Positions 1 to 64,000 of a DNA stretch of 64,000 nucleotides are shown here, in pieces. Origin of the DNA: Novosphingobium sp. 9 (GTDB lineage: Bacteria; Pseudomonadota; Alphaproteobacteria; Sphingomonadales; Sphingomonadaceae); the NCBI RefSeq assembly GCF_025340265.1, contig NZ_CP022707.1, positions 1,054,501 through 1,118,500 of the forward strand. The letters are read 5' to 3'. Both the position numbers and the translations under genes were made by a program. Numbering within the stretch: the first letter of the stretch is position 1; each line of letters starts with the position of its first letter. The notes under the pieces were generated by a model. The model made no database searches. It was not told where the DNA came from and saw only the letters and a program-made list of their open reading frames with translations.

Positions 1-557
1 CGCGCAAGATGCTCCAGCACGAGACGAACCTGCGCCTCTCGGTCAGCTGCACCACCCGCGCGCCACGGCCCGGCGAAGTGGACGGCAAGGACTATCACTT
101 CATCTCGCAGGACCAGTTCGACCGCATGGTCGAGAACGAGGAGTTCCTCGAATGGGCGCATGTCTTCGGCAAGAGCTACGGCACGCCCAAGGCCGAAGTG
201 AAGGCGGGCATCCGCGCCGGGCATGATTATCTGTTCGACATCGACTGGCAGGGCACGCAGCAGCTGCACCAGAAGATGGAAGTCGACGTGGTGCGCGTAT
301 TCCTGCTGCCCCCCTCGATCGACGAACTGCGCCGCCGCCTGACCGGTCGCGGCACCGACAGCGCCGAAGTGATCGCCGACCGCATGGCCCGCGCGCAGTC
401 CGAGATCAGCCACTGGGACGGCTACGATTACGTCGTGGTCAACGAGGACATCGACGAGTGCTTCGGCAAGGTCCGCCAGATCCTCGCCGCCGAACGCCTG
501 CGCCGCGCCCGCCAGACCGGCCTCATCGGCTTCGTGCGGGAACTGATGGTGCCGTAG
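1..557 (+). CDS. gmk: Guanylate kinase, 5' end outside the window
   Basis: Phosphorylates GMP (and dGMP) to GDP with ATP in the cytoplasm. The reading frame is open from base 3, and the product runs from the GMP-binding region (CTTRAPRPGE, DGKDYHF, EEFLEWA, YGT) through the FDIDWQG segment to the LID and C-terminal helices. This matches the guanylate kinase family closely. The P-loop and true start lie upstream of base 1, so the protein is truncated only by the window edge. The first ATG inside the window (base 9) is internal, because the conserved frame continues upstream of it. The IS630 element begins 28 bases after the stop. Confidence 0.95.
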   Translation, partial: RKMLQHETNLRLSVSCTTRAPRPGEVDGKDYHFISQDQFDRMVENEEFLEWAHVFGKSYGTPKAEVKAGIRAGHDYLFDIDWQGTQQLHQKMEVDVVRVFLLPPSIDELRRRLTGRGTDSAEVIADRMARAQSEISHWDGYDYVVVNEDIDECFGKVRQILAAERLRRARQTGLIGFVRELMVP

Positions 558-585
558 GAACGGGCCATCCAGTTCTTGCGGTTTA

Positions 586-1636
586 GAGCGGATTTCGACC
601 GGTATGAATCGGTAGGGATTCCCTACGATAGCGTTTTGTGATTCATAATCCGTGCTGGTGAAGGAGGCTGGCATGGATGGGTCATCCGCTTTCGATGGAT
701 TTGCGCTCGCGGCTTTTGGCAGCGATCGATAACGGATTGAGTTGCCGGGCGGCGGCGGCGCGATTTGGTGTTGCCCCCTCGACGGCGATCCGCTGGCATG
801 CACTTCGGCGCGACACGGGCGCCTTTGCCGCCAAACCGCAAGGCGGTGATGTGCGTTCGCGCCGGATCGAGGAACGAGCGGCGGAAGTCCTCGCTGTCTG
901 GGAGGCGCGGAAGGACATTTCGCTGGAAGAACTACGGGTGGATCTGGCCGCAGCCGGACTGATCGTCTCGGTAGCGGGACTTCATCGGTTTTTTGTACGT
1001 CGGGGCATGACGCGCAAAAAAAGACTGGCCATGCAATCGAGCAGGACCGTCCCGACGTCCTGAAGCAGCGGCATGATTGGTTCGAGGGGCAGGTCGACCT
1101 CGAACCAGGACGCCTGGTCTTCATCGATGAAACCTGGACCGCCACCAACATGACCCGCAGCCATGGCCGCTGTGCCAAAGGCGAGCGACTGCGGATGGGT
1201 TTCCCTCACGGGCACCGCAAGACCACTACGCTGGTCGCGGCTCTGCGCATGACGGGCATGGTCGCACCGATGGTACTGGACGGTCCCATCAACGGCGATT
1301 GGTTCGAGGCCTACGTGGCCCAGGTTCTCGTACCTGAACTGCGGCCAGGTGACATCGTCATAATGGACAATCTGTCGAGCCATAAGCGTCCGGCTGTCCG
1401 GGATCGGATCGAAGCAGCAGGTGCGACACTGCGCTTCCTTCCGCCCTACAGCCCGGACTTCAATCCGATCGAGAAGGCTTTCTCCCGCCTCAAGGCCCTC
1501 CTAAGGAAAATCGGGGAGCGAACAGTCAGCGGTCTGTGGAGCCTCATCGGAAAGCTCGTCGACATCTTCCAACCCGCCGAATGCGCCAATTACTTCAGCT
1601 CTTGCGGATATGATCCAGACTGATCGAAATCCGCTC
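586..1636 (+). mobile_element. IS630-family insertion sequence, complete, about 1.05 kb
   Basis: Terminal inverted repeats are visible: GAGCGGATTTCGACC at 586-600 and its reverse complement with one mismatch at 1622-1636. Each end is flanked by TA (584-585 and 1637-1638), the target duplication typical of IS630/Tc1-mariner elements. Inside is a single transposase gene split into two overlapping phases joined at an A7 run. Both ends and the DDE residues are present, so the copy looks intact and perhaps recent. It sits between gmk and the convergent ATPase gene. Confidence 0.93.
677..1623 (+). CDS. IS630-family transposase, two phases joined by -1 frameshift
   Basis: DDE transposase that cuts and inserts the element at TA sites. 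Phase A (677-1063) encodes the N-terminal helix-turn-helix (NGLSCRAAAARFGV). Phase B, open through 1623, carries the catalytic core: FIDETW, VIMDNLSSHK and PYSPDFNPIEKAFSRLK supply the D, D and E. The FIDETW segment lies upstream of the first ATG of phase B, so a functional enzyme needs a switch from phase A. An A7 run at 1016-1022 (CGC AAA AAA AGA) allows a -1 slip, after which the frame reads KTGHAIEQDRPDV as in IS630 relatives. The start at 677 follows AAGGAGG at 661-667. The two phases together give a normal-length IS630 transposase of about 315 residues. Confidence 0.88.
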
Positions 1637-2808
1637 TAGTCTTTGATCCAGTGGCGTTTGAGATACTCGTCAAACATCGGAACCGTGAAGGCAATGTCAC
1701 CGTGCGCAGGGCTATAGATCATGCCTTTTGCGATGATCTGTGCGCGCCGTGGCCCCAGAGTGGTCAGCTTCTCTCCAAGGACATCGGCGACTTCCGATGA
1801 TCGAAACGGTCCAGCGCCCAATTTCGCCATCGCGATGACATATTCCTTTTCCTTCGGTGTGAGCCTGTCAATTCGCACCTTGAAGAAGCCATCGTCGAGC
1901 CTTCGCAACGCTTCCTTTCCCGCCGACTCGATGCACTCTACCGTGATCGGGGATCGTTCGGAGGCATTCCACACCTGATAGCCCCATTCCTGCAAGAAAT
2001 AGGGATAACCCTGCGTAAGGACGACAATCTTTTCGAGCAGGTTCTCGTCGATTGTTTCGCCTTCGTCCTCGATGGGCTGGCGGATCGCACCCGCAGCGTC
2101 ATCATGGGACAGGGCGTCGACTTTGGGGAAAATGAAAAGCCTTTCCGAATAGGACTTTGCATCACCGGACAAGGCGGCAATAGCTGGGAGGCCAGCCCCA
2201 AACAGCAGTACTGGCAATGCTTTTTGATTGATGCGGTGAATGGCCACGATTAACGCGCCCAGTTCATCCGGTGAGAGATATTGCACTTCGTCGATCAGAA
2301 TTGCCCATCCTCTCCCCGCCGCCTTGGCTGCATCGCCGACTTTGAGAAACAGTTCCGTCAGATCAAACTCAAGATTGCCGCTGTCTGCAACGCCAGGCTC
2401 CGGGTCGACGGAGACTTCAAAGTCGCCCACCGATATCTTGAAGGCACTCGCAAAGCTGCGAAGCGCGCGCATGGCAACATGTGTGGAGGCCTTTGCGGAC
2501 TCTACAACCGACATTTTGCGCAGGACTTGGTGAATCTTCGGATACAGAAGATCGACCAATTTTCGGTCTTCGGGAGCTTCAATGAACGAAGTGAAATAAC
2601 CATGCTCTTCAGCCAATTGTTCGATCTTGTTGAGCAAGACCGTTTTGCCCACCCCGCGCAGACCCATTAGCATTTGCGATTGTGCCGGGCGCCCAAGCAG
2701 CACGCGTTGAAGTGCCGTATCTGCTGCGGTGATGATTTCTTCTCGGCCGGCCAGTTCAGGCGGTTGCGATCCCGCTCCGGGGGCAAAAGGATTGCGGACG
2801 GCGTCCAT
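1636..2808 (-). CDS. AAA-type ATP-binding protein
   Basis: A 390-residue predicted P-loop ATPase of the COG1672-like type. Walker A is GLRGVGKT at about residues 49-56 and Walker B is ILIDEVQ near residue 170, followed by a sensor-like LLFGAGLP segment and a C-terminal winged-helix-like region (LTPKEKEYVIAMAKLG). No signal peptide or membrane segment is seen. Its role is unknown; relatives are often single genes near mobile DNA. The stop codon TAG spans the IS630 boundary, with base 1636 belonging to the IS. Without the IS the stop would be TAA at the same residue, so the protein is unaltered. An AT-rich palindrome lies 11 bases upstream of the ATG. Confidence 0.8.
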   Translation of the reverse strand: MDAVRNPFAPGAGSQPPELAGREEIITAADTALQRVLLGRPAQSQMLMGLRGVGKTVLLNKIEQLAEEHGYFTSFIEAPEDRKLVDLLYPKIHQVLRKMSVVESAKASTHVAMRALRSFASAFKISVGDFEVSVDPEPGVADSGNLEFDLTELFLKVGDAAKAAGRGWAILIDEVQYLSPDELGALIVAIHRINQKALPVLLFGAGLPAIAALSGDAKSYSERLFIFPKVDALSHDDAAGAIRQPIEDEGETIDENLLEKIVVLTQGYPYFLQEWGYQVWNASERSPITVECIESAGKEALRRLDDGFFKVRIDRLTPKEKEYVIAMAKLGAGPFRSSEVADVLGEKLTTLGPRRAQIIAKGMIYSPAHGDIAFTVPMFDEYLKRHWIKD

Positions 2809-2818
2809 ATTTAGCCTT

Positions 2819-2860
2819 TTAGGGGTATGTATAACCTATATAGGCTATACTTATCCCTAA
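2819..2860. promoter_or_regulatory. 42-bp AT-rich imperfect palindrome, candidate operator/promoter
   Basis: Symmetric about 2839.5, with 18 of 21 base pairs matching and a perfect core CCTATATAGG (2835-2844). It is strikingly AT-rich against a GC-rich background and ends 11 bases before the ATPase start, where a -10 element or repressor site is expected. No helix-turn-helix gene lies beside it, so the binding protein is unknown. It could also be a transposon scar, but no element ends are recognisable here. Confidence 0.5.
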
Positions 2861-2903
2861 CTCCCTATAAGTCAATCAACCCGCTTGTGGGGCACTCGCC
2901 CCA

Positions 2904-3452
2904 TCACCCCTCCCGCGTCGCCAGAAACGTGGCTTCCGCCTCGCTCGTCTCGCGGCCCAGCGCGGTGTTTCGTCCGGGGAAGCGGCCGAAGCGCGCTATC
3001 TCGTCGGCGTGGGCCTGCGCGAAGGCGAGGATCTGCGCGGTTTCGGCGTGGAGCGCGGTGTAGCGGTCGAGCGCGCGGGCCTGCACTTGGGGGTCTTCGG
3101 CGTGCATCAGCGGCAGCGCGAAGAAATGGCGCTGCGACAGCGTGAGGCGCGCCTCCATGCCCTTGTCGAGGCCGTCCAGCGCGAGGGCGAGGGCTTTTTC
3201 GTCCGAGGCGAAGGCCGCAGCCGTGCCGCGATGGATGTGGCGCGGGAACTGGTCGAGCAGCAGGATCAGCGCGAGGCGGCTGAGCGGCCCCATCGCCGCC
3301 CAGTGATCGAGTGCGCCGCCGCGGGCCTCTGCCAGAAGGTCGGCGAACTGTTCGGCGACCATCGCGTCGAGATTTTCGCCGCCGCTGAACCACTGCTCCG
3401 GGCCGACGTCGCGGAACCAGAAATCGAGAACTTCGCGCGCCTTGCTGTCCAT
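2904..3452 (-). CDS. DUF924 family protein
   Basis: A 182-residue cytoplasmic protein of the DUF924 family, which has a TPR-like all-helical fold and no firmly established function. Family features seen: VLDFWFRDVGPEQWF at the N-terminus, LALILLLDQFPRHIHRGTAAAFASD in the middle, and a C-terminal GRFPGRN segment. The start at 3452 is chosen because AGGA lies a few bases upstream; an in-frame ATG 12 codons earlier adds residues not typical of the family. It is divergent from dapD and is followed by the ATPase gene on the same strand. Confidence 0.87.
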   Translation of the reverse strand: MDSKAREVLDFWFRDVGPEQWFSGGENLDAMVAEQFADLLAEARGGALDHWAAMGPLSRLALILLLDQFPRHIHRGTAAAFASDEKALALALDGLDKGMEARLTLSQRHFFALPLMHAEDPQVQARALDRYTALHAETAQILAFAQAHADEIARFGRFPGRNTALGRETSEAEATFLATREG

Positions 3453-3592
3453 ATCGTCCTGCCCTTTTGACTCGCGCCTGAGTCGCACCAGACCATTTCG
3501 CGTACCGTCCGGTTAAGCAAGCCCCTTGTCGGTCCGTGCGTCAGGCTCTAGGCGCGCTTTCCGAAGAGATCACCGAAATCGCAGGAGCCGAC

Positions 3593-4428
<836 letters not shown>

Positions 4429-4441
4429 TCGAAAACGGATA

Positions 4442-4478
4442 CGGATGCGCAGCCGCGTTGGAACGCGCTGCGCATCCG
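4442..4478 (+). terminator. Long stem-loop after dapD
   Basis: Arms CGGATGCGCAGC...CGCGTT and AACGCG...CTGCGCATCCG pair over 17 bp with a single bulged C and a GG loop, 14 bases after the dapD stop. No T-run follows, so it may act as a rho-dependent end or an mRNA-stabilising hairpin rather than a classic intrinsic terminator. Confidence 0.6.
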
Positions 4479-4563
4479 GTGCGTTGAAGGAGGGAAAGGG
4501 TAGTCTGTTCAGGTGGATAACCGGACAGACGCAGAGGCCCTCAACTTCGGGAGACGCGACGCC

Positions 4564-4788
4564 ATGACTTGGCTTAATAATGCTGGGCCCAACCAGAACC
4601 GCACGCATATCGCCCGCGACCATGCCCGCGCCGGGACCACGCCGCACGTCGTTCGCAACGTGCTGGCCTTCAGCATCGCCCTTGCGCTGATCGCGCTGGC
4701 AGTGGCCTTCATCTTCGGCAAGCCCCCTGCGCGCGATGCCGTCGGCTCCGCGTCGGGTTCTACGGTAGCGGGCGGGCAGGCGCAGTAA
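4564..4788 (+). CDS. Small single-pass membrane protein, uncharacterised
   Basis: A 74-residue protein I do not recognise by family. It has a polar N-terminus rich in N, R and H (MTWLNNAGPNQNRTHIARDH), one clear membrane helix (about residues 31-50, VLAFSIALALIALAVAFIF) and a short Ala/Gly/Ser tail. This looks like a single inner-membrane anchor with a cytoplasmic N-terminus. The start at 4564 is preferred (GGGAG about 10 bases upstream). A GTG 17 codons earlier at 4513 is possible but lacks a well-spaced ribosome site. Confidence 0.55.
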   Translation: MTWLNNAGPNQNRTHIARDHARAGTTPHVVRNVLAFSIALALIALAVAFIFGKPPARDAVGSASGSTVAGGQAQ

Positions 4789-4865
4789 GCTTCCGCGATT
4801 CTCGTTGATGGCTTTGCGCCGCACCTTGCGGTAGGCCTGAACCGTTCCCGGCCAAGGAGACTGGC

Positions 4866-5333
4866 TTGCCCCTTTCCGCAGATGTTCCCGATCGCCCTGT
4901 CGACTCCGGCGACGATCCCAGCGAGCTGATCGCCGCGCTGGGCCTGATGCCGCACCCCGAGGGTGGCTGGTATCGCGAGACCTGGCGCGCCGAAGCGGCG
5001 GAGGGCGAGCGTCCTACGGCAACCGCGATCCATTTCCTGCTGGAGGCGGACCAGCGCTCGCACTGGCACCGGGTGGATGCTGCCGAGATCTGGTTCTGGC
5101 ACGCCGGAAGCCCCTGCGTGCTGGAGATTGCGCCGACCGATCAGGGGCCGGTGACGCGCCATGTGCTCGGCGGTTCGGTGCTCAAGGGAGAGGCGCCGCA
5201 AGTGCTCGTCCCGACCGGCCACTGGCAGGCGACGACGCCTCAGGGCGGCTGGGTGCTGGTAAGCTGCGTGGTCAGCCCCGGCTTCGACTTCGCAGGTTTC
5301 GAGCTGGCCGCGCCGGAATGGTCGCCGGGGTGA
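4866..5333 (+). CDS. Cupin, DUF985 family
   Basis: A 155-residue small beta-barrel protein of the DUF985 (cupin_5) family. Conserved blocks are LIAALGLMPHPEGGWYRETW, AIHFLLEADQRSHWHRVDAAEIWFWHAG and LVSCVVSPGFDFAGFEL; the histidines in SHWHRVDAAEIW are the likely metal or ligand residues. Function in bacteria is not established. The start is a TTG at 4866, fixed by AAGGAGA ending about 6 bases upstream; no ATG fits the conserved N-terminus. A second, more divergent DUF985 protein is encoded at 36630-37070, so the genome carries two paralogues. Confidence 0.85.
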   Translation: MPLSADVPDRPVDSGDDPSELIAALGLMPHPEGGWYRETWRAEAAEGERPTATAIHFLLEADQRSHWHRVDAAEIWFWHAGSPCVLEIAPTDQGPVTRHVLGGSVLKGEAPQVLVPTGHWQATTPQGGWVLVSCVVSPGFDFAGFELAAPEWSPG

Positions 5334-5476
5334 GGTGATGGGGGCGTGCCTATGGGCTTCGCTCCAAGACGTGATGTGTTGCGCTCATGCCAAGACTGTC
5401 CGGAGTATCCCGAGTGCCAGATCGGTTGGCGGTTGAGATGGGTGGGTAGCGGTCGCAGGGCCGTTTCCCTCAAATT

Positions 5477-5690
5477 CGTCATTCCCGCGAAGGCGGGAAT
5501 CCAGTCGGCGCAACGCGTCGAAACCGAGATCGCTGGCGAGATCGCACCACGGCGGATTTCCCTTTTCGATCAGGTGCGGTGCTTGCGCAGGAGGTAATGT
5601 TTTGTGCCAGGGCGAGAATGGAGGGATCAGGTCGGCAGGCATCCCTTATCGCAAGGTCGCTACTGGATTCCCGCCTTCGCGGGAATGACG
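5477..5690. repeat. Perfect 29-bp inverted-repeat pair (REP/MITE-like)
   Basis: The 29 bases at 5477-5505 and the reverse complement at 5662-5690 are identical. Each copy is itself a hairpin (TTCCCGC GAAG GCGGGAA). The 156 bases between them hold no convincing gene. Such ends are common dispersed repeats in sphingomonads and other proteobacteria. The 5334-5709 gap holds nothing else I can identify. Confidence 0.8.
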
Positions 5691-5709
5691 AGGGAAGGGG
5701 CGATAGCGT

Positions 5710-6168
5710 TTAATCGCCGGACGATCGCCAAGACACCTCGAAGTCATATTCTGGTTCGATCGTGCCGCGAAACTCTGGGACGGCACGTACCGCTCGCGCT
5801 GCGTTCACCAGAAGGGCGTCTTCTACCGTCGCTTGAAGTTGCGTATGTCGAGGCCAGTCATCGGCAAGTGCTGGATGCTTATCGTTGGGCTCAAGCGCGC
5901 CTTGCCGAAACTTCGCTCGGTATCGAAGCCAAATTGACCAATCTTCCTCAATGGCGGCCAACTGTTCGGGCGTGATCGGAGACAATAGGCATACGGCGCT
6001 CCAGTCGCCAGCCTCACTATCCCACTCGCATCGGTAGGCGTGGGGAATACCGCAATAGTTGGCTATGCCGGTTTGCGGCCCGTCGTAATAGTCATGAACG
6101 GTATGAACCGTTTCCCACCCAGCGGTCGTCGCGTCGATCATTCCACAAAGATACGGCAATTCCTGCAT
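5710..6168 (-). CDS. Conserved hypothetical protein
   Basis: A soluble 152-residue protein with no recognised domain name. The central block (TVHDYYDGPQTGIANYCGIPHAY, then LLSPITPEQLAAIEEDWSIWLRY) resembles a group of unannotated proteobacterial proteins with a 'DYYDGPr.GiA.f.G.PH.Y' signature that I recall only from memory. No signal peptide or membrane helix. The start is uncertain: ATG 6168 or ATG 6138 (ten codons later), neither with a strong ribosome site. The open frame continues upstream to 6432 but that extension is Arg-rich and looks non-coding. Confidence 0.55.
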   Translation of the reverse strand: MQELPYLCGMIDATTAGWETVHTVHDYYDGPQTGIANYCGIPHAYRCEWDSEAGDWSAVCLLSPITPEQLAAIEEDWSIWLRYRAKFRQGALEPNDKHPALADDWPRHTQLQATVEDALLVNAARAVRAVPEFRGTIEPEYDFEVSWRSSGD

Positions 6169-6970
6169 TGCAGAAAGGGGGCGACGGGCGACCGTCTCAA
6201 CCTGCGCAGTCGACCTCCCGCTTCTTCCCGAACCATCGCCCAGAACAAACACGCCCGCGCCGGGTCTGTGTCGATCCGTGCGCGGGCGGTGTCTCCTCCT
6301 CCCTGCCTTGGCTGCAATATCAATAAGAGGCCTTGTCTGGATGCACTTTCCATAAAGCCGGTTCAGGCGTTCGCCCCTGCCGCGCTGCCCCCCAGCAGTG
6401 CGACAGGGACGAATTCGCCCGCTGGGGGACAAACCCCCTTTCCGGTGAGGCGAGTGTTACGGCGGGCATGGTCCGTTGGCTGGGGGTCAGCGTACTGGTT
6501 TAGTGCCCTTACCGGGATCGAAACCGCAGGTGGTTTCTACTCCCAACTCGTTCCCGAAAAGGACAGGGCAAACAGAACCAGACCGGTCTGCAGCGCTGCC
6601 AGAAGCTCTTTCATGGCCTTTCGTATCCTCTTGTCCCGAAGGGCTCGCCTTATTTTGTTTCGGCCAGTCCCCTTGTTGAGACATGATCTAGCACTGCTTA
6701 TCGCGTCCACAAAGTGGAATTTTAGAGAAAATCACCTTTTTTCAGGTAGTTGCACTTGCACAATTGCTGGAGCAACTATTCAGAAAAAAGGAGTGTTCGT
6801 TCATTTCGGCGATGCCCGGATTAACGCTCTGTAATAGCCAGAGTTTTTCGCTGCGAATTCAAGGCAAAGGTTTGCAAGCTAACTATCGCCCTTGTGGAAC
6901 GACCCTGCTCTCGCTGCGTTGCGACAGCGAGGCGGAACACACTTTCAACCCACCCGAAAGGCACCAGAAC
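6169..6970. other. Intergenic region, no supported gene
   Basis: Open frames here are short, Arg-rich or lack ribosome sites. The stretch 6660-6960 is distinctly AT-rich compared with its surroundings. An AGTTGC...GCAACT inverted repeat (6748-6777) lies roughly 190 bases upstream of the OsmC-like gene and might be regulatory, though this is weak. A 25-codon hydrophobic frame on the minus strand (6537-6614) is noted but not called. Confidence 0.5.
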
Positions 6971-7398
6971 ATGACGACGAACACGGCATCGGCCCGCTAC
7001 GAAGGGCTCGGCAAGGACGGCAAGGGCGCGATTTCGACGAAGTCGGGCGTGCTGAGCGACCAGCCCTATGGTTTCGGGACGCGATTCGAAGGCCAGCCCG
7101 GCACCAACCCCGAGGAACTGATCGCCGCCGCGCACGCCGCCTGCTTCACGATGGCGACCAGCTTCGCACTGGCCAAGGCAGGTCATGCCGATGGCACGCT
7201 CGATACCAGTTGCACGGTGACGCTCGACAAGGACGGCGACGGCTTTGCCGTGACGAAATCGGCGCTGGTGCTGAAAGCCAGCATCCCGGCATCACCGAGG
7301 CCGAATTTGCCGAGATCGCCGATGGCGCCAAGGCGGGGTGCCCGATCTCCAAGCTGCTGAACTGCGAAGTGACGCTGGAAAAGTCGCTGGAAGGCTGA
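6971..7398 (+). CDS. OsmC/Ohr family peroxiredoxin-like protein (apparent frameshift)
   Basis: Thiol-dependent peroxide reductase of the OsmC family, cytoplasmic, expected to detoxify organic hydroperoxides. The two reactive cysteines are present: AAHAACF in the first half and AGCPISK near the C-terminus. The frame breaks at the CCC run 7285-7287; one extra C restores LKASIPGITEAEFAEIADGAKAGCPISKLL and the normal end at TGA 7396-7398, giving about 142 residues as usual for OsmC. Without the correction the second cysteine is lost. The start at 6971 matches the family N-terminus (ASARYEGLGKDGKG). Confidence 0.88.
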
Positions 7399-7483
7399 TC
7401 GGGGCTCCGATCCGGTGTGTGGCGGGAACGGTGATCGGGCGATCGGCGTTCCCGCTGCGAACCCAGATGCGGGAGATGCTGTG

Positions 7484-8032
7484 ATGCCTCACAGAGAGAT
7501 GAGTGGCTGGGCGGGATCGAACCGCATGGCGATTGCGCTGCTGCTGCTGTGCGTGGGCGCAGGCGGGGCCGTCACGCTGGGCGTCTTCGCCGCGCGCCTT
7601 GTCCCGGCCTCTTCCCATGTCTCCACCGCGCCGGACAGTCTTGCGCCCTATCGCGGCGGCTCCTCGGATGGCAGCGCCGTGGCTTATGCAGATCCCGGTG
7701 GATATACCGGCGGGCAGGGTGCGGGATCGCAGAGCGCGGCAACGCTGCCCGATGGCTATTATGCCAGCGCCTATCCTTTTGCCGGACGCGATGGCGAGGG
7801 AGGCGGGCCGGGAACCGACGACATGGGCGAGATTCCCCTCGATCCCGATCTGGCGGCACTGTCCGATCCTCCGCCCGCAGTAGCGGCCAGTGATGGGGGA
7901 CGCGATGGCGGCATGGCCGGCGAAACCGCGATTGCCGCTGCCGCCGTCGCGCATGCCGTGCAGGCTGCCGAAGCCGGTCTCGCGCCGGTCTCCATGCCGC
8001 CCGAATCGGGCATGCAGGCGAGCGCGCTGTAA
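7484..8032 (+). CDS. Membrane-anchored low-complexity protein, uncharacterised
   Basis: A 182-residue protein with one N-terminal hydrophobic segment (about residues 16-37, IALLLLCVGAGGAVTLGVFAA) followed by a Gly/Ala/Ser/Pro-rich tail, likely periplasmic, with no recognisable domain. The segment could be an uncleaved signal anchor. The start at 7484 has GGGAG about 9 bases upstream; ATG 7499 is also possible. It lies just before hisB, separated by a 12-bp-arm hairpin, so it is probably a separate transcript. Confidence 0.5.
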   Translation: MPHREMSGWAGSNRMAIALLLLCVGAGGAVTLGVFAARLVPASSHVSTAPDSLAPYRGGSSDGSAVAYADPGGYTGGQGAGSQSAATLPDGYYASAYPFAGRDGEGGGPGTDDMGEIPLDPDLAALSDPPPAVAASDGGRDGGMAGETAIAAAAVAHAVQAAEAGLAPVSMPPESGMQASAL

Positions 8033-8045
8033 AAAACGTCACAAT

Positions 8046-8081
8046 CGGTGTCGCGCGCAACATTGATTCCGCGCGACACCG
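8046..8081. repeat. Perfect 12-bp inverted repeat before hisB
   Basis: CGGTGTCGCGCG (8046-8057) and its exact reverse complement (8070-8081) flank a 12-base loop, 17 bases before the hisB start. It may end the upstream transcript or fold in the hisB leader. No his leader peptide rich in His codons is seen, so classical attenuation is not supported. Confidence 0.6.
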
Positions 8082-8098
8082 CTCTATAGGCGCTTTTC

Positions 8099-8692
8099 AT
8101 GCGTACAGGCTCGATCACCCGCAAGACTCACGAAACCGACATTGCCGTGGAGGTGAACCTCGACGGCACCGGCGCCTTTGAGGTGTCGACCGGCATCGGC
8201 TTCCTCGATCACATGATCGAGCAGTTCTCGCGCCACTCGCTTATCGATATCCGCTGCAAGGTGGCGGGCGACCTGCATGTCGACGGCCATCACACCGCCG
8301 AGGACAGCGCGATCGCCATCGGGCAGGCGATTTCCAAGGCGCTGGGCGACAAGGCGGGCATCGGCCGCTACGGCCAGGTCTATTCGCCGATGGACGAAGC
8401 GCTGGCGCGTGTCGCGCTCGACATCTCGGGCCGTCCGTGGCTGGTGTGGAAGGCTGAGTTCACGCAGGTCAAGCTGGGCGAGCTGGATACCGAGCTGATC
8501 GAGCACTGGTTCCACTCGATCGCGCAGGCCGTGGGCATCACCCTGCACATCGAGCTGATCTACGGCGTGAACAACCACCACATCTGCGAAGGCATCTTCA
8601 AGGGCTTTGCGCGCGCGATGCGTCAGGCGGTCGAGCTGGATCCGCGCAAGGGCGGGGCGATCCCCTCGACCAAGGGCCAGCTCGGAGGCTGA
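8099..8692 (+). CDS. hisB: Imidazoleglycerol-phosphate dehydratase
   Basis: Dehydrates imidazole-glycerol phosphate to imidazole-acetol phosphate, the sixth step of histidine biosynthesis, using Mn. The 197-residue monofunctional form is seen (no N-terminal phosphatase domain). Motifs: [37 protein letters not shown] and [19 protein letters not shown] supply the metal-binding His/Glu clusters. First gene of the his cluster; hisH follows after 7 bases. Confidence 0.96.
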
Positions 8693-8699
8693 CGGGACC

Positions 8700-9329
8700 A
8701 TGGCGGACGTTCTGGCCCTGATCGACTACGGCGCGGGCAACCTGCACTCGGTCGCCAATGCGCTGCGGGCGGCGGGGGCAGAGAATGTCGCGATCACCGC
8801 CGACCCTTCGGTGGTGCGAACCGCAGAGCGCATCGTGCTGCCCGGCGTCGGCTCGTTCGGCGCCTGCGCGGCCGGGCTCTGGGGCATTCCCGGCATGGTC
8901 GAGGCGATGGCCGAGCGTGTCCATGTCGGCGGCGCGCCGTTCCTCGGCATCTGCGTTGGCATGCAACTGCTCGCCACGCGCGGGCTGGAGTTCGGCGAGA
9001 CGCCGGGCCTCGGCTGGATCGCGGGCGAAGTGCGGGCGATCGAGCGGACCGATCCGGCGATCAAGATCCCGCACATGGGCTGGAACGACGTGGCGCTGGG
9101 CCGTCACGATCCCGCATCCGGCCTGATCGTGCCGGGCGAGGCCTATTTCCTGCACTCCTTCCACTACGTGCCCGACAATGGGCAGGACGTGGCGGCGATG
9201 ACCGATCACGGTGGCGGCCTTGTCGCCGCCGTCGCCCGCGACAACGTGGTCGGCGTGCAGTTCCACCCGGAAAAGAGCCAGTCCTACGGGCTGTCGCTGC
9301 TCTCCCGTTTCCTGGAGTGGAAGCCGTGA
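8700..9329 (+). CDS. hisH: Imidazole glycerol phosphate synthase, glutaminase subunit
   Basis: Class I glutamine amidotransferase that supplies ammonia to HisF. 209 residues, starting ALIDYGAGNLHSVANALR. The nucleophile Cys is in FLGICVGMQLL and the His/Glu of the triad are in VGVQFHPEKSQSYG. The start at 8700 is the only one that gives the normal N-terminus. A dispersed repeat separates it from hisA. Confidence 0.96.
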   Translation: MADVLALIDYGAGNLHSVANALRAAGAENVAITADPSVVRTAERIVLPGVGSFGACAAGLWGIPGMVEAMAERVHVGGAPFLGICVGMQLLATRGLEFGETPGLGWIAGEVRAIERTDPAIKIPHMGWNDVALGRHDPASGLIVPGEAYFLHSFHYVPDNGQDVAAMTDHGGGLVAAVARDNVVGVQFHPEKSQSYGLSLLSRFLEWKP

Positions 9330-9346
9330 ACATGGACAATCTCCCA

Positions 9347-9497
9347 CCCCTTCAGGGGAGGGATACGCAGGCTTGGTCGCGCAGCGGCCTAGCCGGAGTT
9401 GGGCGGGGGCGATCGGCGGGATACTGCCTGCGCCGCCCCCTTCCAAGCTGCGCTAGCTCCTTCGGAGCAAGCTTTGCTATCCTTCCCCCTGAAGGGG
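9347..9497. repeat. About 150-bp inverted-repeat element inside the his operon
   Basis: The left end (9347-9365, CCCCTTCAGGGGAGGGATA) and right end (9478-9497) are near-perfect inverted repeats, each containing its own small palindrome around CCTTCAGGGG. The interior is GC-rich and non-coding. It fills the hisH-hisA gap, so it is transcribed with the operon, and looks like a REP or MITE-type insertion. Confidence 0.7.
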
Positions 9498-9522
9498 GAA
9501 GGGATCAGTTCAGGATTTTTGT

Positions 9523-10254
9523 ATGATCGTATTTCCCGCCATCGACCTGAAGCAGGGGCAGGTCGTGCGTCTGGCCGAAGGCGACATGGCGCGCGCCACC
9601 GTCTATGGTGACAACCCGGCTGCGCAGGCCATGCTGTTTGCCGAAGCCGGTTCGCAGTACCTCCATGTCGTCGATCTCGACGGCTCGTTCGCAGGCCGTG
9701 CGGAGAACCGCGAGGCGGTCGAGGCGATCCTTGAGGCGTTCCCCGGCCATGTCCAGCTGGGCGGCGGCATCCGCACGCGCGAGGCGGTCGAGGGCTGGTT
9801 CGACCTGGGCGTCGCGCGCGTGGTCATGGGCACTGCCGCGCTGAAGGACCCGCAGTTCGTCAAGGACATGGCGGGCGAGTTCCCCGGCGGCATCGTCGTT
9901 GCGGTGGACGCGCGCGACGGCATGGTCGCGACCGAGGGCTGGGGGGAAGTCTCCGACGTTTCGGTGGTCGATCTGGCACGCCGGTTCGAGGATGCGGGCG
10001 TTGCCTCGCTGCTGTTCACCGACATCGGCCGCGACGGTATGCTGAAAGGCGCCAACATCGAGGCGACCGTGGATCTTGCGCGCCGCACCGACATGCCGGT
10101 GATCGCCAGCGGCGGCGTGAAGGGACTCGACGACATTCGCCTGCTGGCGCTCCATGCCAAGGACGGCATCGAGGGCGTCATCACCGGTCGTGCGCTCTAT
10201 GACGGGCGTCTCGACCTTGCCGCCGCGATCCAGATGGCCGAGCGCGAGGGATGA
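9523..10254 (+). CDS. hisA: 1-(5-phosphoribosyl)-5-[(5-phosphoribosylamino)methylideneamino]imidazole-4-carboxamide isomerase
   Basis: ProFAR isomerase, a TIM-barrel Amadori isomerase of histidine biosynthesis. 243 residues. The catalytic Asp lies in FPAIDLKQGQVVRL and the second in the LLFTDIGRDGML block; phosphate-binding loops are LGGGIRTREAV and VIASGGVKGLDD. Its stop overlaps the next start (ATGA at 10251-10254), so translation is probably coupled to the small membrane protein that follows. Confidence 0.96.
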   Translation: MIVFPAIDLKQGQVVRLAEGDMARATVYGDNPAAQAMLFAEAGSQYLHVVDLDGSFAGRAENREAVEAILEAFPGHVQLGGGIRTREAVEGWFDLGVARVVMGTAALKDPQFVKDMAGEFPGGIVVAVDARDGMVATEGWGEVSDVSVVDLARRFEDAGVASLLFTDIGRDGMLKGANIEATVDLARRTDMPVIASGGVKGLDDIRLLALHAKDGIEGVITGRALYDGRLDLAAAIQMAEREG

Positions 10255-10484
10255 ACCCGCTGCACCTTCTGGGCTTCGTCGCCACCTTGGCAGTCGGTTT
10301 CCGGCTGTTCATGGTGGTGCGCGATTGTCTGGAAGGGCAGGCGCGTATCCGCACCGGCACCGGCCGCGTGATGGCGCGCTGGGACCGGCGCACGAAACCG
10401 GCAGGCTTCTGGGGCGCGACCGTGTTCCAGCTGGCGGTCGTCGCGTTTTTGCTGTTCCTGTGCGCGCGCATGGTGACGGCATGA
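10251..10484 (+). CDS. Small two-helix membrane protein in the his operon (A)
   Basis: A 77-residue protein with two predicted membrane helices (about residues 5-22 and 54-74) joined by a basic loop containing RWDRRTKPAGFW. No family recognised. It overlaps hisA by ATGA and is overlapped in turn by the next gene by ATGA, so it belongs to the operon. It shares layout and a DR-T-P--F loop motif with the next protein, which suggests old paralogues. Confidence 0.72.
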   Translation: MNPLHLLGFVATLAVGFRLFMVVRDCLEGQARIRTGTGRVMARWDRRTKPAGFWGATVFQLAVVAFLLFLCARMVTA

Positions 10485-10723
10485 ACGACAATCGTCTGGT
10501 TGCGCTGATGGTGCTGCTGATCCTCGTGCCGGGCTTCGTGATTGCCTGGAACGACTGGCGCAACGGACGCGTGCGGCTGCTGTTGTTCAGCCGGATGCGT
10601 TCGGGCATCCGTGCCGATCGCGAGACCGATCCGCGCAAGTTCCGCCTCTATACCGCGGCCAACGTCGCCCTGATCGTGCTGGTGACGGTGGGCTGCGTGG
10701 CGCTGTTCTTCAAGCCTGTGTGA
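10481..10723 (+). CDS. Small two-helix membrane protein in the his operon (B)
   Basis: An 80-residue protein: helix (residues 7-23, [17 protein letters not shown]), basic middle ([23 protein letters not shown]), second helix (about 59-77, [15 protein letters not shown]). Same plan as the protein just upstream, with DRETDPRKF matching DRRTKPAGF in position. Function unknown; the ATGA overlap upstream and 13-base gap to hisF place it in the histidine operon. Confidence 0.72.
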
Positions 10724-10736
10724 GGAAGGTGATCCC

Positions 10737-11501
10737 ATGACCGTGCGTATCCGTGTGATCCCCTGCCTCGACGTTCGCGATGGCCGCGTGGTGAAGGGCG
10801 TGAACTTCGTTGACCTGATCGACGCGGGCGATCCGGTGGAGCAGGCGCGCGCCTATGACCGCATGGGCGCAGACGAGCTGTGCTTCCTCGACATTTCCGC
10901 CAGCCACGAAGGGCGCGGGACACTGCTCGACGTGGTGCGCCGCACTGCCGAGGTCTGCTTCATGCCGCTGACCGTGGGCGGCGGCGTGCGCAGTGCCGAG
11001 GATGCGCGCGCGCTGCTGCTGGCAGGGGCGGACAAGGTGGCGGTGAACTCGGCGGCGGTTTCGCGCCCCGAAGTGGTGGCTGACATTGCCGCCCGGTTCG
11101 GCGCGCAGTGCATCGTCGCCTCGGTGGACGCGCGCAAGGTGGCGCCGGGCAAGTGGGAGATCTTCACCCACGGCGGCCGCAAGGCGACCGGGATCGACGC
11201 GCTGGCGCATGCGGTGAAGCTGGCCGAGCTGGGCGCAGGCGAACTGCTCGTCACCTCGATGGATGGCGATGGCACCAAGGCGGGCTACGATCTGGAGCTG
11301 ACCCGCACGATTGCGGACGCCGTTTCGGTGCCGGTGATCGCGAGCGGAGGCGTGGGTACGCTCGACCATCTGGTCGACGGCGTGCGCGAAGGCCATGCCA
11401 GCGCGGTACTGGCCGCCTCGATCTTCCATTTCGGAACGCATACCGTGGCCGAGGCGCACGCGGCGCTACGCTCGGCAGGACTGCCTGCGCGCGGCTGCTG
11501 A
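10737..11501 (+). CDS. hisF: Imidazole glycerol phosphate synthase, cyclase subunit
   Basis: Combines PRFAR with ammonia from HisH to make imidazole-glycerol phosphate and AICAR. A 254-residue TIM barrel starting [22 protein letters not shown]. The catalytic Asp residues are in IPCLDV and [14 protein letters not shown]; phosphate loops are [12 protein letters not shown] and [13 protein letters not shown] perfect 14-bp palindrome (CGCGGAAATCCGCG, 11528-11541) lies shortly after the stop. Confidence 0.97.
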
Positions 11502-11686
11502 TACAGCTTTTTACCAGGCAAAAAAGTCGCGGAAATCCGCGTATCTGCACGCGATTCAATCGGTTTCGGTGCTGCACCGATTCGGGACACGATCAACTGC
11601 CCTCTTGCATCGACGGACCGGGGAGCCGAAAGGGCCTCGTTGGCTTCCTTAACGGGTCGTCAACCAAGTCGAAAGGTCCCCCCGCC

Positions 11687-11845
11687 GTGCGCTCTGCGTT
11701 GTTTTCCGTCCTGCCTCTCGCACTTGCAGCGACCCCGGCTTACGCCGCGGGTACGGTGCAGTTGCCGGAACCCAGCAGCATGCTGCTGTTCGGGCTGGGC
11801 GTGGCAGGCGTGGCGATCGGCCGCCGGTTCTCCACGAAGCGCTGA
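11687..11845 (+). CDS. 52-residue PEP-CTERM protein
   Basis: The protein is almost nothing but sorting signals: a signal peptide (about residues 1-21, ending TPAYA), roughly seven residues, then a PEP-CTERM tail with PEPSSM, a hydrophobic stretch (LLFGLGVAGVAI) and the basic end GRRFSTKR. Such tails are cut by exosortases in EPS-producing Gram-negatives. It starts at GTG 11687 with AAAGG about 10 bases upstream; no ATG gives a signal peptide. It lies between hisF and hisE on the same strand. The mature peptide would be tiny, so its role is unclear. Confidence 0.75.
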   Translation: MRSALFSVLPLALAATPAYAAGTVQLPEPSSMLLFGLGVAGVAIGRRFSTKR

Positions 11846-11946
11846 TCGCGGCGCTGTAGCGCAAGCTGCGACGACGGCCCGCCATGTCGGGGCGCCGAGC
11901 GTGACAGGACTTGACCCTTGCGTGCCTGCGCCCCATGGCTCGGCGC

Positions 11947-12315
11947 ATGAGCACCGCTTCCTCCGCTACGCCCTCGGTTTCCGACGCGCCCTCTGCTTCC
12001 GACACACTGGCCCGGCTTGAGGCGACTGTCGCGGCCCGGCTTCAGGCCGATCCGGAATCGAGTTACGTCGCGCGGCTGAAGGCGAAGGGCCTTGCCAAGA
12101 TCGCGCAGAAAGTGGGCGAGGAGGGCGTCGAGACGGTGATCGCCGCGCTCGCCGAGGATGACGCGGCGCTGGTGGGCGAGGCGGCCGACCTGATTTTCCA
12201 CCTGATGGTGCTGCTGGGCGTGCGCGAGGTGCCCTTTTCTGCGGTGCTGGATGTGCTTGAGCGCCGCGAAGGCGTCTCGGGCCTCGCCGAAAAGGCCGCC
12301 CGCGTTCAGGACTGA
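11947..12315 (+). CDS. hisE: Phosphoribosyl-ATP pyrophosphatase
   Basis: Removes pyrophosphate from PR-ATP in histidine biosynthesis. The all-alpha fold is marked by [39 protein letters not shown] and [13 protein letters not shown], whose Glu/Asp residues bind Mg. Monofunctional (no HisI domain). The start is uncertain: ATG 11947 (122 residues) or 11935, both without a strong ribosome site; the first 20 residues are a Ser/Ala-rich lead not typical of the family. Confidence 0.93.
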
Positions 12316-12352
12316 CGCCCTCAGAACTTGAGATTTCCTTCGGAGACCCCCG

Positions 12353-12730
12353 ATGCCGATCGACCCCAAGCTGCCCTATGACGACCGTAACGTCTTCGCA
12401 CTGATCCTGCGCGGCGAGCTGCCATGCAGCAAGGTCTACGAGGACGAGTTCGCGCTCGCCTTCAACGACATTCGCCCGCAGGCGCCGGTCCATGTTCTGG
12501 TGATCCCCAAGCAGGCTTACGTCTCGTGGGACGATTTCACCGCCAAGGCCGAGGATGCCGAGATCGCCGGGTTCATGCGGGCGGTGGGCAACGTCACCCG
12601 CCAGCTGGAACTGGATGCGCCGGGCTATCGCCTGATGGTGAACATGGGCGGGCACGGCCATCAGGAAGTGCCGCATCTGCACGTCCACATCTTCGGTGGA
12701 CGCCCGTTCTACCAGATGATTGCCGAATAA
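12353..12730 (+). CDS. HIT family purine nucleotide-binding protein (HinT-like)
   Basis: A 125-residue HIT-domain hydrolase, probably a purine nucleoside phosphoramidase. The histidine triad is seen in HLHVHIFGG near the C-terminus, and IPKQAYVSWDDF and GYRLMVNMGGHGHQEV match the HinT group. Start fixed by GGAGA about 6 bases upstream. It follows hisE by 37 bases, a pairing common in alphaproteobacteria. Confidence 0.93.
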   Translation: MPIDPKLPYDDRNVFALILRGELPCSKVYEDEFALAFNDIRPQAPVHVLVIPKQAYVSWDDFTAKAEDAEIAGFMRAVGNVTRQLELDAPGYRLMVNMGGHGHQEVPHLHVHIFGGRPFYQMIAE

Positions 12731-12845
12731 CCCCCGTAATCCCCGGTTTTCCGACGAGTGGGGGCCTGTTTTCGCCGCGATGTCGCTGCGAGCGGCTCGC
12801 AGGCGCTAGGCAGGACTGCGACGAGCCGTTAAGCATCCGGTTAGC

Positions 12846-13340
12846 ATGACAGACCAGCCCCTGCCTCCCGGCGGCCGGATCGACGGCGGCCTCCACCGCT
12901 TCGCCCTGCGCGTCTACTACGAAGACACCGACGCGGGCGGGGTGGTCTATCACGCCAATTACATCCGCTGGTTCGAGCGTGCGCGCTCCGATCTCGTCGA
13001 ACTGCTGGGCATCGACCAGCGCGCGGCGATCGAGGGGGGCGTCGGCATGTATACCGTGGCGGAGATCGCGATCCGCTATCGCGCGCCGGGCAAGCTGGGC
13101 GATGCCGTGGTGATCGAAACCAGGCCGCTCAGCGTCGGGCGCGTTGCCTGCACGCTGCACCAGATCGCGCGGCGCGGCGAAACCGTGCTGGCCGAGGCCA
13201 CCGTCAAGGTCGGATTCATCTCGCTCGAAGGAAAACCCGCACGCCAGCCCGAGGCATGGCTGCGCGCCTTCGTGCAACTCGCAGAGGCCCCATCAATCGC
13301 CGACGCGCAAGACGCGCGCGGCAGGGAAGGACAGGAATGA
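12846..13340 (+). CDS. ybgC: Tol-Pal system-associated acyl-CoA thioesterase
   Basis: Hot-dog-fold thioesterase of the YbgC family, expected to act on acyl-CoA or acyl-ACP at the inner membrane face. 164 residues. The family motif YYEDTDAGGVVYHANYIRWFERARSDL holds the catalytic Asp. It is the first gene of the tol-pal operon and overlaps tolQ by ATGA (13337-13340), the usual arrangement. Confidence 0.95.
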   Translation: MTDQPLPPGGRIDGGLHRFALRVYYEDTDAGGVVYHANYIRWFERARSDLVELLGIDQRAAIEGGVGMYTVAEIAIRYRAPGKLGDAVVIETRPLSVGRVACTLHQIARRGETVLAEATVKVGFISLEGKPARQPEAWLRAFVQLAEAPSIADAQDARGREGQE

Positions 13341-14047
13341 CCATCGACTTGCTCGCCGCCGCTGCCTCGCTCGGCGATACCCCGGATCACCTCAACCCGG
13401 TGAAGCTGTTCGCCGATGCCGACATCGTCGTGAAGGCGATCATGATCGCGCTGCTGCTGGCCAGCGTGTGGGTATGGATGATCATCGTCTCGTTCAGCCT
13501 GCGCATGGGTGCCACCAAGCGCCGCTCGGACACGTACGAGGAGCAGTTCTGGGAGGCCGAGAACTTCGAGACCTTCCAGCGCAGCCGCGACAAGGACAAT
13601 GTGGCCGTGGGCCGCGTCGCCGGGGCGGGGCTGGCCGAATGGCGTCGTAACGCGGGCGCCAAGGGCCTCGATCTGGAAGGCGCGCGCCAGCGGATCGCCA
13701 TGGCGCTCGGCTCGTCGGTGGGCGAGGAGGCGGATGACCTTGCCAACCGCCTGAACTTTCTGGCGACCGTGGGCTCGGTGGCGCCGTTCGTGGGCCTGTT
13801 CGGCACCGTGTGGGGCATCATGAACAGCTTCTTCCAGATCGGCCAGCAGCAGAATTCCTCGCTCGCGGTGGTCGCGCCGGGCATTTCGGAGGCGCTGTTC
13901 GCCACCGCCATCGGCCTGTTCGCGGCCATTCCGGCGGTGATCGCCTACAACCGTTTCTCGCACAAGGTGAACCTGTTCGAAGCGCGGATGCAGCGCTTTG
14001 CCGACCAGTTGCAGTCGGTCCTCACGCGCCAGCTGGAGCAGCGCTGA
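13337..14047 (+). CDS. tolQ: Tol-Pal system proton-channel subunit TolQ
   Basis: Inner-membrane TolQ/ExbB family protein that, with TolR, uses the proton gradient to energise TolA. 236 residues with three membrane helices (about 32-52, 140-160 and 175-195). The signature ATVGSVAPFVGLFGTVWGIMNSF and the last helix ALFATAIGLFAAIPAVIAYN are present. Start at 13337 is set by the overlap with ybgC and a GACAGGA ribosome site. Confidence 0.96.
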   Translation: MTIDLLAAAASLGDTPDHLNPVKLFADADIVVKAIMIALLLASVWVWMIIVSFSLRMGATKRRSDTYEEQFWEAENFETFQRSRDKDNVAVGRVAGAGLAEWRRNAGAKGLDLEGARQRIAMALGSSVGEEADDLANRLNFLATVGSVAPFVGLFGTVWGIMNSFFQIGQQQNSSLAVVAPGISEALFATAIGLFAAIPAVIAYNRFSHKVNLFEARMQRFADQLQSVLTRQLEQR

Positions 14048-14538
14048 TGGCGATGGGGATGAGCGGCGGCCGGGGCGGCAGGCGGGGGCGCCGCGGCGGT
14101 TCCTCGCGCGCGCCGATGGCCGAGATCAACGTCACCCCGATGGTCGACGTGATGCTGGTGCTGCTGATCATCTTCATGGTGACGGCACCGCTGCTGAAAT
14201 CCGCCGTGCCGATCGCGCTGCCCGATACCCAGGCCAAGGCGATGTCGGGCGATTCCGATGCGATCACGCTCTCGATCGATGCCGACGGCAAGCTCTACTG
14301 GGAGAATGACGTGCTGGCCTCGGGTGAGCTGGCGGACCGCCTTGCAGCCCTGCCCAAGGATGCCGAGGGCAAGCTGCCGCAAGTCACGCTGCGCGCCGAC
14401 AAGAGCGTCGATTACGGCACCGTTGCCAAGGTGATGGGCGAGCTGGACCATGCCGGGATCACCCAGATCTCGCTGGTGAGCAACGTCAGCGGCGGCGCTG
14501 ATGACGCCGCAAATGTCAGCGGCGGTTCAGGCGCGTAA
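14047..14538 (+). CDS. tolR: Tol-Pal system protein TolR
   Basis: ExbD/TolR family partner of TolQ. 163 residues: a Gly/Arg-rich cytoplasmic N-terminus, one membrane helix preceded by the conserved MAEINVTPMVDVMLVLLIIFMV (this Asp carries protons), then a periplasmic domain and a short Gly/Ser tail. Its ATG shares a base with the tolQ stop (TGATG), so translation is coupled. Confidence 0.96.
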   Translation: MAMGMSGGRGGRRGRRGGSSRAPMAEINVTPMVDVMLVLLIIFMVTAPLLKSAVPIALPDTQAKAMSGDSDAITLSIDADGKLYWENDVLASGELADRLAALPKDAEGKLPQVTLRADKSVDYGTVAKVMGELDHAGITQISLVSNVSGGADDAANVSGGSGA

Positions 14539-14554
14539 GCTAAGGGTTCGGACG

Positions 14555-15592
14555 ATGGCGACGACACCCGTGGCGGGCAGGAACAGGCGCAAGTGGCGCA
14601 AGGAAGAGGTCGTCGGCCTCGCGGTGGCGCTTGCGCTGCACGCGGGGCTGGTCGCGGTGATCCTGATCAAGCCCGCGACGCCGCCCAAACCGAGCGAGCC
14701 CAAGCCGGTCGAAGTGACGATCAGCACCGATATCGCGCAGACCTCGACTTCGCCCGATCCCAAGGCGCAGGCCGCGCCCGATGTGGCGCCAGCGATCGGC
14801 GAGGAAGCGGCCGATGCTGCGCCTGCCGAGCCGGAGCCGGTTCCCGCGCCGCCCGTGCCGACCCCGCCGCAACCCAAACCGGAACCGCGTCCGGTGCCCA
14901 AGCCGGTCGAGAAGCCTGAGCCCAAACCGGCACCCCGGCCCGTGCCGAAGCCGGTGCCCAAGCCTGCTCCCAAACCGGTCGAGCGGCCCAAGCCCCAGCC
15001 TAAACCGGCGCCTAAACCGGCGCCCAAGCCGGTCGAGAAACCGAAACCGGCGCCCAAGCCCGCCCCCAAGCCTGCGCCTCGTCATGAGGAGAAGGCGCCC
15101 TCGAAGCCTGCTGCCAAGCCCGCCGCCAAGCCGGGCAAGGGCGAGGCCGAGACCAAGGGCAATGCCAAGGCGCCGCCCAAGAAGGCGGGCGGCAGTCTGG
15201 TCGGCGCGGACTTCCTCAAGGGGCTGGAAGGCGCCAAGGACCCGCAGGGCAAGGGCGCGCCTGCTGCGGCGATGAGCCCGCAGGTCGCCGCCTCGCTGGG
15301 CGCCACGATCCGTCGCCAGATCAAGCCGCACTGGCAGGCGCCGCAGGGTGCCGATGCCGACAAGCTGATCACCCGCATCCGCTTCCGCCTGAACCCGGAC
15401 GGTACGCTCGACGGCGCGCCGCAGGTGGTTTCGACCACCGGCGTCACCGCCTCGAACAAGGCGCAGGTGGAACGTCATCAGGAGATGGCCGTTCGTGCCG
15501 TAAGGCTGGCCGCGCCGTTCAACCTGCCGTCCGAATACTATTCGACCTGGAAAACCATAACCACCGACTTCGACAGGAAACTCTCGCAATGA
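14555..15592 (+). CDS. tolA: Cell envelope integrity protein TolA
   Basis: Links TolQR in the inner membrane to TolB/Pal at the outer membrane. 345 residues: basic cytoplasmic start (GRNRRKWRKEEVV), one membrane helix (about 21-38), a long Pro/Lys-rich spacer of PKPAPKPV-type repeats (about residues 60-215) in place of the helical Ala/Lys spacer of E. coli, then a C-terminal TonB/TolA-like domain (SLGATIRRQIKPHWQAP, then ITRIRFRLNPDGTLDG). The start at 14555 follows tolR by 16 bases. It overlaps tolB by ATGA. Confidence 0.92.
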   Translation: MATTPVAGRNRRKWRKEEVVGLAVALALHAGLVAVILIKPATPPKPSEPKPVEVTISTDIAQTSTSPDPKAQAAPDVAPAIGEEAADAAPAEPEPVPAPPVPTPPQPKPEPRPVPKPVEKPEPKPAPRPVPKPVPKPAPKPVERPKPQPKPAPKPAPKPVEKPKPAPKPAPKPAPRHEEKAPSKPAAKPAAKPGKGEAETKGNAKAPPKKAGGSLVGADFLKGLEGAKDPQGKGAPAAAMSPQVAASLGATIRRQIKPHWQAPQGADADKLITRIRFRLNPDGTLDGAPQVVSTTGVTASNKAQVERHQEMAVRAVRLAAPFNLPSEYYSTWKTITTDFDRKLSQ

Positions 15593-17004
15593 TCCCTCTT
15601 CGCCTTATCGCGCTCGGACTTGTCGCGAGCGTCTCGACTGCCGCACTCGCCCAGTCTGCGCCGCTGACGCCGATGCCCGCGCCCAATGCCGCGCCTTCGC
15701 AATCTGCATCTCAGCCCGCTGGTACTCAGGATGACGGCGGCCTGCAGGTCACTGTTTCGGACGACAGCGCCTGGGAGAACCTCGGCATCGCGATCACCGC
15801 CTTCGCCACCGACGCCGACGTGCCGACGCGGACCAACGCGGGATCGACCGCGTCGCTCGGCCGGGCGGTCTCCTCGGTGATCGCCGACGACCTCAAGAAC
15901 AACGGCCTGTTCAAGCCTTCGGGGCCGCAGGGTCTGCCGGACGTGGCCTATAGCCAGGTTCAGGCGCCGACCTATCCGGTCTGGTCCTCGCGCGGGGCGG
16001 ACATGCTGGTGCAGGGCTTTGTGCGCGCAGGTGCCGACGGGCAGATCACCGTGGGCTGCTATCTCTACGACGTCGCGCTCAAGCAGATGCTTTCGAAGGG
16101 CGGCTGGCAGGTCGGCCCCGAGGACTGGCGCCGCGCGGCGCACAAGTGTTCGGACATGGTCTATTCGCGCCTGTCGGGCGAGAGCCCGTTCTTCGATTCG
16201 CGCATCGCCTTCATTGCCGAGAGCGGCCCCAAGGCGCACCGCATCAAGCGGCTGGCGGTGATGGATTCGGATGGCGCGAACTTGCGCTATCTCACCAGCG
16301 GGCAGGCGCTGGCGCTGACGCCGCGCTATTCGCCGGACTATTCCAAGCTGCTCTACCTCTCGTACCTCAATGGCGAGCCGAGCATCTACGTCTATGACCT
16401 GAACACCAACACCCAGCGCCTGATCAGCCGTTCCAAGAACCCGACCTTCGCGCCGCGCTGGTCGCCCGATGGCAAGTCGATCCTCTATTCGATGGCGACG
16501 GGCGGCAACACCAACATCTATCGCGTTTCGGCCAGCGGCGGCGCACCGGTGCAGCTCACCAACGTGCCGGGCATCTCGATCGGCGGCAGCTATTCGCCCG
16601 ATGGCAGCAAGATCGTGTTCGAGAGCGACCGTTCGGGCAACCAGCAGGTCTACGTGATGAACGCGGATGGCTCGAACCAGCACCGCATCACCTTCTTCGG
16701 CGGCAGCTCGGCCACGCCCGAATGGAGCCCGCGCGGCGACCTGATCGCCTTCACCCACATCGCGGGCAACCTGCGCGTGGCGGTGATGACGCCCGAGGGG
16801 CGCGACATGCGCTACCTCACCAATTCGTGGCAGGACGAGGCGCCCACCTGGTCGCCGAACGGGCGCATCGTGCAGTTCTTCCGCACCGCCAAGGGATCGA
16901 GCGACGCCTCGATCTGGCAGGTCGACCTGACCGGCCGCAACGAGCGCAAGCTGCCGACGCCCGGCGGCGCCTCGGACCCGGCGTGGGGCCCGATCCGTCC
17001 GTAA
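15589..17004 (+). CDS. tolB: Tol-Pal system beta-propeller protein TolB
   Basis: Periplasmic TolB, needed for outer-membrane constriction at division. 471 residues: signal peptide ending at about residue 21 (STAALAQS), an N-terminal alpha/beta domain, then six-bladed propeller repeats seen as recurring SPDGSKIVF / WSPDGKSILY / WSPNGRIVQF motifs. Coupled to tolA by ATGA. A 138-base gap with two small hairpins separates it from pal. Confidence 0.96.
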   Translation: MIPLRLIALGLVASVSTAALAQSAPLTPMPAPNAAPSQSASQPAGTQDDGGLQVTVSDDSAWENLGIAITAFATDADVPTRTNAGSTASLGRAVSSVIADDLKNNGLFKPSGPQGLPDVAYSQVQAPTYPVWSSRGADMLVQGFVRAGADGQITVGCYLYDVALKQMLSKGGWQVGPEDWRRAAHKCSDMVYSRLSGESPFFDSRIAFIAESGPKAHRIKRLAVMDSDGANLRYLTSGQALALTPRYSPDYSKLLYLSYLNGEPSIYVYDLNTNTQRLISRSKNPTFAPRWSPDGKSILYSMATGGNTNIYRVSASGGAPVQLTNVPGISIGGSYSPDGSKIVFESDRSGNQQVYVMNADGSNQHRITFFGGSSATPEWSPRGDLIAFTHIAGNLRVAVMTPEGRDMRYLTNSWQDEAPTWSPNGRIVQFFRTAKGSSDASIWQVDLTGRNERKLPTPGGASDPAWGPIRP

Positions 17005-17092
17005 AGGGAGCGTAAGGGCGAAAGTACCGTCCGTATTTCTGCCAGTGTGAATTTTCGTGCGACTTGACTCTGTCGCACAGTGAACAAAACTC

Positions 17093-17121
17093 CGGTCCTG
17101 CGCGTTCATCGTGCAGGACCG
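17093..17121. repeat. Hairpin in the tolB-pal gap
   Basis: CGGTCCTGC (17093-17101) and GCAGGACCG (17113-17121) form a perfect 9-bp stem just before the pal ribosome site GAGAGGAG. A GTGCGAC...GTCGCAC repeat lies just upstream. They may help set Pal's higher expression relative to TolB, but this is inference. Confidence 0.45.
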
Positions 17122-17142
17122 CGCCTGAGAGGAGATTGAACC

Positions 17143-17706
17143 ATGCCTTCCCAGACTTCTGTCGTTTCGCCTTCCACGATGTCGCGCCGTACCCGCCTGA
17201 TCGGCATGTCGCTGATGGTGGCGGGCGCGCTGACCGTCTCGGCCTGCTCGAAGAAGCCGCCCAAGGAGCTGCCGCCGCAGCCGGTCGGCCCCGAGACCTC
17301 GATGCCCGCGAACACGCAGCCTGCCTACAACGGCCCGGTCAAGGGTTCGTCGGAAGACTTCATCGCGACGATGATGGGCGCCGACACGATCTACTTCGAC
17401 ACCAACAACTACGATGTTGATGCCGAGGATCAGGCCGCGCTCGCCAAGCAGGCGCAGTGGATGATGCAGTATCCCAACACCCACGCCACCATCGAGGGCC
17501 ACTGCGACGAGCGCGGCACGCGCGACTACAACCTCGCGCTGGGTGAGCGCCGCGCCAATGCGGCCAAGAACTACCTCGTCAGCCTGGGCGTTTCGCCTGA
17601 TCGTCTGACCACCGTCAGCTACGGCAAGGAGCGCCCGATCGCGCTCGGCTCGACGCCCGACGCCTGGGCGAAGAACCGCCGCGCGGTGACGGTCGTGATG
17701 AACTGA
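17143..17706 (+). CDS. pal: Peptidoglycan-associated lipoprotein Pal
   Basis: Outer-membrane lipoprotein binding peptidoglycan through an OmpA-like domain. 187 residues. The signal peptide ends in the lipobox LTVSAC (Cys about residue 30). The OmpA domain holds IYFDTNNYDVDAEDQAAL and the peptidoglycan-binding block THATIEGHCDERGTRDYNLALGERRA, and ends KNRRAVTVVMN. The ribosome site GAGAGGAG fits the ATG at 17143. Last gene of the tol-pal operon. Confidence 0.96.
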   Translation: MPSQTSVVSPSTMSRRTRLIGMSLMVAGALTVSACSKKPPKELPPQPVGPETSMPANTQPAYNGPVKGSSEDFIATMMGADTIYFDTNNYDVDAEDQAALAKQAQWMMQYPNTHATIEGHCDERGTRDYNLALGERRANAAKNYLVSLGVSPDRLTTVSYGKERPIALGSTPDAWAKNRRAVTVVMN

Positions 17707-17773
17707 TGACGTTCGGGGCATGTCCTGTGCGGGACATGCCCTTGCGGCACCGGCCCTCGCGGATTTTACAAAA

Positions 17774-17812
17774 CAACAGCCCGGCATGCGATCTGCGCAA
17801 GCCGGGCTGTTG
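17774..17812 (+). terminator. Stem-loops after pal
   Basis: CAACAGCCCGGC (17774-17785) pairs perfectly with GCCGGGCTGTTG (17801-17812). A second perfect hairpin, GGGCATGTCC (17716-17725) with GGACATGCCC (17732-17741), lies directly after the pal stop. Neither has a good T-run, but together they mark the operon end. Confidence 0.6.
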
Positions 17813-17860
17813 CGTGGAAGGGCTTGCGTACCAAGGCCCCGAACGCGTATCGGCGCAGGG

Positions 17861-18394
17861 ATGAGCCGCGCAACCCGAACCAATGACTGGGGCTTTCCCC
17901 GCTGGAGGCCCTACGGCGCCTCGCGCGAGGCGGCACAGGTTCGGCTCTGCGATCGCCACGGCTGCAACGATCCGGGTGACTGCCCCGCGCCCAAGAGTCC
18001 GAACAGCCGCGATCGCTGGTATTTCTGCCAGAAGCACGCCGCCGAATACAACGCCGGGTGGGACTACTTCGCCGGGCTCGACGCCGAGGAAGCCGCCGCG
18101 CGCGAAGCAGACGAGCAGGCCGAGACGGCGGGCTACAAGGAATCGGCGCACTATGGCTGGGCGGGCTCGGGCGACGGCACCCGCAGCCGCGACGAGCTGC
18201 GCGCGCTCGAAGCGCTCGGCCTCGATCCCGATGCGGACTTCGACGCGGTGAGGAAGGCCTGGCGCACCAGGGCCAAGGAAGTCCACCCCGACGTCAAGCC
18301 CAACGACCCGGAAGCCGCCAAGGCCTTCCAGACCTACCAGCTCGCCTACGAAGTCCTGCGCGCCGCCGAAGACCGGCGCGAGTGGAAGGGCTGA
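17861..18394 (+). CDS. J-domain (DnaJ-like) protein
   Basis: A 177-residue co-chaperone-like protein. The C-terminal J domain reads LEALGLDPDADFDAVRKAWR, then EVHPDVKPND with the HPD motif that stimulates Hsp70. The N-terminal half has several Cys/His pairs (LCDRHGCNDPGDC, WYFCQKHAAEY) that could bind zinc. This arrangement is a known alphaproteobacterial J-protein type rather than canonical DnaJ. Cytoplasmic; the partner is presumably DnaK. Confidence 0.85.
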   Translation: MSRATRTNDWGFPRWRPYGASREAAQVRLCDRHGCNDPGDCPAPKSPNSRDRWYFCQKHAAEYNAGWDYFAGLDAEEAAAREADEQAETAGYKESAHYGWAGSGDGTRSRDELRALEALGLDPDADFDAVRKAWRTRAKEVHPDVKPNDPEAAKAFQTYQLAYEVLRAAEDRREWKG

Positions 18395-18456
18395 GAGGGC
18401 TAGTCGGGAAGCGTTTGCAGAAGGGCTGCCGCGATCCGTTTTCTGTGTATTCCGGT

Positions 18457-18843
18457 ATGAGATCGCTCGCTATCGCTGCCGCGCTGCTGCTCGTGACGGG
18501 CTGCTCGGACGACTGTTCCGACACGCCGATCAAAATCGTCGATAGTCCGGATGGGCTACATTCGGCGGTATTGTTTCAGCGGGACTGCGGCGCGACCACG
18601 GGGTTCTCGACACAGGTCTCTGTTGTTCCGTCTCGCCAGACGCCTCTTCACGCAGGCAATGCATTTCGTGCCGATGACGATCACGGTGCGGCCGCATTGG
18701 GCCCATGGGGCGGTTCGTGGGCGCAGATCCAGTGGCTGGCCACAGATCACCTGCTCGTTCGCTATGCGGCTAAATCCCGCATCTTCAAGCGAGCGGACCA
18801 TGTGGACGGCGTCCGTATAACCTACCAGTCCATTCGCCGCTGA
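18457..18843 (+). CDS. Predicted lipoprotein, uncharacterised
   Basis: A 128-residue exported protein with a short lipoprotein signal (LLLVTGC, Cys about residue 16) followed by SDDCSD. The mature part (SPDGLHSAVLFQRDCGATTGFSTQVSVVP, later WLATDHLLVRYA) resembles small lipoproteins of unknown function. The extra cysteines may form a disulfide. It converges with the LysR gene, 6 bases between stops. Confidence 0.65.
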   Translation: MRSLAIAAALLLVTGCSDDCSDTPIKIVDSPDGLHSAVLFQRDCGATTGFSTQVSVVPSRQTPLHAGNAFRADDDHGAAALGPWGGSWAQIQWLATDHLLVRYAAKSRIFKRADHVDGVRITYQSIRR

Positions 18844-18849
18844 GTATGC

Positions 18850-19722
18850 TCACGCTCGCGCCATCGCCAGTAGTCCTGGCAGCGCGGGGTTGAGGCTGTC
18901 CTCGCGCCAGACGATGGCCTGGGCGACTTCGGGTGCCGCCTCCAGATCGACGAAGCGCACGCCAGCGATGCCGAGCTTGCGCACCGAGGCGGGGACGAGC
19001 GCCAGGCCGAGGCCCTCGGCGACGAGGCCGACGATGGTCTGCTGCAACTGCACTTCGAGGCGGACTTCGGGCTCGCCGCCGCCGAGCCGCACGTAGTCCT
19101 CGACCGTGCGGCGCAGGGTCGGGGCGACGTCGGCCAGCACCGCGATCAGCGCGCGGTCGGTGAAGTGGGCGGGGGTGAGGATGGGCTCTGCGGCGAGGGG
19201 ATCGTCAGCAGGTATCGCGGCGACCAGCGGTTCGCGGTGGATCGTCGCGCTGGACAGGCCAGGCAGCTGGCCGGGATCGAAGGTCACCCCCGCATCGAGG
19301 CGCCCTTGGGCCACATCGACGAGCAACTGCTGCGGCACCGTCTCGCGCAGATGCAGGCGCACCAGTGGATGCGTGGTCATGTAGCGCCGGGTCAGCGCGG
19401 GGACGAGGCCGTAGGCGGCGTGCATCATGAAGCCGACCGCCAGTTCGCCGATCTCGCCTGCTTCGGCGAGCCGCGCGTTGCGGCAGGCCTCGTCGAAGGT
19501 CGCCAGCGTGCGGCGGGCGTCAGCGGCGAACTGTTCGCCCGCAGGGGTCAGGCGGGCATGGCGCGAATTGCGCTCGACCAGCCGCACGCCAAGGTCCGCC
19601 TCCAGCGCGGCGATCTGGCGGCTGAGCGGCGGCTGGCTGATGTGCAGCGCGCGCGCCGCCTGCCCGAAATGCAGCGTGCGGGCGAGTTCGACGAAGTAGC
19701 GCAACTGGCGCAGCTCGATCAC
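18850..19722 (-). CDS. LysR family transcriptional regulator
   Basis: A 290-residue LysR protein of ordinary layout: HTH at residues 2-60 (LRQLRYFVELARTLHFGQAARALHISQPPLSRQIAALE) and a periplasmic-binding-like effector domain after about residue 90. It is divergent from an AEC-type carrier gene 125 bases away, the usual LysR-target arrangement, so it probably controls that carrier in response to a small organic acid. The effector is not predictable. Confidence 0.9.
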   Translation of the reverse strand: MIELRQLRYFVELARTLHFGQAARALHISQPPLSRQIAALEADLGVRLVERNSRHARLTPAGEQFAADARRTLATFDEACRNARLAEAGEIGELAVGFMMHAAYGLVPALTRRYMTTHPLVRLHLRETVPQQLLVDVAQGRLDAGVTFDPGQLPGLSSATIHREPLVAAIPADDPLAAEPILTPAHFTDRALIAVLADVAPTLRRTVEDYVRLGGGEPEVRLEVQLQQTIVGLVAEGLGLALVPASVRKLGIAGVRFVDLEAAPEVAQAIVWREDSLNPALPGLLAMARA

Positions 19723-19847
19723 TGATACGTCTCCGGCATCGGTCTGGTGACAAAACGGTATTGGAATGCATCAATCTGGCCGACTACGCCACGGCGGATT
19801 TTCCATCGTATACTTGTCCGTCTGCCTAAGGGGCGCTGTTCTCTCCC

Positions 19848-20776
19848 ATGTCCGTCCTGTTCATCGTCCTGCCGATCTTCGCGCTGATCTTCGCCGGGTG
19901 GCTGTGCCGCCGCCTCGACGTGCTCGGCCCCAACGCCACGCGTGAGCTGAACCGCTTCGTGGTCTATCTCGCGCTGCCTGCACTGCTGCTGGATATCGTC
20001 GCGAAAGCCAGCTGGTCGCAGATCTGGCAACCGGGCTTCGTCGGCGCATTCGGGATCGGCGTGGCGGTGATTTTCGTCGCCACCATCGCCATCCGCCTGC
20101 GCGCGCATGGGCTGGCCGATGCGGCGGTCGACGGGCTGAACGCGGCCTATGGCAACACGGGCTACATCGGTTTTCCGCTGGCTGCCGCCGTGCTGGGCGC
20201 AGGAGGCGCGACGCCGACGCTGGTGGCCTCTATCATCACGATCTGCATCCTGTTCGCGGTGGCCATCGTGCTGATCGAGGTGGGGCTGGAAGCCTCGCAG
20301 CCGCCGCTTCGGATCGTGCAGAAGGTTGCCGGATCGCTCGCCCGCAATCCGCTGGTGATCGCGCCGGTGCTGGGCGCGGTGGTGCTGGCGGTGGGGCGGG
20401 GCCTGCCGGTGCCGGTCGACAGCTTCCTGAAGCTCCTGGGCGGCGCGGCGAGTCCTTGTGCGCTGGTGGCGCTCGGCCTGTTCCTGGCGGAGAAGCGCGA
20501 GGCCAAGGGAGGGGCTGGCGGCACCGTCGTCCTGCTGACCGCGCTCAAGCTGCTGGTGCAGCCGGTGCTGACCTGGTGGCTGGCAACCCGCGTCTTCGCG
20601 CTCGATCCGTTTCAGGTCCGCGCGGCCGTGCTGCTTGCCGCGCTGCCGACCGGCACCGGCCCGTTCATGCTCGCCGAGTTCTATCGCCGCGAGGCGGGGC
20701 TGACCGCGAAAGTCGTGCTGGCCTCCACTGTGGTCTCGCTGTTCACGATCACCGGCTATCTCGCCTTCGGGGGTAA
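19848..20776 (+). CDS. AEC family transporter (stop codon hidden by apparent frameshift)
   Basis: Auxin-efflux-carrier-type permease with about ten membrane helices, likely for a carboxylate or amino acid derivative. The family end (VVLASTVVSLFTITGYLAFGG) is reached near 20768. The G5 run at 20769-20773 then reads GGG GGT AAC; one more G gives GGG GGG TAA and a normal stop at 20774-20776, about 309 residues. As given, the frame runs on to 21023 through the terminator and antisense to infC, producing an Arg/Pro-rich tail with no family match. The divergent LysR gene upstream is the probable regulator. Confidence 0.88.
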
Positions 20777-20804
20777 CGAACCCTTACAAAATCGAGCCAG
20801 AACG

Positions 20805-20843
20805 AAAACGGGCGCCCGAGGATATCCCCGCGCGCCCGTTTTT
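20805..20843. terminator. Bidirectional intrinsic terminator between AEC gene and infC
   Basis: AAAACGGGCGC (20805-20815) and GCGCCCGTTTTT (20832-20843) form a strong GC stem with a T-run on the plus strand and an A-run (T on the minus strand) on the other side, so it can end both converging transcripts. Confidence 0.85.
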
Positions 20844-20868
20844 CATCAGCCGAGTGCCGCAGCAGCCC

Positions 20869-21411
20869 TTACTTGGGCGAGAGCACCATCAGCATCTGGC
20901 GGCCTTCCATGCGCGGATAGGATTCCACCTTCGCCACTTCGGCGACGTCTTCCTGCACGCGGCGCAGCAGGTTCATGCCCAGCTGCTGGTGCGAAAGCTC
21001 ACGACCGCGGAAGCGCAGGGTGACCTTCACCTTGTCGCCATCGCCGATGAAACGCACGACGTTACGCATCTTGGTGTCGTAGTCGTGGTCGTCGATGTTC
21101 GGACGCATCTTGATCTCCTTGATCTCCTGCGTCTTCTGCGTCTTGCGCGCGGCATTGGCCTTTTTCTGGGCCTCATACCGGTACTTGCCGACATCGAGGA
21201 ACTTGCACACCGGCGGATCGGCGTTGGGCGAGACCTCTACGAGGTCGAGGCCGAGGTCTGCCGCCTGTTCAATCGCCTGGCGCGTGTACATGACGCCGAT
21301 GTTTTCGCCGTTCTCGTCGATAACACGGACCTTGTCGGTCTGGATCATGTGATTGTAGCGCGGTCCACTCTTGACCGGTGGCGTCATCATGCGCCGGGGT
21401 GGGGGTGCTAT
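20869..21411 (-). CDS. infC: Translation initiation factor IF-3, probable AUA start
   Basis: Binds the 30S subunit and checks start-codon selection. N-domain [24 protein letters not shown], linker rich in Lys, C-domain [21 protein letters not shown] through [13 protein letters not shown]. Two ATGs at 21390 and 21387 lack a ribosome site. Seven codons upstream an ATA (21409-21411) sits 7 bases after AGGAG (complement of 21418-21423), the best-spaced Shine-Dalgarno here. IF-3 genes are known for rare starts (AUU and similar) that allow autoregulation, so ATA is chosen: 180 residues. If wrong, the gene is 20869-21390. Confidence 0.93.
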
Positions 21412-21601
21412 ATGCGTTCTCCTGAACTGTTGTCGTCATGCCCGAAACATGCCCGTAACGCGGACAGACTCGGGACTTTGTGAATTTGGGCGTCATTAAT
21501 GCGAATCACTCCCGCTCGCCAAGCAGGAAATCGGCCTTTTCGGCCACGCCAATCGATTAATTGCCCCGGTCGGAGCCCGACCTTGGCCCCAATATGGGCC
21601 T

Positions 21602-22293
21602 TCAGGCCGCCGCGCGCCAGAGGGGTAGCGCAAAATCCGCGAATTTGTGGCCACCAAGGCCTCGATTTCGCGCGCGGGCTGCATGGCGGAGAGGATCGCC
21701 GGATCGCCTGCATCCATGCCGCCGGTGAGCGCGCCGAAGGCGGGCAGGATCAGCCGGGTCTCGCTGCGGACCGCGCAGGGACGCACGATCCGCCGCCCGC
21801 GCGCAGTGAGTCGCAGGCGCGGGTGAAAGTGCCCGGAAAGCTCGGGCAGGGTGCTGTCCGCTTCCGCCTGATGGCGCAGGGCAAGGCCGCCGGTCAGCAC
21901 TTCTTCGGCCACCGTGCCGCCGATTGCGGCAGGCAGGTGCGGATCGTGGTTGCCGGTGATCCACACCCAGTCGAGCGCGCGGGTCAGTGCGGCGAGCATG
22001 CCCGCCGCATGCGGCTCCAGCCGGGCGGGGCCATCGGCATCGTGGAAATTGTCGCCCAGCGCATAGACCCGCCGCGCGCCGGTCAGCCGCACCGCCTCGG
22101 CCAGCCGCTTCAGCGTGACGCGGCTGTCGTAGGGGGGAAGCATCTGCCCGGTGCGCGCGAAGAAGCTGCCTTTCTCCAGATGCAGGTCCGCGACCAGCAG
22201 CGCGTTCTCGTGCGGCCAGTAGATCGCGCCGGCATGGCCGCCCGCCGGCACCACGAGATGCATCTCGAAGGACTGGAACGAAAAGGGAACCAT
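21602..22293 (-). CDS. pdeM: Ligase-associated DNA damage response endonuclease PdeM (apparent frameshift)
   Basis: Calcineurin-like metallophosphoesterase, part of the bacterial ligase-associated (lhr/ligD-like) repair set. Metal motifs: VADLHLEKGSFFA, YALGDNFHDADGP, VWITGNHDPHLP and LSGHFHPRL. The frame breaks at the GGGG run 21622-21625 (plus strand). With one extra base the C-terminus reads RILRYPLWRAAA and stops at 21602-21604, about 230 residues. Without it an unrelated 28-residue tail runs to 21496. The usual partner genes are not in this window. Confidence 0.85.
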
Positions 22294-22357
22294 GGCTTTC
22301 CCTTGCCCCAGCGGATGTGTTTTGGCAAGCGCTTCAAGGGATTCTCAAGGAACGGAC

Positions 22358-23218
22358 ATGACCGACTGGACTGGCGCTCAGACGCGCGCACGCGAATGGT
22401 TCGAGGCTTTGCGCGATTCGATCTGCGCGGCCTTCGAGGCGATCGAGCGCGAGGCCGGTTCGGACGCGCGTTTCGAATATACGTCCTGGCAGCGTGAGGA
22501 CGATGGCAGCGGCGGTGAGCCCGGTGGAGGCGTTCGCGGCCTGATGAAGGGCCGGGTGTTCGAGAAAGTCGGGGTCAACGTCTCGACCGTGGGCGGCACG
22601 TTCAGCCCGCAGTTCGCCGCCTCGATCAACGGCGCCTCGGTGGAGCAGCCCGAGTTTACCGCGACTGGGATCAGCCTTGTGGCGCACATGGCCAATCCGC
22701 AGGTGCCTGCGGTCCACATGAACACGCGCTTCCTGACGACCACGAAGGCGTGGTTCGGCGGGGGCGCCGATCTCAACCCGCCGCTGCCGCGCGAAGAGGA
22801 TACCGCCGATTTCCACGCCGCCTTCAAGGCCGCGTGCGATCCGTTCGGCGAGGACCGCTATCCGCGCTTCAAGGCCTGGGCGGACGACTATTTCTATATC
22901 CCCCACCGCAAGGTCCATCGCGGTGTGGGCGGGATCTTCTACGATCACCTCGAATGCGCCGACGAGGCCCGGTTCGAGGCCGAGTTCGCCTTCACCCGCG
23001 CGGTGGGCGAGGCGTTCCTCGACATCTTCCCGACAATCGTGCGGCGGCGCATGGCCGAAAGCTTCACGCCTGCCGACAAGGCGGTGCAGCTGGAATGGCG
23101 CGGACGTTATGCCGAGTTCAACCTCGTCCACGATCGCGGCACGCTGTTCGGGCTCAAGACCGGCGGCAATATCGACGCGATCCTGATGAGCCTGCCGCCC
23201 GAAGCGACCTGGAACTGA
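22358..23218 (+). CDS. hemF: Oxygen-dependent coproporphyrinogen-III oxidase
   Basis: Converts coproporphyrinogen III to protoporphyrinogen IX with O2 in heme synthesis. 286 residues. Conserved blocks: KVGVNVSTVGGTFSPQFA, VPAVHMNTRFL, WFGGGADLNPPLP, FYIPHRKVHRGVGGIFYDHL, and YAEFNLVHDRGTLFGLKTGGNIDAILMSLPP at the end. Start at 22358 is set by CAAGGAAC upstream and the family N-terminus. Confidence 0.97.
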   Translation: MTDWTGAQTRAREWFEALRDSICAAFEAIEREAGSDARFEYTSWQREDDGSGGEPGGGVRGLMKGRVFEKVGVNVSTVGGTFSPQFAASINGASVEQPEFTATGISLVAHMANPQVPAVHMNTRFLTTTKAWFGGGADLNPPLPREEDTADFHAAFKAACDPFGEDRYPRFKAWADDYFYIPHRKVHRGVGGIFYDHLECADEARFEAEFAFTRAVGEAFLDIFPTIVRRRMAESFTPADKAVQLEWRGRYAEFNLVHDRGTLFGLKTGGNIDAILMSLPPEATWN

Positions 23219-23263
23219 GAAAAGACCGGTCATGACCGCTGCGGGAGAGGATACGGACAGATC

Positions 23264-25027
23264 ATGAGCTGGGTCACGCGCCACGTCTGGATTGCGAAGC
23301 CGGTCGCGTTCGCCGTGCGCCAGCGTCGCCGCGTGCGCCAGAGCGAGGCCGCGTTCATCGTGCTGGCGGTGATGGTCGGCCTTGCGGCGGGCTGGACGAC
23401 GAACCTGCTGCGGGCGCTCGCGCACGGGATGCAGCGCGTACTTTACGGCGTCACCGTCAACCGGGTGAGCGCGCTGGGCGAGATACACCATCCCTGGCGG
23501 TTGATCGCGCTGCCGATCGGCGGGGTGCTGCTGGTCGGCCTCTCGCTGTTGCTGCGCCGTCGCCGCGCGCCGATCGACGTGGTCGAGGCGAACGCGATGC
23601 ACGGTGGGCGCATACCTTTCACCGATAACCTCGTGATCGCTGTGCAGACGCTGTTCTCGAACGGTGCGGGCGCGTCGGTGGGGCTGGAGGCGGCTTATGC
23701 GCAGATGGGCGGCGGCATGGGGTCGTGGCTGGGGCAGTGGTTCAACCTGCGCCGCGCGGATATGCGCATTCTGGTGGGCGCGGGTGCAGGTGCGGCCATC
23801 GGCGCGGCATTCGGTGCCCCGATCACCGGGGCGTTCTATGCCTTCGAGATCATCATCGGAACCTATGCCCCTGCCGGTCTGGCGCCGGTCATGGCCGCCT
23901 CGCTTTCGGCGGTGTTCATCTCCAAGATCCTCGGCGCGCAGCCCTATCTGATCGCCACCACGGCGGAGCGGATCATCAGCCTTCGCGAATATGCGGCCTA
24001 TGCGGTGCTGGGTCTTGCCTGCGCGGGTGTCGGCATCGTCGTGATGCGGCTGGTGACATTTGCCGAGATCAACGTGCAGGGGCGCCTGAAGCTGGGGCGT
24101 TATCGCCCGTTGGTGGGCGGCGTGCTGCTGATCCCGCTGGCGCTGATCTCGCCGCAGGTGCTCTCGGCGGGGCACGGGGCGATGCACCTCAATCTGGCGA
24201 TGGTGCCGCCGCTGCAGTTCCTGCTGATGATCCTCGTGCTCAAGATGCTGGCCTGCACGATTTCGCTGAGCTTCGGTTTCCGTGGCGGCCTGTTCTTCGC
24301 CTCGCTGTTCTTGGGCTCGATCACCGGGCAGATCTTCGCCGACCTGGTCGAGATGCTGCCGCTGGGTATCTCGCTCGACCATACCGATGCCGCGCTGGTG
24401 GGCATGGCGGCGGTCAGCGTGTCGATCGTCGGTGGGCCGATGACGCTGACGATGCTGATGCTGGAAACCACCCACGATTTCGCGCTGATGGGGCTGGTGC
24501 TGACCGCCTCGCTGATTTCCAGCGCGATCACCCGGCAGGTGTTCGGCTATTCGTTCTCGACATGGCGCCTGCATCTGCGCGGGTCGGTGATCCGGGGGCC
24601 GCGCGACATCGGCTGGATGCTGAAACTCTCGGCCGGGCGGATCATGCGGACGGACTGGAGCGCCATTCCCGGCGACATGACGCTGGCGCAGGCGCGCGAG
24701 CGCATTCGCTTGGGTTCGACCAAGAAGGTCATCGTCACCGACGAGGACGGGCGCTATCTGGGCATCGCGATCACCGCTGCCGTCCACGATCCGGCGGCGG
24801 ACGAGGAGGCGAGCGTCGCTTCCGTGGCGCGTCTGGAGGAGGTCACGCTGTCTCCCGCCACCGGCATCCGCGAGACGCTGGAGGCGTTCGACAATGCCGG
24901 CGCGGATGAAATCGCGGTGGTCGACGGGGTGGGCCGGGTGCTCGGGATCGTCACCGAAGCCCATGCCCGTCGTCGCTATTTCGAGGAAATGGAAACCTTC
25001 CAGCGCGAGCTTTACGGGGAGTCGTAA
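23264..25027 (+). CDS. CLC-type chloride channel/antiporter with C-terminal CBS pair
   Basis: A 587-residue membrane protein. CLC core features: NGAGASVGLEAAYAQMGGGMG (with the gating Glu), GAGAGAAIGAAFGAPITGAFYAFE and SFGFRGGLFFASLFLGS. The C-terminal 110 residues form two CBS domains (about 470-585, IPGDMTLAQARERIRLGSTKKVIVTDEDGRYLG, later GADEIAVVDGVGRVLGIVTEAHARR), probably nucleotide-sensing. About ten membrane helices. Moves chloride or another halide, possibly against protons. Confidence 0.9.
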   Translation: MSWVTRHVWIAKPVAFAVRQRRRVRQSEAAFIVLAVMVGLAAGWTTNLLRALAHGMQRVLYGVTVNRVSALGEIHHPWRLIALPIGGVLLVGLSLLLRRRRAPIDVVEANAMHGGRIPFTDNLVIAVQTLFSNGAGASVGLEAAYAQMGGGMGSWLGQWFNLRRADMRILVGAGAGAAIGAAFGAPITGAFYAFEIIIGTYAPAGLAPVMAASLSAVFISKILGAQPYLIATTAERIISLREYAAYAVLGLACAGVGIVVMRLVTFAEINVQGRLKLGRYRPLVGGVLLIPLALISPQVLSAGHGAMHLNLAMVPPLQFLLMILVLKMLACTISLSFGFRGGLFFASLFLGSITGQIFADLVEMLPLGISLDHTDAALVGMAAVSVSIVGGPMTLTMLMLETTHDFALMGLVLTASLISSAITRQVFGYSFSTWRLHLRGSVIRGPRDIGWMLKLSAGRIMRTDWSAIPGDMTLAQARERIRLGSTKKVIVTDEDGRYLGIAITAAVHDPAADEEASVASVARLEEVTLSPATGIRETLEAFDNAGADEIAVVDGVGRVLGIVTEAHARRRYFEEMETFQRELYGES

Positions 25028-25034
25028 GCGGGAT

Positions 25035-25592
25035 TTACCGCGCGTCGGCGCCGTTCCCGTCCCCGCCTTCGCGATGCTCGAAGTGCCTGTCCACCAGCAT
25101 GTCGATGGCATCGACGATGCGCGGACGGGCGCGCGGGTCGGCGCGCATCAGGTCCTTGATGTCCAGTTCGCGCTCCAGTTCGACGCCGAAGGTCTTGCCG
25201 TCGCTCCAGCACACCGCACCGCGGATGCGCAAGGAAGAGGGCAGGCGCAGGCTCACTTCCTCGCCGGCGCTGGGCATGGCGACCTGCGGGGCGATGCACA
25301 TGCCGTGCGCCGAGACATTGCGGATGATGACCTCCTGCTCGGGCAGGTCGCGACCGCTCAGCAGCGCCTTGATCAGCGTGCGCTGGCGCGGTTCGGGGGT
25401 GCGCCGCTCGCTGTCCTCGGCGCTTTCCATGCGCACGAGGGCAAGGGTCGGGTTCATCACGCCCAGCACGTCGTGGACGAAGGCGTGGGTGGGCAGCGCG
25501 GCGGACAGCGTCGCTGCCAGCGGAAGGGCGGGAAGGTCGGAAGCGGCCATGAAAGTCAGGTTGTCTGCGGCATCGATCGGGCTGCGGTCCAT
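25035..25592 (-). CDS. PilZ domain protein
   Basis: A 185-residue soluble protein whose C-terminal half is a PilZ fold, a c-di-GMP receptor domain: RQRTLIKALLSG (R-rich first motif) and IIRNVSAHGMCI (second motif, N-x-S-x-x-G type), then VSLRLPSSLRIRGAVCWSDGKTFGVEL. The first motif is weaker than consensus, so c-di-GMP binding is likely but not certain. The start at 25592 has AGGAG 8 bases upstream; the frame is open upstream to ATG 25745 but lacks a ribosome site there. It converges with the CLC gene. Confidence 0.78.
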   Translation of the reverse strand: MDRSPIDAADNLTFMAASDLPALPLAATLSAALPTHAFVHDVLGVMNPTLALVRMESAEDSERRTPEPRQRTLIKALLSGRDLPEQEVIIRNVSAHGMCIAPQVAMPSAGEEVSLRLPSSLRIRGAVCWSDGKTFGVELERELDIKDLMRADPRARPRIVDAIDMLVDRHFEHREGGDGNGADAR

Positions 25593-25956
25593 CGAGGGGC
25601 TCCTGTGGTGGGAAAGGTCGGAGGCACGGGGAGAAGCGGACTGAGCCGCCCCCAAAAGGGGTACGACCACACCAGAACGTGGGGCCGAACGTTTGGCCGA
25701 ACTAGGGGCGGCGGATGTATCCTCGGCTGTCTGCATGTTCGTCATCGAAAACCCCCGTGGCGGGCGACGAAGGTCTCGCCCGGACCGGATGACGATGCAC
25801 CTGCACGTGTTGGGACGCTGCTAACGGGCCAACCGTTAAAATGCGTAAAGCAATCGATTAAAGGCTCCGTTTACGAACGATTGCGTGCAAAAAGTGCAAT
25901 TCTGTCGCTTGCCTCTTGTCGTGGACGCAAAAATCCTGACATGCTGGCCCGTACCC

Positions 25957-28050
25957 ATGCTGCGCCAATACGAACTCGTCGAACGCGTCCTTGAATACGC
26001 ACCGGAGGCCGATGAGGGCCTTCTCAACCGTGCCTATGTCTACACCGTGCAGAAGCACGGCAGCCAGAAGCGCGCCAGCGGTGATCCCTACTTCAGCCAC
26101 CCGGTCGAAGTGGCGGGCCTGATGACCGAGCTGAAGCTCGACCAGCAGACGATCATCACCGCGCTGCTCCACGATACGGTCGAGGATACCCTCGCCACCA
26201 TCGACGAGATCGAGAAGCTGTTCGGGGCCGATGTCGCGCGGCTGGTCGATGGCGTCACCAAGCTCTCGAAGATCGAGGCGATGGGCGAGAACGAGCGCGC
26301 GGCGGAGAACCTGCGCAAGTTCCTGCTGGCGATGAGCGAGGACTTGCGCGTCCTGCTCGTCAAGCTGGCCGACCGCCTGCACAACATGCGCACGCTCCAC
26401 TTCATCAAGAAGCCGGAGAAGCGCCAGCGCATCGCGCGCGAGACCATGGAAATCTACGCGCCGCTGGCTGAGCGCGTGGGCATGTACGAATACATGCGCG
26501 AGATGCAGATGCTCGCCTTCGAGCAGCTGGAGCCCGAAGGCTATGCCACGATCACCGGGCGCCTCGCGCAGATCCGCAGCGAGGAAGGCGGGCAGGTCGA
26601 TGCCATCGCGCTCGCCATCAAGCAGGCGCTGGCCGAAGTGGGCATGAACGTCGAGGTTTCGGGGCGCGAGAAGCATCCGTACTCGATCTGGCGCAAGATG
26701 AAGGAGCGCCACGTCTCCTTCGAGCAGATCACCGACATCATGGCCTTCCGCGTGCTCGTGGATAACGAGGACGATTGTTACCGGGCGCTTGGCGTGCTGC
26801 ACCGGCACTGGCAGATGATCCCCGGCCGCTTCAAGGACTACATCTCCACTCCGAAGACCAACGGCTACCAGTCGCTGCACACCGCGCTGATCTTCGAGAA
26901 TTCGATGCGCATGGAAGTACAGGTCCGCACGCGCGAGATGCATCGCCTCAACGAATACGGCCTTGCCGCGCACTGGGCCTACAAGCAGGGCGGCGTGCGT
27001 CCCGACGGGCAGGTCGGCTGGCTGCGCGACCTGATCGAGATCGTCGATTCCTCGCACGATGCCGAGGAACTGCTCGAAAACACCAAGATGGCGATCTATC
27101 AGGATCGCATCTTCGCCTTCACGCCCAAGGGCGCGCTTTACCAGTTGCCGCGCGGGTCGACGGCGGTGGACTTCGCCTATGCGGTCCACACCAATCTCGG
27201 CAATGCGGCGGTCGGCGCCAAGATCAACGGGCGGCACATGCCGCTGCGCACGCGGCTGAACAACGGCGACGTGATCGAGATCATCAAGAGCGCCACGTCC
27301 GAGCCGCAGCTTTCGTGGCTGGCCTTCGTGGTCAGCGGCAAGGCCCGCGCCGCCATCCGCCGCGCGGTGCGCGCCAAGGAGCGCGCCGAAGTGGCCGAGA
27401 TCGGCTCCAAGCTGTTCGACGAGCTGGTCGGCCACATGCCGGGCCGGATCGGCAAGAAGGCGACCCAGGGCGCGGTCGAGCGGCTGGACCTGCGCGACGA
27501 GGAAGACCTGATGTTCGCCATCGGCTCGGCCCGCTTCACCGACCGCGAGGTGATGGAAGCGTTGATGCCGGGCAGCACCGAGCAGCTTCCCGAAATGCCC
27601 GAATGGACTCGCAGCGAACGGGCGATCTCGATCCGGGGGCTGACGCCGGGCATGGGCTTCGAACTGGCGAAGTGCTGCCACCCGGTGCCGGGCGACCGCA
27701 TCGTCGGCCTGCGCCACCCCGATCACAAGGTGGAAGTCCACACCATCGACTGCCCGACGCTGGCCGATCATGCCGACGCCGAATGGCTGGACCTGTCGTG
27801 GGGCGAGCGCACCACCGGCGCGGTTGGTCGTCTGCGGCTGGTGCTCTACAACCGCCCCGGTACGCTGGCCGAAGTGACCGAGATACTCGCGCGCTATCGC
27901 GCCAATATCGTCAACCTGCAGATGTACCAGCGCGACGATCCGTTCGGCACCTATGATGTCGAACTGGAAGTGAGCGATCTGGCGCACCTCACCCGCATCG
28001 TCGGCTCCTTGCGCGCAAGTGAAGCGGTGGCGGACGCCGAACGGCTTTAG
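25957..28050 (+). CDS. rsh: Bifunctional (p)ppGpp synthetase/hydrolase
   Basis: RelA/SpoT homologue, the single Rsh expected in alphaproteobacteria, controlling the stringent response. 697 residues: HD hydrolase domain (FSHPVEVAGLMTEL, LLHDTVEDT, LVDGVTKLSKI), synthetase domain (KHPYSIWRKMKER, RFKDYISTPKTNGYQSLHT), TGS domain (IFAFTPKGALYQLPRGSTAVDFAYAVHT), zinc-finger-like region with KCCHPVPGD and C-terminal ACT domain (LRLVLYNRPGTLAEVTEILA). The start at 25957 matches relatives; the frame opens 24 codons earlier without support. Confidence 0.95.
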   Translation: MLRQYELVERVLEYAPEADEGLLNRAYVYTVQKHGSQKRASGDPYFSHPVEVAGLMTELKLDQQTIITALLHDTVEDTLATIDEIEKLFGADVARLVDGVTKLSKIEAMGENERAAENLRKFLLAMSEDLRVLLVKLADRLHNMRTLHFIKKPEKRQRIARETMEIYAPLAERVGMYEYMREMQMLAFEQLEPEGYATITGRLAQIRSEEGGQVDAIALAIKQALAEVGMNVEVSGREKHPYSIWRKMKERHVSFEQITDIMAFRVLVDNEDDCYRALGVLHRHWQMIPGRFKDYISTPKTNGYQSLHTALIFENSMRMEVQVRTREMHRLNEYGLAAHWAYKQGGVRPDGQVGWLRDLIEIVDSSHDAEELLENTKMAIYQDRIFAFTPKGALYQLPRGSTAVDFAYAVHTNLGNAAVGAKINGRHMPLRTRLNNGDVIEIIKSATSEPQLSWLAFVVSGKARAAIRRAVRAKERAEVAEIGSKLFDELVGHMPGRIGKKATQGAVERLDLRDEEDLMFAIGSARFTDREVMEALMPGSTEQLPEMPEWTRSERAISIRGLTPGMGFELAKCCHPVPGDRIVGLRHPDHKVEVHTIDCPTLADHADAEWLDLSWGERTTGAVGRLRLVLYNRPGTLAEVTEILARYRANIVNLQMYQRDDPFGTYDVELEVSDLAHLTRIVGSLRASEAVADAERL

Positions 28051-28078
28051 GCAATATCGGCATTTCCGATTTAAGGAG

Positions 28079-28110
28079 GGCTTCCGGCATGCGCCGGGAG
28101 CCTTTCTTTC
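28079..28110 (+). terminator. Intrinsic terminator after rsh
   Basis: GGCTTCCGGC and GCCGGGAGCC form a stem with one mismatch and a very short loop, followed by TTTCTTTC, 29 bases after the rsh stop. Confidence 0.75.
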
Positions 28111-28121
28111 TATGCTCTATT

Positions 28122-28140
28122 GCACTTGATTCTCATTATA
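28122..28140 (+). promoter_or_regulatory. Possible Fur-like box upstream of PNPOx-like gene
   Basis: GCACTTGATTCTCATTATA reads on the other strand as TATAATGAGAATCAAGTGC, matching 13 of 19 positions of the enterobacterial Fur consensus, all in the left two thirds. It is the only AT-rich patch between the rsh terminator and the gene at 28200, so iron control is possible. Alphaproteobacterial Fur/Irr sites differ, so this is tentative. Confidence 0.3.
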
Positions 28141-28199
28141 TTGTGCGACAGAAGCAGGGCCTTCCCAAGCCACTACACAGATGAAAGGGCATCGATCAC

Positions 28200-28601
28200 A
28201 TGCCTAGCCTGAACGATGAGATGAAGCGCTTCCTGGCCGTGCAGCTGCCGATCCAGTCGACCGTCAGCAAGGACGGGCTGCCCGATATCGGCCCCAAGCG
28301 CTCGCTGCGGGTCTATGACGATACGACGCTGATCTACAACGAGAATACTGGCGGCCAGACGCTCCAGAACTTGCGTGACGGGTCGAAGATGGCGATTGCC
28401 GTGATCGATCGCGAGGCGCTGGACGGCTATCGCTTCGTGGGCTCGCCCGAGATTTTCTCGGAAGGCGAGCCTTTTGAGAAGGCCTGCGCCTTTGCCGAGA
28501 CCGCAGGGATGAAGACGCCCAAGTTTGCCGTGCTGATCCACATCGACGAGATCTACACGCTGCGGTCGGGGCCGACGGCAGGCACCAAGCTGCCTGCATG
28601 A
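28200..28601 (+). CDS. Pyridoxamine 5'-phosphate oxidase family (flavin-binding split barrel) protein
   Basis: A 133-residue protein with the FMN-binding split-barrel fold: LAVQLPIQSTVSKDGLPDIGPKRSLRVYDDTTLIYNE, then GSKMAIAVIDREALDGYRFVGSPEIFSEGEPFEKA. It resembles small putative flavin reductases or F420/heme-related PNPOx proteins, not PdxH itself (too short, and lacking the C-terminal PNPOx domain). Substrate unknown. Confidence 0.82.
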   Translation: MPSLNDEMKRFLAVQLPIQSTVSKDGLPDIGPKRSLRVYDDTTLIYNENTGGQTLQNLRDGSKMAIAVIDREALDGYRFVGSPEIFSEGEPFEKACAFAETAGMKTPKFAVLIHIDEIYTLRSGPTAGTKLPA

Positions 28602-28678
28602 GACTGCTTGCCTAACAGCGGCGGAGAGGGCGGCTGCGGGCCCCCTCTCCTGCCGCGATGTCATCAGGCTCTAAACAT

Positions 28679-29005
28679 TCACGCCCGGTGCGGGGCGAAC
28701 AGGATCACGCCCGCGCCCAGCAGGCACAGCGCGGCGCCCGCCAGATCCCAGCGGTCGGGTCGCACGCCCTCGGCCTGCCACAGCCACAGCAGCGCGCACG
28801 TGATGTAGATCCCGCCGTATGCGGCATAGGCGCGGCCTGCCTCGTCGGCATCGACGCGCGTCAGCAGCCAGGCAAACAGCGCCAGCGAGAGGCACCCCGG
28901 CACCAGCCACAGCGGCGAGCGGTCCATCCGCAGCCACGCCCAGAAGGCGAAGCAGCCGCCGATTTCGGCTAATGCTGCCAGCACATAGATCAGGATCGAA
29001 AGCAT
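28679..29005 (-). CDS. YnfA/UPF0060 family small membrane protein
   Basis: A 108-residue protein with four membrane helices, DMT-superfamily related. Conserved features: [22 protein letters not shown] at the start, [19 protein letters not shown] in the third helix, and [16 protein letters not shown] at the end. E. coli-type relatives have been linked to small-molecule efflux, but a general function is not established. Confidence 0.92.
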
Positions 29006-29044
29006 CCCCCTGCCTGACAGGGCAGGGGGCGCTTGTCCAATATC

Positions 29045-29084
29045 TAGAGCGGTGTCTGATCCGATTGCACCGGAACAACCGCTC
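29045..29084. repeat. Short dispersed hairpin repeat
   Basis: AGAGCGGT (29045-29052) and ACCGCTCT (29077-29084) flank a 24-base loop and are preceded by a T. The outer bases resemble the TAGAGCGG end of the IS630 element at 584-590, so it may be a tiny relict or a MITE-like derivative. Confidence 0.5.
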
Positions 29085-29163
29085 TCAGTTTCTGGTTTGC
29101 CGCATTTTCCGAGTCATCAGGTGATTCTGCCTGATTAGAAAATGCTTTGGCGGGTGAAATTCC

Positions 29164-30702
29164 TCACAGGAAGATCGCGAAGTTGACGAGGCCGTTCACC
29201 GCCGTGCCGACCTTCTGGTCGAACACCGGGTTGTGGATCACGCTGATGCCCGGCTGGATCGACAGGCCGTGCATCACGTGGAACTCGTAGCCCACGGTGT
29301 AGGTCTGCGTGCCGCTACGGGGGTAGAAGGTGTCGGTCGCCGAGGCATCGCGGGTGTCGCGGCTGTAGACGGAATCGGCGATGACGACCGAAAGCATGTC
29401 GTCCGGGCGCCCGGCGAAGGGGCCTTTCACGTAGGCGCGGCCTTCGTAGTAGCGATAGACCTTGTCGATGCTGCCCGGCGCGCCGTTGAAGGTGGCGCCT
29501 AGATAGATACCGCGCGCCGGATTGTCACCATCGGGCTGGGTGATCTGCTGGTCCACGGCGGCAAAGACCATGCCGTTGTGGCCTGTGCCGGTGCCGTCGA
29601 TCCGCTTGTAGTCGGACCAGTTGTAGATCCCGCCCGCGCGCGCCCAGAAGTACTTGTGGTTCGCGTCCGGGTCCACCTGATAGCCGATTTCCTGCACGGT
29701 CAGCGGCTTGGCGCCGTTCACCGAGAAGGTCAGGCCTGCCGGGTTCTCGTCGTTCTCGGCGGTGGAGCCGTTGGGGCTGATGCTGCGCTGGATGCCGCTG
29801 CGGGTGTAGAGGTGCTTGGTCCAGTGGATCAGCGCAAGGGCGCTGGGCGCATCGTACTGGCCGAAGCTGAGCCCTGCCTCGACCGGCACCTGCGCGGAAG
29901 GACCGAGCGCGCCGCCCGAAAGGCTGCCGCCCACCGTGCTGCCCATGAAATAGGTGGTGTTGGCGATATAGCCGATGTCGGTCTCGACCTTGCCGCCGAA
30001 GATCGGCTGGTGCCAGGTCAGCCCCTTGATGCGCAGATCACGGATGCCGTTGCGCGACTGATAGCCGTTGAGCGACCAGTCGACGCTGGCGGAAAGCTGG
30101 CCGCCCTTCAGGCCCACCCGGCCTAGGTCATAGGTCAGGATGGCGTTCTGGTTGCTCGACTGCAGCGTTACCTTCTGGCCGTTGTAGACCTGCGGTCCGT
30201 GCAGGTTGCCGCCCGCCTGCGCGAAATCGTAGGCGACGACGTTCAGGCTGTAGAGGCTGAGGCCGAAGCCCGCATCCGCCAGCGCGCTGCGCCAGCCCCC
30301 GGCGTCGCGGGTCAGCGTGTTGTCGTAGGTCGGCGCGTGGGTTTCCCAGCCCTTGATCGAGAGCAGCTTGGTCATCGCCTTGAGCCGGGCTTCCTCGCTG
30401 TCCGAGCTGTCGTCGGGCGTGGTGGCGGCGGTGGCGGGAACGGCATCGTCGGGCGAGGTGGCGGGCGGTTGCGCCAGAGTCCCTGTCCCTTGGCCGTCCT
30501 GCTGGGTGTCGGGCAGGGTCGGTCCATTGGTCGGGGGTGCCTGCTCCGTCGATTGCGCGCTGGCAAGCGCGGGCAAGGCGCAGGCGCCGAGCGCGATCAG
30601 TGCGGTGCCCAGGTGGAGCGCGCTGTTAAGGTGTAGCGCAGGGCGACCATGTTGGCGCGAGGCGCGCGCAGGCAAAGCGGTATCACGTGTCTTTTCGAGC
30701 AT
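29164..30702 (-). CDS. OprB family carbohydrate-selective porin
   Basis: Outer-membrane porin of the OprB family, 512 residues as annotated. After an export signal ending ALASAQS comes a Gln/Thr/Pro/Asp-rich segment (residues 50-105), then the beta-barrel with alternating strands (AILTYDLGRVGLKGGQLSASVDWSL, YTVGYEFHVMHGLSIQPGISVIHNP) and a C-terminal aromatic/hydrophobic end FAIFL. The first 25 residues precede the likely signal helix, so the true start may be downstream. It follows folD on the same strand after 133 bases and could import a sugar or an aromatic glycoside, which is inference. Confidence 0.86.
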   Translation of the reverse strand: MLEKTRDTALPARASRQHGRPALHLNSALHLGTALIALGACALPALASAQSTEQAPPTNGPTLPDTQQDGQGTGTLAQPPATSPDDAVPATAATTPDDSSDSEEARLKAMTKLLSIKGWETHAPTYDNTLTRDAGGWRSALADAGFGLSLYSLNVVAYDFAQAGGNLHGPQVYNGQKVTLQSSNQNAILTYDLGRVGLKGGQLSASVDWSLNGYQSRNGIRDLRIKGLTWHQPIFGGKVETDIGYIANTTYFMGSTVGGSLSGGALGPSAQVPVEAGLSFGQYDAPSALALIHWTKHLYTRSGIQRSISPNGSTAENDENPAGLTFSVNGAKPLTVQEIGYQVDPDANHKYFWARAGGIYNWSDYKRIDGTGTGHNGMVFAAVDQQITQPDGDNPARGIYLGATFNGAPGSIDKVYRYYEGRAYVKGPFAGRPDDMLSVVIADSVYSRDTRDASATDTFYPRSGTQTYTVGYEFHVMHGLSIQPGISVIHNPVFDQKVGTAVNGLVNFAIFL

Positions 30703-30835
30703 CTCTCAATCCCAATTGTGCGACCCGCTTCTGGTTTATGTTGCGGGTGCGGCGTTGCAGCATCCGCAACACAGAAGTCAGGCTTCGGACACTTGTCTGC
30801 CGCAAGGGCACGATCAGGACGAGAGGCGCGGCAAG

Positions 30836-31795
30836 TTAGCGATCACTTGCAGCAGCAAATGAATTCTGATGGTTTGACGTATTTGCAAGCGATTGCGTCT
30901 GATCGCGCGTGCCGGGCACTTCGGCGTGGGGCTCGTCGGTCGAAAGTCTGTTCGCAGCTGCGATGGTGTTGGCCAGCAGACAGGCTATGGTCATCGGCCC
31001 GACGCCGCCGGGGACGGGCGTGACGGCAAGGGCGTGATCCATCTCGCTCGCCGCACAATCGCCGACGATGCGCGTCCTGCCCTCGGGCGTATCGATGCGG
31101 GTGATGCCGACGTCGATCACCACCGCGCCGGGCTTCACCCAGTCACCGCGCACTAGGCCCGGTGCGCCTGCCGCAGCCACGACGATATCGGCCTCGCGCA
31201 CGATCTGCGGCAGCCCTTGCGTGGCGATATGCGTGACTGTGACAGTGCATTCGCGCTCTAGCAGCAGCATGGCGACCGGCTTGCCGACGACGTTGGACTT
31301 GCCGATCACCACCGCGTGCTTGCCCTTGAGATCGTCCAGCACAGTGTCGATCAGCATCATGCAGCCCAGCGGCGTGCAGGGGACCAGCCCTTCGGAGCCG
31401 GTGGAAAGCCGCCCGACATTGACCGGGTGGAAGCCGTCCACGTCCTTGTCGGGCCGGATCGCGTCGAGCACCGGCACCGGATCGAGATGCGCGGGCAGCG
31501 GCAGTTGCACCAGAATGCCGTGAACCTGCGGGTCGGCGTTGAGTACGGCGACGAGCGAGAGGAGGTCCGCCTGCGATGTTCCTGCGCTCAGGCGGTGCTC
31601 GATCGAGCGGATACCCGCCTTCGCGCATTCGGAAACCTTGCGGCGCACGTAGATTTCGCTCGGCGCATGATCGCCGACGAGAATCACTGCCAGCGCGGGC
31701 ATCTGCCCGGTGCGCTGGGTGAAGGCGGCGGCCTCGGTGGCGACCTTTTGCACCAGCCCGGCGGCGATGGCGCGGCCGGGGATCAGCTTGGCCAT
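30836..31795 (-). CDS. folD: Bifunctional methylenetetrahydrofolate dehydrogenase/cyclohydrolase
   Basis: Oxidises 5,10-methylene-THF to 10-formyl-THF through methenyl-THF. 319 residues. Motifs: YVRRKVSECAKAGI (with the catalytic Lys), GILVQLPLP, DKDVDGFHPVNVG, GKSNVVGKPVAMLLL (NADP loop) and PVPGGVGPMTIACL. The last 35 residues are a Ser/Asn/Gln-rich extension not usual for FolD. It starts 5 bases after purU ends and is the last gene of the ligM-metF-purU-folD set, so here it probably serves catabolism of aromatic methoxyl carbon. Confidence 0.95.
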   Translation of the reverse strand: MAKLIPGRAIAAGLVQKVATEAAAFTQRTGQMPALAVILVGDHAPSEIYVRRKVSECAKAGIRSIEHRLSAGTSQADLLSLVAVLNADPQVHGILVQLPLPAHLDPVPVLDAIRPDKDVDGFHPVNVGRLSTGSEGLVPCTPLGCMMLIDTVLDDLKGKHAVVIGKSNVVGKPVAMLLLERECTVTVTHIATQGLPQIVREADIVVAAAGAPGLVRGDWVKPGAVVIDVGITRIDTPEGRTRIVGDCAASEMDHALAVTPVPGGVGPMTIACLLANTIAAANRLSTDEPHAEVPGTRDQTQSLANTSNHQNSFAAASDR

Positions 31796-31800
31796 CGTCT

Positions 31801-32736
31801 TCAGTCCCGAAAGACCACGGTGCGATGGCCGTTCAGCAGCACCCGGTCCTCAAGGTGGAGACGCACCGCTTCGGCCAGCACGCGGCGCTCGATGTCGCGG
31901 CCGGTGCGCACCATGTCGTCCGGCGTGGCGGCATGGGTGACGGCTTCGACCGCCTGATGGATGATCGGGCCTTCGTCGAGATCGCCGGTGACGTAGTGCG
32001 CGGTCGCGCCGATCATCTTCACCCCGCGCGCATGGGCCTGGTGATAGGGCTTGGCGCCCTTGAAGCCCGGCAGGAACGAGTGGTGGATGTTGATGCAGCG
32101 GCCCGAAAGGAATGCCGACATCTCGTCCGACAGGATCTGCATGTAGCGCGCCAGCACCACCAGTTCGGCGCCGGTTTCGGCGATGATCTGGCGGATCTGC
32201 GCTTCCTGCTGCGGCTTGGTGTCGCGGGTGATCGGGCAGTGGTGGAAGGGCACGTCGTCGCCCAGCGAGATCGTCAGCGCCGAGCGCGGATGATTGCTGA
32301 CGATGCCGACCACCTCCATGTTCAGCTCGCCCAGCTTGCTGCGATAGAGCAGGTCGCCCAGACAATGGTCGAACTTGCTGACCATCAGCAGCACTTTGGG
32401 CGGGCGGGCGTTGCGGCGGATCTTCCACTGCATCGCGGCCGGGCGGGCGACCACGCCGAAGCCGTCGCACAGTTCCAGCAGCGCGCTTTCCGAGGGGATG
32501 TCGAAGCCCACGCGCATGAAGAAGCGGTCGTTCGAGGGATCGTTGAATTGCGCAGCATCGGTGATGTTCGCCCCGTGCGAGGCAAGGCAGGTGGCAACCG
32601 TGGCGACAAGGCCGGGGCGGTCGTCGCACTGGAGCGTCAGCGTGCAGCTTTCGCTCACGGCGCGCGTGTCGGTGGGGGCATCGGCGGGGGCACCGACTGG
32701 AGCGGGGCGTTCGAGCGTGGCGATCTTGGTGGTCAT
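31801..32736 (-). CDS. purU: Formyltetrahydrofolate deformylase
   Basis: Hydrolyses 10-formyl-THF to formate and THF. 311 residues: N-terminal ACT domain (TLQCDDRPGLVATVATCLASHGANITDAAQF) and C-terminal formyltransferase-like hydrolase domain (VLLMVSKFDHCLGDLLYR, INIHHSFLPGFKGAKPYHQA, GATAHYVTGDLDEGPII, the last with the catalytic Asp). Start at 32736 is set by family length. It lies 23 bases after metF and 5 before folD; together they drain methyl-THF to formate. Confidence 0.95.
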   Translation of the reverse strand: MTTKIATLERPAPVGAPADAPTDTRAVSESCTLTLQCDDRPGLVATVATCLASHGANITDAAQFNDPSNDRFFMRVGFDIPSESALLELCDGFGVVARPAAMQWKIRRNARPPKVLLMVSKFDHCLGDLLYRSKLGELNMEVVGIVSNHPRSALTISLGDDVPFHHCPITRDTKPQQEAQIRQIIAETGAELVVLARYMQILSDEMSAFLSGRCINIHHSFLPGFKGAKPYHQAHARGVKMIGATAHYVTGDLDEGPIIHQAVEAVTHAATPDDMVRTGRDIERRVLAEAVRLHLEDRVLLNGHRTVVFRD

Positions 32737-32759
32737 GGCGTGGTGTCTTTCGTCCGGGG

Positions 32760-33626
32760 TCAGCGCGCGCGGTGGGCGGCGATCCAGTCGACGGCCTTCT
32801 CGATGCCGCCGAAGGGGTAGAAGTGCAGGTGGACAGGGCCAAGCTCGGGGACGAGGCCAGCCGACAGCGTGTCGATCATCCGCTCCGGTCCGGCGGTGCC
32901 GATCAGCTTGCCCAGCGAAATGCCGTACTTGCCCAGCACCGAGGCCGAGGCGCCGACGCCGCAGCGCGCGGCAAAGCGCATCAACTGGCGGATACCGGCA
33001 GGGCCGGGTACGCCGAGGCCCACCGGCACCGTGATGCCCTGCGCGCGCAGTTCGGCCATCCAGCCGAGGATACGCTCGGCATCGAAGCCGAACTGGGTGA
33101 CGATATGCGCGTCCATGCCGCGCGCGGCGATCGCGGCGCACTTGTCTGTCAGCACCTGCCAGCGCTGCGCCTCGTCCATGTGATCGTGGCCCTCGGGATG
33201 GCCGCCGACGCCGAGGCGACGGATGCCCGCCGCCTCGAAGGCGCCGGTGGCGATCACCGCGCTGCTGTCCGCGAAGGGGCCGACGGGCTCGCTCGGGTCT
33301 CCGGCAACGACGAAGCATTCGGTCACGCCTGCCTCGCCGGTGAAGCGCGCAAGGTCATCCACCAGCGCCGAGATCGAGGCGATGCGCCGCGCCGAGAAGT
33401 GCGGCATCGGCTCGAAGCCGAGATCGCGCACGGCCTTTGCTGCCAGCACGCGCGCGGCGGTATCCTCGCCCGGAAGCCAGGGCACGGCGATCGTCGTGCC
33501 TTGCGGGATGCCGGGGGTAGCGGCCTGGAGCGAGGCGATGTCTTTGGCGGTCGCTTCGAGCGAGAAGCCTTCCGTCACATCGCGCAGCGGTATCGAGGTT
33601 TGCGTATCGGGTGCTGGCTGGAACAT
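32760..33626 (-). CDS. metF: Methylenetetrahydrofolate reductase (MetF-type), demethylation-linked
   Basis: FAD-dependent TIM barrel interconverting methylene- and methyl-THF. 288 residues. Signals are diverged but clear: SLEATAKDIASL, VWLPGEDTAARVLAAKAVRDLGFEPMPHFSARRI-like block, FVVAGDPSEPVGPF, AHIVTQFGFDAERILGW and LHFYPFGG. Being next to ligM, it should run in the oxidative direction, feeding methyl groups from O-demethylation into methylene-THF, as the metF beside ligM of Sphingobium SYK-6 does. A separate biosynthetic metF may exist elsewhere in the genome. Confidence 0.87.
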   Translation of the reverse strand: MFQPAPDTQTSIPLRDVTEGFSLEATAKDIASLQAATPGIPQGTTIAVPWLPGEDTAARVLAAKAVRDLGFEPMPHFSARRIASISALVDDLARFTGEAGVTECFVVAGDPSEPVGPFADSSAVIATGAFEAAGIRRLGVGGHPEGHDHMDEAQRWQVLTDKCAAIAARGMDAHIVTQFGFDAERILGWMAELRAQGITVPVGLGVPGPAGIRQLMRFAARCGVGASASVLGKYGISLGKLIGTAGPERMIDTLSAGLVPELGPVHLHFYPFGGIEKAVDWIAAHRAR

Positions 33627-33843
33627 GCTGTCTGGTCCTTCCTGATCCGCCTTGTCGGGGCGCGCGGCGGCGCATCCCGAAAAGGCCGGGTGCGGCGCGG
33701 GGGCCGGGAAGGTCGCGATCGAATAAAGGCCGCCCGCGAGAAAGCCGGATGCGGAGCTTCACAAAGGGCGCTCGCGGGCGACAGGGACAGCCGACGGGAG
33801 AGGTCGGCTGACATAACGGTAGGTATTCGTGCGGGAGTGCGAA

Positions 33844-33875
33844 GCGGGAGCAGCGTTCTGTGCCGCCGCTCCCGC
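33844..33875 (-). terminator. Hairpin between ligM and metF
   Basis: GCGGGAGC (33844-33851) and GCTCCCGC (33868-33875) form a perfect 8-bp stem, read in the ligM transcript 13 bases after its stop. No T-run, so it may reduce rather than end transcription into metF. The rest of the 262-base gap holds no gene. Confidence 0.45.
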
Positions 33876-33888
33876 CCGGCTTACTTGG

Positions 33889-35259
33889 TCACTTGCGGTA
33901 GGTGTTGCGGGCGTGGGCGCCGTAGGGTGCCGGGGCCACGGTGGCGCGAACCTCGAACTGCTCGTGCGCTTCGACCTGCGGCTTGGTCGAGTTCGGGCTT
34001 TCGCCCCACAGCAGCGAGACCTGCGTGCCGGTGGCGGCGAATTCCTCGTCCACCACGGCCAGCGAGACGATCTTGCGCTCGTTGGCGAGATAGCCGCAGT
34101 CGAGCGAGATACCGGCAGCGGCGCCCTTCACCAGCACCTGGTCCATCTGGTAGAGGCCATAGCGCGCCTTGGGCATGTTGAAGTGCTTGGCCTTGGGGCC
34201 ATCGCGCCATGCCGAAGAGACCACATCGGCCATGTCGTCGGCATCCCACACCAGCGTCACCTTCTTGCGGCGCGGGCCGGTGGCAAGGCGTTCCTTCAGC
34301 GCATCGGCACCGACGAAATCGTGGTCGAACTTGACGATGCGGTCATAGCCGAGGTCATGCGGCAGGACGTAGTAGTCTTCGATGTTGGCCGGGTTGTAGC
34401 TGCCGGCAAGGCTGCCGGCGCCGCGGGCGGGAAGCCATTCGCGATAGGCCTTGAGTTCGGGCTGGTTGAAGATCGCGGGCAGCGGGCCGGGAACCCAGCC
34501 GGATTCGAGGTTGGCGGTGGAGTAGGCGATCGAGCCGACCAGCGTCAGGCCGAATTCCTCACCGGCGGCGAGGATGGCGCCCCGCACAGCCTCGCCTTCG
34601 CTCCACGGGCCGAACATCTCGAAGCCGACCGCGCCCGCCATGCCGTGGCGCAGCGCCTGCACGCGGTGGCCGGCGATGGTGAAGTCGGTCATGCCGAAGA
34701 ACTTGATCTCGGGCAGGGGCTTGCCCGTCACCTTCTCCATCAGCGCACCGGCCAGGGGCCCCTGCACTTCGTAGCGGTAGACCACCGGCGGGCGGCCGCC
34801 GCGATCCATCGACTGGGGATCGCGCTCGGTGGTGACGTCCCACTTGCCCGACTGCGCATGGTATTCCACCCAGTCCAGCGAGGTCGGACGACCGACGAGG
34901 TTGAACAGGTTCTCCTCAAGGTAGAACAGCACGCAGTCGCCGAGGTAGTTGCCGTCGGGCGCGCAGGCCACGAACTGCTTGGCCATGCCGGGGCGGAAGT
35001 TCTCGAAGCTGTTGACCGCGAGGTGGCGCAGCATCTCGAAGGCGCCGGGGCCCTTCACGTAGTGGTCGACCATGTGGTGCGACTGGTCCATGAAGCCGAC
35101 GCCCGTCAGCCACGAGGCGACTTCGCTCTGCCAGTTGGTGAACTGCCCGGAGACCGTGCCGTGGGAGAACGCGCGGCGCTGGCTGTTGCGCAGCAATTCC
35201 ACCGCGCCACCGGCGCGCAGGAGGGCCATTTCAAGACTTTCGGTCTGCTGGATCGTCAC
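33889..35259 (-). CDS. ligM: LigM/DesA-type tetrahydrofolate-dependent aromatic O-demethylase
   Basis: GcvT-fold enzyme moving the methyl group of a methoxylated aromatic acid (such as vanillate, 3-O-methylgallate or syringate) to THF. 456 residues. Shares many segments with SYK-6 LigM as I recall it: DQSHHMVDHYVKG, ALRHGMAGAVGFEMFGP, LESGWVPGPLPAIF, LKAYREWLPA, NIEDYYV and VKFDHDFVGADAL, RKKVTLVWDADDMADV. The start is a GTG at 35257-35259, fixed by AAGGA 7 bases upstream; the frame runs further up but without support. Transcribed away from a LysR regulator. Whether LigM-like, DesA-like or a third specificity cannot be told from sequence alone. Confidence 0.85.
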   Translation of the reverse strand: MTIQQTESLEMALLRAGGAVELLRNSQRRAFSHGTVSGQFTNWQSEVASWLTGVGFMDQSHHMVDHYVKGPGAFEMLRHLAVNSFENFRPGMAKQFVACAPDGNYLGDCVLFYLEENLFNLVGRPTSLDWVEYHAQSGKWDVTTERDPQSMDRGGRPPVVYRYEVQGPLAGALMEKVTGKPLPEIKFFGMTDFTIAGHRVQALRHGMAGAVGFEMFGPWSEGEAVRGAILAAGEEFGLTLVGSIAYSTANLESGWVPGPLPAIFNQPELKAYREWLPARGAGSLAGSYNPANIEDYYVLPHDLGYDRIVKFDHDFVGADALKERLATGPRRKKVTLVWDADDMADVVSSAWRDGPKAKHFNMPKARYGLYQMDQVLVKGAAAGISLDCGYLANERKIVSLAVVDEEFAATGTQVSLLWGESPNSTKPQVEAHEQFEVRATVAPAPYGAHARNTYRK

Positions 35260-35501
35260 GGAAACTTCCTTTTCCTCTCGGGGTCTTTTGGTGTTCGCCT
35301 GAAGCGCCTTTGTGCTTGCCTGAAGCATCGCTGGGCGCAGCGGCGGGTGTGTCCCCGCAACAGATGACCCTGTGAGGGATTCGGAAAAAGGGGGGCTGCG
35401 CGCACCATTGGATTGCACAAAGTGCGCAAATGGAATGCGGCTTGCGTTGCTGCGCAAACGCCATTTATTTGTTCGAAAATGCCCTTGCGGGTATTTTCGG
35501 C

Positions 35502-35583
35502 GCGGCACCGGCCCTCTCCCCCACCCGGCCTCCCACAGTATATCCTTGATGGGAGGCCGGGTGGGGGAGAGGGCCGGTGCCGC
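35502..35583. repeat. Perfect 34-bp inverted repeat before LysR gene
   Basis: The arms 35502-35535 and 35550-35583 are exact reverse complements around a 14-base loop, giving a very stable GC-rich hairpin 22 bases before the LysR start. The outer bases GCGGCACCGGCCC are shared with the inverted repeat after the gene. The remaining ligM-LysR gap (35260-35501) should hold both promoters; I see no clear -35/-10 pair. Confidence 0.85.
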
Positions 35584-35605
35584 ACAACTCTGGGGAGACG
35601 GACCA

Positions 35606-36496
35606 ATGGACCGCATGAAGGCCATGGAGGCGTTCGTCGGCGCGGTGAAGCAGGGTGGGCTCGGCGCCGCCGCGCAGGAACTGGGCATTTCCCGCACGAT
35701 CGTCACGCGGCATATCCAGGCGCTGGAGGCGGAATTGGGCGTGCGGCTGATGAACCGTACCACGCGCTCGCTCTCCTTGACCGAGGAGGGCCAGCGCTAC
35801 TTCCACTTCGCCGACGAAATCCTGACCCGCGTCGCCGAGATGGACCGCGCGGTCAGTGCCGAGGCGGGCGAGGCGCGCGGCGAGATCGCGGTGCTCGCGC
35901 CCAAGTGGCTGCATGCGCAGGCAACGCGGCTGCTGGTCGAGTTCGCCGCGCTGCACCCGCAGATCCGACCCCGGTTGATCCTGGGCGGCATGGCGCAGAC
36001 CGCCTATGGCTTCGTCGATCAGGGCTGCGAGATCGCGCTGCACACGCGCCAGATCCCCGACAGCCGGATCGTCGCACGCAAGCTGGCGGACATTCCCTAC
36101 CGGCTGGTCGCCTCGCCCGGCTATGTTGCGCAGCACGGTGCGCCCGCCGCGCCGTCAGATTTGTCCGAGCATCGCCTGCTGGTGCAGTTCAACTATCACA
36201 CCTGGCAGTTCTTCCGTGACCGGCGCGAGGAGCGCCTCCAGCCGGTGGGCGCGCTGTCGGCAGACACTTTCTCGGTGCTGCGCGATGCCGCGTTGCAGGA
36301 CATGGGGCTGGCGCTGGTGCCTGAGCCGCTGGTGCGCGGGGATATCGCGGCGGGACAGCTGGTCGAGGTGCTGCCCGACTGGACGCCGCTGCCGCAGACA
36401 CTGTTCGTCGCCATCGCACCGGGCGGTGGCCTGCCGGTACGGGTGCGTCTGCTGATGGATTTCGCGCTCGACTGGTTCGCGCGCAACGGATTGTAG
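35606..36496 (+). CDS. LysR family transcriptional regulator, divergent from ligM
   Basis: A 296-residue LysR regulator of the common type: HTH at residues 3-62 (MKAMEAFVGAVKQGGLGAAAQELGISRTIVTRHIQALE, then LMNRTTRSLSLTEEG) and effector domain from about residue 90. It reads away from ligM across a 346-base gap, so it is the natural candidate regulator of the O-demethylation genes. Start at 35606 follows GGGGAGACGG. It is bracketed by long inverted repeats on both sides. Confidence 0.88.
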   Translation: MDRMKAMEAFVGAVKQGGLGAAAQELGISRTIVTRHIQALEAELGVRLMNRTTRSLSLTEEGQRYFHFADEILTRVAEMDRAVSAEAGEARGEIAVLAPKWLHAQATRLLVEFAALHPQIRPRLILGGMAQTAYGFVDQGCEIALHTRQIPDSRIVARKLADIPYRLVASPGYVAQHGAPAAPSDLSEHRLLVQFNYHTWQFFRDRREERLQPVGALSADTFSVLRDAALQDMGLALVPEPLVRGDIAAGQLVEVLPDWTPLPQTLFVAIAPGGGLPVRVRLLMDFALDWFARNGL

Positions 36497-36541
36497 GGTT
36501 TGGGTCTGTCTGGAAAATGTCGATTACGACATTTTCAGGAA

Positions 36542-36622
36542 GCGGCACCGGCCCACGCCCCCACCCTGCCACCCGCAGGATACTACCGTTGAGTGGTAGG
36601 GTGGGGCGTGGGCCGGTGCCGC
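36542..36622. repeat. 30-bp inverted repeat after LysR gene
   Basis: The arms 36542-36572 and 36593-36622 pair over 30 bp with one mismatch and one C-run length difference. The outer 13 bases (GCGGCACCGGCCC) are the same as in the repeat before the gene. It also serves as the transcript boundary between the LysR gene and the convergent cupin gene. Confidence 0.8.
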
Positions 36623-36629
36623 AAAATTC

Positions 36630-37070
36630 TTACCCTCCCACGTCGATCACGAAGCTGCTGCGGGCAAGCCGGGCGGGTGAGGTCGTCGCGCCGAGCAGCG
36701 TCCAGGCGCCAAGGCTTCGCGCGGACTGCCACAGGAACGCAGGGACTGCGAGTTGCGGGCGCTGGCCTCCGGCGAAGTCGCGCCCCAGCAGGCTTTCCAT
36801 CGGCGTGCGCACACCGTCGCCCACCTCGAAGCGGGCGGGGGCGCCTGCGTAGAAATGCCAGACCTGCGTCGCGTCCAGCTGGCCGAGCGGCAGCGGTTCG
36901 TCGCCGGAAAGCAGGTAATAGATCGAGCTGATGCTGGGGCGGCTGCGGGTTTCGCTGTCGGCATGGTGCGGGGCGAACCAGCCGCAGGTCGGATGACGCT
37001 CCATCGCGAACAGCTCGACGATGCGCTCCAGCGGGAGATCGTCCACGGATGAAATGGCAGTATCGGGCAT
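36630..37070 (-). CDS. Cupin, DUF985 family (second copy)
   Basis: A 146-residue DUF985 protein: VELFAMERHPTCGWFAPHH, SSIYYLLSGDEPLPLGQLDATQVWHFYAGAPA and LLGATTSPARLARSSFVIDV align with the gene at 4866-5333 by motif order, but it lacks the HWHR pair (here PLGQLDATQVW), so metal binding may be lost. Function unknown. Confidence 0.75.
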   Translation of the reverse strand: MPDTAISSVDDLPLERIVELFAMERHPTCGWFAPHHADSETRSRPSISSIYYLLSGDEPLPLGQLDATQVWHFYAGAPARFEVGDGVRTPMESLLGRDFAGGQRPQLAVPAFLWQSARSLGAWTLLGATTSPARLARSSFVIDVGG

Positions 37071-37366
37071 GACGTTTCTTGGGTGTTCCTGGGAGCTGGG
37101 GCGGATATCATCATGGCAAAAGATGCCGCCGGCGTCTCGCCCACGTTGCAGTGCAGCGAGATGGCAATCGCCCGAAACGGGAAATTGATACCCTGCATTG
37201 CGACTTTGATGCCTTTGTTTTGCAGTGCTTGGTGATACCACAGAGATCGAATCAGGCAGTCGCCCACGAAGGTGGCGCCGGTTTTTGGGAAGAAGAAGCA
37301 CCGCCAGCAAGGATTTGCGGTGCCGATTGATGCCGGGGCGAGTGGCATCGACAGGGGAGGATTTTC

Positions 37367-40240
37367 GTGACCAAGCGTATTATCGCCGTGCATGTCAGTG
37401 CGCTCGCGCTGGCATGGGCCGGTGCGTCTCATGCCCAGACCACCACATCGCCTGCACCAGCGCCATCAGAAACACCGCCTGCCACTGACGCGACACCGCC
37501 TGCCATCGCCCCTGAAAAGGCGCAGGAAATCATCGTCACCGGCTCGCGCGTCATCACCAACGGCAACAACAGCCCGACGCCCGTCACGGTCGTCTCCACG
37601 CAGCAGGCGCTGGCGGTGCAGCCCGGCACGCTGGCCGATGCGTTGAACACGATGCCGGTGTTCTCCGGCTCGCGCGGGTCGGGCTCGAACGCCTCCTCGA
37701 CCGGTTCGGTCGGTGCGGGCAACGGTGCCGCGAACCAGTTGAACCTGCGCAACCTCGGCAGCCAGGAAACGCTGGTGCTGATGGACGGCAAGCGCGTGCC
37801 GCCCACGCTCATCAGCGGCATCGTCGATGTCGATTCGATCCCGCAGATGATGGTCAGCCGCGTCGATGTCGTCACCGGCGGCGCTTCTGCCGTCTACGGC
37901 TCGGACGCGGTTGCAGGCGTGGTCAACTATGTGCTCGACAAGAACCTGCAGGGTTTGAAAGTGCAGGCCGAGGGCGGGATTTCGCAAAAGGGCGATGCCG
38001 GACACTATCAGGCAGGCCTGGCCTGGGGCACCGATCTGTTCGGTGGCAGAGGCCATTTCGAGGCGAGCTACCAGTACCTCAAGCAGAACGGCATCACCCG
38101 CCGCACCGACCGTTCGTGGCTCGATCAGGCGGGCGTGACCGGGGCAGGCACCACGGGCAACCCTTACGTCAACCAGACGGGCCTGCGCCTCTCGAAGATC
38201 ACCTCGGGCGGCTATATCTCGTCGGGGCCGCTGGCCGGGCAGACCTTCAACGCCGATGGTTCGCTGCGGCCTTATCAGGCAGGGACGGCCACCGGCACCT
38301 CGGCGCTCGAAGTCGGCGGCGACGGCGCCTATTACGACGCCTCGCTGATTGCGCCGCTGGAGTTCAACCAGTTCTTCGGTCGCTTCGACTACGATCTGAC
38401 CGATGACATCCACTTCTACGCGCAGGCGGGCGGCAACTTCAAATCGAACCAGTCCTATGCCGACAACGTGCTGCTCCAGAACGCGACGATCAGCGCCAGC
38501 AATCCGTTCTTGTCGGACGCCATCCGCAGCCAGCTGGCCGGGCAGAGCACGTTCAAGCTGAGCGAGTTGATGACCGCCGGGCCGCGCCTTGGCGTCGATG
38601 CGAAGACCACGCAGATCAACCTTGCGGCGGGGCTGAACGGCAAGCTGGGCAAGTTCGACTGGAACGTCGATTACATTCACGGCTCCTCGGTGCTCAAGAC
38701 CACATCGACCAACAACCTGAACTACCAGCATCTTTACGCTGCGCTCGATGCAGTGGAGGATGGCAACGGCAACATCGTGTGCGCTTCGGCCGCGCAGAAC
38801 CCGGATTGCGTGCCGCTTGATGTGTTCGGCGCGGGCAATGCCAGCCAGGCCGCGCTCGACTATATCCAGCAGGACACGCACTATCGCGCCGCAACCGTGC
38901 TTGACGATGTGACGGCGGCGATCAGCGGATCGCCCTTCGATACCTGGGCGGGGCCGGTAAACGTGGCGATCTCGGGCGAATGGCGGCGTCTGGCGTTCCA
39001 TTCGAGCAGCGATGCGACGCCCAGCGACTATGCCGACTGCACCGGTATCCGCTACAACTGCACGCAAGGCTCGACGCTCTTGTGGCAGAACACGTTCGCC
39101 CCCACCGACACCATCAGCAACACCGTGTGGGAAGGGGCGGTCGAGGCGAACGTGCCGCTGGTCAATGACCTGCCGTTCATCAAGTCCTTCGCGCTCAGCG
39201 GCGCGGCACGCTACACCAGCTACCAGACCAGCGGCCAGTACTGGACGTGGAAGCTGGGGATCGACTGGCACATCACCGATACGCTGCGGGTGCGCGGCAC
39301 ACGTTCGCGCGATATCCGGGCACCTACGCTGAACGACCTGTTCGCGCCGACCTATATCAGCATCGTGCGGCCTACCGACACGCTGACAGGTACGTCGCCG
39401 ACGGTCCCGGCCTATAACCTTTCCAACCCCAACCTGAAGGCGGAGATCGGCAACACCTTCACGATCGGTGCGGTGTGGAAGCCTTCGCCGGTGTTCGATA
39501 TCGCGGTCGATTACTACCATATCAAGGTGACGAACGCGATCACGCAGCTGCAGGGCCAGACCACGCAGATCCAGCAGTTGTGCTATGCCAGCGGCGGCAC
39601 ATCGCCCTATTGCGCCTTGCAGGTCCGTCCCGGCGGGTTCGACCCGAACAACCCGGACGATACCAACCCGGCCAATCAGGTCACGGCCTGGATCAGCCAG
39701 AGCATCAACCTCTCCTCGATCGAGACGATGGGCGTCGATGTCGAGGCGAACCTGCACACCTCGCTGTTCGGCCGCCGTCTGGGCGTGCGGTTCCTGGGCG
39801 CGTACCAGCCGCATATCTACTATCGCCAGCCGGGCGTGCCGACGATCGATCAGGCCGGAGCCGCCTTCGGTCAGCTGGGCGCAGCAGCCGCGCCGACCGT
39901 GCGCCTGACCGGCCTTGTCCACTACGAGCCGAGCGATCAGCTTTCGGTCGACCTGATGGAGCGTTGGCGCAATCCGATGAAGCTGAGCGGTGTGCCCGGC
40001 GAGGTCTGGGAAAACAATCACCTCGATTCGTTCGCCACCACCAACGTGACACTGACGTTCAAGCCGACCGGGGTTCCCACCGGGGAGTTCTACGTCAACG
40101 TCCAGAACCTGTTCAACGCCATCCCGCCGACGGGCGGCTATACCGGCAACGGCACGCGTGCCGGATACCGCGATGGCTATGCGATCGGCGACGATGTGAT
40201 CGGTCGCCAGTTCACGGCAGGCTTCCGGATGAAGTTCTGA
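37367..40240 (+). CDS. TonB-dependent outer-membrane receptor
   Basis: A 957-residue receptor. Signal peptide ends at about residue 23 (AGASHAQ); a Pro/Thr-rich linker leads to the TonB-box-like EIIVTGSRVI and the plug (QQALAVQPGTLADALNTMPVFSGSRG, RNLGSQETLVLMDGKRVPP, IPQMMVSRVDVVTGGASAVYGSDAVAGVVNY), then the barrel, ending AGFRMKF with the terminal Phe. The GTG start has GGGGAGGA upstream. The substrate is unknown; its place beside aromatic catabolic genes suggests uptake of a lignin-derived aromatic or an iron complex. Confidence 0.93.
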   Translation: MTKRIIAVHVSALALAWAGASHAQTTTSPAPAPSETPPATDATPPAIAPEKAQEIIVTGSRVITNGNNSPTPVTVVSTQQALAVQPGTLADALNTMPVFSGSRGSGSNASSTGSVGAGNGAANQLNLRNLGSQETLVLMDGKRVPPTLISGIVDVDSIPQMMVSRVDVVTGGASAVYGSDAVAGVVNYVLDKNLQGLKVQAEGGISQKGDAGHYQAGLAWGTDLFGGRGHFEASYQYLKQNGITRRTDRSWLDQAGVTGAGTTGNPYVNQTGLRLSKITSGGYISSGPLAGQTFNADGSLRPYQAGTATGTSALEVGGDGAYYDASLIAPLEFNQFFGRFDYDLTDDIHFYAQAGGNFKSNQSYADNVLLQNATISASNPFLSDAIRSQLAGQSTFKLSELMTAGPRLGVDAKTTQINLAAGLNGKLGKFDWNVDYIHGSSVLKTTSTNNLNYQHLYAALDAVEDGNGNIVCASAAQNPDCVPLDVFGAGNASQAALDYIQQDTHYRAATVLDDVTAAISGSPFDTWAGPVNVAISGEWRRLAFHSSSDATPSDYADCTGIRYNCTQGSTLLWQNTFAPTDTISNTVWEGAVEANVPLVNDLPFIKSFALSGAARYTSYQTSGQYWTWKLGIDWHITDTLRVRGTRSRDIRAPTLNDLFAPTYISIVRPTDTLTGTSPTVPAYNLSNPNLKAEIGNTFTIGAVWKPSPVFDIAVDYYHIKVTNAITQLQGQTTQIQQLCYASGGTSPYCALQVRPGGFDPNNPDDTNPANQVTAWISQSINLSSIETMGVDVEANLHTSLFGRRLGVRFLGAYQPHIYYRQPGVPTIDQAGAAFGQLGAAAAPTVRLTGLVHYEPSDQLSVDLMERWRNPMKLSGVPGEVWENNHLDSFATTNVTLTFKPTGVPTGEFYVNVQNLFNAIPPTGGYTGNGTRAGYRDGYAIGDDVIGRQFTAGFRMKF

Positions 40241-40452
40241 TTTCGCCCCCACCCTGGCGGAACACTGCGAAGAGGGCGGCGCGCGGCGTCGTCCTCTTCG
40301 GCTTTTCGGCGTCTGAAGATGCTCAGGCGCGCAAGGGCGTGAGGGAAGGGCAGGAATTGGAAGGCGGGCAGCGCAGTTTGGAAGTCCGCGCGCGAACGCA
40401 TCCCCTACAGTCGATCCGCTTCGTATAAAAACATGGCAAGGAGTACCCCCCG

Positions 40453-41064
40453 ATGCTTTCCTCCTCTCCTCTCCGGCTGGCGTTGATCGCGGCGGCAGGT
40501 GGTCTTGTAGCGCTCGGCTGTGGCGCGGCGCAGGCGGTCGATGGACCGGACCCGCTGGCTGCCGCGCTGCCGGTGCCGGCCTATGTGCCCTCGCTGGCGC
40601 AGCGCATCGCCGCGATGCCCAAGAACCTGCCGCGCGCCGAGGCTCCGCCGCTCGACGCCGCGATTGCCGCAGCCCGCGCCGCAGTGAGTGCCTGCGCGGC
40701 GAAAGGCGCGCCGGTCAGCGTGCTGGTCGCGGATGTGAACGCGCAGCCGGTCGTGCTGCTTTCGGGCGATGGCGCGGGCGTGCGCTCGATGCTGATCGCG
40801 CAGACCAAGGCGAATATCGTGGCGAAGTACGGCAAGCCCTCGCTCGATGTCGCCAATCTGGCCGAAACCAACCATGACACGGCGGTCAGCGCGGTGGTCG
40901 ATCCCGATATCGGCGTGCTGCGCGGCGGCGGTTTCCCGCTGATGCACGGCAAGCACATGTTCGGCATCGTCGCGGCCTCGGGCGGATCGCTGGGCGGCGA
41001 CAAGACGCTCGACGAGCAGTGCGCGCAAGTCGCCGTCGCCATGCTGGAAGGCCGCAAGGGTTAA
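40453..41064 (+). CDS. Exported GlcG/HbpS family heme-binding-like protein
   Basis: A 203-residue protein with a signal peptide ending near residue 28 (CGAAQAVD) and a GlcG/HbpS (DUF336) domain: LDAAIAAARAAVSACAAKGAPVSVLVADVNAQPVVLLSGDGA, later LRGGGFPLMHGKHMFGIVAASGGSLGGDKTLDEQCAQ. Known relatives bind heme or a cofactor, but many are uncharacterised. It may be a periplasmic partner of the TonB receptor just upstream (212 bases). Confidence 0.8.
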   Translation: MLSSSPLRLALIAAAGGLVALGCGAAQAVDGPDPLAAALPVPAYVPSLAQRIAAMPKNLPRAEAPPLDAAIAAARAAVSACAAKGAPVSVLVADVNAQPVVLLSGDGAGVRSMLIAQTKANIVAKYGKPSLDVANLAETNHDTAVSAVVDPDIGVLRGGGFPLMHGKHMFGIVAASGGSLGGDKTLDEQCAQVAVAMLEGRKG

Positions 41065-41070
41065 GGGAGA

Positions 41071-41100
41071 AAGAGAGCCTGCGGGCGGGCAGGCTCTCTT
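41071..41100. terminator. Bidirectional hairpin between convergent genes
   Basis: AAGAGAGCCTGC (41071-41082) pairs perfectly with GCAGGCTCTCTT (41089-41100), lying between the stops of the HbpS-like gene and the LysR gene at 41110. Confidence 0.75.
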
Positions 41101-41109
41101 GCGGGCTTT

Positions 41110-42369
41110 CTACACCGCCTGCGGCAGGCGCACCGGTTCGGCGCTGACATGGCGGCGGATGGTGTCGAGGAACTCGCTCTGCAGTCGGGTCGGCATCCAG
41201 TCGGCGCGGCGGGTGATGCCGATCGACGGGGCAGGTTCGATCCGCGAGAAATGGAGTGCGCGCATCGTGTCTCGCTCGGCGGCGACCTCGTAGGAGGTCA
41301 TCAGCGTCAGCCGGTCGCTGTCGCGCAGCAGGTGGCGGATGATCGGCACGCCGCAAGTGGCGAGCTGGGTGCGCGGGCCGGGCGTTCCGGCGAAGATCCG
41401 CTCGAAACAGGCGCGGCGGCTGGAGCCTTCGGTGCCGATGATCCAGTCATGCGCCATCAGTTCGGACACCGTGACCTTGCCCGCGAAGGTCAGCGGATGG
41501 CTGCGGCGCCCGACGATGACGTAGGGCGTCTGGGCCAGCGGTTCGCAGATGAAGTCTGGATCGGTCTGTTCGGGCAGCAGGCCGACCGCGAAATCGACCG
41601 CGCCGGTGCGCAGCGCCCGCGTCATTTCGGTCGCGTTTTCGCTGATGACCCGAACGTCCGCCTGCGGATGGGTGGCGAGAAAATCGCCGAGCACCGAGGC
41701 CAGCAGCACGCTGCCGCCGAACGGCATGGCGCCGATCACCACGGGCGTTTCGCTGCCTTCGCGCGCGGCGTCCAGTTCCATCACGCCCAGTTCGATCTCG
41801 TGCATGGCGAGCCGCGCCAGCTGGCCGAAGCGGATGCCTGCCGGGCCGACGATCATGCCCGAGGCGGTGCGATAGAACAGCGAGACCTGCAGGTTGCCCT
41901 GAAGATCGCGGGCCGAACGCTGGAGCGAGGCCGGGGAAATCGCGATGACCTCGCCCGCCTGCTCGAACGAGCCGTGCTCGACCACCGCGACCAGCATGCG
42001 CAGCTGCGAGCGCGTCAGGCGGTTCATGATCGCGCGGGCATTGTCCGCGTTGGTGGCGGCGCCGATCTCGACGATGGCGCGCTGGGCCTGGTTGAAGAAG
42101 CGCTTCACGCGGGCGTGGAAGATCTCGCCCCATTCGTTGAGGTAGCTGCCGCTCGCGCGCCGGTCGACCAGCGGCACGTCGAGCTGGGCTTCCATCTTGG
42201 CGAGGGCTTGCGTGACGGCAGGTTGCGACAGGTTGCAGGCCTCTGCGGCCTGCCGCACGCTGCGCAAGTCACCGATCGCCTCGAACAGGCGCAATTGCCG
42301 GAAGCTGAGCGACCCGGCGCGTTCGAGGCTGTTGCCGGAACTGGTGCCAGAGTGGTTGGCTGTGATCAT
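41110..42369 (-). CDS. LysR family regulator with tandem N-terminal HTH domains
   Basis: A 419-residue protein, about 120 longer than a normal LysR. Two successive LysR-type winged helices are visible: residues 22-80 (LSFRQLRLFEAIGDLRSVRQAAEACNLSQPAVTQALAKME) and about 117-180 (LTRSQLRMLVAVVEHGSFEQAGEVIAISPASLQRSARDLQ, LFYRTASGMIVGPAG), followed by one effector-binding domain (from about 210). It is divergent from the eight-gene aromatic operon with 444 bases between, so it is the likely regulator. Two DNA-binding domains per chain could read a longer operator. Confidence 0.88.
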   Translation of the reverse strand: MITANHSGTSSGNSLERAGSLSFRQLRLFEAIGDLRSVRQAAEACNLSQPAVTQALAKMEAQLDVPLVDRRASGSYLNEWGEIFHARVKRFFNQAQRAIVEIGAATNADNARAIMNRLTRSQLRMLVAVVEHGSFEQAGEVIAISPASLQRSARDLQGNLQVSLFYRTASGMIVGPAGIRFGQLARLAMHEIELGVMELDAAREGSETPVVIGAMPFGGSVLLASVLGDFLATHPQADVRVISENATEMTRALRTGAVDFAVGLLPEQTDPDFICEPLAQTPYVIVGRRSHPLTFAGKVTVSELMAHDWIIGTEGSSRRACFERIFAGTPGPRTQLATCGVPIIRHLLRDSDRLTLMTSYEVAAERDTMRALHFSRIEPAPSIGITRRADWMPTRLQSEFLDTIRRHVSAEPVRLPQAV

Positions 42370-42813
42370 TATTTATGTCCTCTCCTGCGGTGCAGTCTTC
42401 GCCTTTTTTATCTCCCGTTCAACCTGAAATGCATCGCATCGTTCCCGCATCTGCGAAGGTAATGCGCGTCGACAGGTCATGAGATCGGCATGAAATATCA
42501 CGCTATTGCGCAGAAAACATGGGATTATGACGGGTATCCGGAGATTGCTCGCAGCTGCGCAGGCTCGTTTTCAAGCACAGGCGCAATGCGGTAAACCTAT
42601 TGCCGCTTGCGCGATTTCAATCGCTGCAAAATCCATATTTCAATCACATGACAGGGCGAGCCGCAGCGCACAGGTTATAAATTGCTTGTCTCCTGCGCGT
42701 GGTTCCGGCCCCGCCGCGTTGACGAAGCGGGCGGGGGTGGCGCTTAGAGAGGCGCACGCTGGCAGCCCGGATCTCGGGCGGGCTGGTGCAAGAAGGTTTC
42801 AAGGAGAGTGAGA
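42370..42813. promoter_or_regulatory. Divergent control region with repeated ATTTCAATC motifs
   Basis: The 444-base gap between the tandem-HTH LysR gene and the operon. GCGATTTCAATCGC (42611-42624) is a palindrome with 6-bp arms, and its core ATTTCAATC recurs 23 bases on at 42637-42645, about two helical turns, as expected for LysR sites. TTATAAAT at 42675 may be a -10 element. AAGGAG at 42801-42806 sets the first gene's start at GTG 42814. No gene is seen in the gap. Confidence 0.5.
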
Positions 42814-43803
42814 GTGAGCCAGAAAGTTCCCCTCAAGCTGGCGATTGCCGAGCATCCGCACACCTCGGCGATCCGCAGCGGCGAGATCGAGATCGAGGGT
42901 GTTGAGCCCGAGTTCGTCACCGTCAAGCCGCAGATCGGCGCGTTCCGCCGCATGGTGCGCGACCTCGAATTCGACGTCTGCGAACTGGCGCCGACCACCT
43001 ATATCATCGCCCGCGCCTATGGCCGCCCGTTCACGGCGCTGCCGATCTTCGTGGTGCGTCGTTTCCACCATGGCGGCATGCTGGTGCGCCCCGACGCGGG
43101 CATCCATCATCCGAAGGATCTGGAAGGCAAGACCGTGGGCGTGCGCGCCTATTCGGTGACGACTGGCGTGTGGATCCGTCAGGTCTTCATCGACGAATAC
43201 GGCATGGACAATTCCAAGGTGAACTGGGTCGTCGATGACGAGGAGCACGTCACCGAGCTGAAGCTGCCTTCCAACGTGCGCCACACCGAAGGCGGCGTCT
43301 CGCTGGCCGACATGATGGCCAGCGGCGCGATTCAGGCGGGCGTCGAGGCGGCGGCCGGCATCGGTCGTACCGGCAGCCCGACCGGCGGCTGGCAGGAAGT
43401 CGACACCAGCATGTATCCCGATCTCATCCCCGATGCGGAAAGTGCGGAGAAGGAATACTTCGCGCGCACCGGCGTCTATCCGATGCACGGCACGATCGTC
43501 GTCAAGGACGACATCCTGGCGCAGCATCCGTGGATCGCGCGTTCGCTCAACGATGCCTTCACCCGCGCCAAGGACGAGTGGCTGGCCAAGCTGAACTCGG
43601 GCGAGGCGACCGGCAAGCAGGCGGACAAGTACCGCGCGCTGCAGGGCATCGTCGGTCCCGACCCGCTGCCCTACGGCATTGAGGAGAACCGCGCGACCAT
43701 CGAGGCGCTGGAGCAGACCGCGTTCAAGCAGGGCCTCACCCCGCGCCGCATGAGCATGGAGGAACTCTTCGTCGATCCGCTCAAGGCGCCGGTGCGCGTC
43801 TGA
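42814..43803 (+). CDS. 4,5-dihydroxyphthalate decarboxylase-like protein
   Basis: A 329-residue cytoplasmic protein of the 4,5-dihydroxyphthalate decarboxylase group (periplasmic-binding-protein fold, no signal peptide). Visible: LKLAIAEHPHTSAIRSGEIEIEGVEPEF, FDVCELAPTTYIIARAYGRPF, VVRRFHHGGMLVRPDAGIHHPKDLEGKTVGVRAYSVTTGVW. In phthalate degraders such proteins decarboxylate 4,5-dihydroxyphthalate to protocatechuate. The substrate here may differ, since no phthalate dioxygenase lies nearby. First gene of the operon, start at GTG 42814 (AAGGAG 7 bases upstream; GTG 42808 is too close). A related protein ends the operon. Confidence 0.77.
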   Translation: MSQKVPLKLAIAEHPHTSAIRSGEIEIEGVEPEFVTVKPQIGAFRRMVRDLEFDVCELAPTTYIIARAYGRPFTALPIFVVRRFHHGGMLVRPDAGIHHPKDLEGKTVGVRAYSVTTGVWIRQVFIDEYGMDNSKVNWVVDDEEHVTELKLPSNVRHTEGGVSLADMMASGAIQAGVEAAAGIGRTGSPTGGWQEVDTSMYPDLIPDAESAEKEYFARTGVYPMHGTIVVKDDILAQHPWIARSLNDAFTRAKDEWLAKLNSGEATGKQADKYRALQGIVGPDPLPYGIEENRATIEALEQTAFKQGLTPRRMSMEELFVDPLKAPVRV

Positions 43804-43888
43804 TCTTTTCGCTGCGGGAGGCGGCATGGTGTCGCCTCCCGTCGGTTTTTCGGAACGTTCACGCTATCGGCTCGATCTCTTCCTGCCC

Positions 43889-43962
43889 CCGTTCGTGTCG
43901 AGCGAAGTCGAGACACGGCATTCGCCGCGCCAGCGTGTCTCGACTTCGCTCGACACGAACGG
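43889..43962. repeat. Perfect 29-bp inverted repeat within the operon
   Basis: The arms 43889-43917 and 43934-43962 are exact reverse complements (built on GTGTCGAGCGAAGTCGAGACAC-like sequence) with a 16-base loop. This is a well-known type of dispersed repeat in sphingomonads. It lies between the first and second genes of the aromatic operon and may lower or uncouple their expression. Confidence 0.82.
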
Positions 43963-44035
43963 AGGGGGTGGCGGGGCACGGTAGTAAAACAGCAGCTTGC
44001 TGGGTGAACCTCTCCGCACAATTACGGAGTCTATC

Positions 44036-45061
44036 ATGATCATCGACTGTCACGGCCATTTCACGACCGTGCCCAAGCACTTCCGCGAATGGCGCGCCGC
44101 GCAGGTCGCGGCGGCGAACGACGAGGCGAACGCGCCGAAGATCGCCGATGCCTACGTCACCGACGACCAGATCCGCGAGGGCATCGAGGATGGCCAGCTT
44201 CGCCTCCAGCAGGAGCGCGGCGGAGACCTCACGCTGTTCTCGCCGATCGCGGGGCTGATGAGCCACCACCTCGGCAACGAGCGCACCAGCCTGGAATGGG
44301 CGACGATCTCGAACGATCTCGTCTATCGCGTCACCGAGATGTACCCGGACAACTTCGTGCCGGTGGGCATGCTGCCGCAGAGCCCCGGCGCAGCACCGAA
44401 GAACTCGGTCCCCGAACTGAAGCGCATCGTCAACGAACTCGGCTTCGTGGGCGTGAACATCAACCCGGACCCGACTGGCGGCTACTGGACGGGCAAGCCC
44501 TTCACCGACAAGGAATGGTATCCGCTGTTCGAGGCGCTGTGCGAGCTGGACGTGCCGGGCATGGTCCACGTCGCCGCCTCGTGCAATCCCAACTTCCACG
44601 GCACCGGCGCGCATTACCTGAATGCCGATACCTCGGTGTTCATGCAGATCCTGCAGTCGAACCTGTTCAAGGACTTCCCGACGCTGCGCCTCGTGATCCC
44701 GCATGGCGGCGGCGCGGTGCCGTACCACTGGGGCCGCTATCGCGGCATGTCGCTGGAGATGATGGACCGTCCGCTGGAAGGTCTGCTCGAAAACGTGTTC
44801 TTCGACACCTGCGTCTATCACCATCCCGGCGTCGAGCTGCTGACCAAGGTGGTGCCCACCACCAATGTCCTGTTCGGTTCGGAAATGATCGGTGCCGTGC
44901 GTGGACGCGATCCAAACACCGGCCACTATTTCGATGACACCAAGCGCTATGTTGATGCCTGCGAAGCGCTGACCGACGCCGATCGCCAACTGATCTACGA
45001 AGACAACGCACGCCGCGTCTATCCGCGTCTCGACGCGCGCCTGAAGGCCAAGGGCCTGTAA
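44036..45061 (+). CDS. LigJ-like 4-oxalomesaconate hydratase / amidohydrolase-2 family
   Basis: A 341-residue metal-dependent TIM-barrel protein of the amidohydrolase_2 family. Opens with the metal motif IIDCHGHFTTVP; other ligands probably in MVHVAASC (middle) and VIPHGGGAVPYHWGR, and the end has VLFGSEMIGAVRG. These fit the LigJ group, which hydrates 4-oxalomesaconate to 4-carboxy-4-hydroxy-2-oxoadipate in the protocatechuate/gallate meta-cleavage route. ACMSD-type decarboxylases share this fold, so decarboxylation is the alternative. GGAG upstream supports the start at 44036. Confidence 0.82.
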   Translation: MIIDCHGHFTTVPKHFREWRAAQVAAANDEANAPKIADAYVTDDQIREGIEDGQLRLQQERGGDLTLFSPIAGLMSHHLGNERTSLEWATISNDLVYRVTEMYPDNFVPVGMLPQSPGAAPKNSVPELKRIVNELGFVGVNINPDPTGGYWTGKPFTDKEWYPLFEALCELDVPGMVHVAASCNPNFHGTGAHYLNADTSVFMQILQSNLFKDFPTLRLVIPHGGGAVPYHWGRYRGMSLEMMDRPLEGLLENVFFDTCVYHHPGVELLTKVVPTTNVLFGSEMIGAVRGRDPNTGHYFDDTKRYVDACEALTDADRQLIYEDNARRVYPRLDARLKAKGL

Positions 45062-45255
45062 GGAACCGGGGCGGCGGGGAGCGCGATTCAGGGCTATTCC
45101 TTGAGGGCATAAGTTATGTCTTCCGGCCCAGTTCCAACTCCCCGCCACCTGCGTGCCCCGGCACACTGCAAGACCTGACCGAACTTCGAGTCAAACCCCC
45201 GAGAGGATGACCGGCATCGCGCATGGACGCGGCCGGCGATTGGAGCCCGACACCG

Positions 45256-46110
45256 ATGACAGCGACGTATGTCGATATTCACCCGCATGTGATCTCGGAC
45301 GACGAGACCGCCTATCCGCCCGCGCCCCTGTTCGGCAAGCGTTCGGACTGGTCGCAGGAGCGCCCGAGCACGGTCGAAACGCTGATCGCCTCGATGGACG
45401 AGGCGGGCGTCGCCAAGGCCGCGGTGGTCCATTCCTCGACCACCTATGGTTTCGACAACAGCTACGTCGTCGATGCGTGCAATCGCTATGCCGATCGCCT
45501 GATCTCGGTGGGTTCGGTCGACGTGCTGGCGCCCGATGCGGTCGAGACGATCCGCATGTGGACCGATCGCGGCCTCAAGGGCCTGCGCATCTTCACCGGT
45601 GGCAGCACCAAGGAATTCGACGCCAGCGAGCTGGACGACGCGCGCGCCTATCCGGCGTGGGAGCTGCTGGGTGAACTGGGTATCCCGATGTGCATCCAGA
45701 CCGGCCCGAACGGCCTCGATGCCGTGGTCTCGCTGGCCAGGCGCTTCCCCAACGTGAACATCATCCTCGACCACCTCGGCCGCCCCGATGTGACCGACGG
45801 CGCGCCCTACGCCAAGGCGCAGAGCCTGTTCGACCTCGCGCCGATCACCTCGATCTACTTCAAGCTGACCCCGCGCATCATGGGCGACAGCACGAAGGGC
45901 GAGGCGACCCCGGAAACGCTGTTCCCCAAGTTCGTCGAGGTGTTCGGCGCCGATCGTCTGGCCTGGGGTTCCAACTACCCGACCTCGCCCGGCACGCTGG
46001 GCGAGATCAAGGCAACCGCCGAGGCGCGTCTGGCCTCGCTCGACGCGGAAGCGCGTAGCTGGATCTTCGCCAGGACCGCACAGAAGCTATACCCCGCGCT
46101 GGCCGACTGA
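45256..46110 (+). CDS. Amidohydrolase family protein (COG3618-like)
   Basis: A 284-residue TIM-barrel hydrolase: N-terminal HxH as YVDIHPHVI, a central NVNIILDHLGRPDV and the C-terminal RLAWGSNYPTS. This order is that of the LigI/COG3618 lactonases and hydrolases, which include 2-pyrone-4,6-dicarboxylate lactonase. The C-terminal Asp usual in LigI is Asn here (WGSNYP), as in some other COG3618 groups. Identity to LigI itself looks low. Start at 45256 or at ATG 45223; neither ribosome site is strong. It probably hydrolyses or hydrates a ring-cleavage product. Confidence 0.75.
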   Translation: MTATYVDIHPHVISDDETAYPPAPLFGKRSDWSQERPSTVETLIASMDEAGVAKAAVVHSSTTYGFDNSYVVDACNRYADRLISVGSVDVLAPDAVETIRMWTDRGLKGLRIFTGGSTKEFDASELDDARAYPAWELLGELGIPMCIQTGPNGLDAVVSLARRFPNVNIILDHLGRPDVTDGAPYAKAQSLFDLAPITSIYFKLTPRIMGDSTKGEATPETLFPKFVEVFGADRLAWGSNYPTSPGTLGEIKATAEARLASLDAEARSWIFARTAQKLYPALAD

Positions 46111-46155
46111 TCCTAAAAGGTCGCGGCAACGAGAATAAAGAAATTGGAGAGTGAC

Positions 46156-47472
46156 ATGGCAAGGGCAATAGAGAGCAGGGACGGGGTGGAAGTGCCCTCG
46201 TTGGCGGGTGAAGGCCTGCTCGACGATACGCCGCGCGTCAACGCGACGACCTGGGCGATCCTGATCCTGCTCGCGCTGGGGGTGATGATCGCCTACGTCG
46301 ATCGTACCAGCATTTCCTCGGCGCTGGCCGAAAAGCCCTTCATCGATCACTTCGGCCTGACCGATGTCGATCGCGGCTGGGTGAACTCGGCCTTCTTCTG
46401 GTCCTATGGCCTGATCCAGATCCCGATGGGCTGGCTGGTCGATCGTTATGGCGTGAAGCTGCCCTACACCATCTGCTTCGCGCTGTGGTGCGTGGCGACG
46501 GCCGTGACCGGGGCGATCTCGACGCTGTTCGCGCTGATCGTCATGCGCATCATTGTCGGCGCGGCGGAAGCGGCTGTGATCCCCGCCAGCTATCGCTGGA
46601 TCCGCGACAACTTCTCCGAAGGCTCGGCAGGTACGGCGGTCGGCATCTTCACGGCGGGCAACAAGCTTGGCCCGGCGATCGGCGCCCCGGTCGCGGCGTG
46701 GCTGATCACCGCGCATGACTGGCGCACGATGTTCTTCGCCACCGGCATCGTCGGCATGCTGTGGCTGGTGCCGTGGATCTTCGGCGTGCGCAACGATCTG
46801 CCGCCGCCCGAAATGCGCGCCGAAGTGCGCCGCAAGGCCTCGGCCGTGACGCTGGGCGCGATCCTTGCCAGCCCGCTGGTGTGGGGAACGCTGATCGTCA
46901 GCTTCTGCTATGGCTATTTCACGTTCTACTGCATGACCTGGATGCCTTCGTATCTGGTCGAGCAGCATGGCCTCTCGCTCAAGCAGTCGGGCCTCTATAC
47001 CTTCTTCAGCTTCTCTGGGATTGCCATCGTCGCGGTTGTCGCGGGCTGGGCGGCGGACCGGATCATCGCCCATGGCGGCAACGCGGTGTTCGTGCGCAAG
47101 GCCTTCACCGTTGCCGGGTTCGTCGGCGCGAGCACGATCCTGCTGGGCGCCTATTCGACCAACCTCGATACCGCGCTGTTCTGGAACGTGTTCTCGCTCT
47201 CGTGTCTGGGCCTTGCCACCGCGAACAACCTGGCGCTGTGCCGCCTGACGCTGATCCCCAAGCCCGCCGTCGGCCTCGTTACCGGCGTGCAGCAGGTGGC
47301 GACCAGCATCTCGGGCGGCGCCGCCGCGCTGATCTCGGGCTGGCTGCTTTCGGCGAGCGGCGGCTACGACCTGCCGATCCTCGTGATCGTGGCCTTCTGC
47401 GCGCTGGGCGCACTCACCACCATCTTCGTGCTGCAACCGCGCTGGGCACCCAAGGTCCACGCGGCAGCATAA
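46156..47472 (+). CDS. MFS transporter, anion:cation symporter type
   Basis: A 438-residue major facilitator with twelve predicted helices. Opens with a soluble tail, then TWAILILLALGVMIAYVDRTSISSAL; motif A appears as GWLVDRYGVKLPY. It resembles the ACS/phthalate permease group that moves aromatic acids with protons. The start at 46156 has GGAGA 7 bases upstream. Placed in the middle of the catabolic operon, it is the likely inner-membrane importer of the pathway substrate. Confidence 0.88.
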   Translation: MARAIESRDGVEVPSLAGEGLLDDTPRVNATTWAILILLALGVMIAYVDRTSISSALAEKPFIDHFGLTDVDRGWVNSAFFWSYGLIQIPMGWLVDRYGVKLPYTICFALWCVATAVTGAISTLFALIVMRIIVGAAEAAVIPASYRWIRDNFSEGSAGTAVGIFTAGNKLGPAIGAPVAAWLITAHDWRTMFFATGIVGMLWLVPWIFGVRNDLPPPEMRAEVRRKASAVTLGAILASPLVWGTLIVSFCYGYFTFYCMTWMPSYLVEQHGLSLKQSGLYTFFSFSGIAIVAVVAGWAADRIIAHGGNAVFVRKAFTVAGFVGASTILLGAYSTNLDTALFWNVFSLSCLGLATANNLALCRLTLIPKPAVGLVTGVQQVATSISGGAAALISGWLLSASGGYDLPILVIVAFCALGALTTIFVLQPRWAPKVHAAA

Positions 47473-47511
47473 GCATCAACGGATTCGATCCTCGACAAGG
47501 GATACAAGACA

Positions 47512-48524
47512 ATGGCTAAAATCGTATTCGGAATGGCTGTCCCCCACAGCGGCATGCTGGGACAGGCACCGGAAGACTGGCTCACCAACGGCGAGCGCGA
47601 CCGCAACAACCCGGCCTTGTGGTACAAGGGCAAGACCTGGACCTATCCCGAACTGGAGGCCGAGCGCGGCGCCGCCTTCGAATATGGCCTGACCATGGAA
47701 GAGCGCACCGAACGTGCCGCCAAGTGCCGTGCCGCGCTGGACGAGATGGCCGAAGCCTACAAGCGCGCCAAGGTCGATGTGTGCATCGTGCTGGGCAAGG
47801 ACCAGAAGGAAATCTGGCCCGACCAGTCCCCGCGATCACCATCTACACCGGTGAGGAAGTCCATAATGGCCCGCCGCAGCGCCCGGTCTATGCGCCCGAT
47901 CATCATGTCGTCCACAAGGCCCATCCCGAGTTCGCGACCTACCTGATCGGCAAGTTTCAGGAGCAGAATTTCGATCTCAACGACCTGCAAGCCTGGCCGC
48001 AGAACACCTGGATGGAGCGTCAGCGCGGCTATGCGCCGGACTATCCGGTGGTCCCGCATGCCTACAGCTTCGTCTATCACCAGATCATGGGTGACGATGT
48101 GCCGCCGCATGTGCCGGTGCTGTTCAACCTGTTCTATCCGCCCACGCAGCCCTCGATGGCGCGCTGCATCGAGTTCGGCCGCGTGCTGCGCGATGCGATC
48201 GAGGCCTGGCCCGAGGACGTGCGCGTGGCGGTGATCGCCTCGGGCGGCCTGTCGCACTTCGTCAACGACGAGGAGTTCGACCGCAACGTGATGGGGATGC
48301 TGGCGAGCTACGATTACGACGGCCTCGCCGCCATTCCCGACACCTACTACCAGTCGGGCACGTCGGAGGTGAAGATCTACTCCATCGTGATGATGGCGCT
48401 CCAGCACACCGGCGCGCAGATGAAACTGGTCGACTACGTGCCGTGCTGGCGCACCGCTGCCGGCACCGGCGAAGGCATGGGCTTCATGTACTGGAGCCCC
48501 GAAGAACAGACCGAAGCTGCCTGA
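47512..48524 (+). CDS. Class III extradiol ring-cleavage dioxygenase, LigB/DesZ-like (apparent frameshift)
   Basis: Non-heme Fe(II) dioxygenase of the LigB superfamily, about 337 residues. First part (47512-47830): MAKIVFGMAVPHSGMLG with the first metal His, then ERDRNNPALWYKGKTWTYPEL and VDVCIVLGKDQKEIWPDQ. The frame breaks at the CCCC run 47828-47831; one extra C gives SPAITIYTGEEVHNGPPQRPVYAPDHHVV and continues with VPHAYSFVYHQIM and VIASGGLSHFVNDEEFD (conserved His) to TGA 48522-48524. Length and N-terminus resemble 3-O-methylgallate dioxygenase (DesZ) more than LigB. As printed, the gene is broken, but the clean downstream frame argues for a sequencing error. Confidence 0.8.
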
Positions 48525-48538
48525 AAGGCCTGACTGAC

Positions 48539-49396
48539 ATGACCGACAATCGCCTCAACGGCATCATCCGCGCCTTCGAAGCCGGCAAGCCCGCCTTCAC
48601 CTGCTTCGCCAAGGTCGACAAGCTGACCGCGCAGGAAATGACCGACGCGCCTTACGATGGCGTGGTGTTCGAGATGGAGCACAACCCCTACGACGTGGCC
48701 GGACTGGGCGACGCGCTGCAGTACATGCTCAACCGCAAGACAATCGCCTCGACCGGCTCGGTCGCCCCGGCGGTGACGCCGATTGCGCGCATTCCGGCGA
48801 ACGGCGCCGAGATGAACCAGTTCCAGGCCAAGCAGGTGCTGGATCGCGGCGTCTACGGCGTCATCACCCCGCACGTCTCGACCGTCGAGCAGGCCTACAA
48901 CATGGTCGCCTCGTGCCGCTATGCCAGGCCGACCGGCGCGGCGCTCTACGAGCCCAAGGGCATTCGCGGCGACGGCCCGGCCACGGCAGCGCGCTACTGG
49001 GGCCTGACCCAGCACGAATACTACGCCAAGGCCGACGTCTGGCCGCTGGCTCCGCATGGCGAACTGCTGGTGGGCATGATGTGCGAGAGCCCCGAGGCGA
49101 TCGAGAACCTCGACGATATCCTCGCCAACGTGCCCGGCATCGGCTTCGTGCTGATCGGCGAGGGCGATCTTTCGCAGGCGCTCGGCTATCCGCGCCAGTA
49201 CGAGCATCCCGAAGTGCTCGATGCGATGCGCCGTATCGTCGAGACCTGCAAGAAGCACAACGTGGTGGTCGGCAACCCGCACACCAATGCCAAGAACGTC
49301 GAGCGCCTGATCGGCGAAGGCTATCGCTTCCTGATGTCCGCCCCTTCGCGCAGCTATGGCGTGGTCGGGCAGGGCCGCGAACTGGCGGGGTACTGA
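48539..49396 (+). CDS. HpcH/HpaI family aldolase
   Basis: A 285-residue class II pyruvate aldolase-like TIM barrel: YDGVVFEMEHNPYDVAGLGDALQYM, ARIPANGAEMNQFQAKQVLDRGVYGVITPHVSTVEQA, LLVGMMCESPEAIENLDDILANVPGIGFVLIGEGDLSQALG. Relatives cleave 4-hydroxy-2-oxo acids to pyruvate plus an aldehyde or oxo-acid. Here it would split the hydrated ring-cleavage product, in place of the unrelated LigK aldolase. Starts 14 bases after the dioxygenase. Confidence 0.87.
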   Translation: MTDNRLNGIIRAFEAGKPAFTCFAKVDKLTAQEMTDAPYDGVVFEMEHNPYDVAGLGDALQYMLNRKTIASTGSVAPAVTPIARIPANGAEMNQFQAKQVLDRGVYGVITPHVSTVEQAYNMVASCRYARPTGAALYEPKGIRGDGPATAARYWGLTQHEYYAKADVWPLAPHGELLVGMMCESPEAIENLDDILANVPGIGFVLIGEGDLSQALGYPRQYEHPEVLDAMRRIVETCKKHNVVVGNPHTNAKNVERLIGEGYRFLMSAPSRSYGVVGQGRELAGY

Positions 49397-49399
49397 GCC

Positions 49400-50989
49400 A
49401 TGGCCGAAGCGAACCCCAACCCCGAAGCAGGCGAGATGACCGGCGCGCAGACGCTGGTCAACACACTGGCCGACAACGGCGTCGACGTGTGCTTCGCCAA
49501 TCCCGGCACGTCCGAGATGCACTTTCTGGCCGCGCTCGACAATCCGCGCATGAAAAGCGTGCTGTGCCTTTACGAGGGCGTGTGCACCGGCGCGGCGGAC
49601 GGCTGGTATCGCATGAAGGAGACGCCCGCCTCCACGCTGCTGCATCTGGGGCCGGGGCTCGCGAACGGCCTGTCGAACATCCACAATGCCAAGCGCGCCT
49701 CTTCCGGCATGGTCAATATCGTGGGTGAGCATTCGGCCAGCCACCTGAAGTACGATCCGCCACTGACTTCGGACATTGAGGGCCTTGCGCGGCCGCTCAG
49801 CCACTGGGTGCGCCGCGCCGAAAGCTCGACGACCATCGCCTGGGATACCGCCAGCGCGGTGGCGAAGGCCAGCGAGCACCCCGGCCAGATCGCCACGCTG
49901 ATCCTGCCGGGCGATACCGCGTGGAAGGCCGCCGGTCCCTCGAAGGTGCCGACGGGGCTTGGCCGTCCGCGCACCGCCCCCGATCAGGCGCGGGTCGACA
50001 ACGTGGCGCGCGTGCTGCGCTCTGGCGAGCCGGTGCTCATCATTCTGGGCAACCGCGCCACGCGTGGGCAGGCATTGGCCCTGGCGGGCAAGGTGGCAGG
50101 CGCCACCGGCGCGCGGCTCGGCTCGCAGTTCTTCACCGCGCGTATCGAGCGTGGTGCAGGCCGCACCCCGCTGGAGCGCATCCCTTACGCGGTGCCGCAG
50201 GCGCGCGCGTTCCTGGCGGGCTTCAAGCACATCGTCACGGTGGAGACGAAGGAGCCGGTGGCGTTCTTCAGCTATCCCGACCAGCCCAGTCTGATGAAGG
50301 GGCCGGAAACCATCGTCCATTCCTTCGTCGAGCCCGACGAGGATTCGGCGCTGGGCTTCGAGATGCTGATCGAGGCGCTGGGCGGTTGTCGCGACGCTGC
50401 CCCGCTGGTGCAGGAGCGTATCGAGGCGCCAATCCCTTCGGGCGCGCTGGGGGCCGAGACGATCGCCCATGCGCTCTCCGCCGCGCTGCCGGAAGGCGCG
50501 ATCCTCGTCGACGAATCGCTCACCACCGGGCGCCAGACGATGGGCCTGACGATGGGCGCGCGTCCGCATGACCTGATCAACAACATGGGCGGCTCGATCG
50601 GTTACGGCACCCCCGTCGCCACCGGGGCCTCGCTTGCCTGTCCTGACCGGCGGACCTTCTGCATGGTGGGTGACGGCTCGGCGATGTACACGATCCAGTC
50701 GCTGTGGACGCAGGCGCGCGAAGGGTTGCCGATCACCACGATCATCTTCGCCAACAACCAGTACGCGATCCTCAAGGCCGAATACACCAACATGGGTGCG
50801 GGCGCGACGCCGGGGCCGCAGGCGATGGCGATGATCGACATCGACCGTCCGACGATCGACTGGGTGGCCATGGCAAAGTCCATGGGCGTGCCCGGCGTGC
50901 AGGTGGATAACGCCGGAGACTTCTACAAGGAGATGGCGCGCTCGGCCGAGATGGACGGCCCCTGCCTGATCGAAGTGAAGCTCTACTGA
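49400..50989 (+). CDS. ThDP-dependent enzyme, acetolactate synthase/benzoylformate decarboxylase-like
   Basis: A 529-residue thiamine-diphosphate enzyme. N-terminal pyrimidine-binding domain with the activating Glu in LCLYEGVCTGAADGW; C-terminal ThDP motif starting VGDGSAMYTIQSLWTQAREGLPITTIIFANNQYAIL (GDG...NN). Often auto-named acetolactate synthase large subunit, but in this operon a 2-oxo-acid decarboxylase or carboligase is likelier. It starts 3 bases after the aldolase, so it may act on the oxo-acid released by it. Confidence 0.85.
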   Translation: MAEANPNPEAGEMTGAQTLVNTLADNGVDVCFANPGTSEMHFLAALDNPRMKSVLCLYEGVCTGAADGWYRMKETPASTLLHLGPGLANGLSNIHNAKRASSGMVNIVGEHSASHLKYDPPLTSDIEGLARPLSHWVRRAESSTTIAWDTASAVAKASEHPGQIATLILPGDTAWKAAGPSKVPTGLGRPRTAPDQARVDNVARVLRSGEPVLIILGNRATRGQALALAGKVAGATGARLGSQFFTARIERGAGRTPLERIPYAVPQARAFLAGFKHIVTVETKEPVAFFSYPDQPSLMKGPETIVHSFVEPDEDSALGFEMLIEALGGCRDAAPLVQERIEAPIPSGALGAETIAHALSAALPEGAILVDESLTTGRQTMGLTMGARPHDLINNMGGSIGYGTPVATGASLACPDRRTFCMVGDGSAMYTIQSLWTQAREGLPITTIIFANNQYAILKAEYTNMGAGATPGPQAMAMIDIDRPTIDWVAMAKSMGVPGVQVDNAGDFYKEMARSAEMDGPCLIEVKLY

Positions 50990-51009
50990 GAAAAGAGGGG
51001 AGAGAGTCC

Positions 51010-51906
51010 ATGACCGATACCAATACAGACGTGCTCACCCTGCGCGCCAACGTGCAGGACTATCCGCAGACCAAGGCACTGAAGGACGGGCGCGTCTCGT
51101 CCGAGATCGTCAAGCTCGACTTCTGCGGCCCGGAAAAGGCGCATAACGGCTTCAAGCCGATGCTGCGCGAGAATGCCTTCGACTGCGGCGAACTGGCAAT
51201 CGTCACCTATCTGCAGGCCAAGGCCTACGGCAAGCCGTGGGTGATCCTGCCCGCGCCGGTCTCGGGCCGGTTCCAGCACCATTGCGCCGGGTACAACCGC
51301 GAACTCGGCCACGTCGCGCCCAAGGACATCGAGGGCAAGAAGGTGGGCGTGCGGACCTATGCGCAGACCACCGGTCTGTGGGTGCGCGGCGTGCTGCAGC
51401 ACGAATACGGCGTCGATCTGAACAAGGTGACATGGATGACCGGCGGTGACGGGCACCTGCTCGAATATACCGATCCCGACAACTGCGTGCGTCTGCCCAA
51501 GGGCTCTGACATCGGCCAGATGATGCTCGACGGCGAACTGACCGCGACGCTTCAGGGCGTCGATCTGCCCAAGGACCCGCGCGTCGAGCGGCTGATCCCC
51601 GATCCCTTCAACGCCGCCAAGGAGTGGTTCGCGCGCGAAGGCGTGGTGCCGATCAACCACATGTTCGTGGTGCACGAGGATTTGTCGAAGAACCGCCCCG
51701 ACGTGGTGCGCGAACTCTACCGCATGATCGGCGAGACGCGCGACCTCACTGAAGGCGGGCTGCCCGATCCGTTCCCGCCTATGGGGCTTGAGGCCAACCG
51801 CAAGGGTCTGCAACTCGCCATCGACTGGGCCTACGAGCAGAAGATCATCCCTGCGCGCATGAGCGTGGACTCGCTGTTCGACGAGACCACCGGCGCGCTG
51901 GGGTAA
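51010..51906 (+). CDS. 4,5-dihydroxyphthalate decarboxylase-like protein (second)
   Basis: A 298-residue soluble protein with no signal peptide and the same fold as the first gene of the operon: FKPMLRENAFDCGELAIVTYLQAKAYGKPW aligns with FDVCELAPTTYIIARAYGRPF, and KDIEGKKVGVRTYAQTTGLWVRGVLQHEYGVD with KDLEGKTVGVRAYSVTTGVWIRQVFIDEYGMD. So the operon begins and ends with two diverged copies, perhaps different steps or two subunits. Last gene before a strong terminator. Confidence 0.75.
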   Translation: MTDTNTDVLTLRANVQDYPQTKALKDGRVSSEIVKLDFCGPEKAHNGFKPMLRENAFDCGELAIVTYLQAKAYGKPWVILPAPVSGRFQHHCAGYNRELGHVAPKDIEGKKVGVRTYAQTTGLWVRGVLQHEYGVDLNKVTWMTGGDGHLLEYTDPDNCVRLPKGSDIGQMMLDGELTATLQGVDLPKDPRVERLIPDPFNAAKEWFAREGVVPINHMFVVHEDLSKNRPDVVRELYRMIGETRDLTEGGLPDPFPPMGLEANRKGLQLAIDWAYEQKIIPARMSVDSLFDETTGALG

Positions 51907-52048
51907 AGGAATTCGCTGACCGGCGAATAACCGGCATCGATCCGCTCTCTTGCCCGGCGCACCTGTGGGGCGACGGTGGGAGCGAGCGGGTCGGTGCCGG
52001 ATGGGGCATGCTCCGTCCGGAACATGCCTTTGGTCCATCCTGACACTG

Positions 52049-52080
52049 ACGGGCCGGAGTTTCGCTCCGGCCCGTTTTTT
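52049..52080 (+). terminator. Strong intrinsic terminator after the aromatic operon
   Basis: ACGGGCCGGAG (52049-52059) and CTCCGGCCCGT (52065-52075) form a perfect 11-bp GC stem with a five-base loop, followed by six T (52075-52080). It lies 142 bases after the last gene. Confidence 0.92.
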
Positions 52081-52110
52081 CGTGTCGATCCGGCATGCGA
52101 TGCGATGACA

Positions 52111-52142
52111 CGCCCCGCAGGGGTTGGATGGCCTGCGGGGCG
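52111..52142. terminator. Hairpin downstream of low-complexity gene
   Basis: CGCCCCGCAGG (52111-52121) and CCTGCGGGGCG (52132-52142) form a perfect 11-bp stem, read on the minus strand about 47 bases after the stop at 52189. No T-run. Confidence 0.55.
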
Positions 52143-52188
52143 CGTCGGCCTCCGGGGCCCGCGCTTGCGGGTCTGCCGGGGCGGGGGG

Positions 52189-53301
52189 TTATTGGGCGGC
52201 GCTGCTGCCTGAGCCGCTATTCGCAGTCGTGGCCTTTTCGCTGCTGACGCCCAGGTTCACCGAACCGCTGGCGCCATTGCGCGAGGCAGAGCCGCTGCCC
52301 GATCCGGTGGCGGTGGTGGTGCGCTTGCCGGTGGTGGCGCTGGCCGAGCCGTCACCGCTGCCGCTGACGGAAGAGTCCGACGACGTGTCCGATAGCGAAC
52401 CGGCGGTATCGCGCAGCTTGCCTGTTGCGGTCTTCGCGCGCTGGGTGGTGGCCGAACGGGCATTCGAGGCCGCCGTGCGGGCGCTGGACGCGGTGCCGGA
52501 AGCCGTATTGGCCGCGCGCGAGGTGAGGGCCGAAGTCGCGCCCGATGTGTCAGGTGTGCTGACGCTGCCCAGCAGCCCGCCCGAGGCCGAGCCATTGGCG
52601 CCCGAACTGTTCGCCGAGCCGCTGGTGCTGCCGGTACCCGAACCCGAAACGCCGGTTTCCGAAGCCGCAGAGGTCAGCGCCGAGCGCGCGCCGCTGGTGG
52701 CGTTAGAGGTGGCGCTGCGGGCCTTGCCGGAAGCGCTCTGAAGGCGGCCAGAGGCGCCCTGCGCACGATCCGCAGCGGTCGAGCGGGCGTTGGCGGCGGC
52801 GCTTTTCGCGCTGGAAGTAAGACCCGAGGCATCCGGCGTCGCGGCGCTGCCCAGCAGGTTGCCCGAGCCATTGGCCGCGCCGGTCGTCGAACCGTTGCCC
52901 AGCATCGAGCTCGCCGAGCCGGTCAGGTTGCCGGTGGCCGAGCGGGTGGCCGAGGTGTCCGAGGTCGTGCCGGTGCTCGACGGCGTGGTGCTGGAAGTTG
53001 TGTCGCTGCTGCGGTGACGGCGGGTCTTCACGGTCTTGGCGGCGCTGCCGCTCGCGTTCGACGTCACGTTGCGGCCGGTGCGGGTAACGCCGAAGGCGCC
53101 GTCGCCGTCCATGGTGCTGCCGACCGAGCTGCCCATGCCGCTCAGCGTGCCGCCGAAGCCGCCGCCCAGCGCGCCGCCAAGGCCGCCACCACCGAGACCG
53201 CCGCCGCCCAGCAGCTGGGCCTGTGCCACGCCGGGCACGGCGAAGATCGCCAGCGCGACCGAGGTGGTGGTGAGAATGGTTGCGAGAGTCTTCCTGTTCA
53301 T
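52189..53301 (-). CDS. Secreted Ser/Gly/Ala/Thr-rich repeat protein, uncharacterised
   Basis: A 370-residue exported protein: signal peptide ending FAVPGVAQAQ (about residue 28), a Gly-rich start (LLGGGGLGGGGLGGALGGGF), then Ser/Thr/Ala-rich low complexity. Two copies of a longer unit are visible: LLGSAATPDASGLTSSAKSA and LLGSVSTPDTSGATSALTSR, each followed by runs of R-S-A/T heptad-like repeats. No cysteine or catalytic motif. Perhaps a surface, matrix or LEA-like filler. Beside a secreted protease and an ECF sigma pair. Confidence 0.6.
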   Translation of the reverse strand: MNRKTLATILTTTSVALAIFAVPGVAQAQLLGGGGLGGGGLGGALGGGFGGTLSGMGSSVGSTMDGDGAFGVTRTGRNVTSNASGSAAKTVKTRRHRSSDTTSSTTPSSTGTTSDTSATRSATGNLTGSASSMLGNGSTTGAANGSGNLLGSAATPDASGLTSSAKSAAANARSTAADRAQGASGRLQSASGKARSATSNATSGARSALTSAASETGVSGSGTGSTSGSANSSGANGSASGGLLGSVSTPDTSGATSALTSRAANTASGTASSARTAASNARSATTQRAKTATGKLRDTAGSLSDTSSDSSVSGSGDGSASATTGKRTTTATGSGSGSASRNGASGSVNLGVSSEKATTANSGSGSSAAQ

Positions 53302-53410
53302 CGGTGTGCTCCTTCTTGCGTCCCTACCTCCATTTCGGGAGGCTCGGGGAAGGAACGGGTGCCGGTTTCGCTTTCATCCCTCGGCAACGAGATTTTTCGG
53401 AAATATTCGC

Positions 53411-54723
53411 TCAGAGCCCCGAGCGGCAGATGTTGCAGAGCACGCCCCGGCCAGTTTCGGAGCGCCCGGTGTTGCGCCGGCCGGAAAGCGCTTCGGCATC
53501 GGTCGCGCGCAGGGCCGCGCGTGCATCCGCGCCGCCCTGTCTGCGCGCGGCGATGCGCGAGGCGACCAAAGGGGCGGCATAGGAGGTACCGCGCAAATCG
53601 ATGCGGCCTCTTTTTGGCACCAGCGCGCTCATGTCCGCGCCGGGCGCGGCATAGTCCAGATGCGTAGCGCGGCCCGCCTCGATCAGCACGCGGCCCGCAC
53701 CGTCGATGCCGGTGACGGCGATCACGCCGGGGTAGGAGGCGGGGTAGGCGGGGGCGCTGCGGCGCCGTCATTGCCTACGGCGGCCACGATGGTCATGCCG
53801 CGCTGCTGCGCCGCTGCCACTGCACGGGCGAGCAGCGGATTGGCCGGGCCGACAAGGCTGATCGAGACCACCGGCACCGCCTCCTGCTGCATCCAGCCCA
53901 GCGCGCGGGCGATCGCCAGCGCGTTGCCGCCCGCCGGATCGCTGCCGTAGACATCGGCATCGTAGAGCCGCGCCGTGCCCGCGCCTGCCAGCAGCGAGGC
54001 GATGGCGGCGGCGTGGTCGCTGACGCGCGGGGCGCCTTGGGCGAAGCCGCGCTGGGCGACGATACGGGCGGCGCTCTGCGGCGAGCCGGTGCCGAAGCCG
54101 CCGTCGATCACGCCCACGGTGCCGCCGCGCGGCAGGTCGGACGGGGAGGGGCGGCTGGTCTCTCGGGACGACGACGTGGAGGCGCCCGCCGGAAAGTGCA
54201 GCTGGTCGGCGGAGATCTCGCGGCCCGGCAGCGCCTTGCGCAAGCCATCCACCGCGCGGGCCAGCGATTGACCGTCAGGCGTGCGCAGCCGGGCATAGGC
54301 AATGCCGAGACCGTCAAGCGTGCCGTTCTCGATCACCGTGTATCCCGCGCCTTTCGCCGTTGCCAGCGCGGTGGGATCGGGATCGAGCAGCAGCACTTCG
54401 CCGCGCACGGCGGGCTGGTGGTCCTCGTCCCATTCCACACTGTCCTTGTGACGGCTGACGAACCGGGCAAGGCGCTGCAGCCGCTCGCGCGCCAGCGAGG
54501 TGGCATCGCGCAAGGTATGTGCCAAGGGATCGGTGAGCGGCGAGGCAATGTCGTCGAGCGCGCCTTTCACGCCGTCGCGCACCTGCCCCAGCGCCGTGCC
54601 GGGATCGAGCGCCCCGCCGGTCGGCAGCCCGCTCACCAGCTGCGCGTGCAGGGGCGGCGTGAGCAGCGCGGCGGTCGCGATCGCGGTGGTCATTGTCGCC
54701 CATATTGCGGCGCGGCGGCGCAT
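53411..54723 (-). CDS. Exported subtilisin-like (S8) serine protease (apparent frameshift)
   Basis: About 437 residues. Signal peptide ending PPLHAQ, a propeptide-like region (residues 30-190), then the S8 domain: GTVGVIDGGFG (Asp), RVSDHAAAIASLLAG (His), VAAVGNDGA (oxyanion Asn) and RGTSYAAPLVAS (Ser). The frame breaks at the G run 53750-53754 (plus strand); one more base joins APPAYPASYPGVIAVTGIDGAG and restores the Ser motif. The start at 54723 (ATG) is preferred over GTG 54753. It is divergent from the ECF sigma gene across an inverted repeat, so it may be a target of, or input to, that system. Confidence 0.82.
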
Positions 54724-54757
54724 TTGCTTGTCCCTTTCGAAAATTCGTAGCACTCAC

Positions 54758-54789
54758 GGATGAAACGTCATCGTCCCGCCGTTTCATCC
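54758..54789. promoter_or_regulatory. 10-bp inverted repeat in protease/sigma divergent promoter
   Basis: GGATGAAACG (54758-54767) and CGTTTCATCC (54780-54789) are exact reverse complements, centred between the divergent starts 54723 and 54807. Each arm holds an AAC on one strand and CGT on the other, as in many ECF promoters, but the 13-base spacing is short of the usual 16-17. It may be two head-to-head half-sites or a repressor operator. Confidence 0.5.
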
Positions 54790-54806
54790 TCAGGCAAGAC
54801 AATTCG

Positions 54807-55304
54807 ATGAGCACAGAAAGTTTCTGCGACGAACTGACCGCCCTGCTGCCGCGCCTGCGGCGGTTTGCGCGCGGCCTTACCCGCGATGCGGCGGACGCGG
54901 ACGATCTGTGCCAGCAGACGATCGAGCGTGCGTTGCGCGCCTGCCACCAGTGGCAGGAGGGCACGCGCCTCGATGCTTGGGTATACAGGATCATGCGGAA
55001 CCAATGGATCGATGAGGCCCGCGCCAGAGGGCGCCGCGCGCAGACTTTCGTGGACGAGAGCGAAGGGCTGGCCGTGGGCACCTCGGGCACGCCCGAGGCG
55101 GAAGTGCGGGTGGAGATGAACAATGTCGACCGCGCGCTCGACCGGCTGCCTGCGGAACAGCGCGAGGCGGTGCTGCTGGTGATGGTCGAAGGCTTTGCCT
55201 ATCGCGAGGCAGCAGAAATCCTCGGCGTGCCGCAGGGAACATTGACCTCGCGGCTGGGGCGCGGGCGCGAGGCGCTGTTGCGCGAACTGGGAGAAGTGAC
55301 ATGA
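54807..55304 (+). CDS. ECF-family RNA polymerase sigma factor
   Basis: A 165-residue group IV sigma factor: region 2 (LRRFARGLTRDAADADDLCQQTIERALRAC; RLDAWVYRIMRNQWIDEARARG) and region 4 (LPAEQREAVLLVMVEGFAYREAAEILGVPQGTLTSRLGRGREALL). It overlaps the next gene, a membrane anti-sigma-like protein, by ATGA. Probably autoregulated and may direct the divergent protease and the low-complexity gene. Confidence 0.93.
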   Translation: MSTESFCDELTALLPRLRRFARGLTRDAADADDLCQQTIERALRACHQWQEGTRLDAWVYRIMRNQWIDEARARGRRAQTFVDESEGLAVGTSGTPEAEVRVEMNNVDRALDRLPAEQREAVLLVMVEGFAYREAAEILGVPQGTLTSRLGRGREALLRELGEVT

Positions 55305-56071
55305 GCGTGAGCGACAACGACCTGGCGGCCTTCGCCGACGGCGAACTGGCGCCCGACGAGGCGGAACGCGTACGCGCCGCGCTCGCCGCCGATCCCGCGC
55401 TGGCGCAACGGCTGGAGGCACAACGCAAGCTTCGCGCGATGCTGGGCGCCCATCTCGATCCGGTACTGGAAGAGCCGGTGCCGCCTGTCTGGACAGCGAT
55501 GATCGAGAAGGCACGCGCGTCGAAGGGGGAGGTCGCTGCCGAACCGGAAGCCGAAGCGGCGCCGGTGATCGACTTTGCTGCGGCCAAGGCGCAGCGGGAA
55601 GCCTTGCCGTTGACGCCACCGCGCACCGCATGGCTGTGGCGGGCCGGGCCGGCGATCGCCGCCTCGCTGGTGCTGGGCCTGTTCCTGGGCACGCAACTGG
55701 TGCCGCGCGGGCAAGTGGTCGAGCGGGGTGGGCAACTGTTCGCGGCGGGGGCGCTCAAGCGCGGGCTCGATACGCAGCTCGCCTCTGCACAAGCGGACGG
55801 CGGGGTGCGTATCCTCACCAGCTTCCGGCGCGGCGACGGCGATTTCTGCCGCGTCTACGAGGCTTCCGCGAGCGCGGGCCTCGCCTGCCACGATCAGGGG
55901 CACTGGGTGCTCGAACGCACGACCGGGCGTGAGAGCGGCGAAACCGGCGAATACCGGCAGGCGGGCTCTGCCGAGGCCGATCTGATGACGGCGGCGCAGG
56001 ACATGGCGAAAGGCGATCCGCTTGACGCCACGGCAGAGCAGCAGGCCCGCGCATCGGGTTGGGAAAAGTAG
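55301..56071 (+). CDS. Transmembrane anti-sigma factor
   Basis: A 256-residue single-pass inner-membrane protein: an N-terminal cytoplasmic helical domain (NDLAAFADGELAPDEAERVRAAL, DPALAQRLEAQRKLRAML) typical of anti-sigma factors, a membrane helix at about 112-130 (AIAASLVLGLFLGTQLV) and a periplasmic domain with two Cys (DFCRVYEASASAGLACHDQGHW). It lacks the zinc HxxxCxxC. Expected to hold the preceding sigma factor until an envelope signal arrives. Confidence 0.88.
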   Translation: MSVSDNDLAAFADGELAPDEAERVRAALAADPALAQRLEAQRKLRAMLGAHLDPVLEEPVPPVWTAMIEKARASKGEVAAEPEAEAAPVIDFAAAKAQREALPLTPPRTAWLWRAGPAIAASLVLGLFLGTQLVPRGQVVERGGQLFAAGALKRGLDTQLASAQADGGVRILTSFRRGDGDFCRVYEASASAGLACHDQGHWVLERTTGRESGETGEYRQAGSAEADLMTAAQDMAKGDPLDATAEQQARASGWEK

Positions 56072-56264
56072 TCCATTAAGTGCGCGCATTTTTGCAATGC
56101 GCTGTGCCAATCATTGCGTTTGATCGCGCAGGGGTGTGGAGGCAACCTGTCCCCAGCATGCAACCGATGTTACCCTCTCTCCCTGCCCGGTCGACCGTCG
56201 GAGGGGACTTCTCGCAAGTCTCCTGCGCGGTCGATCCGGGGTTTCTCCTCAGAGAGGTTCGGGC

Positions 56265-56480
56265 ATGACAAATCCGGCCAGCCCACTTCCAAATACCACG
56301 GTATCCGCTGCCGCTTCGGCGCCGTTTCGCATCGCCCGCACGCGTGAGGAAATCCTGAGTGCCGCCGCCGCGCGCGGTCTCGCCATTCCGGTCGAATGCC
56401 TTGAGGGCGTGGAGGCGAACATGGCGCTGCTGGCATCGCATGCCGCCCGCCTTGCAGATGACGGGAGCCGTGTGGCGTGA
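56265..56480 (+). CDS. AtzG/HpxX-like small subunit (DUF4089)
   Basis: A 71-residue helical protein matching the DUF4089 type: FRIARTREEILSAAAARGLAIPVECLEGVEANMALLASHAARL. Such proteins bind an AtzE-type amidase (AtzG with AtzE; HpxX with HpxY) as a small subunit. AGAGAGG precedes the ATG. It overlaps the amidase gene by GTGA. Confidence 0.77.
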   Translation: MTNPASPLPNTTVSAAASAPFRIARTREEILSAAAARGLAIPVECLEGVEANMALLASHAARLADDGSRVA

Positions 56481-57820
56481 CCTTCAAGGCAAGGCAGATC
56501 GCCAGCGCGGTTCGCGCCGGGCGGCTCAGCGCGCGCGAAGTCGTGGAAGGATGTCTTGAGCAGCTCCACGCCGGAACTGATGATCCACTCCGCGCCATAA
56601 CGCGGGTGCTGGCCGAACGGGCGCTGGCCGAAGCCGATGCCGTCGACGTTCTGGTGGCCGAGGGGCGCGATCCGGGCCCGCTGGCGGGTGTGCCTTATGG
56701 CGTGAAGGACCTGTTAGACGTGGCGGGCCTTCCCACCACCGCAGGATCGCGCATTCATGCTGGGGCGTCACCCGCGCGCGCCGATGCCGAGGCGGTGCGG
56801 CGGATGCAGGCGGCGGGCGCGGTGCTGGTCGCCACGCTCAACATGGACGAATTCGCCTACGGCTTTGCGACCATCAACGCGCTGCACGGCACCACGCGCA
56901 ACCCGCATGACCCGGCGCGCCTTGCGGGCGGTTCCTCCGGCGGTTCGGCGGCGGTCGTGGCGGCGGGGCTGATGCCGCTGGCGCTGGGCTCGGACACCAA
57001 CGGATCGGTGCGCGTGCCTGCCAGTCTGACCGGGCTCTATGGCCTAAAGCCCAGCCACGGAGACCTGCCGCTGGCGGGCGTGTTTCCGTTTGCCGAAAGC
57101 TTCGATGACGTAGGCCCCTTTGCGCGCGATGCAGGCGATATGGCGACGGTTTGGGAAGTGCTCTCGCAGCGTTCCGCCCCGCAAGATCAGGCACCGCTGC
57201 GCATCGCCCGGCTGGGTGGCCGCTTCCGCGAGAATGCCGATCCCGATCAGCTGGCAGTGATCGACGCGGTGGCCTCGGGCGCACCGCTGGTGGAGCTGCC
57301 CGATGTCGCGGTGGCGCGCTCCGCCGCTTTCGTCATCACGGCCTACGAGGGCGGGCGTCTACACGAGGCGGACCTTGCGCGCGATGCCATGGCCTTCGAT
57401 CCGCAGACCCGCGATCGCCTGCTGGCAGGCGCGCTGCTGCCCGACGAACTCTACCGGCGCGCGCAGGACTATCGCGCGCAATACCGCGCCCGGATCGAGG
57501 CAGTGATGGCCGACTGGGACGTGCTGCTGGCCCCTGCCACGCCGTGCGCGGCGCCGACGATCGCCGATCCGCGCATCCTCGTCGATGGCGAGATGGTGGC
57601 AGCGCGCGCCAATCTGGGCCTGCACACGCAGCCGATCAGCTTTACCGGATTGCCATCGCTGGCCGTGCCGCTCTACCGTCCGGGCAGGTTGCCGCTGGGG
57701 CTGCAACTGGTCGGCGCGCCGCTGGGCGAACCGGCGCTGCTGCGCTTCGCGGTGGAGCTGGAATCGCAAGGGGTTATCGGGGTGACTGCACCGCGTCATG
57801 CGGTGGGTGTCGAGGTTTGA
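56477..57820 (+). CDS. AtzE/HpxY family amidase
   Basis: A 447-residue amidase-signature enzyme. Ser-Ser-Lys triad features: GVPYGVKDLLDVAGLPTTAGS (Lys), LAGGSSGGSAAVVAAGLMPLALGSDTNGSVRVPASLTGLYGLKPS. In the AtzE/AtzG and HpxY/HpxX pairs it hydrolyses a small ureido or carboxamide substrate. With purine and ureide genes around it, it probably acts on an oxalurate- or carbamoyl-type intermediate. Start is GTG 56477, overlapping the small-subunit gene. Confidence 0.88.
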   Translation: MTFKARQIASAVRAGRLSAREVVEGCLEQLHAGTDDPLRAITRVLAERALAEADAVDVLVAEGRDPGPLAGVPYGVKDLLDVAGLPTTAGSRIHAGASPARADAEAVRRMQAAGAVLVATLNMDEFAYGFATINALHGTTRNPHDPARLAGGSSGGSAAVVAAGLMPLALGSDTNGSVRVPASLTGLYGLKPSHGDLPLAGVFPFAESFDDVGPFARDAGDMATVWEVLSQRSAPQDQAPLRIARLGGRFRENADPDQLAVIDAVASGAPLVELPDVAVARSAAFVITAYEGGRLHEADLARDAMAFDPQTRDRLLAGALLPDELYRRAQDYRAQYRARIEAVMADWDVLLAPATPCAAPTIADPRILVDGEMVAARANLGLHTQPISFTGLPSLAVPLYRPGRLPLGLQLVGAPLGEPALLRFAVELESQGVIGVTAPRHAVGVEV

Positions 57821-57837
57821 CGGGGACGGGTTACGGT

Positions 57838-59223
57838 ATGAGCGGGGTCGAGATGGAACGGGAGGCGCTTGATACGCCCTCCGGTGAAATGCACGCGCCG
57901 AAAGGTGCGCTGGAGCGGCGCTTTGCCCTCTCCGCAAGAGGCACCAGCGCGCGCACCGAAGTGCTGGCGGGGATCACCACCTTCCTGACGATGTCCTACA
58001 TCGTGCTGGTGAATCCGGCGATCCTGGGCACGGCAGGAATGCCGGTCGCCTCGGTGGCGGCGGCGACGTGCTTTGCCGCCGCCTTCGCCTCGATCCTGAT
58101 GGGCCTTGTCGCCAACACCCCGCTGGCGCTGGCGCCGGGCATGGGCCTCAACGCCTATTTCGCCTTCACCGTGGTCCAGCAGATGCATGTGCCCTGGCCG
58201 GTGGCGCTGGGCTGCGTGCTGATCTCGGGCGTCGCTTTCCTGGTACTGACGGTCACGGGCATCCGCCAGATGATCGTCGCCTCCATCCCGCCCTATTTGT
58301 TCGCAGCCGTGGCGGGCGGCATCGGTCTGTTCATCGGCTTCATCGGTTTGAAGGATGCCGGGATCGTCGTCGCCAATCCGGCGACGTTCGTGGCGCTGGG
58401 CGATCTCAAGACGCCGGGACCGGCGCTCGCGCTGTTCGGACTGGTGCTGATCGGCGCGCTTTCGGTGTGGAACGTGCGCGGCGCCATGCTGATCGGCATC
58501 GTCGCGACCACGCTGGTCGGCTGGCTGACCGGGCAGGTCGCGCTCCATGCCGAGCCCTACAGCCTTTCGGCGCTGACGGGCACGCTGTTCAAGCTGGACC
58601 TTGGCGGCGTGTTCGGGCTGACCGGCAGCCACGGCCTTGGCCTGCTCGAAATCCTCTTCGTGTTCCTGTTCGTCGACCTGTTCGACAATATCGGCACGCT
58701 GGTCGCCGTGACCAAGCGGGCCGGGCTGATGACCGCTGCTGGCAAGATCCCCGGCCTCAACCGCATCCTCATCACCGATGCGGTATCGACCATCGTCGGC
58801 TCGATGGCGGGCACCAGCACGGTGACGAGCTATGTCGAGAGCGCGGCGGGCGTGCAGGCGGGCGGGCGCACCGGCCTTACCGCCGTCGTCACCGGCCTGC
58901 TGTTCCTCGCGACGATGTTCGTGGCGCCTTATGCGCAGTTGATCCCGCTGGCGGCGACCGCGCCCGCGCTGATCATCGTGGGCGGGCTGATGCTGCTGCC
59001 GCTGACCGAAGTCGAGTGGGAAGACCCGCTGAGCGCAATCCCTGCGTTCCTGACGGTGGCAATGATCCCGCTGACCTTCTCGATCGCCAACGGCCTCGCG
59101 TTCGGGATCACCGCGCATGCGCTGCTCAAGCTGGTGCGCGGACAGCTCAAGACCTCCGACTGGTTCCTGTGTCTTCTGGCGGCGCTGTTCGTCGCCCGCT
59201 TCGTCTGGATGGGAGCCGCCTGA
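57838..59223 (+). CDS. AzgA-type purine permease (NCS2)
   Basis: A 461-residue uptake carrier of the AzgA/GhxP branch, for hypoxanthine, guanine or adenine with protons. Family motifs: FLTMSYIVLVNPAILGTAGMP, TPLALAPGMGLNAYFAFTVV, FVFLFVDLFDNIGTLVAVTKRAGL, GTSTVTSYVESAAGVQAGGRTGL. About 12-14 helices. The start at 57838 is weakly supported; the first 30 residues are soluble. It supplies substrate for the purine catabolic genes around it and overlaps the next gene by one base (TGATG). Confidence 0.92.
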   Translation: MSGVEMEREALDTPSGEMHAPKGALERRFALSARGTSARTEVLAGITTFLTMSYIVLVNPAILGTAGMPVASVAAATCFAAAFASILMGLVANTPLALAPGMGLNAYFAFTVVQQMHVPWPVALGCVLISGVAFLVLTVTGIRQMIVASIPPYLFAAVAGGIGLFIGFIGLKDAGIVVANPATFVALGDLKTPGPALALFGLVLIGALSVWNVRGAMLIGIVATTLVGWLTGQVALHAEPYSLSALTGTLFKLDLGGVFGLTGSHGLGLLEILFVFLFVDLFDNIGTLVAVTKRAGLMTAAGKIPGLNRILITDAVSTIVGSMAGTSTVTSYVESAAGVQAGGRTGLTAVVTGLLFLATMFVAPYAQLIPLAATAPALIIVGGLMLLPLTEVEWEDPLSAIPAFLTVAMIPLTFSIANGLAFGITAHALLKLVRGQLKTSDWFLCLLAALFVARFVWMGAA

Positions 59224-60175
59224 TGCGCGCCTTGATTGCCTCGCTTTTTCTTGCTGCGACGACGCCCGCTTCTCTGGCTCACGCTGCGCCGGTGGCGGCC
59301 CATAGCGGCAAGCTCGACACCACGCCACGCACGCTGGTGATGACCGCGTTCGACCCGGAGTGGAACGCGCTCGCCCCCGCGATCCGGGCGCCGCATGCCT
59401 ACAGCGTCAACGGCATGACCTTCCTTGCGGGCACGCTGGAGGGTAAGCCGGTGCTGCTGATGCGCAGCGGCGTCAGCGTCGTCAACGCGGCGATGAACAC
59501 CCAGCTCGCGCTCGACCGCTTTACCGTGAAGCGCATCGTGTTTTCGGGGATCGCGGGCGGCGTCGATCCGCACCTGTCGATCGGCGATGTGATCGTGCCG
59601 GACGACTGGGGCAGTATCTGGAGGTCTCGTTCGCCCGCAAGGACGGTACGGGCTGGCGCCCGCCCGAAGCGGTGGACCCCGCAGCGCCTGCCAACTGGCA
59701 GTTCATGTTCCCGCGCGGGGTGCGCGTGGGCAATGCCGCCGAGGCGCCGAAGACGCATTACACCATCGCCATGGACCCGGCGCTGCTGGCGCTGGCCCGC
59801 AAGGTCGCGCCTACCGTCCACATGACCCGCTGTGTCGATGGCGCCGCCAACGCTCGCGCAGACAGTGCGCTGTGCCTGCCGCACGATCCGCAGGTCGTGG
59901 TCGGCGGGACCGGGGTGACGGCGGGGGTCTATGCCGACAACGCGCAGTTCCGCGAATATCTCTACACCGCCTGGCACGCCCGCGTGCTCGATATGGAGAG
60001 CGCTTCGGTGGCGCAGGTCGCCTATGCCAATGCCGTGCCTGCGATCGTGTTCCGCTCGCTCTCCGATCTCGCCGGGGGCGATGCGGACCGCAACATGGAG
60101 AACACGTTCGAGCACCTCGCCTCGGCCAATTCTGCCAAGGTCGTGCGCGCTTTCGTGGCAGCTCTGCCGAACTGA
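59223..60175 (+). CDS. Exported nucleoside phosphorylase/nucleosidase-like protein (apparent frameshift)
   Basis: A phosphorylase-superfamily protein (MTA/SAH nucleosidase-like) with a signal peptide ending SLAHAAP, so it is probably periplasmic, about 317 residues. TLVMTAFDPEWNALAPAI, VLLMRSGVSVVNAAMNTQLALDRF and VFSGIAGGVDPHLSIGDVIVPDDWG precede the break at the G run 59608-59611; one more G gives DDWGQYLEVSFARKDG and continues to VLDMESASVAQVAYANAVPAIVFRSLSDLAGG, the conserved end. It may release free purine bases outside the cytoplasm for the permease upstream. Confidence 0.83.
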
Positions 60176-60192
60176 TCGAAACGGATAAGACA

Positions 60193-61776
60193 ATGAACCT
60201 GAGCACCGTCACCGCCGCCAACGGCATCGTTACCGCGCCGCATGCGCTCGCCGCGAAGGCCGGTCGCGATGTGCTGGCAGACGGCGGCAATGCGGTCGAG
60301 GCCTGCGTTGCCGTCGCGGCGACGCTGGCGGTGGTCTATCCGCATATGACCGCGATCGGCGGCGACGGCTTCTGGCTGATCCGGGAGCCTGATGGCGCCG
60401 TTCACGCGATCCACGGCGTCGGCGGCGCGGCGGCGCGTGCGGATCTGTCGCTCTACGCCGGGCTGGACAGCGTGCCGTTCCGGGGACCGCTGGCGGCGAA
60501 CACGGTGGCGGGCACGATCTCGGCGTGGGAAGCGGCGCTGGAGACGGGGGGCGGCGCCCTGCCGCTCGACCGTCTGCTGCGCGATGCGATTGCCTATGCC
60601 GAGGCGGGCGTGCCGGTGACGGCGGGCGGCGCGGCCATCGCCGAGGGTAAGGGCGGCGAACTGCGCGGCCTGCCGGGTGCCTATGCGGCGACATTCGAGC
60701 CGGAGGGGCATCCGCTGCGCGAAGGCGATACCTTACGCCTGCCCGCGCTCGCGGCCACCTTGCGGCTGCTGGGCGAAGAAGGCCTCGACAGCTTCTATCG
60801 CGGGCCGCTGGCCGCCGACATTGCGGCCGATCTGGCGGAGCTGGGCTCTCCGGTTTCCGCTGCCGATCTTGCCGCGCACCGGGCGACGCGTCCCGATCCG
60901 CTGTCGGTAGGCATCTCGGGCGCGCGGCTGTGGAACACCGCGCCGCCGACGCAAGGGTTTGCCTCGCTGCTGATCCTTGCGCTGTTCGACCGCCTGCAGG
61001 CCGCAGCGCCCGATGGCTTCGATCACGTCCACGGTCTGGTCGAGGCGACCAAGCAGGCCTTCCTGCTGCGGGACCGGCATGTCGGAGATCTCGATTACAC
61101 GACGTTCGACTTTCAGGGTCTGCTTAACGATCCGGCGGCGCTCGATGCCATGGCGGCGCAGATAGATCCGGCGCGCGCGCTGGCATGGCCGCAGCCGCCG
61201 CAGTGGGGCGATACCTGCTGGTTCGCCGCCGCCGACGCAGACGGGCGCGTGGTCTCGTGCATCCAGTCGACCTATTTCGAGTTCGGATCGGGCCTCGTGT
61301 TGCCGCGCACCGGGATCACCTGGCAGAACCGGGGTGCTTCGTTCCGGCTGGCGGAGAGCGGCTGGAACGCGCTGAAGCCGGGGCGCAAGCCCTTCCACAC
61401 GCTCAACCCCGCGCTGGCGACGTTCGACGATGGCCGCGTCATGGCCTATGGTACGATGGGTGGTGAGGGCCAGCCGCAGACGCAGGCGGCGCTGTTCAGC
61501 CGCTATGCGCGTTTCGGTGTCGATCTGCAGGCGGCGATTTCCGCGCCGCGCTGGCTGCTGGGGCGGACCTGGGGCGATGTGACGACCTCGCTCAAGCTGG
61601 AGGACGGCTTCGACGAGGGGCTCTACACCGCGCTGGCCGAAGCCGGACACGACGTCGAGCGCGTCGGCGGTCTGACCGCGACGATGGGCCATGCGGGCGC
61701 GGTCGTGCGACTGCCGGACGGCAGCTTCGAGGGAGCGACCGATCCGCGCAGCGATGGCGAGGCAGCGGGATGGTAG
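60193..61776 (+). CDS. hpxW: Gamma-glutamyltransferase-like enzyme (HpxW/oxamate amidohydrolase type)
   Basis: A 527-residue Ntn-hydrolase of the GGT family. N-terminal half: IVTAPHALAAKAGRDVLADGGNAVEACVAVAATLAVVYPHMTAIGGDGF. The autoprocessing Thr is probably in QWGDTCWFAAADADGRVVS, and GTMGGEGQPQTQAALFSR lies in the small subunit. No signal peptide, unlike true GGT. In Klebsiella, HpxW of this type cleaves oxamate in uric acid breakdown, which fits the neighbours. It overlaps hpxK by 7 bases. Confidence 0.83.
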   Translation: MNLSTVTAANGIVTAPHALAAKAGRDVLADGGNAVEACVAVAATLAVVYPHMTAIGGDGFWLIREPDGAVHAIHGVGGAAARADLSLYAGLDSVPFRGPLAANTVAGTISAWEAALETGGGALPLDRLLRDAIAYAEAGVPVTAGGAAIAEGKGGELRGLPGAYAATFEPEGHPLREGDTLRLPALAATLRLLGEEGLDSFYRGPLAADIAADLAELGSPVSAADLAAHRATRPDPLSVGISGARLWNTAPPTQGFASLLILALFDRLQAAAPDGFDHVHGLVEATKQAFLLRDRHVGDLDYTTFDFQGLLNDPAALDAMAAQIDPARALAWPQPPQWGDTCWFAAADADGRVVSCIQSTYFEFGSGLVLPRTGITWQNRGASFRLAESGWNALKPGRKPFHTLNPALATFDDGRVMAYGTMGGEGQPQTQAALFSRYARFGVDLQAAISAPRWLLGRTWGDVTTSLKLEDGFDEGLYTALAEAGHDVERVGGLTATMGHAGAVVRLPDGSFEGATDPRSDGEAAGW

Positions 61777-63013
61777 ACGCGCTCCCCCTCGGTGGCGCCC
61801 GCGCCGTCGCGCGTTGCGATGCGCTGAAAGTCGCGCCCTATTCGGACATGGAAGGCGGGCTGTTCCGCGCCTATCTGACGCCCGCCTATGCCGCGGCGCA
61901 GGATGCTCTCGCGGGGTGGATGGCCGAGGCAGGGATGACCGTGCGGCGCGATCCGGCGGCCAATCTGGTGGGGCGCTATCAGGGCGCAACCCCGGATGCG
62001 CCCGCGCTGATGATCGCCAGCCACCTCGATTCGGTGCGCGACGGTGGGGCTTACGATGGGCCGCTCGGCATCATGCTGGGCATCGAGGCGGTCACGGCGC
62101 TGCATGCCAAGGGGCGGCGCCTGCCCTTCGCCATCGAGGTCTATGCCTTCGGGGACGAGGAAGGCTCGCGCTTTCCCGCCGCGATGCTTACCAGCCGGGC
62201 GGTCGCGGGCACGCTGGAGCCCGAGGCGCTCGATCTGGCGGACAACGCGGGCGTATCGCTGGCCGAGGCGGGTGTCGATCTGATCGATTACCTCTCCGCC
62301 AAGCGCTCGCCGCGCGAGATTTTCGCCTATCTCGAAACGCATATCGAACAGGGCCCGGTGCTGGAGGCGGCAGGGCTTGCCGTGGGCACCGTCACCGGGA
62401 TCGCCGCGCAACTGCGCTATGGCGTGAGCGTGAAAGGCATGGCCGGGCACGCGGGCACCACCGCGATGCCGCTGCGCCGCGATGCCATGGCGGGCGCCGC
62501 CGAGATGGTGCTGGCCGCCGAGCGGATCGCCCGCGCCGATGCGTCCGATCTTGTCGCCACGGTGGGCAAGCTGGAAACGCTGCCGGGCGCGGCCAACGTG
62601 ATCGCGGGCGAAGTGCGCTTCACGCTCGACGTGCGTTCGGGGGATGCGGCGCGGCGCGACCGGGCCGCGCTCGACATTCTCGCCGCGTTCGAGCGGGTCG
62701 CGTCGGATCGCGGCCTGACGCTCGATGTCTCGCTGATCCACGACCTTGCCCCAGTCCCTGCGCCCCGGCGCTGATGGACCTGATGGACGCGGCGCTGGCC
62801 GATGTCGGGCAGCCGGTGTTCCGGCTTGTCTCGGGCGCAGGCCACGATGCCATGAACATGGCCGCGCTGTGCCCCACTGCGATGCTGTTCGTGCGCTGCC
62901 GGGGCGGGGTGAGCCACAATCCTGCCGAACATGTCGAGCCTGCCGATGCGGATATCGCGCTTCAGGTCATGCTCGGCTTTATCGACCGCCTTGGAGCGAC
63001 GTATCATGCCTGA
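61770..63013 (+). CDS. hpxK: Allantoate amidohydrolase-like M20 hydrolase (apparent frameshift)
   Basis: Zn/Mn-dependent M20 hydrolase, about 414 residues. Metal and active-site motifs: ASHLDSVRDGGAYDGPLGIMLG, YAFGDEEGSRFPAAMLTSR, ETHIEQGPVLE, GMAGHAGTTAMPLRRDA and the C-terminal RLVSGAGHDAMNMA and GVSHNPAEHVEPADA. The frame breaks at the CCC run 62756-62758; one more C gives LAPVPCAPALMDLMDAAL and the normal end at TGA 63011-63013. In the ureide route it turns allantoate into ureidoglycine. Confidence 0.86.
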
Positions 63014-64000
63014 CCTCGATCCCCAGCTCTTCGGCGAGATCGACCCGCCCAGCGCCTGCTGATGGGGCCGGGGCCGGTCAATGCCCACCCGCGCGTGCTG
63101 CGCGCGATGAGCGCGGACCTGCTCGGCCAGTTCGATCCCGAGATGACCGGCTACATGGAGCAGGTCATGGCGCTCTACCGGCCGATCTTCGGGACGCAGA
63201 ACCGCTGGACGATGCTGGTCGACGGCACCGCGCGCGCCGGGATCGAGGCGGCGCTCGTCAGCCTTGTCGCGCCGGGCGATACTGTGCTGGTGGTCAACTT
63301 CGGGCGCTTCGGCCTGCTGCTGACAGAGATACTCCAGCGCATCGGCGCCAGGATCGAGACGGTGGAAGCGCCGTGGGGCGAGACGGTGCCGATGGACGCC
63401 ATCGCCGAGGCGATCCACCGCACCGCGCCGCATGTCGTCGCGACGATCCACGGCGATACCTCGACGACGATGGCGCAGCCGCTCGAAGGTTTCGGCGCAC
63501 TGTGCCGGGCGGCGGGCGCGCTGAGCTATGTCGATGCCACTGCCACTATTGGCGGCATGGAACTGGCGGCGGACCGCTGGGATGTCGATGTCGTCACCGG
63601 GGGCTGCAGAAGTGCCTCGGCGGCCCGTCCGGCTCGGCGCCGATTACGATCTCCGAGGCAGCGGCAGAGCACATCTTTGCGCGCCGTCATGTCGAGGCGG
63701 GTATCCGCATGCCGGGCCTTACCGACGGGGCGGGGCCGCGCATCGGCTCGAACTACTTCGACCTCGCGATGATCATGGACTACTGGTCAGAGAAGCGCCT
63801 CAATCACCACACCGAGGCGACCTCGATGCTCTATGCTGCGCGCGAATGTGCCCGCGTGGCGCTGGGCGAGGGGCTGGCGGCGCGCTATGCCCGCCATGCC
63901 AGCGCGGGCAGGGCGATGACGGCGGGGTTGCGCGCGATGGGCCTGACCGTGTTCGGCACCGATGCCACGCGCATGACCAACGTCACCGGCGTCCATATTC
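63006..64000 (+). CDS. hpxJ: Ureidoglycine-glyoxylate aminotransferase-like, class V (two apparent frameshifts; runs off window)
   Basis: PLP-dependent class V aminotransferase of the PucG/HpxJ group, converting ureidoglycine and glyoxylate to oxalurate and glycine. The start ATG 63006 overlaps the hpxK stop. Two breaks: the CCC run 63048-63050 (repair gives DPPQRLLMGPGPVNAHPRVL) and the G run 63599-63603 (repair gives VVTGGLQKCLGGPSGSAP, with the PLP Lys in LQKCLGG). Other motifs: TMLVDGTARAGIEAAL, IHGDTSTTMAQP, YVDATATIGGMEL. The frame is open to the last base, so the C-terminus lies outside. Confidence 0.86.

Follow-up and report, generated by a model that had tools for sequence, protein, structure and literature searches.

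The 64,000-nucleotide stretch of Novosphingobium sp. 9 analysed here (the window) carries eight plus-strand genes at 42,808–51,906, designated D1, J, I, T, Ox, Ald, ThDP and D2 (Table 1). Their order on one strand agrees with an earlier sequence-only reading, as do their family assignments, borne out by Pfam, NCBIfam and PDB matches, and the divergent tandem-HTH LysR regulator, in which two HTH_1 stretches are present. Ox, which that reading had taken as a single open frame, changes frame near 47,827. The terminator placed behind the operon corresponds to a 13-pair hairpin. A second 13-pair hairpin lies between D1 and J, so that D1 and the other seven genes may be partly uncoupled. As the terminator scan overall gave 9 sites against 6.9 (sd 2.8) in shuffled sequences, only these two stems stand out. 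A sigma-70 promoter scan found zero sites against 1.7 expected, and an Rfam search of positions 36,000–53,500 gave no match at gathering scores. The boundary originally drawn around the operon proved too narrow, leaving out an H4folate O-demethylation cassette (30,836–35,352, on the opposite strand, some 6 kb ahead of the LysR gene) and the genes for a TonB-dependent receptor, probably the uptake component, and an HbpS-like protein (37,367–41,064).

Table 1. Features of the operon and its surroundings (window positions; start codons of J, I and Ald were picked by the analyst).
Feature	Position	Strand	Evidence or remark
FolD (methylene-H4folate dehydrogenase/cyclohydrolase), C1 branch	30836..31795	-	PF00763/PF02882; no stops
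PurU-type formyl-H4folate deformylase	31807..32658	-	PF00551+ACT; 73% to N. rosa copy near operon
Methylene-H4folate reductase-like (MetF/MTHFR)	32763..33581	-	64% to N. rosa PF02219 protein; no stops
H4folate-dependent aromatic O-demethylase, LigM/DesA (GCV_T) type	33892..35352	-	75% to N. rosa copy
LysR-type regulator beside O-demethylation cassette	35372..36496	+	PF00126/PF03466
TonB-dependent receptor	37367..40240	+	PF00593/PF07715; homologs in 13/80 loci
HbpS-like protein, system membership uncertain	40453..41064	+	PF03928; 65% homolog in 1/80 loci (L021)
Divergent LysR-type regulator, two HTH_1 domains	41110..42369	-	homologs in 23/71 long loci
D1, 4,5-dihydroxyphthalate-decarboxylase-like protein	42808..43803	+	
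Terminator-like hairpin between D1 and J	43814..43842	+	13 pairs, T-rich tail
J, LigJ-type 4-oxalomesaconate (KCH) hydratase	44036..45061	+	2gwg match
I, Amidohydro_2 hydrolase without LigI Asp	45256..46110	+	Pfam/NCBIfam, weak PDB matches
T, MFS carrier	46144..47472	+	PF07690; TIGR00893 (below its cut-off)
Ox, LigB-superfamily extradiol dioxygenase	47512..48524	+	frame change near 47,827
Ald, HpcH/HpaI-type class II aldolase	48539..49396	+	PF03328
ThDP-dependent enzyme	49400..50989	+	NF005760; closest solved relatives benzoylformate decarboxylases
D2, second Pht5-like protein	51010..51906	+	33% identity to D1
Terminator-like hairpin after D2	52048..52076	+	13 pairs, T-rich tail

All eight genes occur on one strand and in the same order in 44 of the 80 fetched loci, at 53–93% protein identity, a conserved co-occurrence that exceeds chance. 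Among the literature matches listed for the eight-gene set or parts of it, abstract openings contain no description of the set; 4-oxalomesaconate hydratase appears across the Paraburkholderia table of PMC8268980, but no such cluster figures in the two passages considered. Carriers of the operon belong to the Sphingomonadales, Caulobacter, Nitrospirillum and the Burkholderiales, and plasmid-borne copies are included.

J matches the LigJ structure 2gwg (E = 8.7e-145) and is 56% identical to the genome's own LigJ, with which it shares the motifs that we take to form the metal site; by sequence it is a KCH hydratase of the type found in the lig/gal lower pathway. I is an Amidohydro_2 protein (presumably COG3618) with weak PDB matches to LigI. 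The Asp of the LigI WGTDWP motif, which we take to be catalytic, is replaced by Asn in the window and in 49 of 49 aligned relatives, and the identification of I as LigI (PDC hydrolase) was rejected on this ground. Ald is a class II aldolase of the HpcH/HpaI family; its presumed metal-binding Glu and Asp align, and of 63 relatives at least 97% share them. No RraA-type CHA aldolase (LigK/GalC) is found in the eight-gene set, where the aldolase is PF03328, and Pfam and NCBIfam place none of the eight proteins among PrpF-type OMA tautomerases (LigU/GalD). The earlier proposal that an HpaI-type aldolase stands in LigK's place is strengthened, both by the conserved synteny and by one of the 44 full-operon genomes, the draft genome of Sphingomonas kyeonggiensis. 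A genome-wide search there gave no match to the RraA family (PF03737), to the PrpF family, to LigB or to LigI. Since a LigK-type gene is present in 19 of 22 operon genomes, and a PrpF match also in 19 (15 at 53% identity or more, four at 41–42% only), strict evidence that the operon is self-sufficient comes from this single draft genome. The source genome itself has a classical ligI-ligU-ligK / ligJABC cluster (L092), separate from the operon.

Ox has the class III extradiol dioxygenase fold of the DesB/LigB type, without the complete LigB iron site. Assuming that this site consists of His12, His61 and Glu242 of LigB, the His12 equivalent is kept, the position of Glu242 is ambiguous, and the His61 column holds Gln in 78 of 78 aligned sequences as well as in distant relatives. 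With the LigB signature residues missing (His61 to Gln), Ox was rejected as a second ordinary LigB.

The O-demethylase of the neighbouring cassette matches LigM (5tl4) over its full length (residues 37–486; E = 4.1e-124, 417.9 bits). O-demethylation genes are also found near the operon in four of eight other genomes, read over 25–60 kb; in N. rosa the place of I is divided between two of the fetched stretches and so falls outside the part covered. Because of this recurrent neighbourhood, the substrate of the operon is probably O-methylated and gallate-like, and the presence of the cassette in the same window favours the O-methylated trihydroxybenzoate that had been thought plausible from the letters of the sequence. 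The linkage was seen in Alphaproteobacteria only and is absent in four of the nine genomes read; GCV_T demethylases occur within 10 kb in only 2 of the 80 loci, and the (incomplete) annotations of two 29-kb betaproteobacterial plasmid regions include no O-demethylation genes.

The best explanation, with a probability of about one half, is that the operon specifies a self-contained lower meta-cleavage pathway acting on a gallate-type aromatic acid, most likely arriving in methoxylated form (e.g. 3-O-methylgallate from syringate); it is drawn from sequence comparison. Ox would open the aromatic ring, and I together with D1 and/or D2 would take the place of LigI/DesC/DesD and LigU in turning the cleavage product, as a methyl ester, a pyrone or an enol, into 2-keto-4-carboxy-3-hexenedioate (KCH). 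Ald, instead of LigK, would carry out the cleavage to pyruvate and oxaloacetate. ThDP would be accessory, perhaps a decarboxylase of a side-chain oxo-acid acting with the ALDH encoded near the operon in some relatives, while the tandem-HTH LysR would provide control and the TonB receptor and MFS carrier uptake. Counted against this explanation are the Ox frameshift in the assembly, the hairpin behind D1, the Gln at the LigB His61 position, the LigK-type and PrpF genes present in most of the 22 operon genomes, and the rarity and gaps of the O-demethylase linkage; moreover, a 3-O-methylgallate route leaves two decarboxylase-like proteins without a role.

D1 (E = 8.6e-43) and D2 (E = 2e-21) both belong to the family of Pht5 (9jp7) of the phthalate 4,5-route, to which D1 is about 29% identical, the fold having been modelled for D1 only. 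The substrate might accordingly be ortho-carboxylated, a hydroxylated or methoxylated phthalate. D1 and D2 would then decarboxylate it, supplying Ox with a gallate- or protocatechuate-type acid, and the later steps would be those given above. Several points speak against this less likely reading: no phthalate dioxygenase was recognised among the neighbourhood ORF starts in a partial look by eye, a separate substrate would be required for each of the two different paralogs, and the Pht5 fold is also used by other lyases (MqnD, DszB and Thi5). D1 and D2 might also be transport binding proteins; no signal peptide was seen by eye in their N-termini, and the modelled fold of D1 is nearest to Pht5.

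The closest solved structures to ThDP are benzoylformate decarboxylases, and NCBIfam assigns it to NF005760, acetolactate synthase large subunit (706.7 bits against a cut-off of 363). With the numbers and roles that we assume for the benzoylformate decarboxylase residues, equivalents of Glu47 and His70 are kept, but not the His281 region. Of 71 long loci, 52 include ThDP and ten have the other seven genes without it. Ten genomes whose operon is complete but for ThDP were searched (nine of the ten long loci, L073 being left out, plus the short locus L045), and none has a homolog of at least 50% identity; five had no match at E ≤ 1e-100 and five had matches of 47–49% only. Eight other genomes, in which ThDP is absent from the fetched locus, have a 75–77% homolog elsewhere. 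The view that ThDP is needed to decarboxylate the released oxo-acid is not supported by these genomes, and ThDP as an obligatory step was rejected. They also weigh against a non-gallate skeleton, a reading close to the sequence-only one, in which J would hydrate a KCH analogue, Ald would release pyruvate and a different oxo-acid, ThDP would turn the latter into an aldehyde, and an ALDH would oxidise it. An ALDH homolog (at least 41% identity) in 24 of the 80 loci, directly before D1 in Nitrospirillum and in G079, fits such a scheme, as do the conserved Glu and His of ThDP and its frequency among the long loci; J, however, is too close to LigJ for a very different substrate, and the scheme appears quite improbable.

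Residues 1 to ~105 of Ox are read in the frame of 47,512 and the remainder, including the LigB domain (Pfam), in the frame of 47,619–48,524. A true frameshift, in a genome relying on its classical lig cluster, would mean that the operon is decaying or dead in the source strain; this is very improbable, since Ox is intact in relatives and remains open after the frame change, with up to 88% identity to intact homologs, and the remaining seven genes are uninterrupted and of normal length. As three of the seven LigB-type genes in the assembly are split (hits paired by the analyst), the frame change is likely an assembly indel.

The autonomous gallate-type pathway favoured above resembles several known systems in part. 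With the lig/gal lower pathway it shares a LigB-superfamily dioxygenase and a LigJ-type hydratase; it differs in its HpaI-type aldolase where lig/gal has the RraA-type LigK/GalC, in having no PrpF-type LigU/GalD (GalC belongs to the RraA family and GalD to the PrpF family), and in the altered LigI Asp of I. Like the homoprotocatechuate pathway (HpaD, HpaI), it combines a LigB-superfamily dioxygenase with an HpaI aldolase; in contrast, the eight proteins include no relatives of HpaE/F/G/H (for T and ThDP, among the matches listed), and the hydratase is LigJ-type. In SYK-6 and DSM 12444, according to the relevant parts of PMC6888825 and PMC12314914, the 3-O-methylgallate branch uses DesZ/LigAB, DesC and DesD. 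Common to that branch is an extradiol dioxygenase fed by H4folate O-demethylase(s), but no DesC/DesD-like gene was recognised among the eight, and I, D1, D2, the HpaI aldolase and ThDP are present instead. The linear syringate pathway of Pseudomonas NGC7, given as MgaAB-MgaC-MgaD-GalDBC in PMC12314914, likewise carries O-demethylated syringate into the TCA cycle by a route of its own, with other gene families downstream of ring cleavage.

A further, tentative proposal, less likely than not, is that the operon is a second lower meta-cleavage pathway of independent evolutionary origin, meeting the classical one at the LigJ reaction alone. LigK would be replaced by an HpaI-type aldolase, and LigI, LigU and DesC/D by I acting together with two Pht5/periplasmic-binding-protein-fold enzymes, allowing use of methoxylated gallates without canonical ligI, ligU, ligK and ligB. 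Pht5-fold proteins would then have a new post-cleavage function, acting on an open-chain acid as tautomerase or decarboxylase. If the favoured explanation is right, several successive steps would have undergone non-orthologous replacement, and annotation based on LigK, LigU and LigI would overlook a route for methoxylated aromatics. The operon would in that case be a candidate for the genes behind S-type lignin use beyond the des/lig and NGC7 systems, and a candidate enzyme set for biological funnelling. In four further Sphingomonadales loci (L091, L132–L134) a 37–42% Ox homolog adjoins a gene that is LigJ-like or annotated as an amidohydrolase, but RraA-family genes stand where the operon has HpaI (assigned by annotation in L091, by BLAST at 28–29% to LigK in L132 and L134, and by eye in L133).

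The eight forward-strand frames of the operon were identified by Pfam, NCBIfam and PDB comparisons (table below). They encode two Pht5-like proteins (D1, D2), a LigJ-like hydratase (J), an amidohydrolase (I), which we take to belong to COG3618, a carrier (T), an extradiol dioxygenase (Ox), an aldolase (Ald) and a ThDP-dependent enzyme, the last also matching NCBIfam NF005760 ('acetolactate synthase large subunit') at 706.7 bits (cut-off 363). The divergent LysR gene contains two HTH_1 stretches. The gene set is as described in the sequence-only reading, with two departures: a strong hairpin lies inside the operon, and Ox is split, starting in the frame of 47,512 and continuing, after a switch near 47,827, in the frame of 47,619-48,524. 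Full-length Ox homologs exist. Assembly indels seem the likelier cause of the split, because this genome has seven LigB-type genes, three of which, Ox among them, are divided over two frames (neighbouring hits paired by us).

Features of the window and of the same genome's contigs C1 and C2 (positions are those of the window unless a contig is named)
Feature	Position	Strand	Remark
FolD, PurU, MetF/MTHFR-like, GCV_T-type O-demethylase	30,836-35,352	-	O-demethylation genes
D1		+	Pht5-like
13-pair terminator-like hairpin, strong	43,814-43,842		directly after D1, between D1 and J
J		+	LigJ-like
I		+	Amidohydro_2
T		+	MFS
Ox	47,512-48,524	+	LigB domain; split
Ald		+	HpcH/HpaI
ThDP		+	closest solved relatives benzoylformate decarboxylases
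D2		+	Pht5-like
13-pair terminator-like hairpin	52,048-52,076		after D2
Ala/Ser/Gly-rich low-complexity protein	52,189-53,301		without Pfam match
Subtilase-type protein	53,411-54,753		may be divided over two frames
Split LigB-type gene	C1:163,801-164,591
Split LigB-type gene	C1:1,539,974-1,540,734
VanA-type Rieske, LigM-like, TonB receptor, PD40, lactonase-family and MBL-like (by eye) genes	C2:842,000-876,000		one stretch (L149, L150)

A profile search of genome contigs, built on 19 aligned Ox sequences, led to 94 confirmed places. Among the best 80, conserved co-occurrence is evident: 44 loci carry all eight genes on one strand and in the same order. In the 71 long loci, whose flanks extend for at least 6 kb upstream and 5 kb downstream, Ox is accompanied by T and Ald in 66 each, I in 64, D1 and D2 in 62 each, J in 60, ThDP in 52 and LysR in 23. 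Organisms among the matches listed include Novosphingobium, Sphingobium, Sphingomonas, Caulobacter, Nitrospirillum, Paraburkholderia, Caballeronia, Cupriavidus, Massilia, Duganella and Janthinobacterium. Close relatives of Ox (67% or more) are uncommon in evenly drawn genomes, with at least 5 of 396 in the order and at least 4 of 397 in the family, lower bounds that come from scoring few candidates per genome and that include the window's own genome. Five genomes have a fetched locus of bare Ox or T-Ox, and all five encode the aldolase elsewhere (78-91%). The gene set is plasmid-borne in Acidovorax sp. DW039 and Diaphorobacter sp. HDW4B (L089, L090); the former plasmid is typed as mobilizable, and an annotated TTT binding protein replaces the MFS carrier. 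Recurrent neighbours are a PD40 propeller (36 of 80 loci), PF10282 lactonase homologs (35) and an HpaA-like AraC regulator (35, none of them in L009-L036).

A Polymorphobacter plasmid carries an Ox homolog of 41%, and similar loci occur in two further genomes (G239, G171); in all three it adjoins RraA-family genes and genes that are either LigJ-like (33-35%) or annotated as amidohydrolases. Over the sister clusters of this kind as a whole (L091, L132, L133, L134), the Ox homolog is at 37-42% and stands with a LigJ-like protein or annotated amidohydrolase and with RraA-family genes. Because an RraA-type gene stands in these sets where the window operon has the HpaI gene, the comparison supports Ald as the putative terminal aldolase. 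HMG/CHA aldolase is reported to differ in structure from HpaI (PMC5065237), so that replacement of LigK by Ald would be non-orthologous. As described in PMC6888825 and PMC12314914, the syringate and 3-O-methylgallate routes converge on OMA, the LigU/GalD substrate, and end with LigU/GalD, LigJ/GalB and LigK/GalC. In the route proposed here, a methoxylated substrate would first be O-demethylated, Ox would open the ring, and I with D1/D2 would process the product to 2-keto-4-carboxy-3-hexenedioate (KCH); J would hydrate KCH to CHA, the LigK/GalC substrate, which Ald would cleave to pyruvate and oxaloacetate. All of these reactions are predicted, those of I, D1 and D2 most tentatively. No description of the eight-gene set was found in the literature searched, which mostly excludes subscription papers.

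Besides the operon, the window's genome carries the classical lig genes, ligI-ligU-ligK and ligJABC, in a separate cluster (L092; named from our reading and alignments). Its proteins were searched (E <= 1e-20) in 22 operon genomes, its own and 21 chosen from the 80 loci. LigK (never below 59%), LigU (15 at 53% or more, four only 41-42%) and LigB (best match from 39% upward) each match in 19, and LigI in 12. At this threshold Sphingomonas kyeonggiensis (L033, G656) has no match to LigK, LigU, LigB or LigI; Massilia IC2-477 (L071) and Janthinobacterium 344 (L057) have none to LigK, LigB or LigI, and their PrpF proteins reach only 41-42%. Two other genomes (G657, G658; loci L041, L042) show LigK- and LigB-type matches and no LigU match at E <= 1e-20. 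The whole RraA family is matched in 43 of the 44 full-operon genomes, including one short frame (172 aa) in Janthinobacterium 344 and one of 251 aa in Massilia; the exception is S. kyeonggiensis. Since it alone of the three genomes lacks PrpF-family proteins as well, the strict natural-knockout argument is that of one draft genome, whose completeness is not given. Together with synteny and the RraA-type sister sets, this absence strengthens the earlier proposal that an HpaI-type aldolase replaces LigK.

The accompanying proposal, decarboxylation of the released oxo-acid by the ThDP enzyme, is not borne out as an obligatory step. In ten of the 71 long loci the other seven genes are present and ThDP is absent. 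Ten seven-gene genomes were searched (nine of these loci, without L073, plus the short locus L045): five have no match at E <= 1e-100, and five only homologs of 47-49%. Eight further genomes without ThDP in the fetched locus encode a 75-77% homolog elsewhere. The enzyme is common, yet, as the seven-gene genomes without a close homolog indicate, the operon exists without requiring it.

The sequence-only view of the neighbourhood left out the O-demethylation genes upstream, whose GCV_T-type O-demethylase matches LigM with 417.9 bits. One contig of N. rosa (G213) carries seven operon genes (the place of I straddles the border of two stretches, and this gene was not seen). The contig also encodes another T-Ox pair, three GCV_T demethylases and a VanA-type Rieske protein, and MTHFR and PurU are represented by two genes each. 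Nitrospirillum (L031/L153), G412 and G532 likewise have O-demethylation genes close to the operon, which together with the window's genome and N. rosa makes five of the nine genomes read over 25-64 kb; none were seen in the stretches read of G383, G224, G598 and G079. A GCV_T demethylase occurs in only 2 of the 80 loci (flanks up to 10 kb), and none is among the annotated genes of two 29 kb betaproteobacterial plasmid regions, for which the gene table is incomplete. On the second contig of the window's genome, the VanA-type protein of N. rosa has a homolog at 79% and LigM has a relative at E 6e-97; TonB receptors, a PD40 propeller and a member of the lactonase family are encoded there too. VanA homologs of 50% or more occur in 5 of 14 operon genomes. 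Taken together, the O-demethylation genes of the window, its relatives and the second contig, the VanA homologs and the PD40 and lactonase neighbours suggest that the substrate carries methoxyl groups, at least among the alphaproteobacteria, in favour of the O-methylated compound suggested earlier.
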